47,146 nucleotides of DNA from Syntrophobacteraceae bacterium (GTDB lineage Bacteria > Desulfobacterota > Syntrophobacteria > Syntrophobacterales > Syntrophobacteraceae). A model generated the notes under the pieces. That model did not search any database. It was given only the letters and a program-made list of their open reading frames with translations, and was not told the DNA's origin. The position numbers were made by a program, and so were the translations under genes. Location: the NCBI GenBank assembly GCA_003165235.1, contig PLSV01000141.1:92926-140071 (forward strand). The letters are read 5' to 3'. The first letter of the stretch is position 1; every line of letters starts with the position of its first letter. Of this stretch, positions 1 to 47,146 are shown in pieces.

Positions 1-495
1 GAGCTGGAGAACTTCGCCTTCGGACATCCTGGTCGTGGCTTCGAGCAGCACCTCCAGGATTCGAATGTCCCGGTATCCCACCGCTATCTCTATGGACTTC
101 GAATAGAGAAAATCCCCGATGAGCACAACTGCAGGATTGCCCCAGACCGTGTTTGCCGAGGGTTGGCTTCGCCGCAATTCGGCATGGTCAACAACGTCGT
201 CATGCAGCAGGGTCGCCGCGTGTACGAATTCGAATACGACGGCAAGCGGGGCGTCATGGTTTCCCTTATATCCGCAAAGCCTGGAGGACAGGACCATGAG
301 CAGGGGGCGCAGCCTCTTGCCTCCGCTGTCCATTATATAGCGTCCCACAACCGGGATTAAGGGGATATCGGAATCAAGCAGGCGGTTTATTTCCTCCTCG
401 ATCCTCACAAGATCGGGACCGAGCTGGGCGCGGATCCTCTCCTTGAGGTTTTCCGGACCGGTAGGCATGAAGTTGGGCAGGGTGGAAACATCCAC
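1..495 (-). CDS. Polyprenyl diphosphate synthase, N-terminal part (cut by window edge)
   Basis: Translating the complement from a GTG at 495 gives an open frame that runs off the left edge after 165 codons. It carries the trans-isoprenyl synthase signature GGKRLRPLL, then HAATLLHDDVVD with the first aspartate-rich DDxxD motif that binds Mg2+-diphosphate, then the conserved SEGEVLQL helix. The family extends isopentenyl diphosphate units into octaprenyl/nonaprenyl chains for respiratory quinones, at the cytoplasmic membrane. The second aspartate-rich motif would lie outside the window, so chain length and exact identity (IspB/HepT-like) cannot be read. The start is uncertain: an in-frame stop lies 6 codons before the GTG, neither GTG 495 nor ATG 468 has a clear ribosome binding site. 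The family call is secure. Confidence 0.85.
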   Translation of the reverse strand, partial: MDVSTLPNFMPTGPENLKERIRAQLGPDLVRIEEEINRLLDSDIPLIPVVGRYIMDSGGKRLRPLLMVLSSRLCGYKGNHDAPLAVVFEFVHAATLLHDDVVDHAELRRSQPSANTVWGNPAVVLIGDFLYSKSIEIAVGYRDIRILEVLLEATTRMSEGEVLQL

Positions 496-740
496 TATTA
501 GAAAATCCGAATTCTATTCAGTAAACATGCCGGTTTAACCTGGTCTCCACAGGACCGGCCGGGTCCAACAAAAGCCGAAGGAGAGCCCTTAGTTAAATAG
601 CCAAAAATCCACGCTATGTCAAAGCGTTTCGCTTCAAGTGTCACCGGGATGCCGAATGACCTTTCTTGCGCCGCCATGGAAGGCGGCGCCACCAATGGAA
701 TGTGAGAACAAATTTATCGTGCGGGATTCAGGGCCTCCAG

Positions 741-1523
741 TCACTTGCCGCCATTCATTTCCAACCAGCACATGTACTTGTCCCCGCCTCCCTTGCGGGA
801 CGCGAGGTCACGGTTGCTTATCGCCTGGGCGTTGTTTGGCTCCAGCCGGAGGACCTGATCGAAGTCCTGGACAGCCAGGTCGAATTTGCACATCTGCTGG
901 TAGGTCAAGCCACGGTTGCTAAACGCCAGGGCATTGTTTGGCTCCAGCTTGATAGCCCGGTCGTAGTCCCGAGTAGCCATGTCGCCTTCTCTCTTATCAG
1001 CCCAGGCGTTGCCACGGTTGATAAACGCCACCGTATAGGACGGATTCAGAAGGATGGCCCGATCGTAGTCCGTGATGGCCCGATCGAAGTTGCCCTTGCT
1101 ACGGAAGGCCGAGCCCCGGTCGACAAACGCTCTAGCACAGTTGGGTTTTAGTTCGATAGCGCGGTCGAAATCCTGGATCGCCTTGTCGAATTCGCCCTTT
1201 TGTTTATAGGCGTAGCCCCGGTTGGCAATCACTGCCTCATCGTTTGGCTTCAGTTTGAGGGCCATATCGTAATCCTGGATAGCCAGGCCGTAATCTCGCT
1301 TATCGGCGTAAGCGAGGCCCCGGTAGTTATACGCATCCGAATTATTCGGGCTCGACTGTATAACCACAGAGCAACTACGGATAATAGTGTCCGAATCTGT
1401 TGCTTTGTAGCACTGGTTAATAACCTCTTTGATGTCATCATTTGGACTCGCGTAAACAGGCACTGCCGCCGCTGACAATATAGCTGCAAGCACCAAAACG
1501 GCTGCAAAGAATTCTTCTTTCAT
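741..1523 (-). CDS. Exported tetratricopeptide-repeat protein
   Basis: This 260-residue protein starts with a signal peptide (MKEEFF, a hydrophobic stretch, then VYASPND, likely cut after Ala). The rest is about five consecutive 34-residue TPR units with the usual W/Y-G-Y-A-F-P pattern, for example YNYRGLAYADKRDYGLAIQDY followed by similar blocks. I chose the ATG at 1523 because a GGGGGAG ribosome binding site precedes it and the hydrophobic signal begins there; an upstream in-frame extension has neither. TPR arrays are helical protein-binding scaffolds; this one should act outside the cytoplasmic membrane. Two cysteines lie close together just after the signal peptide. The partner is unknown, and the neighbours (an isoprenoid synthase and the methylmalonyl-CoA operon) do not suggest one. 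Confidence 0.82.
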   Translation of the reverse strand: MKEEFFAAVLVLAAILSAAAVPVYASPNDDIKEVINQCYKATDSDTIIRSCSVVIQSSPNNSDAYNYRGLAYADKRDYGLAIQDYDMALKLKPNDEAVIANRGYAYKQKGEFDKAIQDFDRAIELKPNCARAFVDRGSAFRSKGNFDRAITDYDRAILLNPSYTVAFINRGNAWADKREGDMATRDYDRAIKLEPNNALAFSNRGLTYQQMCKFDLAVQDFDQVLRLEPNNAQAISNRDLASRKGGGDKYMCWLEMNGGK

Positions 1524-1904
1524 TGTCGTGCTCCCCCTTAACTTAAATTTTAGCTGGATTATCCTTACGTTCTCCCCGGTATTCCTCGACAAAACACCGG
1601 GCGCTGATACTACTCATAGTGTTAACCACGATGGCAAAGGGTCGCAATAATGATTCTCAGGTATGATGCGGCGGCCGCACAGGTATTGGTCTGGAGGCAA
1701 GAGGAGGGAGGACTCAGGACAAGATGAGGGAAAATGGAGTGTCCAACAGGGGGGGCGCCGAAGCGCATGGCGCAAACTCAAGGGTGGGTGCGGCACCGGG
1801 GGATTGGACAAATAAGGAGCGCTCGAAAGCGCTCCTATTCGCCAAATTTGACATGTCAGGCTTCGCTCAAACAGCTCAACACAATGCTTCCGCCGGCGGG
1901 ATCA
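1524..1904. other. Intergenic region, no gene seen
   Basis: About 380 bases separate the start of the TPR gene from the end of the epimerase gene. I see no coding frame with a ribosome binding site. The only clear structure is the hairpin at 1815-1836, listed separately. The promoter of the TPR gene should lie close to 1524 on the minus strand, but I cannot pick a convincing -35/-10 pair. Confidence 0.5.
1815..1836 (-). terminator. Hairpin terminator of the methylmalonyl-CoA operon
   Basis: A perfect 9-bp stem (AGGAGCGCT / AGCGCTCCT) with a CGAA loop lies about 70 bases after the epimerase stop. On the minus strand it is followed by TTATTTG, a short T-rich run. This fits a weak intrinsic terminator closing the mcm operon. 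Confidence 0.55.
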
Positions 1905-2306
1905 TCATCTTTCAGACAGCTCAACGAGCACGCCGAAAGTTGACTTGGGATGCAGAAAGGCGATCTTGGCGCCGCCGGCGCCTTTTCTCGGCTTTTCGTC
2001 GATCAGCCTGATCCCTTTTGCCTTGAGTTCTTCGAGGGCGTTTTCAATATTGTCCACGCGGAAGGCAATATGCTGGACCCCCTGTCCCTTGGCTTCAATG
2101 TATTTCCCGATCGGGCCGTCGGGGGAGGTCGATTCGAGAAGCTCGACCTCGGTGTCTCCCACCGGGAAAAAGGCGGTTGTGACCTTTTGTTCGGCAACGG
2201 TTTCGCTTCCGAGGTGCGTTAGTCCGAGAATGTCGGAATAGAGCTTCTTAACTTCTTCGATACTACTTACGGCAATACCTATGTGGTCGACTTTGAGTAT
2301 CTTCAT
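1905..2306 (-). CDS. mce: Methylmalonyl-CoA epimerase
   Basis: The 133-residue protein is a full-length vicinal-oxygen-chelate (VOC) enzyme. It interconverts (R)- and (S)-methylmalonyl-CoA, linking the mutase to the carboxylation or transcarboxylation step of the propionate pathway in the cytoplasm. Visible family marks are VDHIGIAV with the first metal-ligand histidine (His8), VQHIAFRVDN with the second, and the C-terminal VLVELSE carrying the ligand/catalytic glutamate. The ATG at 2306 is preceded by AAGGAGG at ideal distance and overlaps the last codons of meaB by 4 bases, so translation is probably coupled. It is the last gene of the mcmA1-mcmA2-meaB-mce operon and is followed by a hairpin. 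Confidence 0.93.
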   Translation of the reverse strand: MKILKVDHIGIAVSSIEEVKKLYSDILGLTHLGSETVAEQKVTTAFFPVGDTEVELLESTSPDGPIGKYIEAKGQGVQHIAFRVDNIENALEELKAKGIRLIDEKPRKGAGGAKIAFLHPKSTFGVLVELSER

Positions 2307-3277
2307 GACGCCTCCTTGCATTTGGAAATGGAAAGCCACTCGCAGACAATGTCATGCATCAGAGTGTAAGGGTCGCTCTTTTTATTCATTAGTTGCTCGA
2401 CAGCGGCGTCAAGCCTTCCGTTCTGCTCCAACTGCTCTCGAACGACTCGAAAAAGCTCTCCATGAATCATCCGAAGTGTTTCACGGCTGGTCCTTTGCCG
2501 CCTGTTTTCATAAAACATGCCGGAATCGAGCAGATATTTGCGGTGCGACTCAATGGAGAGCCACAGTTGCTCTATGCCGATATCTTCGACCGCAACCGCT
2601 TTGACGACCGGGGCAGTCCAGTCGCGCTTTCTGATATGAGCATCGATTTCGATCCGCGAGCAAACTTCGCCGCAGAGCTGATCGGCCCCCTGCTTGTCAG
2701 CCTTGTTGACCACGAACACATCGGCTATTTCCATGATGCCGGCTTTCATGCTCTGGATCGCATCTCCAAGGCCGGGCACAAGAACAAGACAGGTGGTGTC
2801 AGCGATGCCGATTATGTCGATCTCATCCTGCCCGACGCCGACGGTCTCAATTATGACCAGGTCCTTTCCGAGGGCATCCAGTACCTTCACCACGTCTGCG
2901 GTGGCTTTGGCCGTGCCTCCGAGAAATCCCCTGGTGGCCATGCTTCGGATATAGATATCCGGATCGTTGGAGAGTTCGCTCATTCGGACCCTGTCGCCCA
3001 GCAAGGCGCCCCCGGTGAAGGGACTTGAAGGGTCCACGGCAATGATTCCGACCTTGAGGCCGCTTTTGCGGATGACGCGGGTCAGCTTGTCCGTAAGGGT
3101 AGATTTCCCGGCCCCCGGCGACCCGGTAATTCCCACTATGTACGCTCTCCCCGTGTGCGGGTAGAGCTTCGCCATCCATTCATACGCCCTGTCATCCTCG
3201 TCCTCCAGCCAGGAAATGAGGCGCGCAGCCGCCCGCTGAGAACCTTCCAGGATTTGGGCAGCGTAATCAACGGACAT
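2303..3277 (-). CDS. meaB: MeaB/ArgK-family GTPase chaperone of methylmalonyl-CoA mutase
   Basis: This 324-residue protein belongs to the G3E P-loop GTPases that load and protect the adenosylcobalamin cofactor of methylmalonyl-CoA mutase. The Walker A motif GSPGAGKST is at residues 52-60; ETVGVGQDE is the switch/Mg2+ region and VVNKAD is the guanine-specificity motif. An N-terminal helical region and a C-terminal dimerisation arm (about 260-324) complete the usual layout. Older annotations call the family LAO/AO transport ATPase (ArgK); the position between the mutase subunits and the epimerase settles the role here. Its stop overlaps the epimerase start by 4 bases. Confidence 0.93.
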   Translation of the reverse strand: MSVDYAAQILEGSQRAAARLISWLEDEDDRAYEWMAKLYPHTGRAYIVGITGSPGAGKSTLTDKLTRVIRKSGLKVGIIAVDPSSPFTGGALLGDRVRMSELSNDPDIYIRSMATRGFLGGTAKATADVVKVLDALGKDLVIIETVGVGQDEIDIIGIADTTCLVLVPGLGDAIQSMKAGIMEIADVFVVNKADKQGADQLCGEVCSRIEIDAHIRKRDWTAPVVKAVAVEDIGIEQLWLSIESHRKYLLDSGMFYENRRQRTSRETLRMIHGELFRVVREQLEQNGRLDAAVEQLMNKKSDPYTLMHDIVCEWLSISKCKEAS

Positions 3278-3349
3278 TGGGGTTCATTCCTTTCAGGGCG
3301 TCGGCGGAGCCTTCGGCGGCGCATGCCGCCTGGACAAGGATTTATAGCA

Positions 3350-3378
3350 GCCGCCCGCTGTGGCCGACTGCGGGCGGC
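3350..3378 (-). other. Strong hairpin between mcmA2 and meaB
   Basis: A perfect 9-bp GC-only inverted repeat (GCCGCCCGC / GCGGGCGGC, 11-base loop) begins 18 bases after the mcmA2 stop. A smaller one, GGCGGC-GCAT-GCCGCC, lies at about 3315-3330. No T-run follows, so it may be an RNA processing or stabilising element that sets different dosages of the mutase and its chaperone, rather than a terminator. Confidence 0.4.
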
Positions 3379-3395
3379 TTCGATCCGAACAGCTC

Positions 3396-3794
3396 TTAGC
3401 GTTGGCGCACGTTGTTCTGAATGAAACTGACGATCTCTGTGGTCGGCGTGCCGGGTCCGAAAATGGCGGCCATTCCTGAACGTTTCAGAAAATCCAGGTC
3501 TTCGTCGGGAATAATGCCGCCGCCCACCAGTAGCACGTCATCAAGCCCCTTCTGCTTCAAGAGTTCAATGACCCGTGGGAAGAAATAGTTATGAACGCCC
3601 GACAGGCTGCTCATGCCTACAACGTCGGCGTCTTCCTGCTCTGCGGCCGCAACGATCATCTCAGGGGTCTGGCGAAGTCCGGTGTAAACCACTTCCATTC
3701 CAGCCTCAGCAAATATCCTTGCCAAGAGTTTGGCGCCGCGGTCATGTCCGTCCAGACCAGGCTTTGCCATAATCATCTTAATTTTTTTGGCCAT
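3396..3794 (-). CDS. mcmA2: Methylmalonyl-CoA mutase, small cobalamin-binding subunit
   Basis: The 132-residue protein is the separate B12-binding domain of a split methylmalonyl-CoA mutase. It has the cobalamin signature D-x-H-x-x-G (GLDGHDRG, with His17 the lower axial cobalt ligand), then GMSSLSG and VGGGIIPDED, the usual S-L and G-G elements that hold the nucleotide tail. The ATG is preceded by GGAGGAAG. It lies 70 bases downstream of the catalytic subunit and would assemble with it into the active enzyme that isomerises methylmalonyl-CoA and succinyl-CoA. Split mutases of this type are known in archaea and syntrophic propionate oxidisers; elsewhere the two parts are fused. Confidence 0.95.
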   Translation of the reverse strand: MAKKIKMIMAKPGLDGHDRGAKLLARIFAEAGMEVVYTGLRQTPEMIVAAAEQEDADVVGMSSLSGVHNYFFPRVIELLKQKGLDDVLLVGGGIIPDEDLDFLKRSGMAAIFGPGTPTTEIVSFIQNNVRQR

Positions 3795-3864
3795 GGAATC
3801 TTCCTCCGATATAATTGTGTTTTAACTCTTGAAACCAGTCCTTGAAGGTTAAATACTCCTACGT

Positions 3865-5544
3865 TCATACGAATTCTTTGGGCCGATACTCACCATAGAC
3901 TTCGCGCCACACATTGCAGATTTCGCCTACGGTGGCCTTGGCTTTTACGGCTTCGACAACATAGGGCATGACATTTTCATCCGTCCTGGACACCTGGCTC
4001 AGCTTATCGAGCGCCGCTTTCCACTTCGCCTGGTCTCTTTCCGCGCGGTACTTTTTCAGTTCGGCGGTCTTAACTTCGCCAACGGACATGTCCACCTTGA
4101 CAAGACCGGTCGGAGGGGGCTCTTTCATGGTGTACTTGTTTATGCCTACATAGACGCGATCATTTGCTTCGATCTCCTTCTGGAACCGGTAGGCGCTGTT
4201 CTGAATCTCTTTCTGGATGAAGCCCTGCTCGATTGCGGCGAGCGTTCCGCCCATCGCGTCGATTTTTTTGATATAATCGTCGATCTCGGCTTCAATGCTG
4301 TCGGTCATGTTCTCGACATAGTAGCATCCGGCAAGCGGATCGATAGTATCGGTCGCGCCGCTTTCCTCGGCAACGATCTGCTGGGTCCGAAGCGCGACGG
4401 TTACGGCCTGCTGGGTCGGGAGACAGAGCGCCTCGTCATAGGAGTTGGTGTGCAACGACTGGGCTCCGCCAAGGGCCGTGGCGTAGGCCTGCAGACTCAC
4501 CCGAACTATGTTGTTGAGCGGCTGCTGAGCCGTGAGCGTGACGCCTCCCGTCTGCACATGGTAGCGCAACATCATCGAGCGCGGGTCTTTGGCGTTGAAC
4601 CGGTCCCTCATGACCTTTGCCCAATACCTTCGGCCTGCACGGAACTTGGCGACTTCTTCGAGCACGTTTGTAAAGGCGTTGAAGAAAAAGCTCAGCCGGG
4701 GGGCGAAACTATCGACCGGCATGCCTCGATCAATACATGCCTGGGTATAGGCGATACCATCGGCCAGGGTGAAGGCCATTTCCTGAGCGGCCGTCGATCC
4801 TGCTTCACGTATGTGATAGCCGCTTATGCTGATGGAATTCCACCTCGGAACATATTTCTGACAGAACTCGATCAGGTCGACCGTCAGCCTCATCGTCTGC
4901 TTGGGCGGATAAATATACTGGCCCCGGCAGATGATCTCCTTTAAAACGTCGTTCTGGACGGTCCCGCCGACTTTGTCCCAGGGCACGCCCTGCTCCTCTG
5001 CGATAGCCAGATACATCGAGAGCAGCACGCCGGCAGGGGCATTCATGGTCATCGAGGTGGTGACCTTGTCCAGCGGAATTTGGTTAAAAAGAATTTTCAT
5101 GTCATCGATGTGGTCGATCGCAACACCAACCTTTCCGACCTCACCCATGGAAAGCGGGTGGTCGGAGTCATAGCCGGCCTGGGTGGGAAGCTGGAATGCA
5201 ACACTAAGACCGGTTTGTCCCTGCTTCAGCAAGTAGCGATAGCGCTCATTGGTGCCCTTGGCGTCTCCAAAGCCAGCGTACTGGCGCATGGTCCAGAAGC
5301 GGCCGCGATACATGGTGGGCTGCACGCCTCGAGTGAAGGGATAGAGTCCTGGGTAGCCGAGATCGCGGTCGTAATCGAGCCCTTTTACATCCAGAGGAGT
5401 ATAGAGCCGTTCGACCGGAGTCCCGGAAATCGTGGTAAAGACAGGTCTTGCTTCGGGCGACTTCGAAAGAGTCTTCGCAACAAGTCCCTGATCCCACTTT
5501 TCTTTACCAGCTTGAATTTTCTGAAGTACCTTCTCCTCGAACAT
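3865..5544 (-). CDS. mcmA1: Methylmalonyl-CoA mutase, large catalytic subunit
   Basis: This 559-residue protein is the TIM-barrel substrate-binding part of methylmalonyl-CoA mutase, without the C-terminal B12 domain, which is encoded by the next gene. Family marks include the entry motif RQYAGFGDAKGTNERY, the Q-rich GLSVAFQLPTQAGYDSDHP strand, ISISGYHIREAG with the catalytic histidine, and the LGGAQSLHTNSYDEAL motif near residue 370. It catalyses the radical 1,2-rearrangement between succinyl-CoA and methylmalonyl-CoA. In syntrophic or sulfate-reducing bacteria this is the core of propionate oxidation. The start is supported by a GAGGAGG ribosome binding site; a 5' leader of roughly 235 bases precedes it. 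First gene of the operon. Confidence 0.96.
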   Translation of the reverse strand: MFEEKVLQKIQAGKEKWDQGLVAKTLSKSPEARPVFTTISGTPVERLYTPLDVKGLDYDRDLGYPGLYPFTRGVQPTMYRGRFWTMRQYAGFGDAKGTNERYRYLLKQGQTGLSVAFQLPTQAGYDSDHPLSMGEVGKVGVAIDHIDDMKILFNQIPLDKVTTSMTMNAPAGVLLSMYLAIAEEQGVPWDKVGGTVQNDVLKEIICRGQYIYPPKQTMRLTVDLIEFCQKYVPRWNSISISGYHIREAGSTAAQEMAFTLADGIAYTQACIDRGMPVDSFAPRLSFFFNAFTNVLEEVAKFRAGRRYWAKVMRDRFNAKDPRSMMLRYHVQTGGVTLTAQQPLNNIVRVSLQAYATALGGAQSLHTNSYDEALCLPTQQAVTVALRTQQIVAEESGATDTIDPLAGCYYVENMTDSIEAEIDDYIKKIDAMGGTLAAIEQGFIQKEIQNSAYRFQKEIEANDRVYVGINKYTMKEPPPTGLVKVDMSVGEVKTAELKKYRAERDQAKWKAALDKLSQVSRTDENVMPYVVEAVKAKATVGEICNVWREVYGEYRPKEFV

Positions 5545-5579
5545 AAGACGACCTCCTCAACGGCGAGATTCCACGTAAC

Positions 5580-5604
5580 ACCCCGCCGGTTGCATCAGCG
5601 GGGT
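5580..5604 (-). promoter_or_regulatory. Hairpin in the mcm operon leader
   Basis: ACCCCGC and GCGGGGT form a perfect 7-bp stem around an 11-base loop, about 40 bases upstream of the mcmA1 start codon and inside the predicted transcript leader. It could affect translation or mRNA stability. No B12-box or other known riboswitch consensus is visible around it. Confidence 0.35.
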
Positions 5605-5784
5605 CTGTTAAAAGAAGCACGAACTGCAACACAGTTCGGCGCCCCTGGCCATTTTCCCGGATGGAAAAAATGAACCCGAGCCGGAACACGCAAGGAGAAT
5701 GGGTAGAAAAGAGCACAGGCCGTCCCTGGCTGTAACAGGGGAGACGGGTGAATTGTGAAAATATCTTTAGTTTTCTCCTATATT

Positions 5785-5813
5785 AGGATACCAGCAGTTC
5801 ATTTACGGGTCAA
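5785..5813 (-). promoter_or_regulatory. Candidate sigma-70 promoter of the mcm operon
   Basis: On the minus strand TTGACC (complement of 5808-5813) and TATCCT (complement of 5785-5790) are spaced by exactly 17 bases. Transcription would start near 5778 and give a leader of about 235 bases before mcmA1. Read from consensus only. Confidence 0.5.
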
Positions 5814-5974
5814 CATGATTTGATGGAGACGTCGTGCAAAAAAGCAGCCGCAGGCCCGCCAAATACAATATGCCAGCGGGCGGCAGGGCTCTGTTCCGTC
5901 CTGCTTGTGCACGCGCCACATCTCAAAAACTTAAATTATTCACAGGGGATACACAACTTTTACACATTTTTCGC

Positions 5975-6004
5975 TTGACAGATTGTGAAAATACGCTCTA
6001 CCAT
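5975..6004 (+). promoter_or_regulatory. Candidate sigma-70 promoter of the small cysteine protein
   Basis: A perfect TTGACA -35 box (5975-5980) is followed after 18 bases by TACCAT (5999-6004), a 4-of-6 match to the -10 box. The start codon it would serve is at 6059, giving a leader of about 48 bases. Confidence 0.5.
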
Positions 6005-6058
6005 CGAAGCGTTGGCATTACCCCGTTCGCTTATTCATTCGCCTCCGGAGGACCAGCC

Positions 6059-6259
6059 ATGCTCGCCTTTGCCAAAACCATCGAAAGCCCGTGTAGAAGT
6101 TGCGAATTAATCGATCACGACAAGGATGTATGCGCGAAAGGCTGTTTAAGACTCAGCGCCTTTCAGGCCGCGATTCTGCTCGATGACGAGATCAACATCA
6201 AGAACTTCCAGGTCCGCAACTTCCAGACAAGGCGCCTTGCGGCCGGGAAGGCCGTATAG
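6059..6259 (+). CDS. Small protein with four cysteines, possible zinc knuckle
   Basis: A 66-residue protein starts at ATG 6059, supported by a GGAGG ribosome binding site 8 bases upstream. Its N-terminal half has Cys12-x2-Cys15 and Cys25-x3-Cys29 with two acidic residues and a histidine between them, a spacing able to hold one zinc or a small Fe-S centre. The C-terminal half is basic (RNFQTRRLAAGKAV). The gene is a complete transcription unit with its own promoter (5975-6004) and a strong terminator (6285-6318), which argues that it is real. I do not recognise the family; a small nucleic-acid-binding or regulatory protein is possible but is only inference. Confidence 0.65.
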   Translation: MLAFAKTIESPCRSCELIDHDKDVCAKGCLRLSAFQAAILLDDEINIKNFQVRNFQTRRLAAGKAV

Positions 6260-6284
6260 CGCAAACCTAACCGGGATGATGAAG

Positions 6285-6318
6285 GAGGCGGCGATTTCGC
6301 GCCGCCTCATCTTTTTTT
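6285..6318 (+). terminator. Intrinsic terminator after the small cysteine protein
   Basis: A perfect 9-bp stem GAGGCGGCG / CGCCGCCTC (6285-6293 and 6300-6308) with a 6-base loop is followed by ATCTTTTTTT. This is a textbook rho-independent terminator, 26 bases after the stop codon. Confidence 0.9.
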
Positions 6319-6465
6319 GGACGCCACTGCCCTCGAACCGGTTTTACTCGTTCGCCTGGTTACCTGTTCCACGAGTCATTTTTCATTTATTCTTGTCTCT
6401 GAACCCGGCTATGCTAAATTGACGGCTTATCAAACATGGGATCGCCATAATTCCAGGAGAAATGG

Positions 6466-7626
6466 ATGCCCATTGCAGTTAAGGAAGTATCGCTTCGCAA
6501 TATCCTGTCATTTGGACCTCAAGGATCAAAGATCGGTCTTGCGAACCTGAATGTGCTAATCGGTCCAAACGGTTCCGGCAAATCAAATCTTATAGAGGTA
6601 TTTGCTCTTCTGCGCTCGAGCCCTGCCGATCTGCGAGCCTTTATTCGCGAAAACGGCGGGGTAAGCGAATGGATTTGGAAGGGAGCATCCAAAGAGGCTG
6701 CATCGATTGGAGCGGTCATGAATTATCGCCAGGGGGCGCAGCCCCTGAGGCATTTATTGGAGTTTCGTTCTGAAAAGCAGGGCTTCACCCTGCGTGATGA
6801 GCGAATCGAAAACGAGCGGCCAATTCATGGTAAACCTTCCTTCTATTATCGTTACTCTTATGGGCGCCCAACGCTTTACACTGCGGCTGGCGAACGCGAG
6901 TTGCCGCGCGATACAATCGATCCCGATCAGTCGATTCTTGCGCAAAGGCGAGACGCAGATACCTACCCCGAACTCTTTTATCTGGCCTCTATCTATGAAA
7001 AGGTCAGAATCTACAGAGAGTGGACCTTTGGACGCGAAGCGATTTTTCGCGAACCGCAAAAAGCAGACATGCGCAATGACCGTCTTGAAGAGGATTTTTC
7101 TAACCTGGGTCTTTTTTTGAACAGACTCCGCAGGATACCCAAGGCTAAAAATGCGATCCTCGAAGGTTTGCGGGACTTATATGAGGAATTTTGTGATTTC
7201 GACATAAGCATAGAAGGCGGGACCGTTCAGGTATTCTTCACCGAGGGCGATTTTATTATACCTGCCACCAGGCTCTCGGATGGAACTCTTCGCTATCTCT
7301 GCCTTCTGGCTATCCTGTGTGACCCGGACCCGCCCCCGCTTGTCTGTATCGAAGAGCCGGAGCTCGGGCTTCATCCGGATATCCTGCCCAAGGTGGCCGA
7401 CCGGCTTGTCGATGCTTCCCAACGCACTCAACTGATTGTCACGACCCATTCGGACATCCTGGTCGATGCAATGAGCGAAAGACCCGAGGCGGTAATTATT
7501 TGCGAAAAGCACTCGGGTCAGACCACGATGGAACGCCTCAACAAGCAGAAGCTGTCCGCCTGGCTGCAAAGATACCGCCTTGGCGAACTCTGGACGCGAG
7601 GCGAGTTGGGAGGCACCCGGTGGTGA
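6466..7626 (+). CDS. AAA_21-type ABC/SMC-like ATPase (RecF/OLD-like)
   Basis: This 386-residue protein has an SMC/ABC-type ATP-binding head. The Walker A motif GPNGSGKS is at residues 33-40 after a short beta strand (LANLNVLI), the signature-like RLSDGTLRYL follows near residue 270, then Walker B LVCIEEPELGLHP and the H-loop TTHSD. The middle 150-residue insertion is not recognised. Stand-alone AAA_21 ATPases of this form are typical of two-gene anti-phage modules (PARIS, Septu, OLD/Gabija relatives), where the ATPase senses and the partner is the effector. It overlaps the next gene by 4 bases, so the two are almost surely translated together. No transposase or integrase is beside it. The start has a CAGGAG ribosome binding site. 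Confidence 0.88.
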   Translation: MPIAVKEVSLRNILSFGPQGSKIGLANLNVLIGPNGSGKSNLIEVFALLRSSPADLRAFIRENGGVSEWIWKGASKEAASIGAVMNYRQGAQPLRHLLEFRSEKQGFTLRDERIENERPIHGKPSFYYRYSYGRPTLYTAAGERELPRDTIDPDQSILAQRRDADTYPELFYLASIYEKVRIYREWTFGREAIFREPQKADMRNDRLEEDFSNLGLFLNRLRRIPKAKNAILEGLRDLYEEFCDFDISIEGGTVQVFFTEGDFIIPATRLSDGTLRYLCLLAILCDPDPPPLVCIEEPELGLHPDILPKVADRLVDASQRTQLIVTTHSDILVDAMSERPEAVIICEKHSGQTTMERLNKQKLSAWLQRYRLGELWTRGELGGTRW

Positions 7627-8282
7627 AAGTGAGCATCCTTGTGGAAGGCGGCGGCGACAGTAAGGAACTGCACACCCGCTGCCGCGAAGGGTTCAGCAAA
7701 CTTATCGGAAAAGCCGGTTTCAGGGGTCGAATGCCGCGCATAGTGGCCTGCGGAGGAAGACAACATGCTTTTGACATGTTCCGGACAGCCATTGGCAAGG
7801 GGCAGGGCTTCCATCCAATACTCCTCGTTGACAGCGAAGACCCCGTGGACCCTCAAAATGAACTTTCTTATGGATCTGCAGGCGCCTGGAACCATCTCCA
7901 ATCGCGCGATGGCTGGACGCGCCCTCATGGGACAGATGACGATCAGGCGCAAATGATGGTCACCTGCATGGAGACGTGGATAATGTCAGACAGAGAGGCC
8001 CTGCTCAAATTCTTCGGCGCCAGGCTTCAGACAAGCGCTCTTCTGCCGGTGGACGACCTGGAACAGAGATCGAGATCAGATGTGCAATCGGCGCTCGAAA
8101 AGGCTACACACAATTGCGGTCCCGATAAGACCTACCGCAAGGGAAGAAGGTCTTTTCAGGTTCTGGCCGAACTGAACCCCGGCGCGCTTATGGACCTGCC
8201 GCACTTTAAGCGATTCATAAAAGCGCTTGACAGCCGCTTACCGGAGGGGGAAGGCGGTATTGCGCAGTGCAGAGGAACATGA
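7623..8282 (+). CDS. DUF4276-type protein, TOPRIM-like, partner of the AAA ATPase
   Basis: This 219-residue protein starts with ILVEGGGDS (Glu8) and later has ILLVDSEDP (Asp70, Glu72, Asp73). That is the glutamate-then-acidic-triplet arrangement of TOPRIM-like folds and fits the DUF4276 family. In TOPRIM enzymes these acids bind Mg2+ for nicking or cleaving nucleic acid; activity here is inferred. The C-terminal half (TDDDQAQMMVTCMETWIM, then KTYRKGRRSFQVLAELNP) also matches what I recall of DUF4276. The GTG at 7623 overlaps the ATPase stop by 4 bases and has GGGAGG upstream; the GTG one codon earlier is equally possible. Role as effector of a two-gene defence system is inference from architecture. 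Confidence 0.8.
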   Translation: MKVSILVEGGGDSKELHTRCREGFSKLIGKAGFRGRMPRIVACGGRQHAFDMFRTAIGKGQGFHPILLVDSEDPVDPQNELSYGSAGAWNHLQSRDGWTRPHGTDDDQAQMMVTCMETWIMSDREALLKFFGARLQTSALLPVDDLEQRSRSDVQSALEKATHNCGPDKTYRKGRRSFQVLAELNPGALMDLPHFKRFIKALDSRLPEGEGGIAQCRGT

Positions 8283-8322
8283 ACGCTTACTCTGCCCCCG
8301 GGCTTCGCGGTCGTCGCCGGGC

Positions 8323-9129
8323 CTACAACAACAACTTCGAGGCCATTTCCAGGATCCCGGTTCCCCTCAGCCATTCCATGCTCGAAGATACTATAAATGG
8401 ACCGTTGAGCAAATTCTCCTTGTTGTAGACGAAGGGCTTTCCGGACATGCAGAGCATGATTCCTCCTGCGGCGGTGACGATCGCCTGACCGGCCGCAGTG
8501 TCCCATTCCCATGTAGGGCCGAACCTCGGGTAAAAATCGGCTTCTCCCCCGGCTACGGCGCAGAACTTGAGAGCGCTCCCCTGGTTTATGATCCGATAGG
8601 AAGGAATCAGCGACAGAAAATCATGCAACCCCCTGGTCGGATGAGAGCGGCTTCTCACGACCCTCACAGGCCCATTCGTGGACACTTGCGCTACCTTGAG
8701 CCTCCTGCGTCCGCTGCCGGTCATTTCCCAACAGCCTTTGCGCACGTCCGCCACAAAGAGCCGGCCTGTCACCGGGATATGGATTATTCCCACAACCGGC
8801 ATACCATCTTCCACCAGGGCTATATTGACGGTGAATTCACCGTTTCGCTTGACGAACTCCTTTGTTCCGTCAAGGGGATCAACAAGCCAGAACCGGTCCC
8901 AATTGCGCCTGATTTTGAATGGGACCTCCTTTCCTTCTTCGGAAAGAACGGGGATGTCGGGGTAACGGCGCCTCAGAGAATCAACGATTATGTTGTGCGA
9001 ACGTTTGTCCGCGAGCGTGATCGGGGACCGGTCGTCTTTGCGTTCCACTTCGAAATCGGTGTCATAGACCTCCATGATAGCCTTACCGGCCTCCCTGGCA
9101 ATGGCGCTAAGAAAATCAAAGTCCAGCAT
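8323..9129 (-). CDS. cysQ: 3'(2'),5'-bisphosphate nucleotidase, CysQ-like inositol monophosphatase family
   Basis: The 268-residue protein is a Li+-sensitive, Mg2+-dependent phosphatase. It hydrolyses 3'-phosphoadenosine 5'-phosphate (PAP) to AMP, removing the by-product of PAPS-dependent sulfur transfer. Family marks are LSEEG with the metal-binding glutamate, DPLDGTKEF (the metal-binding D-x-L-D-G-T core), and EWDTAAGQAIV at the C-terminal metal site. Length fits CysQ. An inositol-monophosphatase activity cannot be excluded, but the TKEF after DPLDG favours the PAP phosphatase branch. A GGGAGGA ribosome binding site precedes the ATG. It faces the DUF4276 gene tail to tail, 40 bases apart. 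Confidence 0.87.
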   Translation of the reverse strand: MLDFDFLSAIAREAGKAIMEVYDTDFEVERKDDRSPITLADKRSHNIIVDSLRRRYPDIPVLSEEGKEVPFKIRRNWDRFWLVDPLDGTKEFVKRNGEFTVNIALVEDGMPVVGIIHIPVTGRLFVADVRKGCWEMTGSGRRRLKVAQVSTNGPVRVVRSRSHPTRGLHDFLSLIPSYRIINQGSALKFCAVAGGEADFYPRFGPTWEWDTAAGQAIVTAAGGIMLCMSGKPFVYNKENLLNGPFIVSSSMEWLRGTGILEMASKLLL

Positions 9130-9151
9130 AAAACAATCCTCCCTTAAAGCA

Positions 9152-9234
9152 GTGACTGGTGAATAGTGACTCGTGACTAGAAAAAAAATTTTCTTTGCCC
9201 ACTATTCACTAATCACTACCTGCCAATCACTGCC
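9152..9234. repeat. Heptanucleotide repeats in two opposed arms
   Basis: The left arm (9152-9179) is four 7-base units: GTGACTG, GTGAATA, GTGACTC, GTGACTA. After an A/T-rich spacer the right arm (9200-9234) has five units in the complementary sense, among them CACTATT, CACTAAT, CACTACC and CACTGCC. The two arms can pair (GTGAATAGTG with CACTATTCAC is perfect). It sits between the cysQ start and the 3' end of the methyltransferase gene. Similar 7-base-period arrays occur at 30999-31210 and 46681-46771. Confidence 0.75.
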
Positions 9235-9238
9235 CCTG

Positions 9239-10177
9239 TCAGCGTTCCGCCTTTACGAACAGGCTTCGGATAAGCTCGAAATGGTTTGCGTGATGACGGA
9301 TTTTCCACCACACCGCTCCCCTGCGGGCGATTTTCCAGGCAGGGGCCCCCGGCCGGTCCTCGCCGGAGAGCAGGCGTGCAACGTTGTCTATCCCGGCCCC
9401 GGCAAATCTGCCGTCGGGCGCTCCGCCAAGCCACCTGTCGGGGGAACAAACCGCCTCGGACCATGAAAACGGGTCAGATATGAGCAATTGAGCCTCGCTG
9501 GGGCGGGCGGAGCGGCTCGCCTCAAGAATGTGTTCGAGCGGGTGAGGGATTTTGTCTATCAAGTTAAGAGAAGCGACACAGCTAAATGACCCCGAGCGAA
9601 ACGGGAGCGCGCCGGCGTCGGCCACTATGAATTCCACCTTACTGGAGTCCCATCGAGCAGGTAAAACGAAGGCCCTTTCCGAGTGAATGCGGCCTTCTTC
9701 CTTGAGGCGAAAACTCAGTTTACGCTGCTCCATGATCCTCCTGGCCATGGATATAAAACTCTCGGAAAGATCGACCCCGATCACCAGGTCGCACTTGAGC
9801 GACATCTCGAAACAAAACCTTCCAGCGGCGCAGCCTGCGTCAAGGGCCGCCCCGGCGACCGGCGAGATCTGCCCGGCCCATTCAGAGTAGGCTCCGGTTG
9901 CATCAGGGTCTTCGAAAAGATCGGCGTAATGGCTCCACAGATAGGCTGAAAGAAAGTCAGGTGCCTCATAGCGCAAGCTTTCAGGGCTCGATGAAACATT
10001 ATGAGTCGCCAAGGCGGCGACCCCTCCTTTTATCGGGTATGCCCGCCTGCAGCCGCCGCACTCCAGGACGCCCTCGCTTATCTCACCGCCCGAGCTTTGA
10101 GAGTGCCCCAGGCGCAACGGATTCTCTTCGGGCAGGCAAGCCGGGCATATAAGGTATTCGAGGATTTTCCGCTTCAT
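9239..10177 (-). CDS. SAM-dependent methyltransferase with N-terminal Trm112-like zinc domain
   Basis: The 312-residue protein begins with a Trm112-like domain: Cys11-x2-Cys14 (CPAC) and Cys40-x2-Cys43 (CGGC), followed by RRAYPIKGGVA, the usual short zinc fold. A Rossmann methyltransferase domain follows, with SAM motif I ALDAGCAAGRF near residue 110 and GVDLS and ADAGALPF as motifs II-III. Such fused proteins methylate small molecules or cofactors; the substrate cannot be read from the sequence. The C-terminal 80 residues are less conserved. It is separated from cysQ by a heptad repeat region and is probably its own transcription unit. Confidence 0.8.
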   Translation of the reverse strand: MKRKILEYLICPACLPEENPLRLGHSQSSGGEISEGVLECGGCRRAYPIKGGVAALATHNVSSSPESLRYEAPDFLSAYLWSHYADLFEDPDATGAYSEWAGQISPVAGAALDAGCAAGRFCFEMSLKCDLVIGVDLSESFISMARRIMEQRKLSFRLKEEGRIHSERAFVLPARWDSSKVEFIVADAGALPFRSGSFSCVASLNLIDKIPHPLEHILEASRSARPSEAQLLISDPFSWSEAVCSPDRWLGGAPDGRFAGAGIDNVARLLSGEDRPGAPAWKIARRGAVWWKIRHHANHFELIRSLFVKAER

Positions 10178-10432
10178 TGTGGCGCCGTTCCAGCCGCTCC
10201 CTTCTTAAGCAAACCGCCATAGAAATCGAACTTCGCGGGCATGGCCCCCTCCAACAACTCTAATCACCCGACCATGCGAGGGCATTATTAATCCCCGTTT
10301 TGCCCATGGCTGATGAAGCCATTTCCATTATCAACAAAATCAGGTATTGAATAAACGGGAAGCAAACCTAGTTTATAATGACGCAGAGGCGGATATAAAC
10401 GCAATTAATAAAGCACAAGCGAGGTATTGAAA

Positions 10433-11020
10433 ATGGCTGAGGTGGAACTACCAAATTTAAAGGAACTCGAAGAAATCAAGGAGAAGAAATTCACAAGGAG
10501 AGTGGCGCTGGTCACTGCGGTTTTTGCGGTGGTGCTGGCTATAGCCTCTCTTGGCGGAAACCACGCTATGAAGGAAATGCTCCTTGCCCAGCAACAAGCA
10601 TCGGACCAGTGGGCTTACTACCAGGCGAAATCGATCCGGGAGCACCTGTACAAAAGTCAAAAGCTGATGCTCGAAAACCAAGTGGACCTGCTGTCCCAAA
10701 CTCTGAGCCCGGAGTCGGTGGAAAAGGTCAATGCCTCGATCCAAGTCCTTGCCGGGCAGGAATCGAAGTTTGCAGATGACAAGAAGGAAATCGAGCATGA
10801 AGCCAGGAAGCTGGAAAAGGAGAGGGACATATACAGGTCCAGGGACCCCTACTTCGAATACGCGGAAGTGCTCCTTCAGATAGCCATTGTCATGGCTTCG
10901 GTGTCGATAATCTCAGCCAGCCGGGCGGTATTCTGCTTCTCCGTCCTGGTGGCTTTACTTGGCGCCTTCATGTGCGCAAACGGATATCTGCAGATCTTTG
11001 CGTTGCCCTTTCTGCTCTGA
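10433..11020 (+). CDS. DUF4337-type membrane protein
   Basis: A 195-residue protein has one transmembrane helix near residues 22-43 (VALVTAVFAVVLAIASLGG), a charged helical stretch of about 100 residues facing one side of the membrane (KEIEHEARKLEKERDIY, coiled-coil-like), and two closely spaced helices at the C terminus. The QWAYYQAKSIREHLY motif after the first helix is what I associate with DUF4337. No enzymatic motif is visible and the function is unknown. The ATG at 10433 follows GAGG at 8 bases; a TTG two codons upstream is an alternative. It ends 44 bases from the convergent serine acetyltransferase gene. Confidence 0.75.
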   Translation: MAEVELPNLKELEEIKEKKFTRRVALVTAVFAVVLAIASLGGNHAMKEMLLAQQQASDQWAYYQAKSIREHLYKSQKLMLENQVDLLSQTLSPESVEKVNASIQVLAGQESKFADDKKEIEHEARKLEKERDIYRSRDPYFEYAEVLLQIAIVMASVSIISASRAVFCFSVLVALLGAFMCANGYLQIFALPFLL

Positions 11021-11064
11021 GCGTCTTTTGGGCCATGCCAAAGATCGGCTTATTGAGTTCTTTT

Positions 11065-12024
11065 CTATGCTTCTATCTGCCCCGTATAGATAAGCTCGGG
11101 TTTCTTCAGGATTATGCGGGTGTCTGGCGGAACGGATTCGGTAAGCCAGACATTACCACCGATAATCGATCTTGCCCCGATAACGGTATCTCCTCCAAGT
11201 ATCGTTGCCCCTGAATAGATAATAACATCGTCCTGGATGGTCGGGTGCCGTTTCTTGTTCCTTAGCTGCTCGCCCGCATCGCGCGGGAGCGAAAGCGCCC
11301 CGAGGGTCACGCCTTGGTAGAGTCTCACGCGGTCTCCGATCTCAGTTGTCTCGCCTATGACGACGCCGGTCCCGTGATCGATAAAGAAGCTTTCTCCGAT
11401 ATGCGCACCGGGGTGGATGTCGATTCCCGTCACGCTATGGGCATATTCGGTAATGATACGGGGAAGAAAGGGAATTAGCTGTTCCCATAGATGGTGGGCC
11501 ACTCTATAGACCGATACGGCAAAGAGGCCGGGATAGCTGAAGATTATCTCATCGAAGCTCTTGGCCGCAGGATCGCCCTGGTACGCAGCATGCACGTCGC
11601 TTGCAAGCTGGCGCCGCAGTAAAGGCAGGTCCCGCATGAAATTGATTGTCGCCGCCTGACCCAGTTCTTCACACGCGACACAGGGCAGGTCGTGACGTAT
11701 GCAGTCGTGGCGCAGGGCCAAAGCTGTTTGCTCCGACATGAGTTCGAAGAGCGCCGTTGCCTCCTGGCCGAAATAGTATGCAAGATTGAACTTCTCCAGC
11801 CGTCCCCTGACGAAATACCCCGGATACAGAAGCCTTCTCACTCGGTCCACGATGTCCACAACGGCCTCTCTCGACGGAATCGGTTCGGGTCCCACGTGGT
11901 CAAAGGACTCACCGTTCGAGCAAGAGTCGACCAGTTTTTCGACAATCCCGGGAATCTCCTCCCGAAAGTGCCGTTCCGTAGCAATCTCGGTCCGGCAATG
12001 ATCGAAAATAAGTTTGTCTTCCAT
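11065..12024 (-). CDS. cysE: Serine O-acetyltransferase (EpsC/CysE-like)
   Basis: This 319-residue protein transfers acetyl from acetyl-CoA to L-serine, giving O-acetylserine for cysteine synthesis. The N-terminal 170 residues are helical, and a left-handed beta-helix of hexapeptide repeats follows: DIHPGAHIGESFFIDHGTG, then VVIGETTEIGDRVRLYQGVT, with the catalytic His residues of DIHPGA and DHGTG. It is of the longer type seen in anaerobes, not the 270-residue enterobacterial CysE. The ATG at 12024 has GGAGGTGGG upstream; an in-frame extension to 12129 lacks one. It lies 174 bases downstream of nifS on the same strand, which suggests a shared role in feeding cysteine to Fe-S assembly. Confidence 0.9.
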   Translation of the reverse strand: MEDKLIFDHCRTEIATERHFREEIPGIVEKLVDSCSNGESFDHVGPEPIPSREAVVDIVDRVRRLLYPGYFVRGRLEKFNLAYYFGQEATALFELMSEQTALALRHDCIRHDLPCVACEELGQAATINFMRDLPLLRRQLASDVHAAYQGDPAAKSFDEIIFSYPGLFAVSVYRVAHHLWEQLIPFLPRIITEYAHSVTGIDIHPGAHIGESFFIDHGTGVVIGETTEIGDRVRLYQGVTLGALSLPRDAGEQLRNKKRHPTIQDDVIIYSGATILGGDTVIGARSIIGGNVWLTESVPPDTRIILKKPELIYTGQIEA

Positions 12025-12197
12025 GGTCCCACCTCCAGTCGGCTGAGCGATTTCCGGCAAGCTGGACAAGTTCAGGTCAGCAAAGGGTTGTTTAACATTC
12101 CCGTACCGGAAAATCACGTTCCGGTCCAAAAAAGGAAACAGCCGGTTCTCTTAAATAGAAGCGAACCGGCCTTTGAAAGAATCATTTTTTGCCGGAG

Positions 12198-13379
12198 TCA
12201 TGCCTCCCGGCAGAACTGAGCGCCCGTTTTCCAATAGGGCGACATGCTCCTCAACGTGTCGATTATCGGGGGCAATTTCTCGATGACGAAATCTATTTCC
12301 TCATCGGTATTGTACACGCTGAGGCTGAACCTGATAGATCCGTGAGCCATGGTGAAGGGAATGCCCATTGCCCGCAGCACGTGGGAAGGCTGGAGCGAGC
12401 CCGAGGTGCAGGCCGACCCCGATGAGGCGCAAATGCCGAACTCGTCCATCATGAGCAGGATGCCTTCGCCTTCTACAAATTCAAAGCTGATGTTGGCGGT
12501 GTTAGGCAGCCGATTGTCCCTGTCGCCATTTACCTTCGTATTGGAGACGGTCTTCAGGATAGTGTTTTCGAGCCTGTCGCGCAGGCCCTTGACGAAAGTA
12601 TTTTCAAGATCCATTCTTTTTTGCGCAAGCTCGGCGGCGACTCCCAGCCCTATTATGCTAGGGGTGGCTTCGGTTCCGCCGCGCCTTCCGCGTTCCTGAT
12701 GACCGCCAATGAGGAAGGGCGAAAACTTGGTGCCCTTGCGCAGGTAGAGGACGCCTATTCCTTTGGGCGCGTGCAGCTTGTGTCCGGAGAGCGAAAGCAT
12801 GTCGATGGGCGTATCAGCCAAATTGAGGGGAATTTTGCCGACCGTCTGAACCGCGTCGGTATGGAAAATGATTTGGCGCTCGCGGGCCATTTCCGCTGCC
12901 TTCTGTATGGGAAAAATCACCCCTGTTTCGTTGTTTGCCCACATGAGGCTCACGATTGCCGTGTCCGGAGTCAGCGCCCGTTTATACTGCTCCATATCAA
13001 GCCGCCCTTCGCTATCCACGGGCAATTCGGTCACCCGGTATCCATGCGTGGCCAGATGAGCGCAAAGCGCGCGCACCGCCGGGTGCTCGACCCTGCTGGT
13101 CACGATGTGCTTTTTGTCCGGGTAGCTCGCAAGGGTGGAGCGGATGGCCGCGTTGTCGCTCTCCGAGCCGCAGCTCGTAAAGATGATCTCCTCAGGAGAT
13201 GCGCCCAGAAGAGTGGCGACCTGCCCGCGCGCTTTCCTGACCTGTTTCATTACCTGGCCTCCGAAGGAGTGCATGCTCGAAGGATTTCCATAGAGTTCAT
13301 GGAAATATGGGAGCATTGCTTCCAGCACTTCCGGGGCCACCTGGGTCGTCGCATTGTTATCCATATATACAGGTTTCAC
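12198..13379 (-). CDS. nifS: Cysteine desulfurase NifS/IscS family
   Basis: The 393-residue PLP enzyme removes sulfur from cysteine as a protein-bound persulfide for Fe-S cluster assembly. Seen in the sequence: YMDNNATTQV at the N terminus, the histidine that stacks on PLP in SRVEHPAV, the PLP lysine in SLSGHKLHAPKG, and the mobile loop with the persulfide cysteine in SSGSACTSGSLQPSHVL (group I type). The start codon overlaps the end of nifU by 4 bases, showing tight coupling with its scaffold. The short CASSGSACTSG loop and the pairing with a three-domain NifU favour the NifS label over IscS. Confidence 0.93.
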   Translation of the reverse strand: MKPVYMDNNATTQVAPEVLEAMLPYFHELYGNPSSMHSFGGQVMKQVRKARGQVATLLGASPEEIIFTSCGSESDNAAIRSTLASYPDKKHIVTSRVEHPAVRALCAHLATHGYRVTELPVDSEGRLDMEQYKRALTPDTAIVSLMWANNETGVIFPIQKAAEMARERQIIFHTDAVQTVGKIPLNLADTPIDMLSLSGHKLHAPKGIGVLYLRKGTKFSPFLIGGHQERGRRGGTEATPSIIGLGVAAELAQKRMDLENTFVKGLRDRLENTILKTVSNTKVNGDRDNRLPNTANISFEFVEGEGILLMMDEFGICASSGSACTSGSLQPSHVLRAMGIPFTMAHGSIRFSLSVYNTDEEIDFVIEKLPPIIDTLRSMSPYWKTGAQFCREA

Positions 13380-14206
13380 GCCGATACCTCCTCAACCACA
13401 AGCTCCGGCAACACCAGTTCACGCAGTTTGGCCTCAACGAAATGTTTCAACGTCTGGTCGGATGCCTGGCAGGATGCGCATGCGCCGCGCGTTGCAACCA
13501 GCACGCGATTACCCACCACGTCCACCAGTTCGATGTCACCGCCATCGTGCTGCAGGGCCGGCCTGATTTCCCGTTCCAGGGTTTCCTCTATCATTTTGAT
13601 TTTCTTGATATTGGACAGCTTTGGCCTTTCAACCGGGGTTTCGCTCAGTTGGGAAAGCACCCTGTCGATTATTTCCTGGATAATTGGGTGGCAGTTTTCG
13701 CAGCCCCCTCCAGCTTTAGTGTAGTTTGTCACCTCTTCGATCGATGTGAGTCTATTCTCGCGGATAGCCCGCTCGATTTCCTTCTCCGTTACTCCGAAGC
13801 ACTCGCAAACGATTTTTTCCTCTTCGGCCCTGACGGGGGCGCCCTTATAATTAGAAATAGCCTGCTCCAGGGCCTCCCGCCCCATAACGGAGCAGTGCAT
13901 CTTTTCCTGAGGAAGTCCCCCGAGGTAATTTGCTATGTCCTGGTTTGTGACCTTCGCGGCCTCCTCGACCGTCATGCCTTTTATCATTTCAGTCATTGCC
14001 GAGGCTGAAGCTATTGCGCTGGCGCATCCAAATGTCTTGAACTTCGCCTCTTTTATCTTGCCGTTTTCATCCAGTTTGAAAGTGAATTTGAGCGCATCGC
14101 CGCACGCAATCGATCCCACTTCCGCAACCCCGTCCGGGTTTTCGATTTCGCCAACGTTTCGAGGATTGAGGAAGTGATCTTTGACTTTATCAGTGTAGTC
14201 CCACAT
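13376..14206 (-). CDS. nifU: Fe-S cluster scaffold NifU (three domains)
   Basis: This 276-residue protein has the classic NifU layout. The IscU-like domain (1-125) carries three cluster-ligand cysteines (IACGDA, FGCASA, HCSVMG). A central BFD-like [2Fe-2S] domain (about 130-185) has VCECFGVTEKEI and CENCH. The C-terminal Nfu domain (205-276) has GACASCQAS. It assembles and hands on Fe-S clusters using sulfur from NifS, the next gene. A GGGAGGA ribosome binding site precedes the ATG. No nitrogenase gene is in the window; in strict anaerobes NifU/NifS often serves general Fe-S assembly, which fits the many Fe-S enzymes here. Confidence 0.95.
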   Translation of the reverse strand: MWDYTDKVKDHFLNPRNVGEIENPDGVAEVGSIACGDALKFTFKLDENGKIKEAKFKTFGCASAIASASAMTEMIKGMTVEEAAKVTNQDIANYLGGLPQEKMHCSVMGREALEQAISNYKGAPVRAEEEKIVCECFGVTEKEIERAIRENRLTSIEEVTNYTKAGGGCENCHPIIQEIIDRVLSQLSETPVERPKLSNIKKIKMIEETLEREIRPALQHDGGDIELVDVVGNRVLVATRGACASCQASDQTLKHFVEAKLRELVLPELVVEEVSA

Positions 14207-14664
14207 ATCTGTTCCTCCCGCTACCCTGTTTTATGATTCCGGTCCAAGAGAGTTGGGCTCAGAGATTACGCTTCGGTCCGGTTTGTTCTGTATTATAACT
14301 ACAAAAACAACCGTTGGCAGGAATCGAGCGTCAAATTCTGCGATATTTCCCGAAACTCTTTCATCTGAAACTAAGAATTATAGCAAAAGTCAACCCCTGA
14401 TGAAACATCGAATCTCAGAAGGCGCCGGTATGTCAAAGCGTTTTTTTGCCCCCGGTCAATCTCAACAGGCAAAACCGGCGTTGAAAGGGAATCTGCTCCA
14501 TGTGAAACATCTCACTTTTTTCTTGACAAAACAGGCGTCTCTAAACTAGTTTGCCCGATGATCAGTTCTGCCTTTTGAGGCTCTTTTTCTTTTTCGCTGC
14601 GATTGTATTTATTGCGCAGCACTGACCACTTGTTTAAAATTTTAAAACGGAGGTTCAATTTAAC
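14207..14664. other. Divergent promoter region between nifU and fhs
   Basis: This 458-base region must hold the promoters for nifU (minus) and fhs (plus). A perfect TTGACA is at 14523-14528, but no good -10 box lies at 16-18 bases, so the fhs promoter is only tentative. The fhs ribosome binding site CGGAGG lies about 10 bases before ATG 14665. I found no gene, hairpin terminator or riboswitch consensus. Confidence 0.4.
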
Positions 14665-16428
14665 ATGCCTTATGATGCGACAAAAATGAAGGATTGGCAG
14701 ATTTCGGAAGCAGCGGAAGCGAACATGCCCACGCCATGGGAGTTTCAGGAAAAGCTTGGACTGAACAAAGATGAAATTCTCCCAATGGGCAGGCTCTGCA
14801 AGCTAGATTTCATGAAGATCATCGAGCGGCTGAAAGACCGCCCGGATGGAAAGTACATCGAAGTAACCGCAATCACCCCAACCCCTCTTGGAGAAGGCAA
14901 GAGCACAACTGCCTGCGGCTTGATGGAAGGTCTTGGCAAAAGAGGCAAGAATGTGGGCGGGGCGCTCAGGCAGCCCTCGGGCGGCCCGACCATGAACATA
15001 AAAGGAACGGCGGCGGGCGGCGGAAACTCGCTTCTCATACCGATGACCGAGTTCTCGATGGGCCTTACGGGCGATATCAACGACATCATGAACGCCCACA
15101 ACCTGGCGATGGTGGCGCTGACCTCCCGCATGCAGCACGAAAGAAACTACAACGACGAGCAGCTTCAGCGCCTGACCAAAATGAGGCGCCTCGACATAGA
15201 CCCCACCCGCGTCGAGATGGGCTGGATCATGGATTTCTGCGCCCAGTCCCTGCGCAATATAATCATCGGTATGGGCGGCAGGATGGACGGCTACATGATG
15301 CAGTCCAAATTCGGGATTGCGGTCAGCTCGGAATTGATGGCCATTCTTTCGATGGTCAGGGACCTGCCCGACCTCAAAACTAAGCTCAATGAGATCACAG
15401 TTGCGTTCGACAAGCGCGGCAAAGCCGTCACCACCGCTGACCTGGAAGTCGGAAACGCCATGACCGCCTTCATGAGGAACACCATCAACCCGACCCTTAT
15501 GTGCACTGCGGAGTACCAGCCGTGCATGGTTCACGCCGGTCCTTTCGCAAATATAGCGGTCGGCCAGTCTTCGATCATCGCCGACCGTGTTGGCCTCAAG
15601 CTCTTCGACTATCATGTCACCGAGAGCGGTTTCGCCGCCGACATCGGGTTCGAGAAGTTCTGGAATGTGAAATGCCGGTTCAGCGGCCTTAAGCCTCACG
15701 TATCGATTCTTACCACTACCATCCGCGCGCTCAAGATGCATGGCGGCGGTCCCAAAGTTGTGGCCGGTCTTCCGCTTCCCGCTGACTACACCAAGGAAAA
15801 CCTGGGTCTGCTCGAGAAGGGCGTCGCCAACATGGTGCACCTTATCGGCGTCATCCGCAAATCGGGGATCAACCCGGTGGTGTGCATCAACTCGTTCCAT
15901 ACGGATACCAAGGCTGAGATCGCCCTGGTCCGGAAGCATGCGGAAGCCGCCGGCGCCCGTTGCGCCGTGTCCACGCACTGGGCCAGTGGCGGCGAAGGCG
16001 CTCTGGAATTTGCCGACGCAGTTATCGAAGCCTGCGAGGAATCCAGCGAGTTCAAATTCCTCTATCCTATGGAAATGAAGCTTAGAGACCGCGTTGCCCT
16101 GGTGGCCAAAGAAGTTTACGGTGCGGACGGCGTCTCCTGGACGGCCGAAGCTGAAGCAAAGGCCAAGATGCTCGAGGCTGACCCAAAGTTCGACGAATAC
16201 ACTACTATGATGGTCAAGACTCACCTGAGCCTGACCCACGATCCGACAGTCAAGGGCGTGCCCAAGGGCTGGATACTACCCATCCGTGACGTTCTCATTT
16301 ACTCTGGGGCCAAGTTTCTGTGCCCGTGCGCTGGAGCAATCAGCCTCATGCCTGGGACCTCTTCCGACCCGGCGTTCCGCAGAGTGGACGTCGATGTGAA
16401 GACGGGAAAAGTCATGGGCCTGTTCTAA
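14665..16428 (+). CDS. fhs: Formate-tetrahydrofolate ligase
   Basis: The 587-residue enzyme makes 10-formyl-THF from formate, THF and ATP. It is the entry step of the methyl branch of the Wood-Ljungdahl pathway, or runs in reverse to give formate and ATP. The P-loop-like [11 protein letters not shown] is at residues 71-81, followed by the conserved [20 protein letters not shown] and the [11 protein letters not shown] segment. It is about 30 residues longer than the clostridial enzyme because of an N-terminal extension and an extended middle part, as in other deltaproteobacteria. It is followed 70 bases later by folD, the next enzyme of the same pathway, with a common terminator after both. 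Confidence 0.96.
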
Positions 16429-16497
16429 CTGGATGCCGGACAGCTCGCCCGGAGGCGAGATTTATCCGGCAATCCAAATAATTACGGGAGATATCAT

Positions 16498-17385
16498 ATG
16501 CCTGCCAAACTGCTTAAAGGGGCCGAGGTGGCCAAGGAGATTCGGGCCGAACTCAAAACCGAGGTCCAACAGTTGCACGAAAAGCATGGGGCCGTGCCGG
16601 GACTGGTCACTATCCTGGTCGGCGAGAACCCTGCGTCTCAGAGTTATGTAAGGGCAAAGCAGACTACTGCTCACGAGTTGGGCTTTTACTCCGTTCAGGA
16701 CAGCCAGCCCGCCGACCTGGCCGAAGAGGCCCTGCTGAAGCTCATCGACAAGTATAACAAGGACCCGAAGATCGACGGAATACTGGTGCAGTTGCCCTTG
16801 CCCAAGCATATTAACGAAAACCGCGTTCTTCTGGCAATCGACCCTGGAAAGGATGTTGACGCTTTTCATCCGGTAAACGTTGGAAAACTGATGATAGGGG
16901 AGCCCGATTATCTGCCCTGCACCCCCGCCGGGATTCAGGAGCTGCTCGTGCGTTCCGGGACCCAGGTATCCGGCGCGGAAGTGGTGGTGGTCGGAAGGTC
17001 CAATATCGTCGGCAAACCGATTGCTATGATGCTAATGCAGAAGGCGCCGGGCGCCAACGCCACGGTGACCGTCACCCACACCCGCACGAAGGATGTGAAG
17101 GCGCACTGCCTGAGTGCGGACATCCTGGTTGTCGCCGCCGGGGTCGCGGAATATGTCAAGGGCGACTGGGTCAAGCCCGGGGCCGTCGTGATCGACGTGG
17201 GAGTGAACGAAGTGGGAAAAACCGCCGATGGCAAACGGCTTCTCAAGGGAGACGTGGAGTTCGAGGGCGCCTCTCAGAGGGCGAGCGCCATTACGCCGGT
17301 TCCCGGTGGAGTGGGTCCGATGACCATAACGATGCTTATGAAAAACACCGTGCGCGCTTGCAGGGTGCACAACAATCTCAAATAG
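16498..17385 (+). CDS. folD: Bifunctional methylene-THF dehydrogenase / methenyl-THF cyclohydrolase
   Basis: The 295-residue cytoplasmic enzyme interconverts 10-formyl-, methenyl- and methylene-THF using NADP(H). Visible marks are SYVRAKQTTAHELG with the catalytic Tyr-x3-Lys pair, VQLPLPKH, the CTPAGI loop, the Rossmann motif VVVGRSNIVGKPIA, IDVGVN, and the C-terminal PVPGGVGPMT. The ATG at 16498 has GGGAGA upstream. It follows fhs in the same direction and ends before a strong terminator, so the two form a C1-folate operon. Confidence 0.95.
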   Translation: MPAKLLKGAEVAKEIRAELKTEVQQLHEKHGAVPGLVTILVGENPASQSYVRAKQTTAHELGFYSVQDSQPADLAEEALLKLIDKYNKDPKIDGILVQLPLPKHINENRVLLAIDPGKDVDAFHPVNVGKLMIGEPDYLPCTPAGIQELLVRSGTQVSGAEVVVVGRSNIVGKPIAMMLMQKAPGANATVTVTHTRTKDVKAHCLSADILVVAAGVAEYVKGDWVKPGAVVIDVGVNEVGKTADGKRLLKGDVEFEGASQRASAITPVPGGVGPMTITMLMKNTVRACRVHNNLK

Positions 17386-17697
17386 ATCTGAGCAAGGTTG
17401 GGGGGTGAGTTGGTTCTGCCCGGCGGCATGTACAAGGGCCGAACCAACGCCCGGCCATAAAATGAGCGGCCGAACCCGGTTAATTCTCCGGGTTCGGCCG
17501 TTTTTTATCAGCCCTGCCTGCCTTTTCATACACTCACAGTTTAGCAACCGCGTAAGGTGGCAAGATATCTCCGAGATACTCGCCCCCACCTCCGCCATTC
17601 TTCAAAAGAAACCGGGATTTGCTCCGGAAATGGCATATTGGGCATGAAGGTGTTATAGAAGAAATTTTGAAATCGTTCGAATCGGGGGGGCAGGAGG
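17386..17697. other. Intergenic region between folD and the ClC gene
   Basis: This 312-base stretch contains the fhs-folD terminator (17467-17506) and must hold the promoter of the ClC gene. I see no further gene. A GTTCGAATC at about 17676 resembles a tRNA T-loop, but no cloverleaf can be built around it. Confidence 0.5.
17467..17506 (+). terminator. Intrinsic terminator of the fhs-folD operon
   Basis: A perfect 13-bp stem (CGGCCGAACCCGG / CCGGGTTCGGCCG) with an 8-base loop is followed by six T residues. It lies about 80 bases after the folD stop. Confidence 0.95.
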
Positions 17698-19542
17698 TTG
17701 GAAACAGGAAATCAGGCCTCAGGCAAAAGAGGGGTGGATTGGATTGCCCCGGTAAAGTGGGTCCCTGCTCTCTCTAAAACACTTGGGAAACACAAATTCT
17801 TCCGCTGGCTTGTTTATGGCGCCTTAGTCGGAGCCTTGAGCGGGCTCATGGCCTGCATCATCTTTTTTCTCCTGGAATGGACTAAATTTTTTGCCCTGGA
17901 GTATCTTGCCGGTTATGCAGTGGCAAAACCGGCAGGAGAACATCTCGTCCCCTTCGCGGCCACAACCTCTCTCCACCTATGGCTGCTGGTTTTACTTCCC
18001 GCAATCGGAGGGCTTCTTTCAGGTCTGATTGTCTATACCTGGGCCCCTGAAGCGGAAGGGCATGGGACCGATGCTTTCATCGACGCCTTTCACAATAAGC
18101 AAGGGTTCGTTCGGGCGCGAGTTCCCTTTATCAAGGGAATTGCTTCCGTAATTACTCTTGCAACCGGGGGAAGCGCCGGGCGGGAAGGCCCTATAGCACA
18201 AGTTGGATCGGGCATAGGTTCGGGGCTTGCGCGTATCTTCAAGCTGAATATCCGGGAAAGAAGGCTAATGCTTCTAGCCGGGTGCGCCGGAGGGTTGGGC
18301 GCTATTTTCCGTGCTCCTTTAGGAGGCGCGCTGACCGCTGTAGAAGTTCTTTATCGTGAGGACCTCGAAGCCGAGGGAGTTGTCCTCTGCATCATTTCAT
18401 CTTCGGTTTCATACGCGATCTTTACAGGCATTTTTGGCCACCAGCCCATATTCGCGATTCCCTCCATCCAGTTTTCCAGCGCCCTGGAGCTGCTTCTTTA
18501 TGCAATTCTGGGGTTGGTTTGCGTTCCTTTCGGGTACCTGTACGTGAAGACCTTTTATGGTCTAAGAGACCGCTTCTTCCGAAAGCTCCGCATCAGGCGC
18601 GCACTGATTCCAGCAATCGGGGGTTTGCTGGTTGGACTCACAGCGCTTTGGCAACCCCAGATCCTGAGCGGGGGCTATGGAACTATTCAGAAAGCCCTGA
18701 TGGGTGAACTCCCGGTAATGCTCATGTTCACCCTGGCTTTTCTTAAGATTGCCGCAACCTCTTTCACCATATCATCCGGAGGAAGTGGAGGGGTTTTTGG
18801 GCCGTCCCTTTTCATAGGCGCCATGCTGGGAGGGGCAGTAGGGCAGTGGGCGCACGTGTGGTTTCCCTGGATTGTGAGTTCTCCCGGCGCATTCGCCCTC
18901 GTCGGCATGGCCGCATTTTTCGCCGGTGTTGCAAAGGCGCCAATCGGGGCCCTTCTCATGGTCTGCGAAATGACCGGCGGATATCAGCTAATTGTGCCGA
19001 TCATGTTCACCTCGGTTGTGGCGATTTTACTCTCCCAGCGATGGAGCCTATACGAAAAACAGGTCCTGAACAAATTCCACTCTCCGGCACATCGATCCGA
19101 TCGGGTAATAAATATTCTGCAAGACTTATCGGTGAAAGACGTCTATCGCCAGGATGCTCCCCTCACCATTCTCCCGGAAGACATGACCTTTAGTCAACTG
19201 AGGCGACTAATCACCAATACACGCGAGTCCTTCTTCCCGGTCGTTGATGATGATTTCCATCTTATAGGAATTTTGTCATTGCCGGAGATCAGGACGGTGA
19301 TATTTGAAGAATCGGTTCTGGACCTGCTGGTTCTGCGGGATCTGGTTTTGCCGCCGGTAAGCGTGGCGCCGGATGACAGCCTCACCGAGGCCCTTCTCAA
19401 ATTCCTGGAAACCGGGTTTGGACGAATTCCGATAGAGGACAAAGAGATTGGAGTTATCGGCATGCTGGGCGTGGAAGAGATCCTCGCCCGTTATCAGTTG
19501 GAGCTTCAAAAGTTGCAAAAGCACGAAACTTACCCGGAGTAG
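17698..19542 (+). CDS. ClC-family chloride channel with C-terminal CBS pair
   Basis: The 614-residue membrane protein has the ClC fold followed by two CBS domains (about 480-600), which sense adenine nucleotides in this family. The anion-path motif GSAGREGPIAQ carries the external gating glutamate; SGGSGGVFGPSLFIGAMLGG is the GxFxP element. In PLGGALTAVEVLY the position that aligns with the internal proton glutamate of the E. coli antiporter (E203) is valine, as in true channels. This suggests passive Cl- flow, not Cl-/H+ exchange. The start is unclear: TTG 17698 directly abuts AGGAGG, and a GTG at 17734 is the alternative. The downstream kinase gene is convergent. Confidence 0.87.
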   Translation: METGNQASGKRGVDWIAPVKWVPALSKTLGKHKFFRWLVYGALVGALSGLMACIIFFLLEWTKFFALEYLAGYAVAKPAGEHLVPFAATTSLHLWLLVLLPAIGGLLSGLIVYTWAPEAEGHGTDAFIDAFHNKQGFVRARVPFIKGIASVITLATGGSAGREGPIAQVGSGIGSGLARIFKLNIRERRLMLLAGCAGGLGAIFRAPLGGALTAVEVLYREDLEAEGVVLCIISSSVSYAIFTGIFGHQPIFAIPSIQFSSALELLLYAILGLVCVPFGYLYVKTFYGLRDRFFRKLRIRRALIPAIGGLLVGLTALWQPQILSGGYGTIQKALMGELPVMLMFTLAFLKIAATSFTISSGGSGGVFGPSLFIGAMLGGAVGQWAHVWFPWIVSSPGAFALVGMAAFFAGVAKAPIGALLMVCEMTGGYQLIVPIMFTSVVAILLSQRWSLYEKQVLNKFHSPAHRSDRVINILQDLSVKDVYRQDAPLTILPEDMTFSQLRRLITNTRESFFPVVDDDFHLIGILSLPEIRTVIFEESVLDLLVLRDLVLPPVSVAPDDSLTEALLKFLETGFGRIPIEDKEIGVIGMLGVEEILARYQLELQKLQKHETYPE

Positions 19543-19606
19543 CTGGAGTATATCTTGAGGAACCCCAGCTTGCAGCGGGATACCGTTATAGACACCTTTA
19601 AACTGT

Positions 19607-22453
19607 TCAAAAGCTGTGCGGACAAATGGGCCTTAAGTAAGAGGGCAGGTCCTTCGAAATGGATACGCAGAAAGTGATTCCCTTTTTGCCTGTCGGTTCC
19701 ACCCACACCCTGCCGCCATGTTGTTCGGCTATTTCTTTTACTATGGTAAGGCCCAGGCCTGCCCCTTCGACACCCCTGGATGTTTCGTCGCGTTGAAACA
19801 GCCCAAAAATCTTTTCGGAATCGGCCTCTTTAAGTCCCTTGCCATTGTCGTTTACTGAGAAAATGTGGAGGCTTTCCGAGTCTTCGTATCCGATCGAGAT
19901 CCTGGTCAGGCTCTCTCCGCCGTATTTCAGCGCGTTATCAATTAAATTCCTGAAGATTCTAAGGATCGAAAGCCTATCGGCCTCGATCTTCACTTCAGAC
20001 TCAGGCGCAACCCAATCTATCCGGCGGAGGCTGAGCTGCGCTGAGAATTCGTCCTTTAGCATCATGAGAATCTCTGTGACGTTTATCGTTTCAATCAGCG
20101 GAGCAGCCTCTTTAGTCGCTATGTAGATATTGATCTTTTCAACGAGGGCTGCAATATGCTCCGATACCTTCAGGATCTGATCACAATAGGTCCTGCCCTT
20201 TTCGTCGAGAACATGCCTGGCGTGTTTGCTCAGTCGCTTTGTCAGTCCATAAATGCCGATAGCCGGACTTTTAAGATCGTGAGCGACCGAATAGGCAAAG
20301 ATTTTGAACTTTTCCGAGGCGCCTTTTAATGCCTCTTCCGCCCGCTTGCGCTCTTCCACTTCACGAGTGAGTTGTTCATTTGTTCTGGCCAATTCGGCTG
20401 TGCGCTCTTTGACCAAATCCTCGAGGTGATCGCGGTATTCGCTCAGCTCTCGTTCTGCCCGCTTACGTTTGGTGATGTCGAGCATTACTCCGACAAGCCC
20501 CGCAACCTTGCCGTCCAGATCCGTGAAGGCGCCTTTAGTGAATAAGACATCATGGCGGTTGCCGTCCGCATACTGGACACAGGTCTCGTATTGTTGGACT
20601 CCCGTCTCCCGGAACAGGATGAGGTCCGCTTCACGGTATACGTCCGCCAGATCCCTTGGGGCAACCTCATAAACGGTTTTCCCAATGAGATCAGCCTTAC
20701 ACAAACCTATGTATGATTCGAAAGAGGAGTTACATCCCAGGTACCTGTCTTCGGTATCTTTATAGAAAATCGGGCTTGGAATGGTGTCAATCAGCGTCTG
20801 CTGAAAGCTAATCTGTCGCCTTATAGCCTCTTCAACACGTATGCGCTCAGTGATGTCTCTGACCACACCGCACAGGACTCTCTGTCCGGGCAGATCGAAG
20901 GTGCTGCAAGATATTTCCACTGGGAAGACTGCGCCATCCTTTTTCCTGTGATAACGAAGCGGCACTTTCGTTCGTATGCCGGCCAGCGTTTCAATTATAG
21001 ATTCCTCTGACAGATCGGGTTCTGCGGTGATCTCTGAATGTTTCAGTCCGAGAAACTCGTCACGCGTATAGCCGTAGAGGTTTAAGGCGCTCTCATTGAC
21101 GTCCAGTAACTGGCGTCTGTCGGCATCAAAAAGGAGAATGGCGTCTGATACGGTCGCGAAGAGTTGCCGATACTTCTCCTCGCTCTGCGTGACTGTTTCC
21201 TCAGCTTGCTTGCGATCCGAGATATCACGGATAGACTGGATAGCGCCGATTATATTCCCGCCCCGGTCAAAAAGCGGCGCCGCTGTTGACCACAGGTACG
21301 CGCCTTTTCCCTGGTAAGCTCCAGGAACGAACACCTCCCCATAAATCGTATTTCCTATCCTTTTGACGAAGTCGTATCTCTTCTCGATTTCAGGTTCCTC
21401 AGCCATCACAAGATCGACAAGCATTGGTGTTTTTTCACCATAAAACGGAACAGCATAAGCGTAGTCGCTTTTCCCGAGGATGTTCCTTTTCTCGACCCCG
21501 GTCATTTCTTCCATGGCTCGGTTCCAGGATATGACCTTTTTATCCCGGTCGATGACCAGTGTGGCGTCGGGCAGAAATTCTATGATGTCCTGGAGTTCCC
21601 GGTGAGCTGTCTGATGAGCCGTCTCGGCATCTTTGCGCTCGGTTATGTCCCGTATCACGCCAACTATGAATTTATTTCGGGCCTTATCCCTGTACAGGGT
21701 CTTTTTTGTGATGATGGTGCGGGTTAGCCCATTTCCATCCGTTATCTGCTCCTCGTTTTCGTTTTCTTCTCCGGTTTCAAAAACGGCATCATCCTTTTCC
21801 CAGAAGACATCGACTTGCTCTTCCGGGAAAAAATCGCAATCAGTTCTGCCGAGGATTTCCTCACGTTTCCTTCCTGCAAGCATACACTCGGCGTCGTTGA
21901 CCAGGATCAAACGGTGTTGTCTGTCCTTTACGAATATCGGATCGCTGATGGAGTTGACTATCTTGCCAAGAAACTCCCTTGATTCCCCCAACGCTTCCTC
22001 TGCCTGCCTCTGCGCGGTAATATCCTCAAAAAGACCCACCGCTCCCCAAAATGCGCCATCCTCTGAGTTTATCCGGCTGTACACAGCTCTGACCGGCGTG
22101 ACTTTATTCCCGCATACGGACAGGTAATCTCCTTCGAAATAGAAAGGCCCTCCCGAGGGGCCGGCAATAACAGCGGCCCTCATCTCCTCATCACGCAAAG
22201 ACGCGGACATATTGAATCCGATGAGTCTTTCCCTTGCCGCGCCGGCGATTTCGAGAAAACGCTCGTTGCAGTCTATGACCAGACCGTCACAGTCGAAATG
22301 AACGATTCCCAGTGGAGAATAATTAAAAATCATTCGGTATCGTTTTTCGCTTTTCCGGAGAACTTCGTCCGACTGCTTGCGCATGAGCGCTTCTTTTTCC
22401 AATTCGTGAACTTTTCTCTCCAGTTCTTCGTAGCTAGGTTTACGACTCACCAC
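19607..22453 (-). CDS. Sensor histidine kinase with five PAS domains
   Basis: This 948-residue protein starts with a short coiled coil (YEELERKVHELEKEA), then five successive PAS/PAC units at about 38-155, 160-280, 285-410, 412-535 and 540-660. Several PAC ends are recognisable (VGVIRDITERK, GVVRDITER, VGVMLDITKRK). A coiled coil leads to a HisKA domain with the phospho-acceptor in SVAHDLKSP (His725). The HATPase domain has NLIDNALKYG (N box), NDNGKGL (G1) and GAGLGLTIV (G2). No transmembrane helix is seen, so the kinase is cytoplasmic. No receiver domain or response regulator is adjacent, so it is an orphan. PAS ligands cannot be read from the sequence. Confidence 0.92.
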   Translation of the reverse strand: MVSRKPSYEELERKVHELEKEALMRKQSDEVLRKSEKRYRMIFNYSPLGIVHFDCDGLVIDCNERFLEIAGAARERLIGFNMSASLRDEEMRAAVIAGPSGGPFYFEGDYLSVCGNKVTPVRAVYSRINSEDGAFWGAVGLFEDITAQRQAEEALGESREFLGKIVNSISDPIFVKDRQHRLILVNDAECMLAGRKREEILGRTDCDFFPEEQVDVFWEKDDAVFETGEENENEEQITDGNGLTRTIITKKTLYRDKARNKFIVGVIRDITERKDAETAHQTAHRELQDIIEFLPDATLVIDRDKKVISWNRAMEEMTGVEKRNILGKSDYAYAVPFYGEKTPMLVDLVMAEEPEIEKRYDFVKRIGNTIYGEVFVPGAYQGKGAYLWSTAAPLFDRGGNIIGAIQSIRDISDRKQAEETVTQSEEKYRQLFATVSDAILLFDADRRQLLDVNESALNLYGYTRDEFLGLKHSEITAEPDLSEESIIETLAGIRTKVPLRYHRKKDGAVFPVEISCSTFDLPGQRVLCGVVRDITERIRVEEAIRRQISFQQTLIDTIPSPIFYKDTEDRYLGCNSSFESYIGLCKADLIGKTVYEVAPRDLADVYREADLILFRETGVQQYETCVQYADGNRHDVLFTKGAFTDLDGKVAGLVGVMLDITKRKRAERELSEYRDHLEDLVKERTAELARTNEQLTREVEERKRAEEALKGASEKFKIFAYSVAHDLKSPAIGIYGLTKRLSKHARHVLDEKGRTYCDQILKVSEHIAALVEKINIYIATKEAAPLIETINVTEILMMLKDEFSAQLSLRRIDWVAPESEVKIEADRLSILRIFRNLIDNALKYGGESLTRISIGYEDSESLHIFSVNDNGKGLKEADSEKIFGLFQRDETSRGVEGAGLGLTIVKEIAEQHGGRVWVEPTGKKGITFCVSISKDLPSYLRPICPHSF

Positions 22454-22590
22454 TACCTGCTCCCTTTAATCCAAAATGGGACGCGTTCGCCCAGGCCTTG
22501 GTTGAGCCCACTTCAATCGCCAGCTCCAGTCGACTTGCATACTTTCCACACATGCTTGTTCCACCACTTTGAGATCATCTTCATGATAGG

Positions 22591-23268
22591 TTATCTCGCC
22601 GTTAACCCGGCGATCTTGACCGCCCCGCGATGATAGCCATCCGGGAACAGTCGTTCAAGGTCCTCTATCTCAAGCCGATTGGCCTCACAGGTTTCATAAA
22701 CGGTGGGTATCTTTCCGTTTTCCTCGTATTTTTTCCGCAAGTACCGAATGATCTCCCAGTGGTTGCCGGTAAGGCTCCCGGGCATTTTCATTTCCAGGTA
22801 TTTGAGCGCCGCATATTCCTCATCCCATTCAGAAGGGTCAACCAGGAAGCCTCTGACATCTACCCGATAAACCTTCTCCTCCAGGGATTTCCGTGCTGCG
22901 GCCTTTCGGTTTGGGAGCCATCCCTCGTGCGCCTGCTCTTCCTTGTATGTCAGCCCGGACAGCTTGCAGGCCCCTCTGAGATAGCCGGCTGCGAAAAGCC
23001 CCTTCAGGCCGGCAAGGCGCAGTTTGTGTGCCCTGCAAATTTCATAGACCAGCGGGCACTTTCCCGAATCCTGGAAGGTTTTGCGGATGTAGTGGATGAC
23101 CTCCCAGTGAGCAGGAGTCAATCCCCCATGGATTCCGGCCAGAGGCGCCATTGCCTCGGCAAAACCTTCATCCCACTCGTCGGGATTCACCAGGAATCCC
23201 TCTTCATCCAGCCGGTAAGTCTTCTCGCCGCAACGAAACGCCTCTGATTCGCAAGCCAAAGATCGCAT
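22591..23268 (-). CDS. Tandem DsrC/TusE-like protein (two fused domains)
   Basis: This 225-residue protein consists of two DsrC-like domains (about 15-108 and 130-225) that align with each other: each has Y-R-x-D-x-x-G-F-L-V-[ND]-P, E-W-D-E, a G-x-L-T-x-x-H-W-E-[VI]-I core, Y-[IL]-R-K, V-Y-E-x-C, and a final G-A-[CV]-K-[LI]-x-G-L. Classic DsrC carries trisulfide-forming cysteines in the GACK loop and next to the C terminus. Here domain 1 keeps the loop cysteine (Cys101), domain 2 has Val217 there, and neither has the terminal one. It therefore cannot be a normal sulfur carrier; a regulatory or sensor role is inferred. ATG 23268 has GGGAGA upstream; an in-frame extension to 23433 is not needed. 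An Rrf2 regulator gene lies upstream. Confidence 0.82.
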   Translation of the reverse strand: MRSLACESEAFRCGEKTYRLDEEGFLVNPDEWDEGFAEAMAPLAGIHGGLTPAHWEVIHYIRKTFQDSGKCPLVYEICRAHKLRLAGLKGLFAAGYLRGACKLSGLTYKEEQAHEGWLPNRKAAARKSLEEKVYRVDVRGFLVDPSEWDEEYAALKYLEMKMPGSLTGNHWEIIRYLRKKYEENGKIPTVYETCEANRLEIEDLERLFPDGYHRGAVKIAGLTAR

Positions 23269-23434
23269 ACTATTTCTCCCTTTCGAGTAGTCGATGCCGA
23301 ATCGGGATCGAATGGACATCGCAGATAACGGTTGCGGGGAAGGAAGAATTGAGACGCAACCGTGTAAGACCGCCTTCCCCATTGAGCAAAAGCCCGCCAT
23401 GACAAGCCGGGCCTCTTCGATGCCTGGCGACATG

Positions 23435-23884
23435 CTAAAGAGTCATTGTTTGCAATTCTACGGTTTCATTATCGGGAGAACTGCTGCATACATCGGCCAG
23501 CGTCGTATTCTCCATCTTAGCAGCAATGTAGTCCCGCACCTCCTTGAACAGGGCCAACAGTCCTCTTTCTTTCTCTATGGGGGTAGGCACATAGAAGTAT
23601 TTGCTGACCGATTCGGTAGGCGCCAAGGCGCCATCGAAAAGCCGGGTGATTTCGGCCAAAGAGATCCTGTCAGGCGATTTCGCCAAACGGAACCCTCCCT
23701 TCTTACCTTTCGAGCTGTTCAGATACTTGGCCAGTTTTAAGGTAAGAAGTATCTGCTCAAGAAATTTGGAGGGTATTTGCTGAGCTGCGGCGATGGTCTG
23801 TACTGAGATATATTCCTCGTCCCGGCGCCGCGCCAGGTAGACCAGGGCCAGCAAAGCGTATTCACTTCGGCATGTCAGCTTCAC
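23435..23884 (-). CDS. Rrf2-family transcriptional regulator
   Basis: The 149-residue protein has the winged-helix layout of Rrf2 proteins: MKLTCRSEYALLALVYLARR, then IAAAQQIPSKFLEQILLTL (recognition helix) and the wing GKKGGFRLAK. IscR/NsrR-type Fe-S sensors have three cysteines near residues 90-105; none is present here (only Cys5 and one far C-terminal Cys), so it is closer to the cluster-free CymR type. The family controls cysteine, sulfur and Fe-S metabolism. The GTG at 23884 was chosen because GAGG lies 5 bases upstream and the protein then begins MKL like most relatives; GTG 23890 is the alternative. It precedes the tandem DsrC gene on the same strand by 166 bases. Confidence 0.88.
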   Translation of the reverse strand: MKLTCRSEYALLALVYLARRRDEEYISVQTIAAAQQIPSKFLEQILLTLKLAKYLNSSKGKKGGFRLAKSPDRISLAEITRLFDGALAPTESVSKYFYVPTPIEKERGLLALFKEVRDYIAAKMENTTLADVCSSSPDNETVELQTMTL

Positions 23885-24299
23885 GTTCACCTCGATTCCT
23901 GCCAGTTTGATATTGCGTTCCGCGCGCCGCCAGGAGCGGGAGCAGCATCATGGTTTCGAATAATATGACTTATATAATATGATTAATAGGATTACAATCT
24001 ATTTTCCCATCTCCATAAGGCTGTATCGAGTCCCGGTTTCACATGGAGGTTATTGATGCTGCAAGAGGAGATGGGCTTTAATGCCCGGTTTTGAACCCTG
24101 TTTCCGGAGCGAATCGACAAAGAAAGAGTCCCTGCCTTTTTGCGCCAAATAGCGGCCACGTCAAAGCCAAAGTTGGATGTTTTTGCCTGCGATTCCTAAC
24201 AAGTGTGGTATTGTGATGTATCGTCATCTTTGGCAGGCGGGGCCTGTCGGGGAGGACCGGGAGTCCAACAGACGCTGAACGAAACCTTTGGAATTCGCC
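23885..24299. other. Divergent intergenic region, Rrf2 gene / methyltransferase gene
   Basis: This 415-base region holds the Rrf2 promoter and repeats near 23961-23997. The half toward the methyltransferase gene shows no gene or clear promoter. Confidence 0.4.
23969..23997 (-). promoter_or_regulatory. Promoter of the Rrf2 gene with AT-rich direct repeats
   Basis: On the minus strand TTGTAA (complement of 23992-23997) and TATAAG (complement of 23969-23974) are spaced by 17 bases. Two copies of TAATATGA (23961-23968 and 23975-23982), 14 bases apart, cover the -10 region. They could be an autoregulatory operator for Rrf2. Confidence 0.5.
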
Positions 24300-24959
24300 A
24301 TGACTGACCGCCTCACACCAGAACAAATCGAAGAGATAAACAAACTGCAGAAAGAGTACTTCAACGACAAGGTGGACCTCTTTGAAGCTCCCTTCCCGAA
24401 AGGGGCGCTGGAGAGACTGAGAATCACCGTAAGAGCAAGCGGCCTTCGATCGGGCGAAAGGGTCCTGGATGTGGGAACCGGGACCGGGGTTCTCATCACC
24501 TTTATTCTAAAGTATGGGCCTTCCGAGATCCATGCCTGCGATCTGTCAGAAAACATGCTTGAGCGGGTAAAGGAAAAATTCCCACAGGTCATAGTCCACC
24601 TGTGTGACATCAGGGACCTGCCGCTTCCGAACGACAGCCTGGACGTAGTCTTCATCAACGCTTGCTTTTCCAATATAATGGATAAAGCAAAAAGTCTGGA
24701 TAACCTCTACCGGTTACTGCGACAACAAGGCAGATTGGTTATCAGTCATCCTCTGGGCAGGAACTTCATCGTCGAACTAAAGAAACACGCGCCCTTTCAC
24801 CTGGATACGCTGCCTGATGAAGAGGGCGCGAGAGGATTGCTTGAGCGACATGGCTTTGAGGTCATAAAGTTTAGAGACGATCCCGAGTTTTACCTCGTTG
24901 TGGCGAAAACAACGAAGCCGGATGCGCCTTCGGCATCCAACCACGAAGACTTGACATGA
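24300..24959 (+). CDS. Class I SAM-dependent methyltransferase (UbiE/Methyltransf_11-like)
   Basis: The 219-residue protein has the Rossmann methyltransferase motifs VLDVGTGTGVL (motif I, about residue 55), HACDLSENML (motif II), and LPLPNDSLDVVF (motif IV); RLLRQQGRLVISHPLG follows as in the UbiE-like group. Substrate unknown. The ATG at 24300 is the best start, though its ribosome binding site is weak. The next gene, a TIM-barrel protein, follows after 37 bases in the same direction, so the two likely act together. Confidence 0.82.
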   Translation: MTDRLTPEQIEEINKLQKEYFNDKVDLFEAPFPKGALERLRITVRASGLRSGERVLDVGTGTGVLITFILKYGPSEIHACDLSENMLERVKEKFPQVIVHLCDIRDLPLPNDSLDVVFINACFSNIMDKAKSLDNLYRLLRQQGRLVISHPLGRNFIVELKKHAPFHLDTLPDEEGARGLLERHGFEVIKFRDDPEFYLVVAKTTKPDAPSASNHEDLT

Positions 24960-24996
24960 CTTTACGGGAATCAAGGGAAATAGAGTCACTTAAACG

Positions 24997-25776
24997 ATGA
25001 CGGTTTTGCTTTCCGACTTAAGTCGAACAATCCATTTGGGCGGCACAGCAAGGCGCCCGGATGACGTGATTTCTCTGTATGAACTGGGTCTCCAGTACGC
25101 GGAAATCACCATCACGGAGCCTGCGAAGTTCCAGCTTCTTCAAAATGAGTATCGAGCCAGGTCAGGAGAAACCGGTCTCTACTACCTTTGCCATGGCCCA
25201 AGGGAAGGCGACCCCAATAATATACATACCCTGGAGACGATTTATTTGCCAAAGTTGTTCAAGATCCTTTCTATTATGTCCGGCTTAGAGATGAGGCTGT
25301 TAACGTTACACCTCTGGCTGGACCCCCGATTCGTGCTGGAGGAGACGATTGTCTATAAAATTGGCTTTCTCAAGAGGCTAACCGAGAGCGCGGGCGACGG
25401 TGGAATTACTGTGTGCCTGGAGAATCTGAGTGAAAACGCTGATCAGCTTAGGGATGTTTTTGCCGCTGTACCCGCGATAAACCTCACCCTGGATTTGGGA
25501 CACGCTGAACTTCTCTCAAAGGAAAACACCAGCTTCGGTTTTCTGGAAAAGTGTCTTGACAGGATTAAACACATCCACTTGCATGATAACCTTGGAGGAG
25601 CTTCGTCAGATGATGATCTCCATCTTCCGGTGGGAGAAGGGAAGATCGATTTTCATAAAATCTTTCAAAGATTGCATGCCGTTCACTACAAGGGAACCAT
25701 GACGCTGGAATTGCGACCGGATCAGATCAAGAGCTGTCTGGGATATGTTAAGCGCTTGGTTAATCCCACAGCGTAA
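24997..25776 (+). CDS. Sugar-phosphate isomerase/epimerase-like TIM-barrel protein (AP endonuclease 2 superfamily)
   Basis: The 259-residue protein matches the xylose-isomerase-like TIM barrel. Metal-ligand positions are visible in CLENLSE (Glu), LTLDLGHAEL (Asp and His), HIHLHDN (His and Asp), LPVGEGKIDF, and the C-terminal TLELRP (Glu). Proteins of this fold isomerise or epimerise sugars and related polyols, or cleave DNA at abasic sites; the LPVGEG-x-ID pattern favours the isomerase side. It has no sugar-uptake gene nearby. It follows a methyltransferase gene in what looks like a two-gene operon, so the substrate may be a methylated small molecule (inference only). Confidence 0.8.
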   Translation: MTVLLSDLSRTIHLGGTARRPDDVISLYELGLQYAEITITEPAKFQLLQNEYRARSGETGLYYLCHGPREGDPNNIHTLETIYLPKLFKILSIMSGLEMRLLTLHLWLDPRFVLEETIVYKIGFLKRLTESAGDGGITVCLENLSENADQLRDVFAAVPAINLTLDLGHAELLSKENTSFGFLEKCLDRIKHIHLHDNLGGASSDDDLHLPVGEGKIDFHKIFQRLHAVHYKGTMTLELRPDQIKSCLGYVKRLVNPTA

Positions 25777-25902
25777 GGATTGTTGGACAGCTCTTTCTGT
25801 CAGCTTCAAGCCCTCAAGTTGAAGTTGGAAACAGCTTGATTCTCAGCATTGCAGCAGACGGAGCCGCAAAATTTCGAGGACTTCGCATACCGGAGGCGAC
25901 TG

Positions 25903-26979
25903 TTAGAGGTAAAGGGAAAACTCGAGCCCTTTGCGTCTTTTAATCGCTTCCAGCAATCCCGCTGTTCCGGTCATCATATTGTCTCCAAGGGGCGCCCCGA
26001 ATGTGATCGGGAGCTTTGAATTTTCCACGAGCCGCCGCTTTGGGCCTGTGGCTACAATAAGTTCAACAGCCTCGAACCCGAAAGCCTTTCTGATGTATGC
26101 CCCATGACCCCCTTCGGCCAGGATTTGCCGGTGGAGCAGCTTGCCTTCAGCCAGGCCGACCACAAGTGATTCCAATTTTTCCAGACTGAGGTCCTGCGTA
26201 TGGTGCTCGACAACGCCGACAATCTCATTGTCTTCGACAGCCGCGCAGACAGTGTGCGAAGTGGCGATGTCGAGAACGATGAACCTTCTCTTTCCCCTCA
26301 ACTGAAAGTCCATCGATGCGCCAAGTATGGCCGCAATGCCGCTGTCCATGACATAAACTTCCGTGCAGGGAAGATCCGAAGCTGTTTCAGCTATAGATTT
26401 CAGACGATTCAAAAAAAGAGGGACGCTTCGCTTTTCGTAAAGCAAAGATTCCGGTGACGGGGTCCGGTCCAGTGCCGCTTTAATGATTTCATGCCGAAAG
26501 TCCAGATGGGACTTCCCTGCCGGAGGCAGACCGTGGTCCTGGGCGCACACGCCAACAACATCGAATTCGAAAGGAACTCCAAAACCCGTTACTATCCTCT
26601 CTAAATGTTCACGCGGAAAATCACATAGTCTTAAGGATGTAAACTCGCCTGAACCGGCAATTGCCGGGGCTTGGGAATCTTCGATAATTCCGAGACCGGC
26701 GTTGCGAATGCGCTCAGGGTTGTGGCTGAGGGTTCGAGCGGCCGAGGCGGAAATAACTACGCGGGCTTTTTGAGCATGCCGTGAAAGGACATCCAGAAGA
26801 GCGCCTCCCCCCATTTCAACACCGGTTATCAGCAGGTTTCCAGCAATGCTTTGCGCCTGCTCGGCCAGGTAAAGCACGGGGGACCTAACTACAGCCTTGT
26901 AATGCAGACCCGATCGATCGTCATAAAAAAGAACGTCCAATGTTCCGGCGCCGACATCCAAAAGCAAGAATCTGCTCAT
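25903..26979 (-). CDS. DUF1786-type protein with ASKHA ATPase-like fold
   Basis: The 358-residue protein has two phosphate-binding-loop-like segments typical of the actin/Hsp70/sugar-kinase fold: FLLLDVGAGTLDVLFYD at the N terminus and FIVLDIATSHTVCAAVED near residue 245, with GAPLGDNMMTGTAG near the C terminus. This matches the DUF1786 family, sometimes labelled as a putative pyruvate-formate-lyase activating protein without evidence. The ATG at 26979 has GGAG upstream; an in-frame extension to 27066 overlaps the MetK-like gene and looks spurious. The gene follows the MetK-like gene on the same strand with 83 bases between them, so the two probably share a transcript. Confidence 0.75.
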   Translation of the reverse strand: MSRFLLLDVGAGTLDVLFYDDRSGLHYKAVVRSPVLYLAEQAQSIAGNLLITGVEMGGGALLDVLSRHAQKARVVISASAARTLSHNPERIRNAGLGIIEDSQAPAIAGSGEFTSLRLCDFPREHLERIVTGFGVPFEFDVVGVCAQDHGLPPAGKSHLDFRHEIIKAALDRTPSPESLLYEKRSVPLFLNRLKSIAETASDLPCTEVYVMDSGIAAILGASMDFQLRGKRRFIVLDIATSHTVCAAVEDNEIVGVVEHHTQDLSLEKLESLVVGLAEGKLLHRQILAEGGHGAYIRKAFGFEAVELIVATGPKRRLVENSKLPITFGAPLGDNMMTGTAGLLEAIKRRKGLEFSLYL

Positions 26980-27062
26980 TGACTGACTCCAACAATAAGT
27001 TGCATCCGACGGGTTGTGGAAGGGGCGCAAAGGAGCGTTGTTCAACGGAGTACGGAAGTTCA

Positions 27063-28253
27063 TCACCCTTTCAGAAGGTCAGCCCTGTCCGTCTTCTCCC
27101 AGGGCAGGTCCAGATCGAGCCGTCCCACCTGGCCGTAGACTGCGAGCTTCCGGTAGAACCCTCCCTGTCTCATCGCTGGAAGCCTTCTCAGTTGGAAATC
27201 CCTGACTATGGCGGCGAGGCGGAAATCGAAATGATTTTGGAGAAGCGAGGTCAGGTCCTCCTCAGGGATTTTGCCGGTCCCGAAAGTCTCCACCTGGACG
27301 CTTTCGGGATGCGACCGGGAGATCGAATAGCTCAACTGCACCTCGCACTCATCGGCGAGTTCCGCCGCCACCAGGTTCTTGGCTGCGTATCTTGCGGCGT
27401 AGGCGCCCACCCTGTCTATACGAAGCGGGTCTTTCCCGCTGAGAGCGGCCCCACTGTGCCTGGAGTAGTCGCCGTAAGTATCTATGGCGGTTTTTCTCCC
27501 GGTAAGGCCTGAGTGGACCGATGGTCCCCCAAGGTGAAAAACGCCCTCAGGGTTTATGAATATCTCGGTGCGGCGGTCGGGCCGGATCGGCTCGTCCCGG
27601 AACACATGCTCGATGACAGCTTCTCGAATATCGGCCCTCAGCTTGTCCAGCGCAGGCTTTGCGGCGTCTTTCTGGCTGGCCGTGATGGTAATGCTGTGAA
27701 TGCGGGAAGGCTTTCGGTCCCTGTATTCGATTCCGACGTCGGTTTTGGCTTCGGGACAAAGGTAGGGAAGAATTTTTTCTTTTGCCGCCTCCTCCATCCG
27801 TCTCGACAGTTTATGGGCAAGCCAAATGGGCAGGGGCATCAGCGCAACGTTCTGGCGGCATGCGAACCCGAAGGTGGTAACCTGATTTCCGGCCGGAATC
27901 GCCGCAATTTGCTTCGATGTCAGCTTTCTTTCATCAAACCGGTAAACCGGGTCCAGGGGAAGCTCCTTTATGCTCGTCAGCACGCTGGAGGTCCTCGCGT
28001 TGAAATCTGCGCCCTGGTATCCAACCCTTCCGATCACTTTGCGGGCAATTTCCGAGAGACTGAAGGCCGCTTGTGAAGCGAATCTTGCGGCGATGAAGAC
28101 TATCGAAGCGGAGAGCGAACACTCGGCGATTATCCTGGAGTAAGGATCCTGCTCCAGGAAGTGGTCTACTATGGCATCGCTGATGATATCGCAGAGCTTG
28201 TCCGGGTTGCCCTCCGTCACCGATTCCGAAGTAAGCATGAAGTTATTTTTCAT
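27063..28253 (-). CDS. Divergent S-adenosylmethionine synthetase (MetK) paralogue with altered active site
   Basis: The 396-residue protein aligns end to end with bacterial MetK: LTSESVTEGNPDK, EQDPYSR, LMPLPIWLAHKLSRR, FINPEG, GLTGRKTAIDTYGDYSRHSG, SGKDPLRIDR, AARYAAKNLVAAELAD, VETFGTGKIP, PWEKTD. Several catalytic or methionine-binding positions differ from the E. coli enzyme (numbers from memory): His14 is Asn16, Glu55 is Arg58, Asp118 is Asn123, Asp238 is His247, Lys269 is Arg278. Retained are Asp16, Lys165, Arg244, Lys245, Lys265 and Asp271. The frame is intact over full length, so it is not a decaying gene. Normal SAM synthesis looks unlikely; another substrate or a regulatory role is inferred. 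It pairs with the DUF1786 gene. Confidence 0.85.
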   Translation of the reverse strand: MKNNFMLTSESVTEGNPDKLCDIISDAIVDHFLEQDPYSRIIAECSLSASIVFIAARFASQAAFSLSEIARKVIGRVGYQGADFNARTSSVLTSIKELPLDPVYRFDERKLTSKQIAAIPAGNQVTTFGFACRQNVALMPLPIWLAHKLSRRMEEAAKEKILPYLCPEAKTDVGIEYRDRKPSRIHSITITASQKDAAKPALDKLRADIREAVIEHVFRDEPIRPDRRTEIFINPEGVFHLGGPSVHSGLTGRKTAIDTYGDYSRHSGAALSGKDPLRIDRVGAYAARYAAKNLVAAELADECEVQLSYSISRSHPESVQVETFGTGKIPEEDLTSLLQNHFDFRLAAIVRDFQLRRLPAMRQGGFYRKLAVYGQVGRLDLDLPWEKTDRADLLKG

Positions 28254-28298
28254 CCTTTTTGTCCCTTGAGTCTCTTGGGAAACTTCCTCGAGATGCTC

Positions 28299-31200
28299 CT
28301 ATAACGTTTTGCGATAGGCCCCATTATTTTCAGCATTCGGACGTTCGCCTTCACCCTTGGTCGCCTCGTTTACAAGGAGCGGCAAGATCGCGCTGATCCC
28401 GATTATGGCGCCATCGAGGAGACCTAAAGGCGCTACCCCCAGAAGAGTGCGAAGCCCCGGAACGACAAAAGTGAGCAGTTGCAGGCCGAGCGAGCCTCCA
28501 AGCGCCAGTGTGAGCCACCTGTTCGGGGGGAGCTTTTCCCGGTCATATATGCTTACCTTTTCCGAGCGGCAGCTTATGGCGTGAAGCAACTGGGCTATGG
28601 TGAGACTCTGGAAAGCCATCGTGGAGGCCTGCTGTCCAACCCCGTAACGGACCAGACCAGCCCCATAGGCGCCAAGGGTTGCAAGGCTGATTACGCTGGA
28701 TTCGATCCCTATTCGCTTGAAATCCTGCCTCCCTACGATCGGCTCTTTGGGATCGCGAGGCGGCCGCTCCAAAATGCCAGGTTCCGGGGGCTCCAAAGCG
28801 AGGGCGAGGCTGGGGAAGATATCGGACATAAGGTTTATCCAGAGAAGCTGCATGGCGCTAAGCGGATAACCAATACCGACCGCGCCTGCCACGAACATCA
28901 CTATGATTTCGCTGAAATTGGTCGAAAGGAGAAAATGCAGCGATTTTTTGATATTGTCGTGTATTGCCCTGCCGTGGCCGACTGCCAGGACCATTGTTTC
29001 CAAATTGTCGTCTTCGAGCACCACGTCGGCTACCTGCCGTGCGACGTCGGTGCCGCTGTGACCCATGGCGATTCCGATATCGGCGGCCTTGAGCGCCGGC
29101 CCATCGTTAATGCCGTCGCCTGTCATCGCCACTATCTTTCCGGCATCCTGCAGGGCCTGAACTATTTGCAACTTATGGGCCGGACTCACCCTGGCGAATA
29201 CGTGCACCCTTTGCGAAAGAGCCCTCAGCGCCCTTGAATCGATGTCGGTAAGGCTGGTCGAATCAAGGATTTCTATCGGCATGTCCCGGCTCAGGCTCAG
29301 CGCTTTTCCGATTGCATACGCGGTCGGGCTCTGGTCGCCTGTCAGCATTATGGTGTCTATCCCGGCGTGGTGGAAGCGCGCGATCAACTCCTTCATTCCA
29401 GGGCGCAGCGGGTCCGCCATACCAATAAGCCCAACCCATGTCAGACCGCTAAGTCCGTCCAGCACCTCTTCGTCTTCGGCGGATTGGAATGCAAATCCGA
29501 GCACGCGGAGCGCTTCGCCCGCCATGCGCTCGTTCTCGATCTCGATTGTCGAGATGTCCTGCTCGCCGATCGGGAGCTTTCGCCCCCCAACAAGTTGCGT
29601 GTCGCACAAGCCGAGAACTTCCACCGGGTTTCCCTTTAAAGCCAGAAACCTTTCGGTAGTCCCGGCGATATGGACGGTGGACATGAATTGGTGGTCTTCG
29701 GTGCGAAATCTGGTCTTGATTCTGGGATAGCGCTCGTTGATCTCCGCTATGCTGAGACCGGCGCTGACAGCGAATTCGAGCAGCGCTTTTTCGGTAGATG
29801 AACCTTGATCGGCCTCTTTTCCGCTTACTTCCCCACACAGAATGCAGATTCTGGCCAGTTGCAGAAGCTCCGGGCTGTTGCGCGGGCTGATTTTTTTGCC
29901 GCCCTGGAAAAATCCGTCCTGCTTCAGCTCAGTCGCATGATTCCCGGAAAATATTCTCATTACCGACATGCGGTTTTGGGTTACTGTTCCGGTCTTGTCA
30001 AAACAGATCGTCTGAACTTCTCCCAACGTTTCCACGGCTTCCAGGTCCCTGATAATTACCTGGTGGGCGTTCAATTTGCGGATACCCAACGCCAGGGTCG
30101 TAGTGGCGACTGTCGGAAGCCCCTCCGGGACGGCGGCTACGGCAAGGGAAATGGTCGTTTTGGTAATGAGCGCAAGTGCGGTCCGCCTAATCACGCCCGT
30201 TATAAAAACCAGCGCGCACAGGGCCCCGCTCAACCACACGAGTTGGTTGCCGATAATATTTAATTGTTTTTCCATCGGGGTCTGCGGGGCGATGGTTTCG
30301 CCGATCATCGCCTGAAGCTTTCCTATCTCTGTAAGGAGGCCGGTTGCGACTACTATCCCACGTCCCTCCCCTCCGGTAACGAGCGTGCCCATATAGACGA
30401 TGTTTTTGCGGTCGGCGAGCGGAATATCGGCTTCGTCAATCACTTCGGCTTCTTTGAACACAGGGATGCTCTCGCCGGTAAGACTTGATTCATCGACCCT
30501 GAGGCGAGCGGCCTCAAGGAGTCTGCAATCGGCGCCTACGTACGTTCCCGGCTCAAAGATCATCAGGTCACCGGGGACCAGATTACGGGCGTCGATTCGC
30601 TTCCTGGCGCCGTCCCGGACCACCACCGCCGATGGATGCATCAGGGTTTTGAGAGAGGAGATGGTCCTTTCGGCCTTATCTTCTGTTACGAAGCCGATCG
30701 TAGAATTGATCGCCACCACGGTCATTATTGCTACTGCATCAACGATTCCGCCTGTGAGGACGGAAATCCCCGCGGCAACGCCGAGCAGAGCCACCGGCAG
30801 AGAAGTCAACTGATTGAGAAAAATCTGTAATTTCGATCTGCGCGGCGCTTCTGGAAAGCGATTAAGTCCAAAGGCCGCAATCTTTTCGCGGGCAACCTCA
30901 CTCGAAAGACCTGCCTCTGCGGAACCTCCGCAGGCGGCAACCACGGCCTGAGCGCCGATTGTGTGCCAGGGGCGCTCGTATGTCAGACATCCAACGCCGG
31001 ATGATGGATGGCGGATGGCGGGCGGCAGGACCTGCCCCGGTTCTGATCCGGGGGCGGCGGCCGGGATTTCAACAGTCCGCCCCTTCACCCGCAAGGCGGG
31101 CAGGGCGGTTGGGATGGCGGCCGATGGCGAATGGCGCTGAAAGCGGTTTTTCTGCGCCCTCCGATCCGCGATATCCGATTTGCCTAAGCGATATCGGATA

Positions 31201-31481
31201 TCGGATTCGTAAGATTGATTGAATTCAGAAACGGCCTTTTCGACCAAAGACCTGATAAGGCCAAGCGTGGCCCCGGAATCATAGCGCAACAACACGGCTG
31301 AAGTAAGAGTGTTTGCGGTGGCGCTGATTACCGAGGGGTCTGCGCCAAGCCTGCGCTCGAGGTGGTCCTTCAGAGAATCGCAGCGGTAGAGTTCTCTTAT
31401 CCTGAATCTCGCTCTGCCGGTTATGGCGGCGTGTAAAGTCTCGACCACGGCGAATTCCTGCGCAGTGAACGGCCCAATCAC
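28299..31481 (-). CDS. P-type cation ATPase with arginine-motif HMA-like N-terminal domain
   Basis: The 1060-residue transporter has a P2-type core: actuator DESSLTGES, membrane motif AAVPEGLPTV (as in Ca2+ and related pumps), phosphorylation site CFDKTGT with Asp495, MLTGDQS, and hinge MTGDGINDGPALKAADIG. There are about ten membrane helices. The N-terminal 90 residues form an HMA-like domain in which the metal-binding C-x-x-C is replaced by GRARFRI (residues 22-28). Residues about 95-170 are a low-complexity linker coded by repeat DNA (30999-31210). The same arginine-type domain recurs in three small proteins nearby. The ion cannot be read; PEGLP argues against the Cu+/Zn2+ P1B type. Its start overlaps the preceding repeat-protein gene by 4 bases. 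Confidence 0.9.
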   Translation of the reverse strand: MIGPFTAQEFAVVETLHAAITGRARFRIRELYRCDSLKDHLERRLGADPSVISATANTLTSAVLLRYDSGATLGLIRSLVEKAVSEFNQSYESDIRYRLGKSDIADRRAQKNRFQRHSPSAAIPTALPALRVKGRTVEIPAAAPGSEPGQVLPPAIRHPSSGVGCLTYERPWHTIGAQAVVAACGGSAEAGLSSEVAREKIAAFGLNRFPEAPRRSKLQIFLNQLTSLPVALLGVAAGISVLTGGIVDAVAIMTVVAINSTIGFVTEDKAERTISSLKTLMHPSAVVVRDGARKRIDARNLVPGDLMIFEPGTYVGADCRLLEAARLRVDESSLTGESIPVFKEAEVIDEADIPLADRKNIVYMGTLVTGGEGRGIVVATGLLTEIGKLQAMIGETIAPQTPMEKQLNIIGNQLVWLSGALCALVFITGVIRRTALALITKTTISLAVAAVPEGLPTVATTTLALGIRKLNAHQVIIRDLEAVETLGEVQTICFDKTGTVTQNRMSVMRIFSGNHATELKQDGFFQGGKKISPRNSPELLQLARICILCGEVSGKEADQGSSTEKALLEFAVSAGLSIAEINERYPRIKTRFRTEDHQFMSTVHIAGTTERFLALKGNPVEVLGLCDTQLVGGRKLPIGEQDISTIEIENERMAGEALRVLGFAFQSAEDEEVLDGLSGLTWVGLIGMADPLRPGMKELIARFHHAGIDTIMLTGDQSPTAYAIGKALSLSRDMPIEILDSTSLTDIDSRALRALSQRVHVFARVSPAHKLQIVQALQDAGKIVAMTGDGINDGPALKAADIGIAMGHSGTDVARQVADVVLEDDNLETMVLAVGHGRAIHDNIKKSLHFLLSTNFSEIIVMFVAGAVGIGYPLSAMQLLWINLMSDIFPSLALALEPPEPGILERPPRDPKEPIVGRQDFKRIGIESSVISLATLGAYGAGLVRYGVGQQASTMAFQSLTIAQLLHAISCRSEKVSIYDREKLPPNRWLTLALGGSLGLQLLTFVVPGLRTLLGVAPLGLLDGAIIGISAILPLLVNEATKGEGERPNAENNGAYRKTL
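30999..31210. repeat. Heptanucleotide repeat block inside the P-type ATPase gene
   Basis: Three groups of 7-base units lie here. 30999-31026 reads GGATGAT, GGATGGC, GGATGGC, GGGCGGC. 31112-31139 reads GGATGGC, GGCCGAT, GGCGAAT, GGCGCTG. 31163-31210 reads GATCCGC, GATATCC, GATTTGC, a 6-base unit, GATATCG, GATATCG, GATTCGT. CGATATCCGAT (31169-31179) and ATCGGATATCG (31193-31203) also form an 11-bp perfect hairpin. The block is in frame and codes for the linker between the HMA-like domain and the pump core. Confidence 0.7.
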
Positions 31482-32086
31482 TTATCCCGGCGCGGAATAG
31501 CCGCTCCAGCGACATCCTTGACACCGGAAACAACGCCCATCAAAATCGAGCGCACTGCGCTTACGGCGTTTTCCCCAACAGACCCGGCCGCCTCGATGGC
31601 CCCGTTTACGGCAGCCTTAGCGACCTCATTGACGTTTCCGCCGATCTGCCCAGCGGCCTCCACGATTCCGTCAACCGCTCTTCTGGCAACGACGGCGACG
31701 TCCGCCCCGACATCGGCGGCCCCCGTCACGACGTCTCTGGCAGTCCGGGCAGCGGCGCCAACCACGTCACCTCCGACCTCACTTACTCCGATGATTATCC
31801 CCTTCGCTATACTTTTGGTTCCGTCCAGAAGACCAGAGCCGGCTTCCTGCGCGGCCGCGATGGTTCCTTTGACAACGTCGCCCGCCACTCCAACCGCCCC
31901 GTTTGCAACTGCCCCAGTCGCATTTATCGTGTCCGAGACGGTCTTTCGCGCCAACTCCACCAACCCGGCCTCAACCTGGTTAATTATCTGGAAGCCGTTA
32001 ATTATGCCTTCCTTTACCGTTTTTTGGGCGCCCTCGCTACTTTTAACGGGAGTGTCCTGTGCTGAAGCAGATTCGCTCTTTTTCAT
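31478..32086 (-). CDS. Protein of 22-residue amphipathic repeats (Ala/Gly/Val rich)
   Basis: The 202-residue protein has no signal peptide or cysteine. From about residue 45 to 190 it is made of six to seven units of 22 residues that start like A-R-x-A-V-x-G-x-I-x-A-A-G and end V-G-x-x-V; two clean examples are ARRAVDGIVEAAGQIGGNVN and AKAAVNGAIEAAGSVGENAV. A 22-residue (two times 11) period gives a continuous amphipathic helix, as in lipid-coating proteins such as apolipoproteins, perilipins or LEA proteins, or in phasins. The stop overlaps the P-type ATPase start by 4 bases, so the two are co-translated. A membrane-surface coat in the same module is inferred. Confidence 0.8.
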   Translation of the reverse strand: MKKSESASAQDTPVKSSEGAQKTVKEGIINGFQIINQVEAGLVELARKTVSDTINATGAVANGAVGVAGDVVKGTIAAAQEAGSGLLDGTKSIAKGIIIGVSEVGGDVVGAAARTARDVVTGAADVGADVAVVARRAVDGIVEAAGQIGGNVNEVAKAAVNGAIEAAGSVGENAVSAVRSILMGVVSGVKDVAGAAIPRRDK

Positions 32087-32273
32087 TTTTATCTCCCCTG
32101 TTTTCCCGGCCCCACCCGGCGATCATTCAGGGGAAGGGCCTCAGAAAGCAATCTAAATCCCCTACCGGAATCCCGCGCGCCGGACCGCAAATATTATTCC
32201 CTATGCTTATCCGGCCATTGCTCCGAGAACTTATCGCCCCGGGGTCTCTCCGAAGTGCTTTGGTAAATGAGTT

Positions 32274-32567
32274 TTAGTAGGCGTCTGAGCCGTCCTCGGC
32301 GTCTGAGACAGGTTCAGAGGTCTGTTGCAGTCTTTCCTGAGCGAGTTCCGCATGAGCTTCCGCAGCCAGGTCCTCCACCGATTCCTTTGCCTCAGCGATC
32401 AGCTCTGCGGCTTTTTCAAACAGAAGTATGGCGCTTTTTATGGACGCCTTGGCCACCGGCCTCACTACGGCCGCAACCGCCGGAGCGATCGCAGGCGCCA
32501 GGATCAGCACTCCGAGACCAATCGCCAGACCTGTTCCGATCTTTAATCCATTGTCAAAAAACGCCAT
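32274..32567 (-). CDS. DUF5132-like small membrane protein
   Basis: The 97-residue protein has one hydrophobic, glycine/alanine-rich segment (about residues 11-40: LAIGLGVLILAPAIAPAVAA), a basic turn (RPVAKASIKSAILL), then a charged amphipathic helix and an acidic tail (VSDAEDGSDAY). This is the layout I associate with DUF5132, a family often found beside HMA-like small proteins and P-type ATPases. The start has GGAGG upstream. It sits in the same strand and gene order as the repeat protein and the pump, with gaps of 120-190 bases. Confidence 0.72.
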   Translation of the reverse strand: MAFFDNGLKIGTGLAIGLGVLILAPAIAPAVAAVVRPVAKASIKSAILLFEKAAELIAEAKESVEDLAAEAHAELAQERLQQTSEPVSDAEDGSDAY

Positions 32568-32687
32568 TCACCACCTCCTGAATTACTCGCGCAATCCGGC
32601 CCAACCTAACCGGAACCGCAACGCGCCCAAACCCGTATTGAAAAAATGTACTTTGATAAAATTGCGTTTACACAATGAAGAAAGCTG

Positions 32688-33197
32688 CTACTCTCCGGCG
32701 GTCGGTCCTTCCGGTGCGCATTCTTCTTCCTTACTATTAAGCTTAATGTAGGACTCAAACGCAAAGTAGGCAAGCAGATACCAGGGCGCAGTCTCGATCT
32801 GAAGGCCTTGCCTGGCGAGTTGCAAAACGGCAAGCGCACCGAGCCCGAGCGGCGCCAGCAGCTTTAAATTCAGAATGCCACTGGTCCCCAGACCCAGATG
32901 CTTATTCAGATCTGAAAGCGCATCGGAGAGCGATGCCGCCGAGGTTTCCACACCCGCTGCCGCCATCAATATGACGCCCATATCCTTCAGCCTGGACTTG
33001 ATATCTTCGATAGCCTCCTGGTCGTGGTGGACAATTATGGTGCCGGCGGTTAGATTGGTCTGGACTTTGCTGACATAGGGAAATGCCTCGAGGGCATTGG
33101 CAATCCGGGCCATTTCTTTTGGATGCCGTCTTTTGCGCGACAACCTGATTCGGGTGCGCCTCGCAGTGCTGGACACAATCTGTGTATGGTCAGCCAT
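32688..33197 (-). CDS. HMA-like domain protein with membrane segment
   Basis: The 169-residue protein begins with an HMA-like ferredoxin-fold domain (1-75). Where heavy-metal domains have C-x-x-C it carries ARRTRIRLSRKRR, an arginine-rich loop; the strands around FPYVSKVQTNLTAGTIIVHH match the pattern of the other HMA-like proteins here. A glycine-rich hydrophobic region (about 100-150) follows, likely two membrane helices, and an acidic C terminus. It is the first gene of the minus-strand part of the cluster, divergent from the next HMA-like gene. No enzymatic motif is visible; a docking or metal-handling role within the cluster is inferred. Confidence 0.75.
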   Translation of the reverse strand: MADHTQIVSSTARRTRIRLSRKRRHPKEMARIANALEAFPYVSKVQTNLTAGTIIVHHDQEAIEDIKSRLKDMGVILMAAAGVETSAASLSDALSDLNKHLGLGTSGILNLKLLAPLGLGALAVLQLARQGLQIETAPWYLLAYFAFESYIKLNSKEEECAPEGPTAGE

Positions 33198-33323
33198 AAG
33201 GACTCGAGTACTTTATCAGAAATTGCGGAAAAAAGATAAGCCACCAGTTACAATAGGTTTCCGGTTTGGTGGTGTCAAGCAAATTTCCGGGACATGATAT
33301 TCCACATAGAGGGCAGGTCAAAA

Positions 33324-33689
33324 ATGGCGGACGAAACTGGAAATAAAGATGTTCTTATAGACGGGTTGCTTGACCTTGCCGGTCAAACGGCAATCGCCCA
33401 TCACATTCCGGGGCGCATCAGGCTCAAGGTGAAGCTCCCCGGGTTGTTTCTCGCACGGGACCTCGAAGCCGGGGACCTGACGAAATACTTTATGGGCATT
33501 GTGGATGTCAGGACCAATGCGGCTGCAAGGTCCATAGTCATCAGCTATGATACGGGGGCAATAGCTCCAGATCTCTGGGAGCGCCTGGTCAACTGCAAAA
33601 AGGACCCATCGCTCAGAAGCGCGGTCAAGGAAGAACTGGAGAGACTTTCCAGGCCGGAACTCGATCAGCGCAGCCCCCAACAGCTTTGA
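33324..33689 (+). CDS. Small HMA-like protein with GRIRLK motif
   Basis: The 121-residue soluble protein has a single HMA-like domain. HHIPGRIRLKVKLPG takes the place of the metal-binding loop, and VDVRTNAAARSIVISYDTG is the beta hairpin that aligns with the same region of the pump and the other small proteins. A charged helix (KEELERLSRPELDQ) ends it. The ATG at 33324 is chosen because GAGGGCAGG lies just upstream; an ATG at 33294 is in frame but has a weaker site. It is divergent from the 32688-33197 gene, with their promoters in the 126 bases between. Function unknown. Confidence 0.72.
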   Translation: MADETGNKDVLIDGLLDLAGQTAIAHHIPGRIRLKVKLPGLFLARDLEAGDLTKYFMGIVDVRTNAAARSIVISYDTGAIAPDLWERLVNCKKDPSLRSAVKEELERLSRPELDQRSPQQL

Positions 33690-33806
33690 CACGCCTCTGT
33701 TTTGTTTGCAACTGCGCCGGCTGCCGGCCATGCACCCAGCCGGTTATAATCTTCCAAGAAAGCTTCCTTTAAACCTATAAACCTTCAAGTCATGTTAAAT
33801 GTCTGA

Positions 33807-33832
33807 GAATTGTACGGATTTTGTCACAATTC
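33807..33832. promoter_or_regulatory. Inverted repeat upstream of the second small HMA-like gene
   Basis: GAATTGT (33807-33813) and ACAATTC (33826-33832) form a 7-bp dyad with a 12-base spacer, about 120 bases before the start at 33953. It is a possible operator; no regulator is identified. Confidence 0.3.
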
Positions 33833-33952
33833 CGTAGCATTCGACGTTTATTTTCACACTGTGCGCGAGGATGCCCGGGAACTAAACCGGGTCTCTTTCA
33901 GATTAGAAGGTAGAAGATTTCTGGATTCAAGATTTTGTGATGGGAGGTGACA

Positions 33953-34324
33953 ATGAGCTATTATTGCCACAGTACTCCGGGGAGACTCAGAATCAAAACA
34001 CCAGTAATAAAGCAGAACCCGGTGAAAATAGAGAAAGTGCGCGGAACGCTTCGAGCGCTCCCGGGAGTCGATGCCGTTTCCATTAACTCTTTGACCGGAA
34101 GCATCACAATCAATTATTCCGGCGGCGCGACGGATTCGGAGTCGATTTTGAGTATTCTGAAAGAAAAGGGTTATTACAGGACGTCATCGATAGAAGAACA
34201 GGAGCGCCCTTTCGAGATCGTAGCGTCGAAGGTCGGAACGACCGTGGGCAAGGCGATTGTGGGGGCTTTGGTCGAAAAAGTCTTCGAAGGCTCAATGCTC
34301 TCATTTCTTGCTTTGCTGATTTAA
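33953..34324 (+). CDS. Small HMA-like protein with GRLRIK motif and hydrophobic tail
   Basis: The 123-residue protein has an N-terminal HMA-like domain with HSTPGRLRIKTPV in the loop position and VDAVSINSLTGSITINYSGG as the following hairpin, then a C-terminal glycine/hydrophobic segment (GTTVGKAIVGALVEK and SMLSFLALLI) that may insert in the membrane. The ATG at 33953 has an excellent GGGAGGTGA ribosome binding site. Of the four HMA-like domains in the cluster it is the closest to the family pattern. It is in the same direction as the 33324 gene, 263 bases downstream. Confidence 0.78.
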   Translation: MSYYCHSTPGRLRIKTPVIKQNPVKIEKVRGTLRALPGVDAVSINSLTGSITINYSGGATDSESILSILKEKGYYRTSSIEEQERPFEIVASKVGTTVGKAIVGALVEKVFEGSMLSFLALLI

Positions 34325-34480
34325 TCCTCGTAAAAGAGACCAGCGCAACACATTAAGGTTCATTTGATCCCCCCGCGGATTTTCTCAAAGAATCAGCCAT
34401 GAAAAGAATGATTATTTTTCTGGAAGGAGTCCATCCAGGGAAACTCCGAGCTAAGTTTATAAAGGAAGGGATTATAATCA

Positions 34481-34654
34481 ATGTCTGACAAAGAGAGCTG
34501 CGAACAAGGGTGGGTAACGATGTGCAGGCCCTGCGACCTGGAGGGCAAATCCTACAGCCACTCATCGAAGGTCGTGAGGGGGGCTTTAGCCATGCAATGC
34601 GAAAACGGTAAATGGAGGGCGCGCGTTAATCCATTCGTCACCGCCGGACCTTAA
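34481..34654 (+). CDS. Small protein with four cysteines
   Basis: A 57-residue frame starts at ATG 34481 after AAAGGAAGGG and ends with TAA. Cysteines are at 7, 15, 18 and 40; Cys15-x2-Cys18 (CRPC) with Cys7 and Cys40 (MQCENGKW) could hold zinc or iron. It has basic residues near the C terminus and no hydrophobic segment. It lies 156 bases after the last HMA-like gene in the same direction, so it may belong to that cluster. The ribosome binding site and the cysteine spacing are the only support; I do not recognise a family. Confidence 0.5.
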   Translation: MSDKESCEQGWVTMCRPCDLEGKSYSHSSKVVRGALAMQCENGKWRARVNPFVTAGP

Positions 34655-35220
34655 GGGATATTAGAATTAAAGGGAAAAAAATGTTCATGCTCCGACTTGC
34701 CGGCGCATTTAACGGAGTTAAAATTTAATTAATCCTCCCTTCCTCTTCACGGGGGAGGGAAATAATGTCAAACACAGCCGGTTGCCTTAAGCGGGCAGCT
34801 GGCTTTCTTTGTCTTTTCCCTTGGATTATGACTTTCCCACAGATATAGCATCGATGAAACTTCCTTCTCCCGAAATCTTTTCGCTCTTTTGCGGTTTACT
34901 TTTCAAAGCACAGGCTAACAGATAACAAGACAACATCTTATAGGGATCCTATGTTCACTCATGGCTGTCCGGTCAACAAAAAAAAGCAAATACGCCTCAG
35001 CAGGGCCTTGTCGATTTAATTCTTAACGGGGGATGCGCGCACTGCGTAAAAATCCCTAAAGTTTCGGTTATCTATGCCGAATTGAATGAATGTAGGGCTT
35101 CGATAGCCTACTGGTTTTTCACAAGCCCTAAAAGCTCCACGGGCGCCGTACGGAGGATGAGAAAGCCGTTTTCATCCAAATCAGGCAGAAACTTTAGGAA
35201 GATATGGACGGGAGGAAGTC
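34655..35220. other. Long intergenic region before the Cache gene
   Basis: This 566-base region has no long frame that I believe. At 34765-34848 an ATG with a strong GGGGGAGGGA site opens a 27-codon frame (a lysine-arginine pair, then a hydrophobic stretch) that looks like a stand-alone or truncated signal peptide. The ribosome binding site of the Cache gene (GGGAGG) is at about 35211. No riboswitch consensus was recognised. Confidence 0.4.
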
Positions 35221-35784
35221 ATGAAAGAGTTTTTGAGAGAATTGATTATTGCTTGTTGCGCTTTTTTTCTGTTTAGCGCAATTCCCGCGCTCGCGCAAAC
35301 GACCCCGGAAGAGCTGTCCAAAGAATCCATTGCGGCTTGCGTAGCCAGCGAATCGACAAAGCCTACTTCTCAGATGGTCATAGACAAGGTGGAAAAAGCA
35401 GCCGCTCTTCTGCGAAAGGAGGGCAAGGCGGCCTTCCCGAAATTCAAAGGAAAAGACAGTGAGTTTATCTTCGCGGGCACCTACATCTGGATTCACGATA
35501 TGGCGGGCATGATGCACATGCACCCGATCATGTACAAAATGGAAGGCAAGAGCTGTATCGAACTCAAGGACGCCAACGGAAAATTCGTTTACATCGCCTT
35601 GAACGAAGTCGCCAAATCTAAGGGAGCAGGCTGGGTCGACTTTATGTGGCCAAAACCGGGAGAAAAAACACCTTCCCTGAAGGTGGGCTACGCAAAACTG
35701 GTCGAGGTTGAAGGGGATGACCTCGTAGTCTGCAGCGGCATATACGGTATGCCTCCTGAAGAGGTTCAGAAACTCGTAAAATGA
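35221..35784 (+). CDS. Periplasmic single-Cache-domain protein
   Basis: The 187-residue protein has a signal peptide (hydrophobic to about residue 22, then ALAQTTPE with a likely cut after ALA) and one Cache domain. Recognisable parts are IWIHDMAGMMHMHP in the ligand pocket, LKDANGKFVYIALNEVAKS, and GWVDFMWPKPGEK, the usual s/dCache_2 ending. Such proteins bind small acids or similar ligands in the periplasm. The gene lies 57 bases upstream of a chemoreceptor gene in the same direction, so it may deliver its ligand signal to that receptor. Confidence 0.87.
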   Translation: MKEFLRELIIACCAFFLFSAIPALAQTTPEELSKESIAACVASESTKPTSQMVIDKVEKAAALLRKEGKAAFPKFKGKDSEFIFAGTYIWIHDMAGMMHMHPIMYKMEGKSCIELKDANGKFVYIALNEVAKSKGAGWVDFMWPKPGEKTPSLKVGYAKLVEVEGDDLVVCSGIYGMPPEEVQKLVK

Positions 35785-35841
35785 TTTCAGGGCGGGCCGG
35801 TTCCACGCGTAGTGTGATTTTCTCATTACAGGGAGCGGACG

Positions 35842-37806
35842 ATGACATTGAAAACAAGACCTGTGAGCCTCAACAAGAAACTCTTCGGTTTCGTCGGATT
35901 GACTTCTTTCCTCGTGCTTGCCGCCCTGGGCGCAGGTGTTTTCTTTTTTTCCCAGATCGAACAAGCCAGCCTGGTGAAAGAAGACGTAGCCACAGCAGTG
36001 GAAATGGTTCTCGTGACACGTGCGGCGGAAAAGACCTACATGCAGTTTTTCAAACCCGAACAGAAACAGGGGTTTGAAAAAAAGGCGGGGGAGGTCGGGG
36101 AGCAGTTTGAAAAGCTCAAGGCAGCCGTCGATGAAGGATGGAAAAAACGAGTCCAGGTTATGGAGAGCCAATTCGGAAACTATAAGAAGCTTTTTGAAGA
36201 TATTGATGAACTCCATTTCAGGCAGAACGGCCTGAAGCAGGAAATGATAAAACCTCTGCGCGTTTCCGAAGAGGCGCTGGGCAGAATTCAGGTCGATATC
36301 GAAGCAAGGCAGACCGAACTCCAGTTGCAGGGGGACTCGCTCAGCCCCCGTGAATTCGCAATGCTTAACGCCTTGAGGGACTGCCGGCTGGCATTCCTTC
36401 AATTGCAGAATATCCAGTTTCAGTATCTGTTGACCGGCGATCGCAAGTTCATTGAGGAATTCAAGAGACTTACCTCCGGAAAAGTGCAGGCCGATCTCAC
36501 CGCCCTGGAGCAGTTGGCAGCTTTGATGCGAAACCAGTCCTGGATAAAGGCGACAGGAGTCCTCCGGGAGTCTCTGAACATCTTTCTCGTATTCGTCGAT
36601 CAGTCCCAGCAGTTGTATCAAGAGGAAAGCGAAAGGCTGGGCAGCCTGAATGAAAGCGGCGCTAACATCCTGAGCACGGCTGACGCCCTTCTGGGTGAGG
36701 TCGGCGAATCGATAGCCGTTCAAAAGAAAGAGGCGCTGAAAATGGTGTGCGCCATTTTATTTTCCGGTCTTTTGGTTTTTTGGGGCCTGTCCCTGTTGCT
36801 GGTTCGATCGATCACCAGACCGGTCAGAAGCGCCGTAAGAGGCTTGACGGAAATCGCAGAACAGGTGAACGCCGCTTCAGCCCTGGTATCCAATGCCGGG
36901 CAGGAACTCTCGGAGGGCGCCGCAACGCAGGCGGCGGCAATTGAGCAGACTTCCTCCTCTCTTGAAGAGATGGCTTCGATGACCAGGCAGAATGCTGAGA
37001 ATGCAGCTCAGGCTAACAGTCTCATGCTGGAAACCAAAGAAACGGTCGGGCAGGCCAACCGGTCCATGCAAGGACTTACCGCTTCCATGAAAGAGATCTC
37101 CAAGGCAAGCGAGCAGACCCAGAAAATCATAAAAACGATAGATGAAGTTGCTTTCCAGACTAACCTGCTGGCCCTCAACGCCGCTGTGGAAGCGGCCAGG
37201 GCCGGTGAGGTGGGGGCTGGTTTCGCAGTCGTGGCCGAGGAGGTTAGAAACCTTGCGCGGCGAACGGCGGAGGCTGCCAAAGATACGGAGGGTCTAATAG
37301 AGTCAACCGTTAAAAAGGTCAAAGACGGCGCAGTCCTGATAAATCAGACAAACGGGGAATTCATCCGGGTGCTGGACGGCGCCTCCAAAACCGGAGAGCT
37401 TATCGGCGAGATTGCCGCCGGCTCGCAGGAGCAGTCCCAGGGGGTTGAGCAAATAAGCCGGGCGGTGGCTGAGATGGACAAGATCATCCAGATGAATTCC
37501 GCCAACGCGGAGGAGTCTTCAGCATCTTCACTTGAACTCAATTCGCGTGCCGGGGAACTGCAGATATTCATCCGGGAGTTGAACGGACTGGTTGGCGGCA
37601 ACCTCAAGGAGGGCGCAATGGAAAAAGCGCAGAGACACTCTGAGTCCCGAGGCCTTTTCGGTTCGCTTGCGGCGCGTATGAACAAAGCGTGCGAAGCCCA
37701 GACACCACGGGATGAAATACCCCTGGACCATGAACAGCAGTTTCTTGAGGCGCCCGGTAAGCAAAAACGCCCAGGCGCCCAGGCAAAATACCTGCACAGC
37801 TTTTAA
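35842..37806 (+). CDS. Methyl-accepting chemotaxis protein
   Basis: The 654-residue receptor has a first membrane helix (about 13-36), a long helical periplasmic sensor (about 37-300, size and character like an HBM/4-helix sensor), a second membrane helix (301-322), a short HAMP-like linker, and a cytoplasmic signalling domain. The conserved hairpin tip is in EVAFQTNLLALNAAVEAARA and VVAEEVRNLARRTAEAA (about 435-475), which binds CheA/CheW. No C-terminal CheR-docking pentapeptide is seen. The gene follows the periplasmic Cache protein. No che genes are in the window. Confidence 0.93.
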   Translation: MTLKTRPVSLNKKLFGFVGLTSFLVLAALGAGVFFFSQIEQASLVKEDVATAVEMVLVTRAAEKTYMQFFKPEQKQGFEKKAGEVGEQFEKLKAAVDEGWKKRVQVMESQFGNYKKLFEDIDELHFRQNGLKQEMIKPLRVSEEALGRIQVDIEARQTELQLQGDSLSPREFAMLNALRDCRLAFLQLQNIQFQYLLTGDRKFIEEFKRLTSGKVQADLTALEQLAALMRNQSWIKATGVLRESLNIFLVFVDQSQQLYQEESERLGSLNESGANILSTADALLGEVGESIAVQKKEALKMVCAILFSGLLVFWGLSLLLVRSITRPVRSAVRGLTEIAEQVNAASALVSNAGQELSEGAATQAAAIEQTSSSLEEMASMTRQNAENAAQANSLMLETKETVGQANRSMQGLTASMKEISKASEQTQKIIKTIDEVAFQTNLLALNAAVEAARAGEVGAGFAVVAEEVRNLARRTAEAAKDTEGLIESTVKKVKDGAVLINQTNGEFIRVLDGASKTGELIGEIAAGSQEQSQGVEQISRAVAEMDKIIQMNSANAEESSASSLELNSRAGELQIFIRELNGLVGGNLKEGAMEKAQRHSESRGLFGSLAARMNKACEAQTPRDEIPLDHEQQFLEAPGKQKRPGAQAKYLHSF

Positions 37807-37821
37807 ATCTGAAACCGCAAC

Positions 37822-37849
37822 GGGGGGCCGGTCACGGGACCGCCCCCCC
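37822..37849. terminator. Hairpin between two convergent genes
   Basis: GGGGGG-C-CGGTC (37822-37833) pairs with GACCG-CCCCCC (37838-37849), with one bulged C and a 4-base loop. It lies 15 bases after the chemoreceptor stop and 16 bases before the stop of the opposing gene. There is no T-run, so it may be a bidirectional block of moderate strength. Confidence 0.45.
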
Positions 37850-37865
37850 GGTCGCCGGCGATGTT

Positions 37866-38198
37866 CTATCCAGCAGGGCCTTCTCCTTCCACGCACAGAA
37901 TCCGGACTTTTCTCATCTTTAGTTCGAACAAGGCGCCCTCCATATCTCCCGGCGTGGCGGCCAGCCGTCCAATGTCATGAATGACCAGACGCGCTACCCG
38001 GTCCCGCTCGACGTCCCTGAACAAATCACTCCTGCTCGTGTAGAAGACTGCCTGCGATTCATCTATTTCTTTTTCCCTGATAAACTCGAGGCATTTTTCC
38101 TTCTGTGCAGCCATGGCCCTCTCGTAGCTGCCTTTGTCCTCGGCCCTCAACTCGTGCTTCCAGACCAAAAGGTAGACGGCTGTCATTTTTTCTTCCAT
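37866..38198 (-). CDS. Orphan resolvase-like domain protein
   Basis: The 110-residue protein resembles the catalytic N-terminal domain of serine recombinases in its second half: ARLVIHDIGRLAATPGDMEG matches the pattern of V-x-x-L-D-R-L-x-R-x-x-x-D-x-x, followed by LKMRKVRILCVEG. The first half has the helix AAQKEKCLEFIREKEID as expected, but the catalytic serine motif (Y-x-R-V-S) is replaced by YLLVWKHE and there is no DNA-binding domain. It is therefore not an active recombinase; a degenerate or repurposed domain is inferred. The start with GGGGAAGG upstream is likely; a second ATG four codons on is an alternative. It is convergent with the chemoreceptor. Confidence 0.6.
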   Translation of the reverse strand: MEEKMTAVYLLVWKHELRAEDKGSYERAMAAQKEKCLEFIREKEIDESQAVFYTSRSDLFRDVERDRVARLVIHDIGRLAATPGDMEGALFELKMRKVRILCVEGEGPAG

Positions 38199-38315
38199 AC
38201 CTTCCCCATGAATCTGTTATTTTTTTACTACGTTGTCTTTCCTGTTCGCAATGTTAAGTTTAGCAGGAAGGGCCTACTACTGGAAAGGGCCAATATCAGG
38301 CGAGGGGAATGAGTA

Positions 38316-39464
38316 ATGAGTGACAAAAAGTTCGAACAGGGTCCGATACGTCCTCCCAGCGAAGCGGGGAGTTTTCTGTTACGATTCACGAGAAACTGTC
38401 CGTGGAACAGGTGCACCTTCTGTCCGGTGTACAAGGGCAGGCGGTTCAGCAGGCGTTCGCTGGAAGAAATCAAGGGGGACATTGACACCGCTGCGGAGAT
38501 TTGCCAGGAACTTCGCGCCTTTTCCTCCACCCTCGGCTACGGGGGGACCATTACCCGCAAAGTCCTGGAAGACGTATTCACAAGCGCTCGCTTCAATGAT
38601 TTTTACCGGCAGGCGGCCGTTTGGCTCTATATGGGAAAAGGCAGCGTATTCATCCAGGACGCCAACAGCTTTGTGCTCCCCGCCCCTGTGTTTGCCGAAG
38701 CGATTCGTCATCTGAAGCGAAAGATTCCCGGGGTCGAGCGAATTACATCCTATGCCCGGAGCAGCACGCTCGCCAAAATGAGCGTGGCCGAACTCGGAGA
38801 AATCCGCGAGGCTGGGCTTGACCGAATTCACATAGGCATGGAGAGTGGTTCGGACCATGTGTTAAAGCTGGTCCAAAAGGGGGTCAGCGCAAAGCATCAG
38901 ATAGAGGCAGGCAGAAAAGTTATCGAGGCGGGCATGGAACTTTCCGAATACTTCATGCCTGGACTCGGGGGCAAAGCGCTTTCAGAGGATCATGCAAGAG
39001 AGTCCGCGCGCGTACTCAATGAGATCAATCCTCATTTCATCAGGCTGAGGACTCTACGCATTCCACCCCGCGTACCTCTTTTTAATGACCTGCGGGCAGG
39101 CCGCTTCGAAAAGCTTTCCGATGACGAAACCGTAGAGGAGATCCGGCTCTTCATTTCCTGCCTGGATGGAATCTCCAGCCGACTTATATCTGACCATATA
39201 ATGAATCTACTGGAACAGGTGGAAGGCGCTTTCCCCGAGGGAAAGGAAGCGATGCTCGCGGTGATAGACCGCTACCTTGCGCTGCCTCCGGAGGAGAAGC
39301 TCCTGTTCCGGCTGGGACGCCGGGGGGGAGGCATCAGGTCAGTTGACGAACTGGACGATCCAGTAATGCGCCAGAGACTGCTGACCGCAATGCACGATCT
39401 GACGTCCCAGACCGGGAGTGACATCGAGAAGTTTATAACGGAGTTGGCAGACCAATATATTTAG
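38316..39464 (+). CDS. Radical SAM protein (Elp3/HemN-like)
   Basis: The 382-residue enzyme has the radical SAM cluster motif in CPWNRCTFC (Cys28-x4-Cys33-x2-Cys36), slightly longer than the usual C-x3-C-x2-C. It then shows barrel elements including IHIGMESGSD (the ESGS motif) and EYFMPGLGG. A 4Fe-4S cluster and SAM would generate a radical for an unknown substrate. It has no SPASM or B12 domain. It stands between a divergent resolvase-like gene and the exported hydrolase gene, without obvious partners. The family is known as hypothetical radical SAM proteins in anaerobes; I do not give it a function. Confidence 0.87.
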   Translation: MSDKKFEQGPIRPPSEAGSFLLRFTRNCPWNRCTFCPVYKGRRFSRRSLEEIKGDIDTAAEICQELRAFSSTLGYGGTITRKVLEDVFTSARFNDFYRQAAVWLYMGKGSVFIQDANSFVLPAPVFAEAIRHLKRKIPGVERITSYARSSTLAKMSVAELGEIREAGLDRIHIGMESGSDHVLKLVQKGVSAKHQIEAGRKVIEAGMELSEYFMPGLGGKALSEDHARESARVLNEINPHFIRLRTLRIPPRVPLFNDLRAGRFEKLSDDETVEEIRLFISCLDGISSRLISDHIMNLLEQVEGAFPEGKEAMLAVIDRYLALPPEEKLLFRLGRRGGGIRSVDELDDPVMRQRLLTAMHDLTSQTGSDIEKFITELADQYI

Positions 39465-39765
39465 TGCGGACATGAATGGACCTAGCTAATGTCCTGAGTC
39501 AAAGATACGCAACATAATTAGCGCCATTAGAAGAATGTCCTGACGCATGTCGCCCCGGCGCAGGCCGGGGTCCAGAACTGGACGAAATTATTGAAAATAT
39601 CTGGATTCAGGCTTCCGCCGGAATGACGGCCTGTGTGTACGAAGGATGTCCAGAGGATAGAAGCGAGTCTCGTTGTCGTCGCCAAGCTGTGCTGGAATTC
39701 GAGCCACTTCCTTTGAATGATTTTATATAAGGTGTACGAAACTCCACTGCTGTCAGGAGGGAACG
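39465..39765. other. Intergenic region before the hydrolase gene
   Basis: About 300 bases, mostly occupied by the palindromic repeat at 39545-39630. No gene seen; the hydrolase ribosome binding site CAGGAGGG is at about 39754. Confidence 0.45.
39545..39630. repeat. Palindromic intergenic repeat
   Basis: CCCCGGC-GCAG-GCCGGGG (39553-39570) is a perfect 7-bp hairpin, followed by GTCCAGAACTGG and, about 30 bases on, by CTGGATTCAGGCTTCCGCCGGAATGACG. This pairing of a GCCGGGG-TCCAG hairpin and a CCGGAATGAC end is a widely seen intergenic repeat type in proteobacteria (recalled, not searched). Confidence 0.6.
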
Positions 39766-40713
39766 ATGAGAACAGCAACTGGATTTGGATTTGCCATGAT
39801 GCTCTATGTGCTGTTTTCTGTGACGCTTGTGGCGGCCCAGGATCTCAGGGGCATTGAGCACTGGGTGGAGAATGCGGGGATCAAGATTTACGTCTGGGAA
39901 AAGTACATGGGGGAGCCTGCCGGCAAGACGGTCGTAGTCTTAGCCCACGGCTCGGCCACGGCCGGTCGAGAGAGCTTTGACCTCCAAGTGCCGGGCAAGC
40001 CGACGTATAGCCTCATGGATGTGTTGGCGCAGAACGGGTTTGATGTTTTTGCTTTGGACACGCGAGGCTTCGGGCGCTCCACCCACCCTGATGGGCATAT
40101 GACGACACTGGAGGCAAGCCAGGATTTGAACGCCGTTGTCGATTACGTACTGAAGCTGAGAGGAATTCAAAAGGTTAATCTATTGGGTTGGTCCTGGGGT
40201 GCCCAGTATTGCGGGATGTTCGTCATGGCCCATCCAGAAAAGATATCCAAGTATGTAAGCTACGCTCAGATGCATGTCAACAGCCCCGATATCGCCAAAC
40301 GCAGGCCTATGATCCAGACCTACCGGGAGAAGCCCTATATCGTTATCCCGGAAACCGGATGGAAGCCCCGGTTCACTTCCATGACTCCGCCGGAGGTCAA
40401 TGATTCTGAGGTGGTTGATGCTTTCGCCAAAGCGGCGGCGCAGGTCGAAGTGAAGACACCGACCGGTCCCCAGTTGGACATGGTGACCATCATGCCGATG
40501 CTCAATCCACGGCTCATGCCGGTTCCCATAATGATCATCCACGGCGAATACGATGATGTGGCCGATCTCCAAGGCCTTCTTCCCTTTTTCCAGCAACTTC
40601 CAAATCCCTATAAGAGATACGTGGTCATACCCGATGCGGGGCACATGATGCACCTGCAACGTAGCCATCGCCTCTTCCAGCATGAGGTGATCAGCTTCTT
40701 TACGGTGCCGTAA
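39766..40713 (+). CDS. Exported alpha/beta-hydrolase
   Basis: The 315-residue protein has a signal peptide (hydrophobic residues 7-23, ending LVAAQD) and an alpha/beta-hydrolase fold. The nucleophile elbow is LGWSWGAQYC (Ser143), the acid is in IIHGEYDDVADL and the histidine in DAGHMMHLQ, a complete catalytic triad. VLAHGSA gives the oxyanion region. It would hydrolyse an ester or similar bond in the periplasm; the substrate is unknown. The start has CAGGAGGG upstream. It has no lid-domain features pointing to a lipase. Confidence 0.88.
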   Translation: MRTATGFGFAMMLYVLFSVTLVAAQDLRGIEHWVENAGIKIYVWEKYMGEPAGKTVVVLAHGSATAGRESFDLQVPGKPTYSLMDVLAQNGFDVFALDTRGFGRSTHPDGHMTTLEASQDLNAVVDYVLKLRGIQKVNLLGWSWGAQYCGMFVMAHPEKISKYVSYAQMHVNSPDIAKRRPMIQTYREKPYIVIPETGWKPRFTSMTPPEVNDSEVVDAFAKAAAQVEVKTPTGPQLDMVTIMPMLNPRLMPVPIMIIHGEYDDVADLQGLLPFFQQLPNPYKRYVVIPDAGHMMHLQRSHRLFQHEVISFFTVP

Positions 40714-41201
40714 CGGCTATTGTAATGGTGCTGGGAGGCTGGATGTCCTGGAGGGGCTTCTTTGCCCTCTATAGAAGTTAAGCGCATGATGAGCAATACT
40801 CTAAAATAAGGGAATCCGGCGTTGGCGATTACTTTTGGGATAGTCTATCCGCCGATATTGATTCCCTGGCAATCTATGCCGGCATTCATAAAGAGCAACA
40901 TAACGTTTTTTCCTCGCGTTCTATAATTGCCGTAAACCTGAGCATTCCATTTTCTCCTTTCTCCAGCGGAGCAGGATCTTGAACCATGGAGACGCTGTGT
41001 TTCACTATTGAAATCGAACATCAGCTTAGACCATAATAATATAAGCTGCTGAAAGAAAGCCTCCCTAACTGAGTGCTTCCGATTTCGCACAGCAAGGCTT
41101 CGAGGTTTTCGAGACCCCCTTCGGTTGGCGAACCGAAGGAAAGCTGAATGTTTCCAGGGAGTGTCTGGCTAAAGTCTTCAAAGAAATTTGAGAGGGGATT
41201 C
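40714..41201. other. Intergenic region before the stress-protein genes
   Basis: This 488-base region holds no gene I can support. An inverted repeat CAGCTTA / TAAGCTG is at 41022-41028 and 41042-41048. A strong hairpin is at 41118-41139 (listed separately). Confidence 0.4.
41118..41139 (+). promoter_or_regulatory. Hairpin in the leader of the first Usp gene
   Basis: CCTTCGGTT-GGCG-AACCGAAGG is a perfect 9-bp stem with a 4-base loop, 62 bases before the start codon at 41202. It has no T-run, so a role in mRNA stability or regulation is more likely than termination. Confidence 0.4.
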
Positions 41202-41690
41202 ATGGAACGCTTCCTTATTGCGCTTGACTGTCAGCCGGGCTGCGTAAAAATTATCGAATATATGGTTCGAGTGCTCAAAGGGACTCAAAACTGCGAATTC
41301 AAAATTTTCCACATCCTTGCAACGGAGTCTCCCGACAAACTTAGAATGGAGGAGGTCCGGCGGATCGAACATATGCATGCCGCCAGGCCGGACCTCGCAG
41401 GATATTTCTGGAAGAAGCAGGATGAGAAAACCATGGAGGGCTGCTTTTCCCAAGCCATGGAAAAGCTGGTGCTCGGGGGCTTCCGGCCGGAGTCGGCAAT
41501 GTTTTTATTTGCCGTTCAATCGGGTGACATGGCCGAAATCATCCTGGCCAAGGCCGCCGAATTGGGGTGTTCGACCGTAGTGCTGGGCCGCAGGCGTCCG
41601 AGCCTGGTAAAAGCACTGCTGCTTGGCAGCGTATCGGCCTCGGTAGTTAAATCGGCTCACAGATCGACGGTATGGGTTATCGAAATCTAA
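41202..41690 (+). CDS. Universal stress protein-like, degenerate nucleotide motif
   Basis: The 162-residue protein has the Usp Rossmann-like fold: MERFLIALD at the N terminus, FKIFHIL, and AAELGCSTVVLGRR followed by LLGSVSASVVKSAHRSTVWVIE. The usual G-x2-G-x9-G-[ST] ATP motif is incomplete: the second glycine is missing (VLGRRRPSLVKALLLGSVS), so nucleotide binding is doubtful. The ATG at 41202 has GAGAGGGG upstream. The next Usp gene starts 23 bases after its stop; the two form a pair. Confidence 0.82.
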   Translation: MERFLIALDCQPGCVKIIEYMVRVLKGTQNCEFKIFHILATESPDKLRMEEVRRIEHMHAARPDLAGYFWKKQDEKTMEGCFSQAMEKLVLGGFRPESAMFLFAVQSGDMAEIILAKAAELGCSTVVLGRRRPSLVKALLLGSVSASVVKSAHRSTVWVIEI

Positions 41691-41713
41691 CAGATAAAAA
41701 AAGGGATAAGAAC

Positions 41714-42175
41714 ATGGGACCACTTTTCAAGAAGATAGGCTTTTGCACCGATTTTTCCGAAAACGCCGATCAGGCGTTCATCGTGGCCAGAGACCTTGCG
41801 GTCCAGTTCGGCGCGTCCATCGAGATTATTCATGCAACAACGAATCTTGCGCTCTTCCCGCCCGTGCACGCAACCTATATGACTGTTGAATATGATCCCA
41901 AGTTTATCGAGGAAATCACACAGGCCGCCCTGAAATCGATCCAGGAAAAGTATGAGGCGAAACTTCCCGAGGGGCTGCCCTATGAAGTGAATCTCCGGTC
42001 AGGGTACCCTGCTACGGAGATACTCAGGGTCGTGGAGGAAAAAGAGATAGACCTGCTGGTCATGGGGGCTCACGGTTTAACGGGCATTGCTCACGTCCTT
42101 TTCGGGAGCACTGCGGACAGGGTGGTTCGAAAAGCCGCATGTTCCGTGCTTACCGTTCGTTTTCGTAACTCGTAG
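41714..42175 (+). CDS. Universal stress protein (UspA family, ATP-binding type)
   Basis: The 153-residue protein is a typical Usp: KKIGFCTDFSENADQAF at the N terminus, IDLLVMGAHGLTG, and the complete ATP motif GAHGLTGIAHVLFGSTADRV before the final strand CSVLTVRF. The ATG at 41714 has AAGGGATAAG upstream. Such proteins help cells survive starvation or oxidative stress by binding ATP and partner proteins. Here it is the second of a tandem pair with a degenerate copy upstream, so the two may form a heterodimer (inference). Confidence 0.9.
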   Translation: MGPLFKKIGFCTDFSENADQAFIVARDLAVQFGASIEIIHATTNLALFPPVHATYMTVEYDPKFIEEITQAALKSIQEKYEAKLPEGLPYEVNLRSGYPATEILRVVEEKEIDLLVMGAHGLTGIAHVLFGSTADRVVRKAACSVLTVRFRNS

Positions 42176-42296
42176 GCCCACTGTCCATCCGGAGCTGCCG
42201 GATTCTTCCGGACACTGGATGGGGCGTAACTTTCCATGGTTTTTATCCAGTATTCACAGGCCGGTATCCGGCGTCTGAAATGAGGTTTGGGAAGCA

Positions 42297-42785
42297 ATGG
42301 GAATGGAAGCGAAGAGGGTTGGGGAGACCAGATTCACCATGTCGCAGATGATGAGCCCGCAGGATGCCAATCTCGCCGGGAACGTTCACGGCGGCGTGAT
42401 AATGAAACTCATTGACGTTGCGGGGGGCGTGGCGGCGGTCCGGCATTGCCGCAGCAATGTGGTGACCGCTTCGATCGAGAGGCTCGATTTTCATCAGCCC
42501 GTTTTCATCGGGGACCTCGTCACTTTTAAAGCCAGCCTCAACCTGGCCGGTAGAACCTCGATGGAGATTGGCGTCCGAGTGGAATCGGAAAGCCTGCGAA
42601 CGGGAGAAATCCGAAAAACCGCTTCGGCATACCTCACATATGTGGCCCTGGGGAAAGACCGCCGGCCGGCGCCGGTCCCGCCTCTGATCCTGGAAACCGA
42701 GGAAGACATACGGCGCAACTGCGAGGCCAAACTGAGGCGAGAGGCGCGTCAGCAGTCCAAGAGCAAGGCTGAGGCCTGCTGCTGA
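42297..42785 (+). CDS. Acyl-CoA thioesterase, hotdog fold (YciA/BACH-like)
   Basis: The 162-residue protein has the hotdog-fold thioesterase pattern: MMSPQDANLAGNVHGGVIMK with the catalytic Asp/Asn-His region, then FHQPVFIGDLVTFKASL and TASAYLTYVAL. It hydrolyses acyl-CoA esters to free acid and CoA. The charged C-terminal tail (RREARQQSKSKAEACC) is long and ends in two cysteines. It may serve CoA recycling in the propionate/fatty acid metabolism of this organism. GGGAAG precedes the ATG at 42297; an ATG two codons later is possible. Confidence 0.87.
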   Translation: MGMEAKRVGETRFTMSQMMSPQDANLAGNVHGGVIMKLIDVAGGVAAVRHCRSNVVTASIERLDFHQPVFIGDLVTFKASLNLAGRTSMEIGVRVESESLRTGEIRKTASAYLTYVALGKDRRPAPVPPLILETEEDIRRNCEAKLRREARQQSKSKAEACC

Positions 42786-42864
42786 AAGGGCCTCCTTGCC
42801 GGTCCGGTTACAATGGCTTATAAGTGTGATGGTTAGCATAGGCGCAGTGAACGTTAAGGCGGAA

Positions 42865-43938
42865 ATGCCGATGGACGAAGGATCGAACCCGGCAGCAGAA
42901 AAGAAACAGCGGCTTTCGATGATGGCTTTGTCGGTTTCCGTCAGCGCGCTTCTCATGGTGTTAAAGTTCTATTCCTACTGGCTCACCGGTTCGTCTGCAA
43001 TCCTTTCGGACGCGTTCGAATCCATAATAAACGTGGTCGCCAGCGGATTTGCCCTGTGGAGCGTTCTGCTGGCCTCAAAGCCCCCTGATGTCGCCCATCC
43101 TTATGGACACGGAACAATCGAGTTCTTCTCGGTGGGCTTCGAAGGGGGGCTGATCGTCCTGGCGGCAGGAGGAATATTATGGGAGGCGCTGCCTAAGATC
43201 GTTGAACCAAGGGCGCTGCCTAAACTCGATTTCGGGCTTCTTATCCTCTTAGGGACCGCACTGGTGAATCTCTGGCTGGGAAAAGCCCTGATCCGGACCG
43301 GAGCACGCACGCGGTCGATGGCCATTTCCGCAGACGGCAAGCATATCCTGACAGATGTTTACACTACTGGGGGCGTGCTTATCGGACTGTTCCTGGTCCG
43401 GCAGACCGGATGGTACTTCCTCGATGGGGCAGTGGCCTGCGTAGTTGCGGCAAACATCCTTTTCATAGGCGCCAGGCTGGTCTTTCAGTCTTCATTGCGC
43501 CTCATGCATGCATACGACCCTGAATTGCTCGATCAGATCAGCGAGATTATCGCGCAGCACCGAAAACCTGAATGGATAGACGTCCACCGCCTGCGCGCAT
43601 GGCGTTCGGGCCGGCAGATATACATAGACTTCCATCTCATCCTCCCGCGCGATTTAAGTCTGGAGGATGCGCACAGGGAAGTCATGGAGTTCGAGCAGCT
43701 TCTCAAAACCCAACTGCCGGGAATGGGAGAGGCCATGATTCATGCCGAGCCGTGTATCGGCCCGGAGTGCCGCATTTGCTTGCAGGAGCCTTGCCGGATT
43801 CGCACTCAAGCGTTTTTCGAACAACCCAGTTGGTGCCGCAAGGCAGTGATCTACCCAGGTGCGGCGGAGGGCGAGCAGGATTCGGACCCGGCGAAGAGCG
43901 AATCCGGCAGGAAGTTCACGCGGGCAGGTCTTGATTAA
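42865..43938 (+). CDS. Cation diffusion facilitator with cysteine-rich C-terminal tail
   Basis: The 357-residue protein is a CDF metal exporter: six membrane helices, LSDAFESIINV in helix 2 and DGKHILTDVYTTGGV in helix 5 (metal site with HxxxD), HPYGHGTIEFF after helix 2, and a C-terminal cytoplasmic ferredoxin-like domain (DVHRLRAWRSGRQIYIDFHL). An added cysteine cluster follows (CIGPECRICLQEPCR, then SWCRK), which could hold a metal. The likely ions are Zn2+, Fe2+ or Mn2+. ATG 42865 has AAGGCGG upstream; the open frame extends back to a TTG at 42796 with a hydrophobic but unlikely N terminus. Confidence 0.85.
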   Translation: MPMDEGSNPAAEKKQRLSMMALSVSVSALLMVLKFYSYWLTGSSAILSDAFESIINVVASGFALWSVLLASKPPDVAHPYGHGTIEFFSVGFEGGLIVLAAGGILWEALPKIVEPRALPKLDFGLLILLGTALVNLWLGKALIRTGARTRSMAISADGKHILTDVYTTGGVLIGLFLVRQTGWYFLDGAVACVVAANILFIGARLVFQSSLRLMHAYDPELLDQISEIIAQHRKPEWIDVHRLRAWRSGRQIYIDFHLILPRDLSLEDAHREVMEFEQLLKTQLPGMGEAMIHAEPCIGPECRICLQEPCRIRTQAFFEQPSWCRKAVIYPGAAEGEQDSDPAKSESGRKFTRAGLD

Positions 43939-43968
43939 GAACACGATCAGGGTGGGAGGAGGCAGCGG

Positions 43969-44910
43969 ATGCGCATCATTTTGATCGGACAGGCGCCTTT
44001 TGGGGCTACAACCTTTGAAGCCCTGCTGAACGCAGGTGAAGATGTCGTCGCGGTGTACACGCCACTGGAAAAGCCGGGAGCGAAACCGGACCCGCTGAAA
44101 GAAGCGGCGCTGGCTAAGGGAATAAGAAACGTCGAGCCAAAAACATATAAGGACGAGCAGGTTTTCAGCGAATTCGCAGGGTTGCGGCCCGACCTCATGG
44201 TGCTTGCTTTCGTCACCGGCATTGTGCCCGCTCGCTACTTCAGCGCCGCCGGCAACGGGGCTATCTGTTACCATCCTTCGATACTGCCGCGCCATCGGGG
44301 AGCGAGCGCAGTAAACTGGGCGCTGATAATGGGAGACAAGCAGACCGGATTGACCATCTTTTGGCCGGACGAGGGGATCGACACAGGTCCCATATTGCTA
44401 CAAAAAAAGGTCGATATCGGTCCGCAGGACACCGCAGGCTCACTCTACTTCAACCGCCTTTTCCCGATGGGAGTGGAAGCGATAGTCGAGTCGGTAAAAC
44501 TCATCAGGGAGGGCAAAGCGCAGCGGATTGCCCAGGACGATTCGAAAGCCACATACGAACCTCCGTGCAACGACCGGGTTGCAGGTCTTGACTGGAACGG
44601 CTCCGGCCGGCAGATCTACGATCTCATCCGCGGGTGCGACCCTCAGCCCGGGGCTTACGCGGAGTTGCATGGAGAGAAGGTGCGCTTCTTTGGCGCGTGC
44701 TTCGTGCCGGGAAAAATCGGCGGGGAAATCGACGTTGCGCCGGGGACGGTAACAGGACTCGATCTAAAGGGTGTGAGAATAGCGGTTGCCGGAGGAGAGC
44801 TGCTCGTAGCCAAAGTTCGTACCGCTTCGGCGGGGAAAATCGATGCGACGGCATGGGCTGCGGCCGCCAGCGTGAAACCCGGTGACAAATTTGGTAAATT
44901 CTCCAACTAG
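43969..44910 (+). CDS. Formyltransferase/hydrolase domain protein of the 10-formyl-THF dehydrogenase type
   Basis: The 313-residue protein is a folate-dependent formyltransferase with an N-terminal catalytic domain and a C-terminal Fmt_C-like domain (about 205-305). The catalytic region CYHPSILPRHRGASAVNW and TIFWPDEGIDTGPILLQKK resembles the hydrolase domain of eukaryotic ALDH1L1 more than bacterial methionyl-tRNA formyltransferase: His102 and Asp138 are kept, but the asparagine of the Fmt motif is Cys100. Either 10-formyl-THF hydrolysis or formyl transfer to some amine is possible. Probably not the main Fmt, since no def gene is next to it. It is related to the C1-folate genes fhs-folD. Confidence 0.8.
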   Translation: MRIILIGQAPFGATTFEALLNAGEDVVAVYTPLEKPGAKPDPLKEAALAKGIRNVEPKTYKDEQVFSEFAGLRPDLMVLAFVTGIVPARYFSAAGNGAICYHPSILPRHRGASAVNWALIMGDKQTGLTIFWPDEGIDTGPILLQKKVDIGPQDTAGSLYFNRLFPMGVEAIVESVKLIREGKAQRIAQDDSKATYEPPCNDRVAGLDWNGSGRQIYDLIRGCDPQPGAYAELHGEKVRFFGACFVPGKIGGEIDVAPGTVTGLDLKGVRIAVAGGELLVAKVRTASAGKIDATAWAAAASVKPGDKFGKFSN

Positions 44911-45015
44911 TTTATTCAGGAAGCGGGAAGCTTTTGCTCCATGCAATACGTTTTTAGGTTCCTCAACTTAATCCTGTAAATCCTGTCAAAGGTCTTGTTT
45001 TATGAAAGCCGGCAA

Positions 45016-46125
45016 ATGGACACAAACCACACCAAGATAACATGCCGCCCACATTCTGCGGCAACCGGCGCAACTCTTCAGGCAAACCTGCGTCTTGTAG
45101 CCTGGGAGCTTACACGTTCCTGCAATCTGGCGTGCGTTCACTGCCGCGCAGCCGCCCAGGACCGCCCCTACGAAGGGGAACTCACCTTGACCGAGTGCAG
45201 GAGAGTGATGGACGAAATCGCCGAAGTCGCCAGGCCTATCATCATTTTGACGGGCGGAGAGCCGCTGCTTCGCCCGGATGTTTTCGATATAGCTCAGTAC
45301 GGCAATAGCTTGGGCTTCCGGATGACCATGGCCACCAACGGCACACTGCTTACGCCGCAAATCGTGCGAAAGATGATCGACTCGGGCATTGAGCGTATAA
45401 GCGTAAGTATCGATGGGGCCACAGCCAAATCCCATGACGCATTCCGAAAGGTCCCCGGGGCCTTCGAAGGGGCCTTGCAGGGGATTGCCCTGGCCAGGGA
45501 AGCGAAGCTGGATTTCCAGGTCAATACGACCATAACGCACGCAAACATCGAAGAATTCCCCAGTATCCACGAACTGGCCGTCTCGCTCGGCGCGGCCGCA
45601 CACCATATATTCATGCTGGTCCCGATGGGAAGAGGAAAAGACCTGGCCGAAGAGGCCATCAGCGCCGAAAAATACGAGAAAACGCTTCACTGGTTCTACG
45701 AACAGGAGGGCAAGGCGCCCTTACAGCTCAAGGCCACCTGCGCCCCACATTATTACCGGATTATGCGCCAGAGGGCCAAATCCGAGGGCAGGGAAATAAA
45801 CTTCGAGAACTTTGGGCTGAACGCCGTAACGCGCGGCTGCCTCGGGGGGAGCAGCTTTGTCTTCATATCCCATGTGGGGCAGGTGCAACCCTGCGGATAC
45901 CTGGAGGTGGACTCGGGAAACCTGCGGGAAAAATCGTTCAAGGAGATTTGGAGCAATTCGCCGGTTTTCCGTGACCTCCGGGACCTGAGACGCTATGGAG
46001 GCAAATGCGGCAAATGCGAGTACATAAGAGTGTGCGGCGGGTGTCGCGCAAGGGCTTATGAGATCGGGGGCGACTACCTGGCCGAAGAGCCCCTTTGCCT
46101 CTATAAGCCGGGATTGAGGGATTGA
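45016..46125 (+). CDS. ahbD: AhbD-type radical SAM heme b synthase
   Basis: The 369-residue radical SAM/SPASM enzyme carries RSCNLACVHC (Cys36-x3-Cys40-x2-Cys43) for the SAM cluster, GGEPLLRP and SVSIDGA barrel motifs, and a C-terminal SPASM-like domain with CGKCEYIRVCGGCRARAYE and a final CLY. The segment RGCLGGSSFVFISHVGQVQP is what I recall from AhbD, which converts Fe-coproporphyrin III to heme b by oxidative decarboxylation in sulfate reducers and archaea. No other ahb gene is in the window. ATG 45016 was taken; an in-frame TTG lies 7 codons earlier. It is followed by a rhodanese gene. Confidence 0.85.
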   Translation: MDTNHTKITCRPHSAATGATLQANLRLVAWELTRSCNLACVHCRAAAQDRPYEGELTLTECRRVMDEIAEVARPIIILTGGEPLLRPDVFDIAQYGNSLGFRMTMATNGTLLTPQIVRKMIDSGIERISVSIDGATAKSHDAFRKVPGAFEGALQGIALAREAKLDFQVNTTITHANIEEFPSIHELAVSLGAAAHHIFMLVPMGRGKDLAEEAISAEKYEKTLHWFYEQEGKAPLQLKATCAPHYYRIMRQRAKSEGREINFENFGLNAVTRGCLGGSSFVFISHVGQVQPCGYLEVDSGNLREKSFKEIWSNSPVFRDLRDLRRYGGKCGKCEYIRVCGGCRARAYEIGGDYLAEEPLCLYKPGLRD

Positions 46126-46165
46126 GGGATTTTTCAATTCCCAAATTCACAACTTCAAGGTTCGT

Positions 46166-46654
46166 ATGCGAAACAACTATATCATAGAGGCCTTGTGGCA
46201 AAGCGTACTGATCCTGTTGATCGCGGCCGCTGCATCGCTTTCGGTCAATCATTTCAGGCAGGGCGGACTACCGCTGGTTGCGTCCCCCAAGGCCGGTTCG
46301 AGCGGGTCAAAAACAGCCGGGGAACCGGTCGTATCGATCGAGGAAGCACGGGCTCTTTTCCTCACAAACGGGGCCGTGTTCATCGACGCGAGGCCGGTGC
46401 AGGTATATCGTTCCGGTCATATCAGGGGAGCGCTCAATCTGCCTCCTGGAAGCTTCGAGGAATCATTGTCCGCTGTTACGGCGCAAGTCCCGCCGGATTC
46501 GCTCATCATCACCTATTGCGACGGCGAAAGTTGCTCGCTTAGCGAAGAGGCCGCCCTGGAGCTATCCGCCAGAGGGTACTCAAACGTCCAGGTGTTGATA
46601 AACGGATGGTCCGTCTGGCAGGACGCAGGGTTGCCCACCGAAACGACCCCTTGA
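46166..46654 (+). CDS. Membrane-anchored rhodanese-like protein
   Basis: The 162-residue protein has an uncleaved N-terminal membrane helix (about 8-28) and a rhodanese domain outside: VFIDARPVQVYRSGHIRGAL with the conserved Asp and His-Ile-x-Gly-Ala, then the active loop TYCDGESCSLSEEAAL with the sulfur-carrying cysteine, and NVQVLINGWSVWQDAGLP. It would move sulfane sulfur at the outer face of the cytoplasmic membrane. It is 40 bases downstream of ahbD. In many relatives a DoxX-like membrane protein follows; none is visible here. Confidence 0.88.
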   Translation: MRNNYIIEALWQSVLILLIAAAASLSVNHFRQGGLPLVASPKAGSSGSKTAGEPVVSIEEARALFLTNGAVFIDARPVQVYRSGHIRGALNLPPGSFEESLSAVTAQVPPDSLIITYCDGESCSLSEEAALELSARGYSNVQVLINGWSVWQDAGLPTETTP

Positions 46655-47146
46655 TTTTGCCGCAGAGGCGTGGAGGGAAAGGTGAAGGGTGAAAATGGAA
46701 GGGTGAAATTTTCGCTTTTAACCCTTCACTCTTCACTCTTCAGTCCTCACCTTCACTTTGCACTCTTCAGTCCGCGTCCTCCAAGCTTTCCTGAGGCTGC
46801 CGAAGGGTGGTGAAGGCTTGCCTGCGAATAAACTTGAATTCGTCCGGGAAATGGCTGATATTTCCATCGGCGCTCATGGTGGTGGAATCCTGAATCCAAC
46901 AAGAGATCCGCCGTCCCCAGGCGCTCTGAAATCAGCGATGTCCTCGCCGGTAAAATCTGCAAAGATCTCGGCCTCCCTCCATCAGCATCAGTCCACCGCA
47001 AATAGCACGGCAGCGTTGTTCAAAAGATATAGTCTATGAATCTTGGGTAAGCATTTAAAGTTTCCAGGTAGACGAGCTCAAAGAGAATCCTTCCATGGCG
47101 AAACCGCCGCCGGCGCCGAGCGCTTGGTCGCGCGCAGACGCGCGCG
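46655..47146. other. Right-end region, no confident gene
   Basis: After the heptad repeats (46681-46771) no frame can be assigned with confidence. On the minus strand an open frame enters from the right edge and ends at 47020 with the tail FELVYLETLNAYPRFIDYIF; it could be the C terminus of a gene beyond the window. The last 15 bases are GC/CG-rich. Confidence 0.3.
46681..46771. repeat. Heptanucleotide repeats in two opposed arms
   Basis: Left arm: GGTGAAG, GGTGAAA, ATGGAAG, GGTGAAA (46681-46708). After two A/T-rich units the right arm has CCTTCAC, TCTTCAC, TCTTCAG, TCCTCAC, CTTCACT, TTGCACT, CTTCAGT (46723-46771), the complementary sense. The plan is the same as at 9152-9234, with different 7-base words. 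It starts 26 bases after the rhodanese stop. Confidence 0.75.

Follow-up and report, generated by a model that had tools for sequence, protein, structure and literature searches.

Ferrosome (fez) clusters combine a P-type ATPase with small membrane proteins; the ATPase, FezB, is a P1B-6 type iron pump and has a basic N-terminal motif. CoBaHMA and calcyanin are linked to membranes and Ca: the domain belongs to the HMA superfamily, carries basic residues where the Cys motif would stand and has one additional strand at its start, and the calcyanin tail consists of long glycine-zipper repeats. In the literature searched, CoBaHMA was not found by that name, and nothing matched the combination of calcyanin with a glycine zipper. 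According to the parts of the sources available to us, FezC is DUF4405-like (PMC11334425), and the PacL proteins are a proposed scaffold and chaperone of a P-ATPase (PMC9374683, PMC13043812).

The locus considered here lies in a stretch of 47,146 nucleotides from a Syntrophobacteraceae bacterium (the window). An earlier sequence-only reading had described a P2-type pump with an arginine-motif N terminus, three small arginine-motif proteins, a DUF5132-like protein and a repeat protein (REP); each of these genes was found in its place (Table 1). The same gene run includes a MetK paralog and a DUF1786 gene, which were absent from that reading. No RNA elements or tRNAs were found in the window.

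Table 1. Features of the gene cluster, in coordinates of the window
Feature	Position	Strand	Remarks
HMAc	33953..34324	+	arginine motif H..PGRLRIK, then C-terminal glycine-rich hydrophobic tail; alternative start 33947
HMAb	33324..33689	+	arginine motif HHIPGRIRLK, membrane segment not apparent; alternative start 33294
HMAa/HMAb divergent gap, 126 bp	33198..33323		from gene coordinates; a two-way promoter is presumed here
HMAa	32688..33197	-	arginine motif RRTRIRL, then helical hairpin
DUF5132 protein	32274..32567	-	one hydrophobic segment, conserved K/P stretch, E/A-rich helix
REP, amphipathic repeat protein	31478..32086	-	period 22 residues (2 x 11)
P2A-type cation ATPase, 1060 aa, arginine-motif HMA domain at N terminus	28299..31481	-	
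HMA_2-like domain at pump N terminus	31272..31439	-	residues 15-70, GRARFRI
MetK-like protein, SAM-synthase paralog	27063..28253	-	methionine site remodelled
DUF1786 protein	25903..27066	-	4-bp overlap with MetK-like gene

By its sequence, the pump belongs with the P2A ATPases of Ca2+/Mn2+ type and not with P1B; the earlier reading had called it P2 from its PEGLP motif. It scores 590 bits against the PMR1-type model TIGR01522, under the equivalog cut-off of 798, and its nearest solved structures are SPCA1 (465 bits) and LMCA1 (447 bits). Residues were counted in 53 of 57 pumps (duplicates out), all above 900 bits and 950 aa. The DKTGT phosphorylation motif is present in 53/53, and the Ca-site residues are found as follows: the E of PEGLP in 48, N and E of TM5 in 50 and 49, N of TM6 in 52, and D of TM6 in 49, three rows being gapped there. 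The window pump has DKTGT and all TM4, TM5 and TM6 Ca-site residues tested. TM8 has Q in 49/53 pumps, where SERCA has E, so the SERCA site is only partly kept. The cluster pump shares with SPCA1/PMR1 and LMCA1 the core sequence, PEGLP, TM5 N/E and TM6 N/D, and differs from them in the N-terminal arginine HMA domain and the recurrent partner genes.

The ferrosome link drawn in the sequence-only reading is not supported, because the pump is P2A with Ca-type sites and Pfam found no DUF4405, the FezC domain, in the nine cluster-region proteins scanned; the genome has two DUF4405 matches, both on a different contig (frames of 643 and 1023 aa). The cluster is not an iron ferrosome cluster. That reading had itself raised the possibility of a variant or a different system. 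An iron-storing ferrosome variant could point to the basic motif on the pump, to the small membrane proteins and to the P1B-size pumps with similar N termini near some clusters; we consider it extremely doubtful given the same pump type and the same missing FezC.

The four arginine-motif domains are HMA-like, as had been proposed: all match PF19991 (HMA_2; Pfam), HMAc (3.1e-11) and HMAa (4e-9) over the cut-off, the pump N terminus (2.1e-5) and HMAb (9.2e-5) below it. The proposed replacement of C-x-x-C by basic residues is borne out among 59 related domains (HMAa, HMAb, HMAc and pump N termini), of which 56 have [GR]RxR and one has CxxC. The GRxR residues G22, R23 and R25 are invariant in 53/53 distinct P2 pumps; H26, H27, P29, G30, R31 and R33 are invariant in the HMAb alignment (13 sequences), and R14 and R16 in that of HMAa (10 sequences).

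A shared fold is suggested by the PF19991 matches and by AlphaFold2 models of two of the four domains, HMAa and HMAb, both predicted as strand-strand-helix-strand-strand-helix. The mean pLDDT is 84 for HMAb; for HMAa it is 70 overall, 82-92 over residues 11-70 and 51-74 in helices 111-130 and 134-159. This helical hairpin is probably a membrane anchor. An extra first strand ahead of the HMA core is one of the CoBaHMA traits, and in both models two strands precede the first core helix. Foldseek against the PDB gave neither model a match at E <= 0.001; it is supportive for HMAa, where copper-HMA domains are among the best (probability up to 0.99, E ~0.05) after a first match to YbgJK, and weak for HMAb, where HMA matches (probability up to 0.77) stand below ArgR-type folds (0.95). 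In the PDB, the HMAc profile finds HMA domains of copper ATPases (best E 3.4e-14), these matches beginning at profile position 26, downstream of the arginine motif. Some arginine-motif HMA proteins have hydrophobic tails. The cluster differs from calcyanin in that its domains occur as free-standing small proteins and at the N terminus of a pump, with short tails.

The DUF5132-like membrane protein and the amphipathic repeat protein are likewise real. The former matches PF17195 at 7.5e-8, over the cut-off (Pfam), and has one hydrophobic segment; no solved relative is convincing (best E 0.14). The hydrophobicity autocorrelation of REP is 0.58 for a lag of 22 residues and 0.45 for one of 11, against a null 95% value of 0.24. 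The Senescence domain PF06911 was matched weakly in 9/9 REP homologues (best 2.4e-6) and below the cut-off in the window REP (0.0085); phasin in 6/9 and synuclein in 3/9 homologues are also weak matches.

The recurrence of these genes was considered in the best 80 of 180 DUF5132 loci obtained with one peptide pattern, several of them in genomes also among the 97 related genomes used below. An HMA gene lies directly downstream in 68 of these best 80 loci; a P2-type pump (>200 bits, fragments included) occurs in 48, REP in 36 and the MetK-like gene in 33, and the pump and the MetK-like gene are neighbours on one strand in 28. Absences mean little at some loci, since the contigs end near the match. 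The sequence-only reading would have been abandoned if the genes did not co-occur elsewhere; the co-occurrence is near perfect, with HMA_2 in 20/20 genomes having DUF5132 over the cut-off among the 97. The P2A pump, arginine-motif HMA proteins, DUF5132 protein, REP and MetK-like protein are co-encoded in several phyla, and the module recurs in Desulfobacterota, Nitrospirota, Methylomirabilota, Pseudomonadota and Cyanobacteria. Because the module recurs across these phyla, the part of the earlier interpretation that concerned a dedicated metal and membrane module with arginine-type HMA domains is well supported, while the part that concerned ferrosomes is not.

An efflux platform in the plasma membrane, in which the DUF5132 and HMA proteins would gather a Ca/Mn export pump into clusters and stabilise it, with no internal store, is possible by analogy, if on the unlikely side. 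PacL (DUF1490, M. tuberculosis) is likewise small, spans the membrane once, has an E/A-rich helix and is encoded alongside a P-type ATPase. In the passages available, the PacL proteins cluster and stabilise CtpC, and the DUF5132 plan matches theirs in the glycine-bearing hydrophobic segment and the E/A-rich helix (PMC9374683, PMC13043812). Moreover, 10/17 cyanobacterial loci among the best 80 of 180 have DUF5132 near P1B-size pumps instead, as a general pump scaffold would predict. (Of the 17 loci of the best 80 with weaker pump matches, 13 have P1B-size frames of at least 700 aa and the others shorter frames.) However, DUF1490 or DUF6110 was found in 0/22 sequences of the DUF5132 alignment (Pfam, E up to 10, HMMER filters dropping most weak matches), and membership of the PacL family by sequence was rejected, leaving an analogy. 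The cluster also differs from PacL platforms (effluxosomes) in having a P2A rather than a P1B pump and no Pfam-level similarity, in adding HMA, repeat and MetK-like parts and in extending beyond Actinobacteria; the lipid-coat-like REP and the MetK-like enzyme would be left unexplained.

The MetK-like protein scores 350 bits against TIGR01034 (cut-off 309), compared with 591 bits for the canonical MetK encoded elsewhere in the genome; an annotation pipeline that relies on TIGR01034 would therefore label it metK. The MetK-like proteins form a clade separate from canonical MetK, and dN/dS of the gene is ~0.08. E. coli residue numbers were assigned from where the motifs fall in the canonical MetK of this genome; we take E55, Q98 and D238 to be Glu70, Gln113 and Asp258 of human MAT2A, and likewise assume the E. 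coli numbers other than those listed next. E55, Q98, I102, H14, D163, R229, F230 and D238 are named as E. coli residues in the passages available (PMC8727953), and the three human residues are there described as binding methionine (PMC6850014).

In 42 of 45 MetK-like matches (identical ones or those of <=350 aa left out), the methionine contacts are replaced: E55 is changed in 42/42 (to R in 41), Q98 is lost in 42/42 and D238 is H in 42/42; the window protein has R, L and H. R229 and I102 are lost in 42/42 (two I102 cells being gaps), D118 is kept in 6/42 and F230 in 23/42, and K269 is R in 42/42. D16, E42, K245, K265 and D271 are kept in 42/42 and H14 in 40/42; its change to N in the window copy and its sister L075 may weaken any catalysis by these two. 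The protein matches MetK over its full length and mostly keeps the triphosphate/metal residues, but its methionine and adenosine contacts are replaced.

We believe from these substitutions that the MetK-like protein is probably no longer a SAM synthase. That it still makes SAM for a local methylation step is quite improbable. The full-length match and the kept triphosphate residues agree with such a role, as do, in the passages available, archaeal MATs that make SAM with a diverged site (PMC8727953) and the Gln113Ala variant, which alone keeps ~76% activity (PMC6850014); but here E55, Q98, I102, R229 and D238 are all altered together, and a canonical-type match exists in all 19 related genomes with the MetK-like gene (in G023 a fragment only) and in 19/20 genomes behind the wider loci. 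In the same passages, MAT2A Asp258Gly and Lys289 variants lower SAM and not phosphatase activity (PMC6850014). No earlier literature on such MetK-like families was found among titles and abstract openings, and MetK residue terms are absent from PMC4107924 and PMC3853416.

The MetK-like gene goes with DUF5132: among the 97 related genomes, it occurs in 18/20 with DUF5132 and 1/77 others (both 18, DUF5132 only 2, MetK-like only 1, neither 76; Fisher p 2e-16, close relatives in the sample not being independent). Carriers of the MetK-like gene were called from score bands (matches of full length and <400 bits, plus the partial G022 match), and the DUF5132 match of G039, below the cut-off, was scored negative. 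When the doubtful fragments of G023, G027, G029, G033, G034, G039 and G077 were rescored against the MetK-like and canonical profiles, the canonical profile gave the higher score each time, save for the full-length copy of G023, so these counts stand. An ordinary metK lying nearby by chance was rejected in view of the separate clade and the canonical-type copy elsewhere. Some pump loci with long flanks (e.g., L116, L121 and L150) yielded no MetK-like gene.

The cluster probably fills a dedicated store or membrane site with metal ions. Beyond the module itself, which is observed directly, we infer the ion, the compartment and the enzyme reaction. Our preferred reading, held tentatively and at a little under even confidence, is a scaffolded, lipid-associated module for sequestration or efflux of divalent cations, whose MetK-like enzyme would handle phosphate and would have lost SAM synthesis. 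The DUF5132 and anchored HMA proteins would cluster the pump; the basic HMA face would bind anionic lipid or anionic mineral or phosphate rather than a soft metal; REP would coat the bound membrane; and the pump would move Ca2+ (or Mn2+) into a membrane-bounded store or across a membrane patch. The MetK-like enzyme, presumably having ceased to make SAM, would retain the half of its site that handles triphosphate and metal, the methionine pocket having given way to a basic one, and would work on an anion of phosphate type, tripolyphosphate or another, by which the cation is buffered or trapped. Points that count against this reading are the Q in TM8, the H14 change in the window copy, the loss of D118 and F230 in many sequences, the pump loci that yielded no MetK-like gene, the confinement of the phosphate neighbours to one lineage and the unusual gene order of the window.

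A more specific version, an acidocalcisome-like store in which Ca2+ is pumped into a compartment rich in polyphosphate or phosphate, with tripolyphosphate as the substrate of the MetK-like enzyme, is unlikely. It would suit the Ca-type pump, the lipid-surface type of REP and the triphosphate residues kept while methionine and adenosine contacts are lost. Phosphate-transport-type genes (PBP_like_2, BPD_transp_1) adjoin the module in seven Nitrospirota-type loci and PhoU in five; these also count for the preferred reading, as does CorA, which adjoins the MetK-like gene in four. The phosphate neighbourhood is restricted to one lineage, and among ten of the recurrent neighbour families, annotated with Pfam, there was neither a polyphosphate kinase nor a proton pump or VTC-type gene.

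The plan of an arginine-motif HMA domain with a glycine-rich hydrophobic tail, which we take to resemble that of calcyanin, would also count for an intracellular calcium-carbonate module, a non-cyanobacterial counterpart to calcyanin-based mineral formation. In the passages available, ccyA is the one known gene and carbonate-forming magnetotactic Pseudomonadota lack it (PMC11773610), and carbonate-forming Nitrospirota exist, transporter copy number being the sole genetic lead there (PMC12710302). Nevertheless, this module is very improbable: the carbonate-forming magnetotactic genomes are described there as lacking a P-type Ca2+ pump (PMC11773610), and neither carbonic anhydrase nor a bicarbonate transporter was found among the same ten of the recurrent neighbour families (Pfam).

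The boldest form of the preferred reading, rather unlikely as a whole, is that the cluster builds an undescribed and widespread cation-storage compartment (acidocalcisome-like or mineral-forming), in which arginine-HMA and DUF5132 scaffolds hold a Ca-type pump on a REP-coated membrane, served by a new MetK-derived enzyme family with a basic anion pocket. If right, the preferred reading of the module would give a genetic handle on bacterial calcium/manganese sequestration outside cyanobacteria. The module occurs in several phyla, yet the name DUF5132 was not found in the literature searched for it; its few parts make it open to laboratory testing. The MetK-like clade can be seen as a natural experiment in rebuilding the substrate pocket of an essential enzyme, and as a warning that genes of a whole clade with metK-level scores probably do not encode SAM synthase.

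In the window, no HMA gene stands between DUF5132 and REP, where one is usual; its HMAa lies upstream of DUF5132. The DUF1786 protein (PF08735, 5e-64; Pfam) was rejected as a core member: its gene accompanies the cluster in 7 close loci, the window included, and in 1/80 of the wider loci (best 80 of 180), and is thus an accessory of close relatives.

The six genes named by the sequence-only reading are all present at the locus. The cluster is real, conserved, wider than that reading had it and not a ferrosome (fez) cluster, and a MetK-derived partner of a Ca-type pump is its surprise. In the minus-strand run, the repeat protein gene (REP) and the pump gene overlap by 4 bp, 45 bp separate the pump from the MetK-like gene, and the latter overlaps the DUF1786 gene by 4 bp; the divergent HMAa and HMAb are 126 bp apart. 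The assembly comprises 7.07 Mb in 424 contigs (completeness 97.8, contamination 8.9), and the contig in question is at least 140 kb long.

Features of the cluster and of variant or neighbouring loci (positions within the window or within the named locus)
Locus	Positions	Strand	Feature
Window	25903..27066	-	DUF1786 gene
Window	27063..28253	-	MetK-like (SAM-synthase paralog)
Window	28299..31481	-	P2A-type ATPase (pump)
Window	31478..32086	-	REP, amphipathic repeat protein
Window	32274..32567	-	DUF5132 protein
Window	32688..33197	-	HMAa
Window	33324..33689	+	HMAb
Window	33953..34324	+	HMAc
L125 (also L113, L132, L133, L134, L139, L140, L143)	3752-8158		PBP_like_2, BPD_transp_1, PhoU (Pfam, one each) beside the module; Nitrospirota-type
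L118 (also L133, L137, L140)	6780-7769		CorA-type Mg2+ transporter directly 3' of MetK-like gene
L015 (own genome, contig C121)	5980-8471		second HMAb-HMAa-DUF5132-HMA-REP copy
L014	2444-3455		lone convergent HMAb-HMAc pair
L018 (also L077, L101, L117, L120, L182)	4922-7207		DUF5132 beside a further hydrophobic protein of ~180 aa
L074 (genus relative)	9383-9880		MetK-like remnant
L110 (and 16 others)	7179-7604		zinc-ribbon protein
L093	6567-14314		pair of P1B-size pumps
L096	8390-14929		pair of P1B-size pumps

The arginine-motif HMA-like domains proposed for the pump N terminus and the three small proteins are all matched by Pfam HMA_2 (two above the curated cut-off, two below), and the DUF5132-like protein matches Pfam DUF5132 above its cut-off. 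The arginine motif characterises the family: GRxR is invariant in 53/53 distinct P2 pumps and [GR]RxR is found in 56 of 59 related domains (CxxC in one of the 59). The domains here match the CoBaHMA idea; no paper with this word was found in the literature searched. The single fold claimed for the four domains is seen in two of them, the AF2 models of HMAb and HMAa being strand-strand-helix-strand-strand-helix, while Foldseek gave neither model a match reaching E 0.001. For HMAa the best matches include HMA domains (probability up to 0.99, E about 0.05), although YbgJK comes first; for HMAb the HMA matches are weak, and ArgR-type folds score above them. In the PDB, the HMAc profile picked out HMA domains of copper ATPases (best E 3.4e-14), with alignments that start at its position 26, past the motif. 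The hydrophobic C-terminal parts of HMAa and HMAc look like membrane anchors.

The closest solved proteins to the pump are SPCA1 (465 bits) and LMCA1 (447 bits), and it falls short of the cut-off of the PMR1 equivalog (TIGR01522). Among the 53 pumps, the E of PEGLP is kept in 48, N and E of TM5 in 50 and 49, and N and D of TM6 in 52 and 49; TM8 has Q in 49. Judged by its family, the site is of the Ca2+/Mn2+ P2A type, and we infer the ion itself.

The domains were expected to co-occur elsewhere, and they do: of 97 related genomes, 21 carry DUF5132 (over the cut-off in 20) and 25 carry HMA_2, including all 20 with over-cut-off DUF5132. Scanning the DUF5132 alignment against the genomes of 84,980 species gave 180 relatives, and the best 80 were kept for locus counts. 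In these best 80 loci an HMA gene lies directly downstream of DUF5132 in 68, any HMA gene is present in 73, the P2 pump in 48, REP in 36 and a MetK-like match in 33; the pump and the MetK-like gene are adjacent on one strand in 28. A weaker pump match, alone or additional, occurs in 17, and 13 of these are P1B-size. Where at least 6 kb is available to the right (56 of the 80), the counts are 46 for the downstream HMA gene, 37 for P2, 10 for the weaker pump, 27 for REP and 30 for MetK-like. By record title the 80 include Desulfobacterota, Nitrospirae, Methylomirabilis, Burkholderiales, Nitrosovibrio, other Pseudomonadota and Cyanobacteria. Of the 17 cyanobacterial loci, 10 have a P1B-size pump with an HMA match near DUF5132. 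Cultured carriers of the module are Nitrosovibrio tenuis and Desulforhabdus, both with an intact MetK-like protein, and, as regards pump and DUF5132, Nostoc sp. FACHB-152. The gene set is not uniform: in 12 of the 80 no HMA gene follows directly downstream (two of these loci end there), and five with long flanks (L117, L120, L122, L128, L182) have DUF5132 and no HMA gene or pump; two of the five carry REP and three another hydrophobic protein, about 180 aa long. The HMA gene usual between DUF5132 and REP is missing from the window, where HMAa stands on the upstream side of DUF5132.

The metK profile matches the gene beside the pump at 350 bits and the canonical MetK of the same genome at 591 bits. 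MetK-like copies occur in 18/20 DUF5132 genomes versus 1/77 others (fragments rechecked), and the sole exception, G023, has HMA_2. Of 20 genomes from the wider loci, 19 have both a canonical-type and a MetK-like match (the canonical match of G102 and the MetK-like match of G106 are partial); G107 has the MetK-like copy only. All 42 MetK-like proteins group in a single clade, separate from the 48 canonical sequences (support 1.0, stem 0.96). The dN/dS values (about 0.08 for the window versus its sister locus L075; 0.05-0.08 for two further pairs) indicate constraint on the gene, notwithstanding the change of H14 to N in the window and L075 copies.

The site itself is remodelled. In E. coli numbering, E55 is R in 41 of the 42 proteins and H in one, Q98 is lost in all, D238 is H and K269 is R in all, and D118 is changed in 36. 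D16, K17, E42, K245, K265 and D271 are kept in all 42, H14 and R244 in 40, and K165 in 37. We take E55, Q98, D238 and K269 to be Glu70, Gln113, Asp258 and Lys289 of human MAT2A. The first three bind methionine in that enzyme, and for patient variants Asp258Gly and at Lys289 the same source describes low SAM synthesis with phosphatase activity unaffected (PMC6850014). Among the SAM contacts given for the E. coli enzyme (PMC8727953), I102 and R229 are lost in 42/42 (two I102 cells being gaps), F230 is kept in 23, and D163 is D in 36 and E in six. Loss of SAM synthesis is likely from these residues, and only likely, because archaeal MATs are described as making SAM with a different residue set (PMC8727953).

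The hydrophobicity of REP recurs with a period of 22 residues (autocorrelation 0.58) and a harmonic at 11 residues (0.45; shuffled 95% limit 0.24). The Senescence domain is matched in 9/9 homologues scanned (best 2.4e-6; the window's own 0.0085, below cut-off), phasin in 6/9 (best 0.036) and synuclein in 3/9 (best 0.013). Members of these families are helices of lipid or granule surfaces, so REP would most naturally be a coat on a membrane or lipid.

We presume that DUF5132 and the anchored arginine-HMA proteins would organise a patch of membrane or an internal membrane in which the pump sits, and that REP would lie on its lipid surface. The basic HMA face would meet anionic lipid or phosphate more probably than a soft metal, as the cysteines have been lost. 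In the MetK-like protein, the half of the site for polyphosphate is retained and basic residues have been gained at the former methionine place; tripolyphosphate or a related anion may serve as a first guess at the substrate. Phosphate-transport-type solute-binding and permease genes neighbour the module in seven Nitrospirota-type loci; five loci of the set have PhoU, and in four CorA immediately follows the MetK-like gene (one representative of each in Pfam). This is consistent, yet lineage-bound.

Of the resemblance to ferrosome clusters, put forward with the proviso of a variant or different system, only the proviso stands: ferrosome membership was rejected on both the pump class and the absence from the cluster of FezC, a DUF4405-like cytochrome (PMC11334425). 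Membership of the PacL platforms (DUF1490 pump partners; features compared from PMC9374683 and PMC13043812) was rejected on domain. By analogy, the cluster may work like either. No paper naming DUF5132 or on the MetK-like family was found; subscription journals were mostly outside the search, so we do not claim priority for either.

Several variant loci deserve mention. The second copy in the window's own genome (L015) is without a recognised pump and has short frames (HMAb 89 aa, REP 139 aa); against the window, HMAa and HMAb have a dN/dS of about 0.5 and DUF5132 one of 0.24, so that decay, or an origin in a contaminating strain, is possible. The HMAb-HMAc pair of L014, with no recognised pump near, adjoins a PhoH/PIN-type gene (named by eye). 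In the L018 group, several loci have REP, a sensor-kinase-like gene (by eye) is often alongside, and no HMA gene or pump was found nearby; a longer L111 relative of the ~180-aa protein had no Pfam match. The remnant in L074 lies between HMAa and a DUF1786 gene of full-length frame. The zinc-ribbon protein (InsA-like, Pfam on one), possibly a regulator, occurs in 17 of the best 80 loci and abuts or overlaps HMAc in 14 of them; none was seen in the window. In L093 and L096, perhaps nearer to the fez type, an HMAb-like protein directly follows or overlaps the first pump's end, and three of the four pumps carry an N-terminal GRxRxR/K motif.
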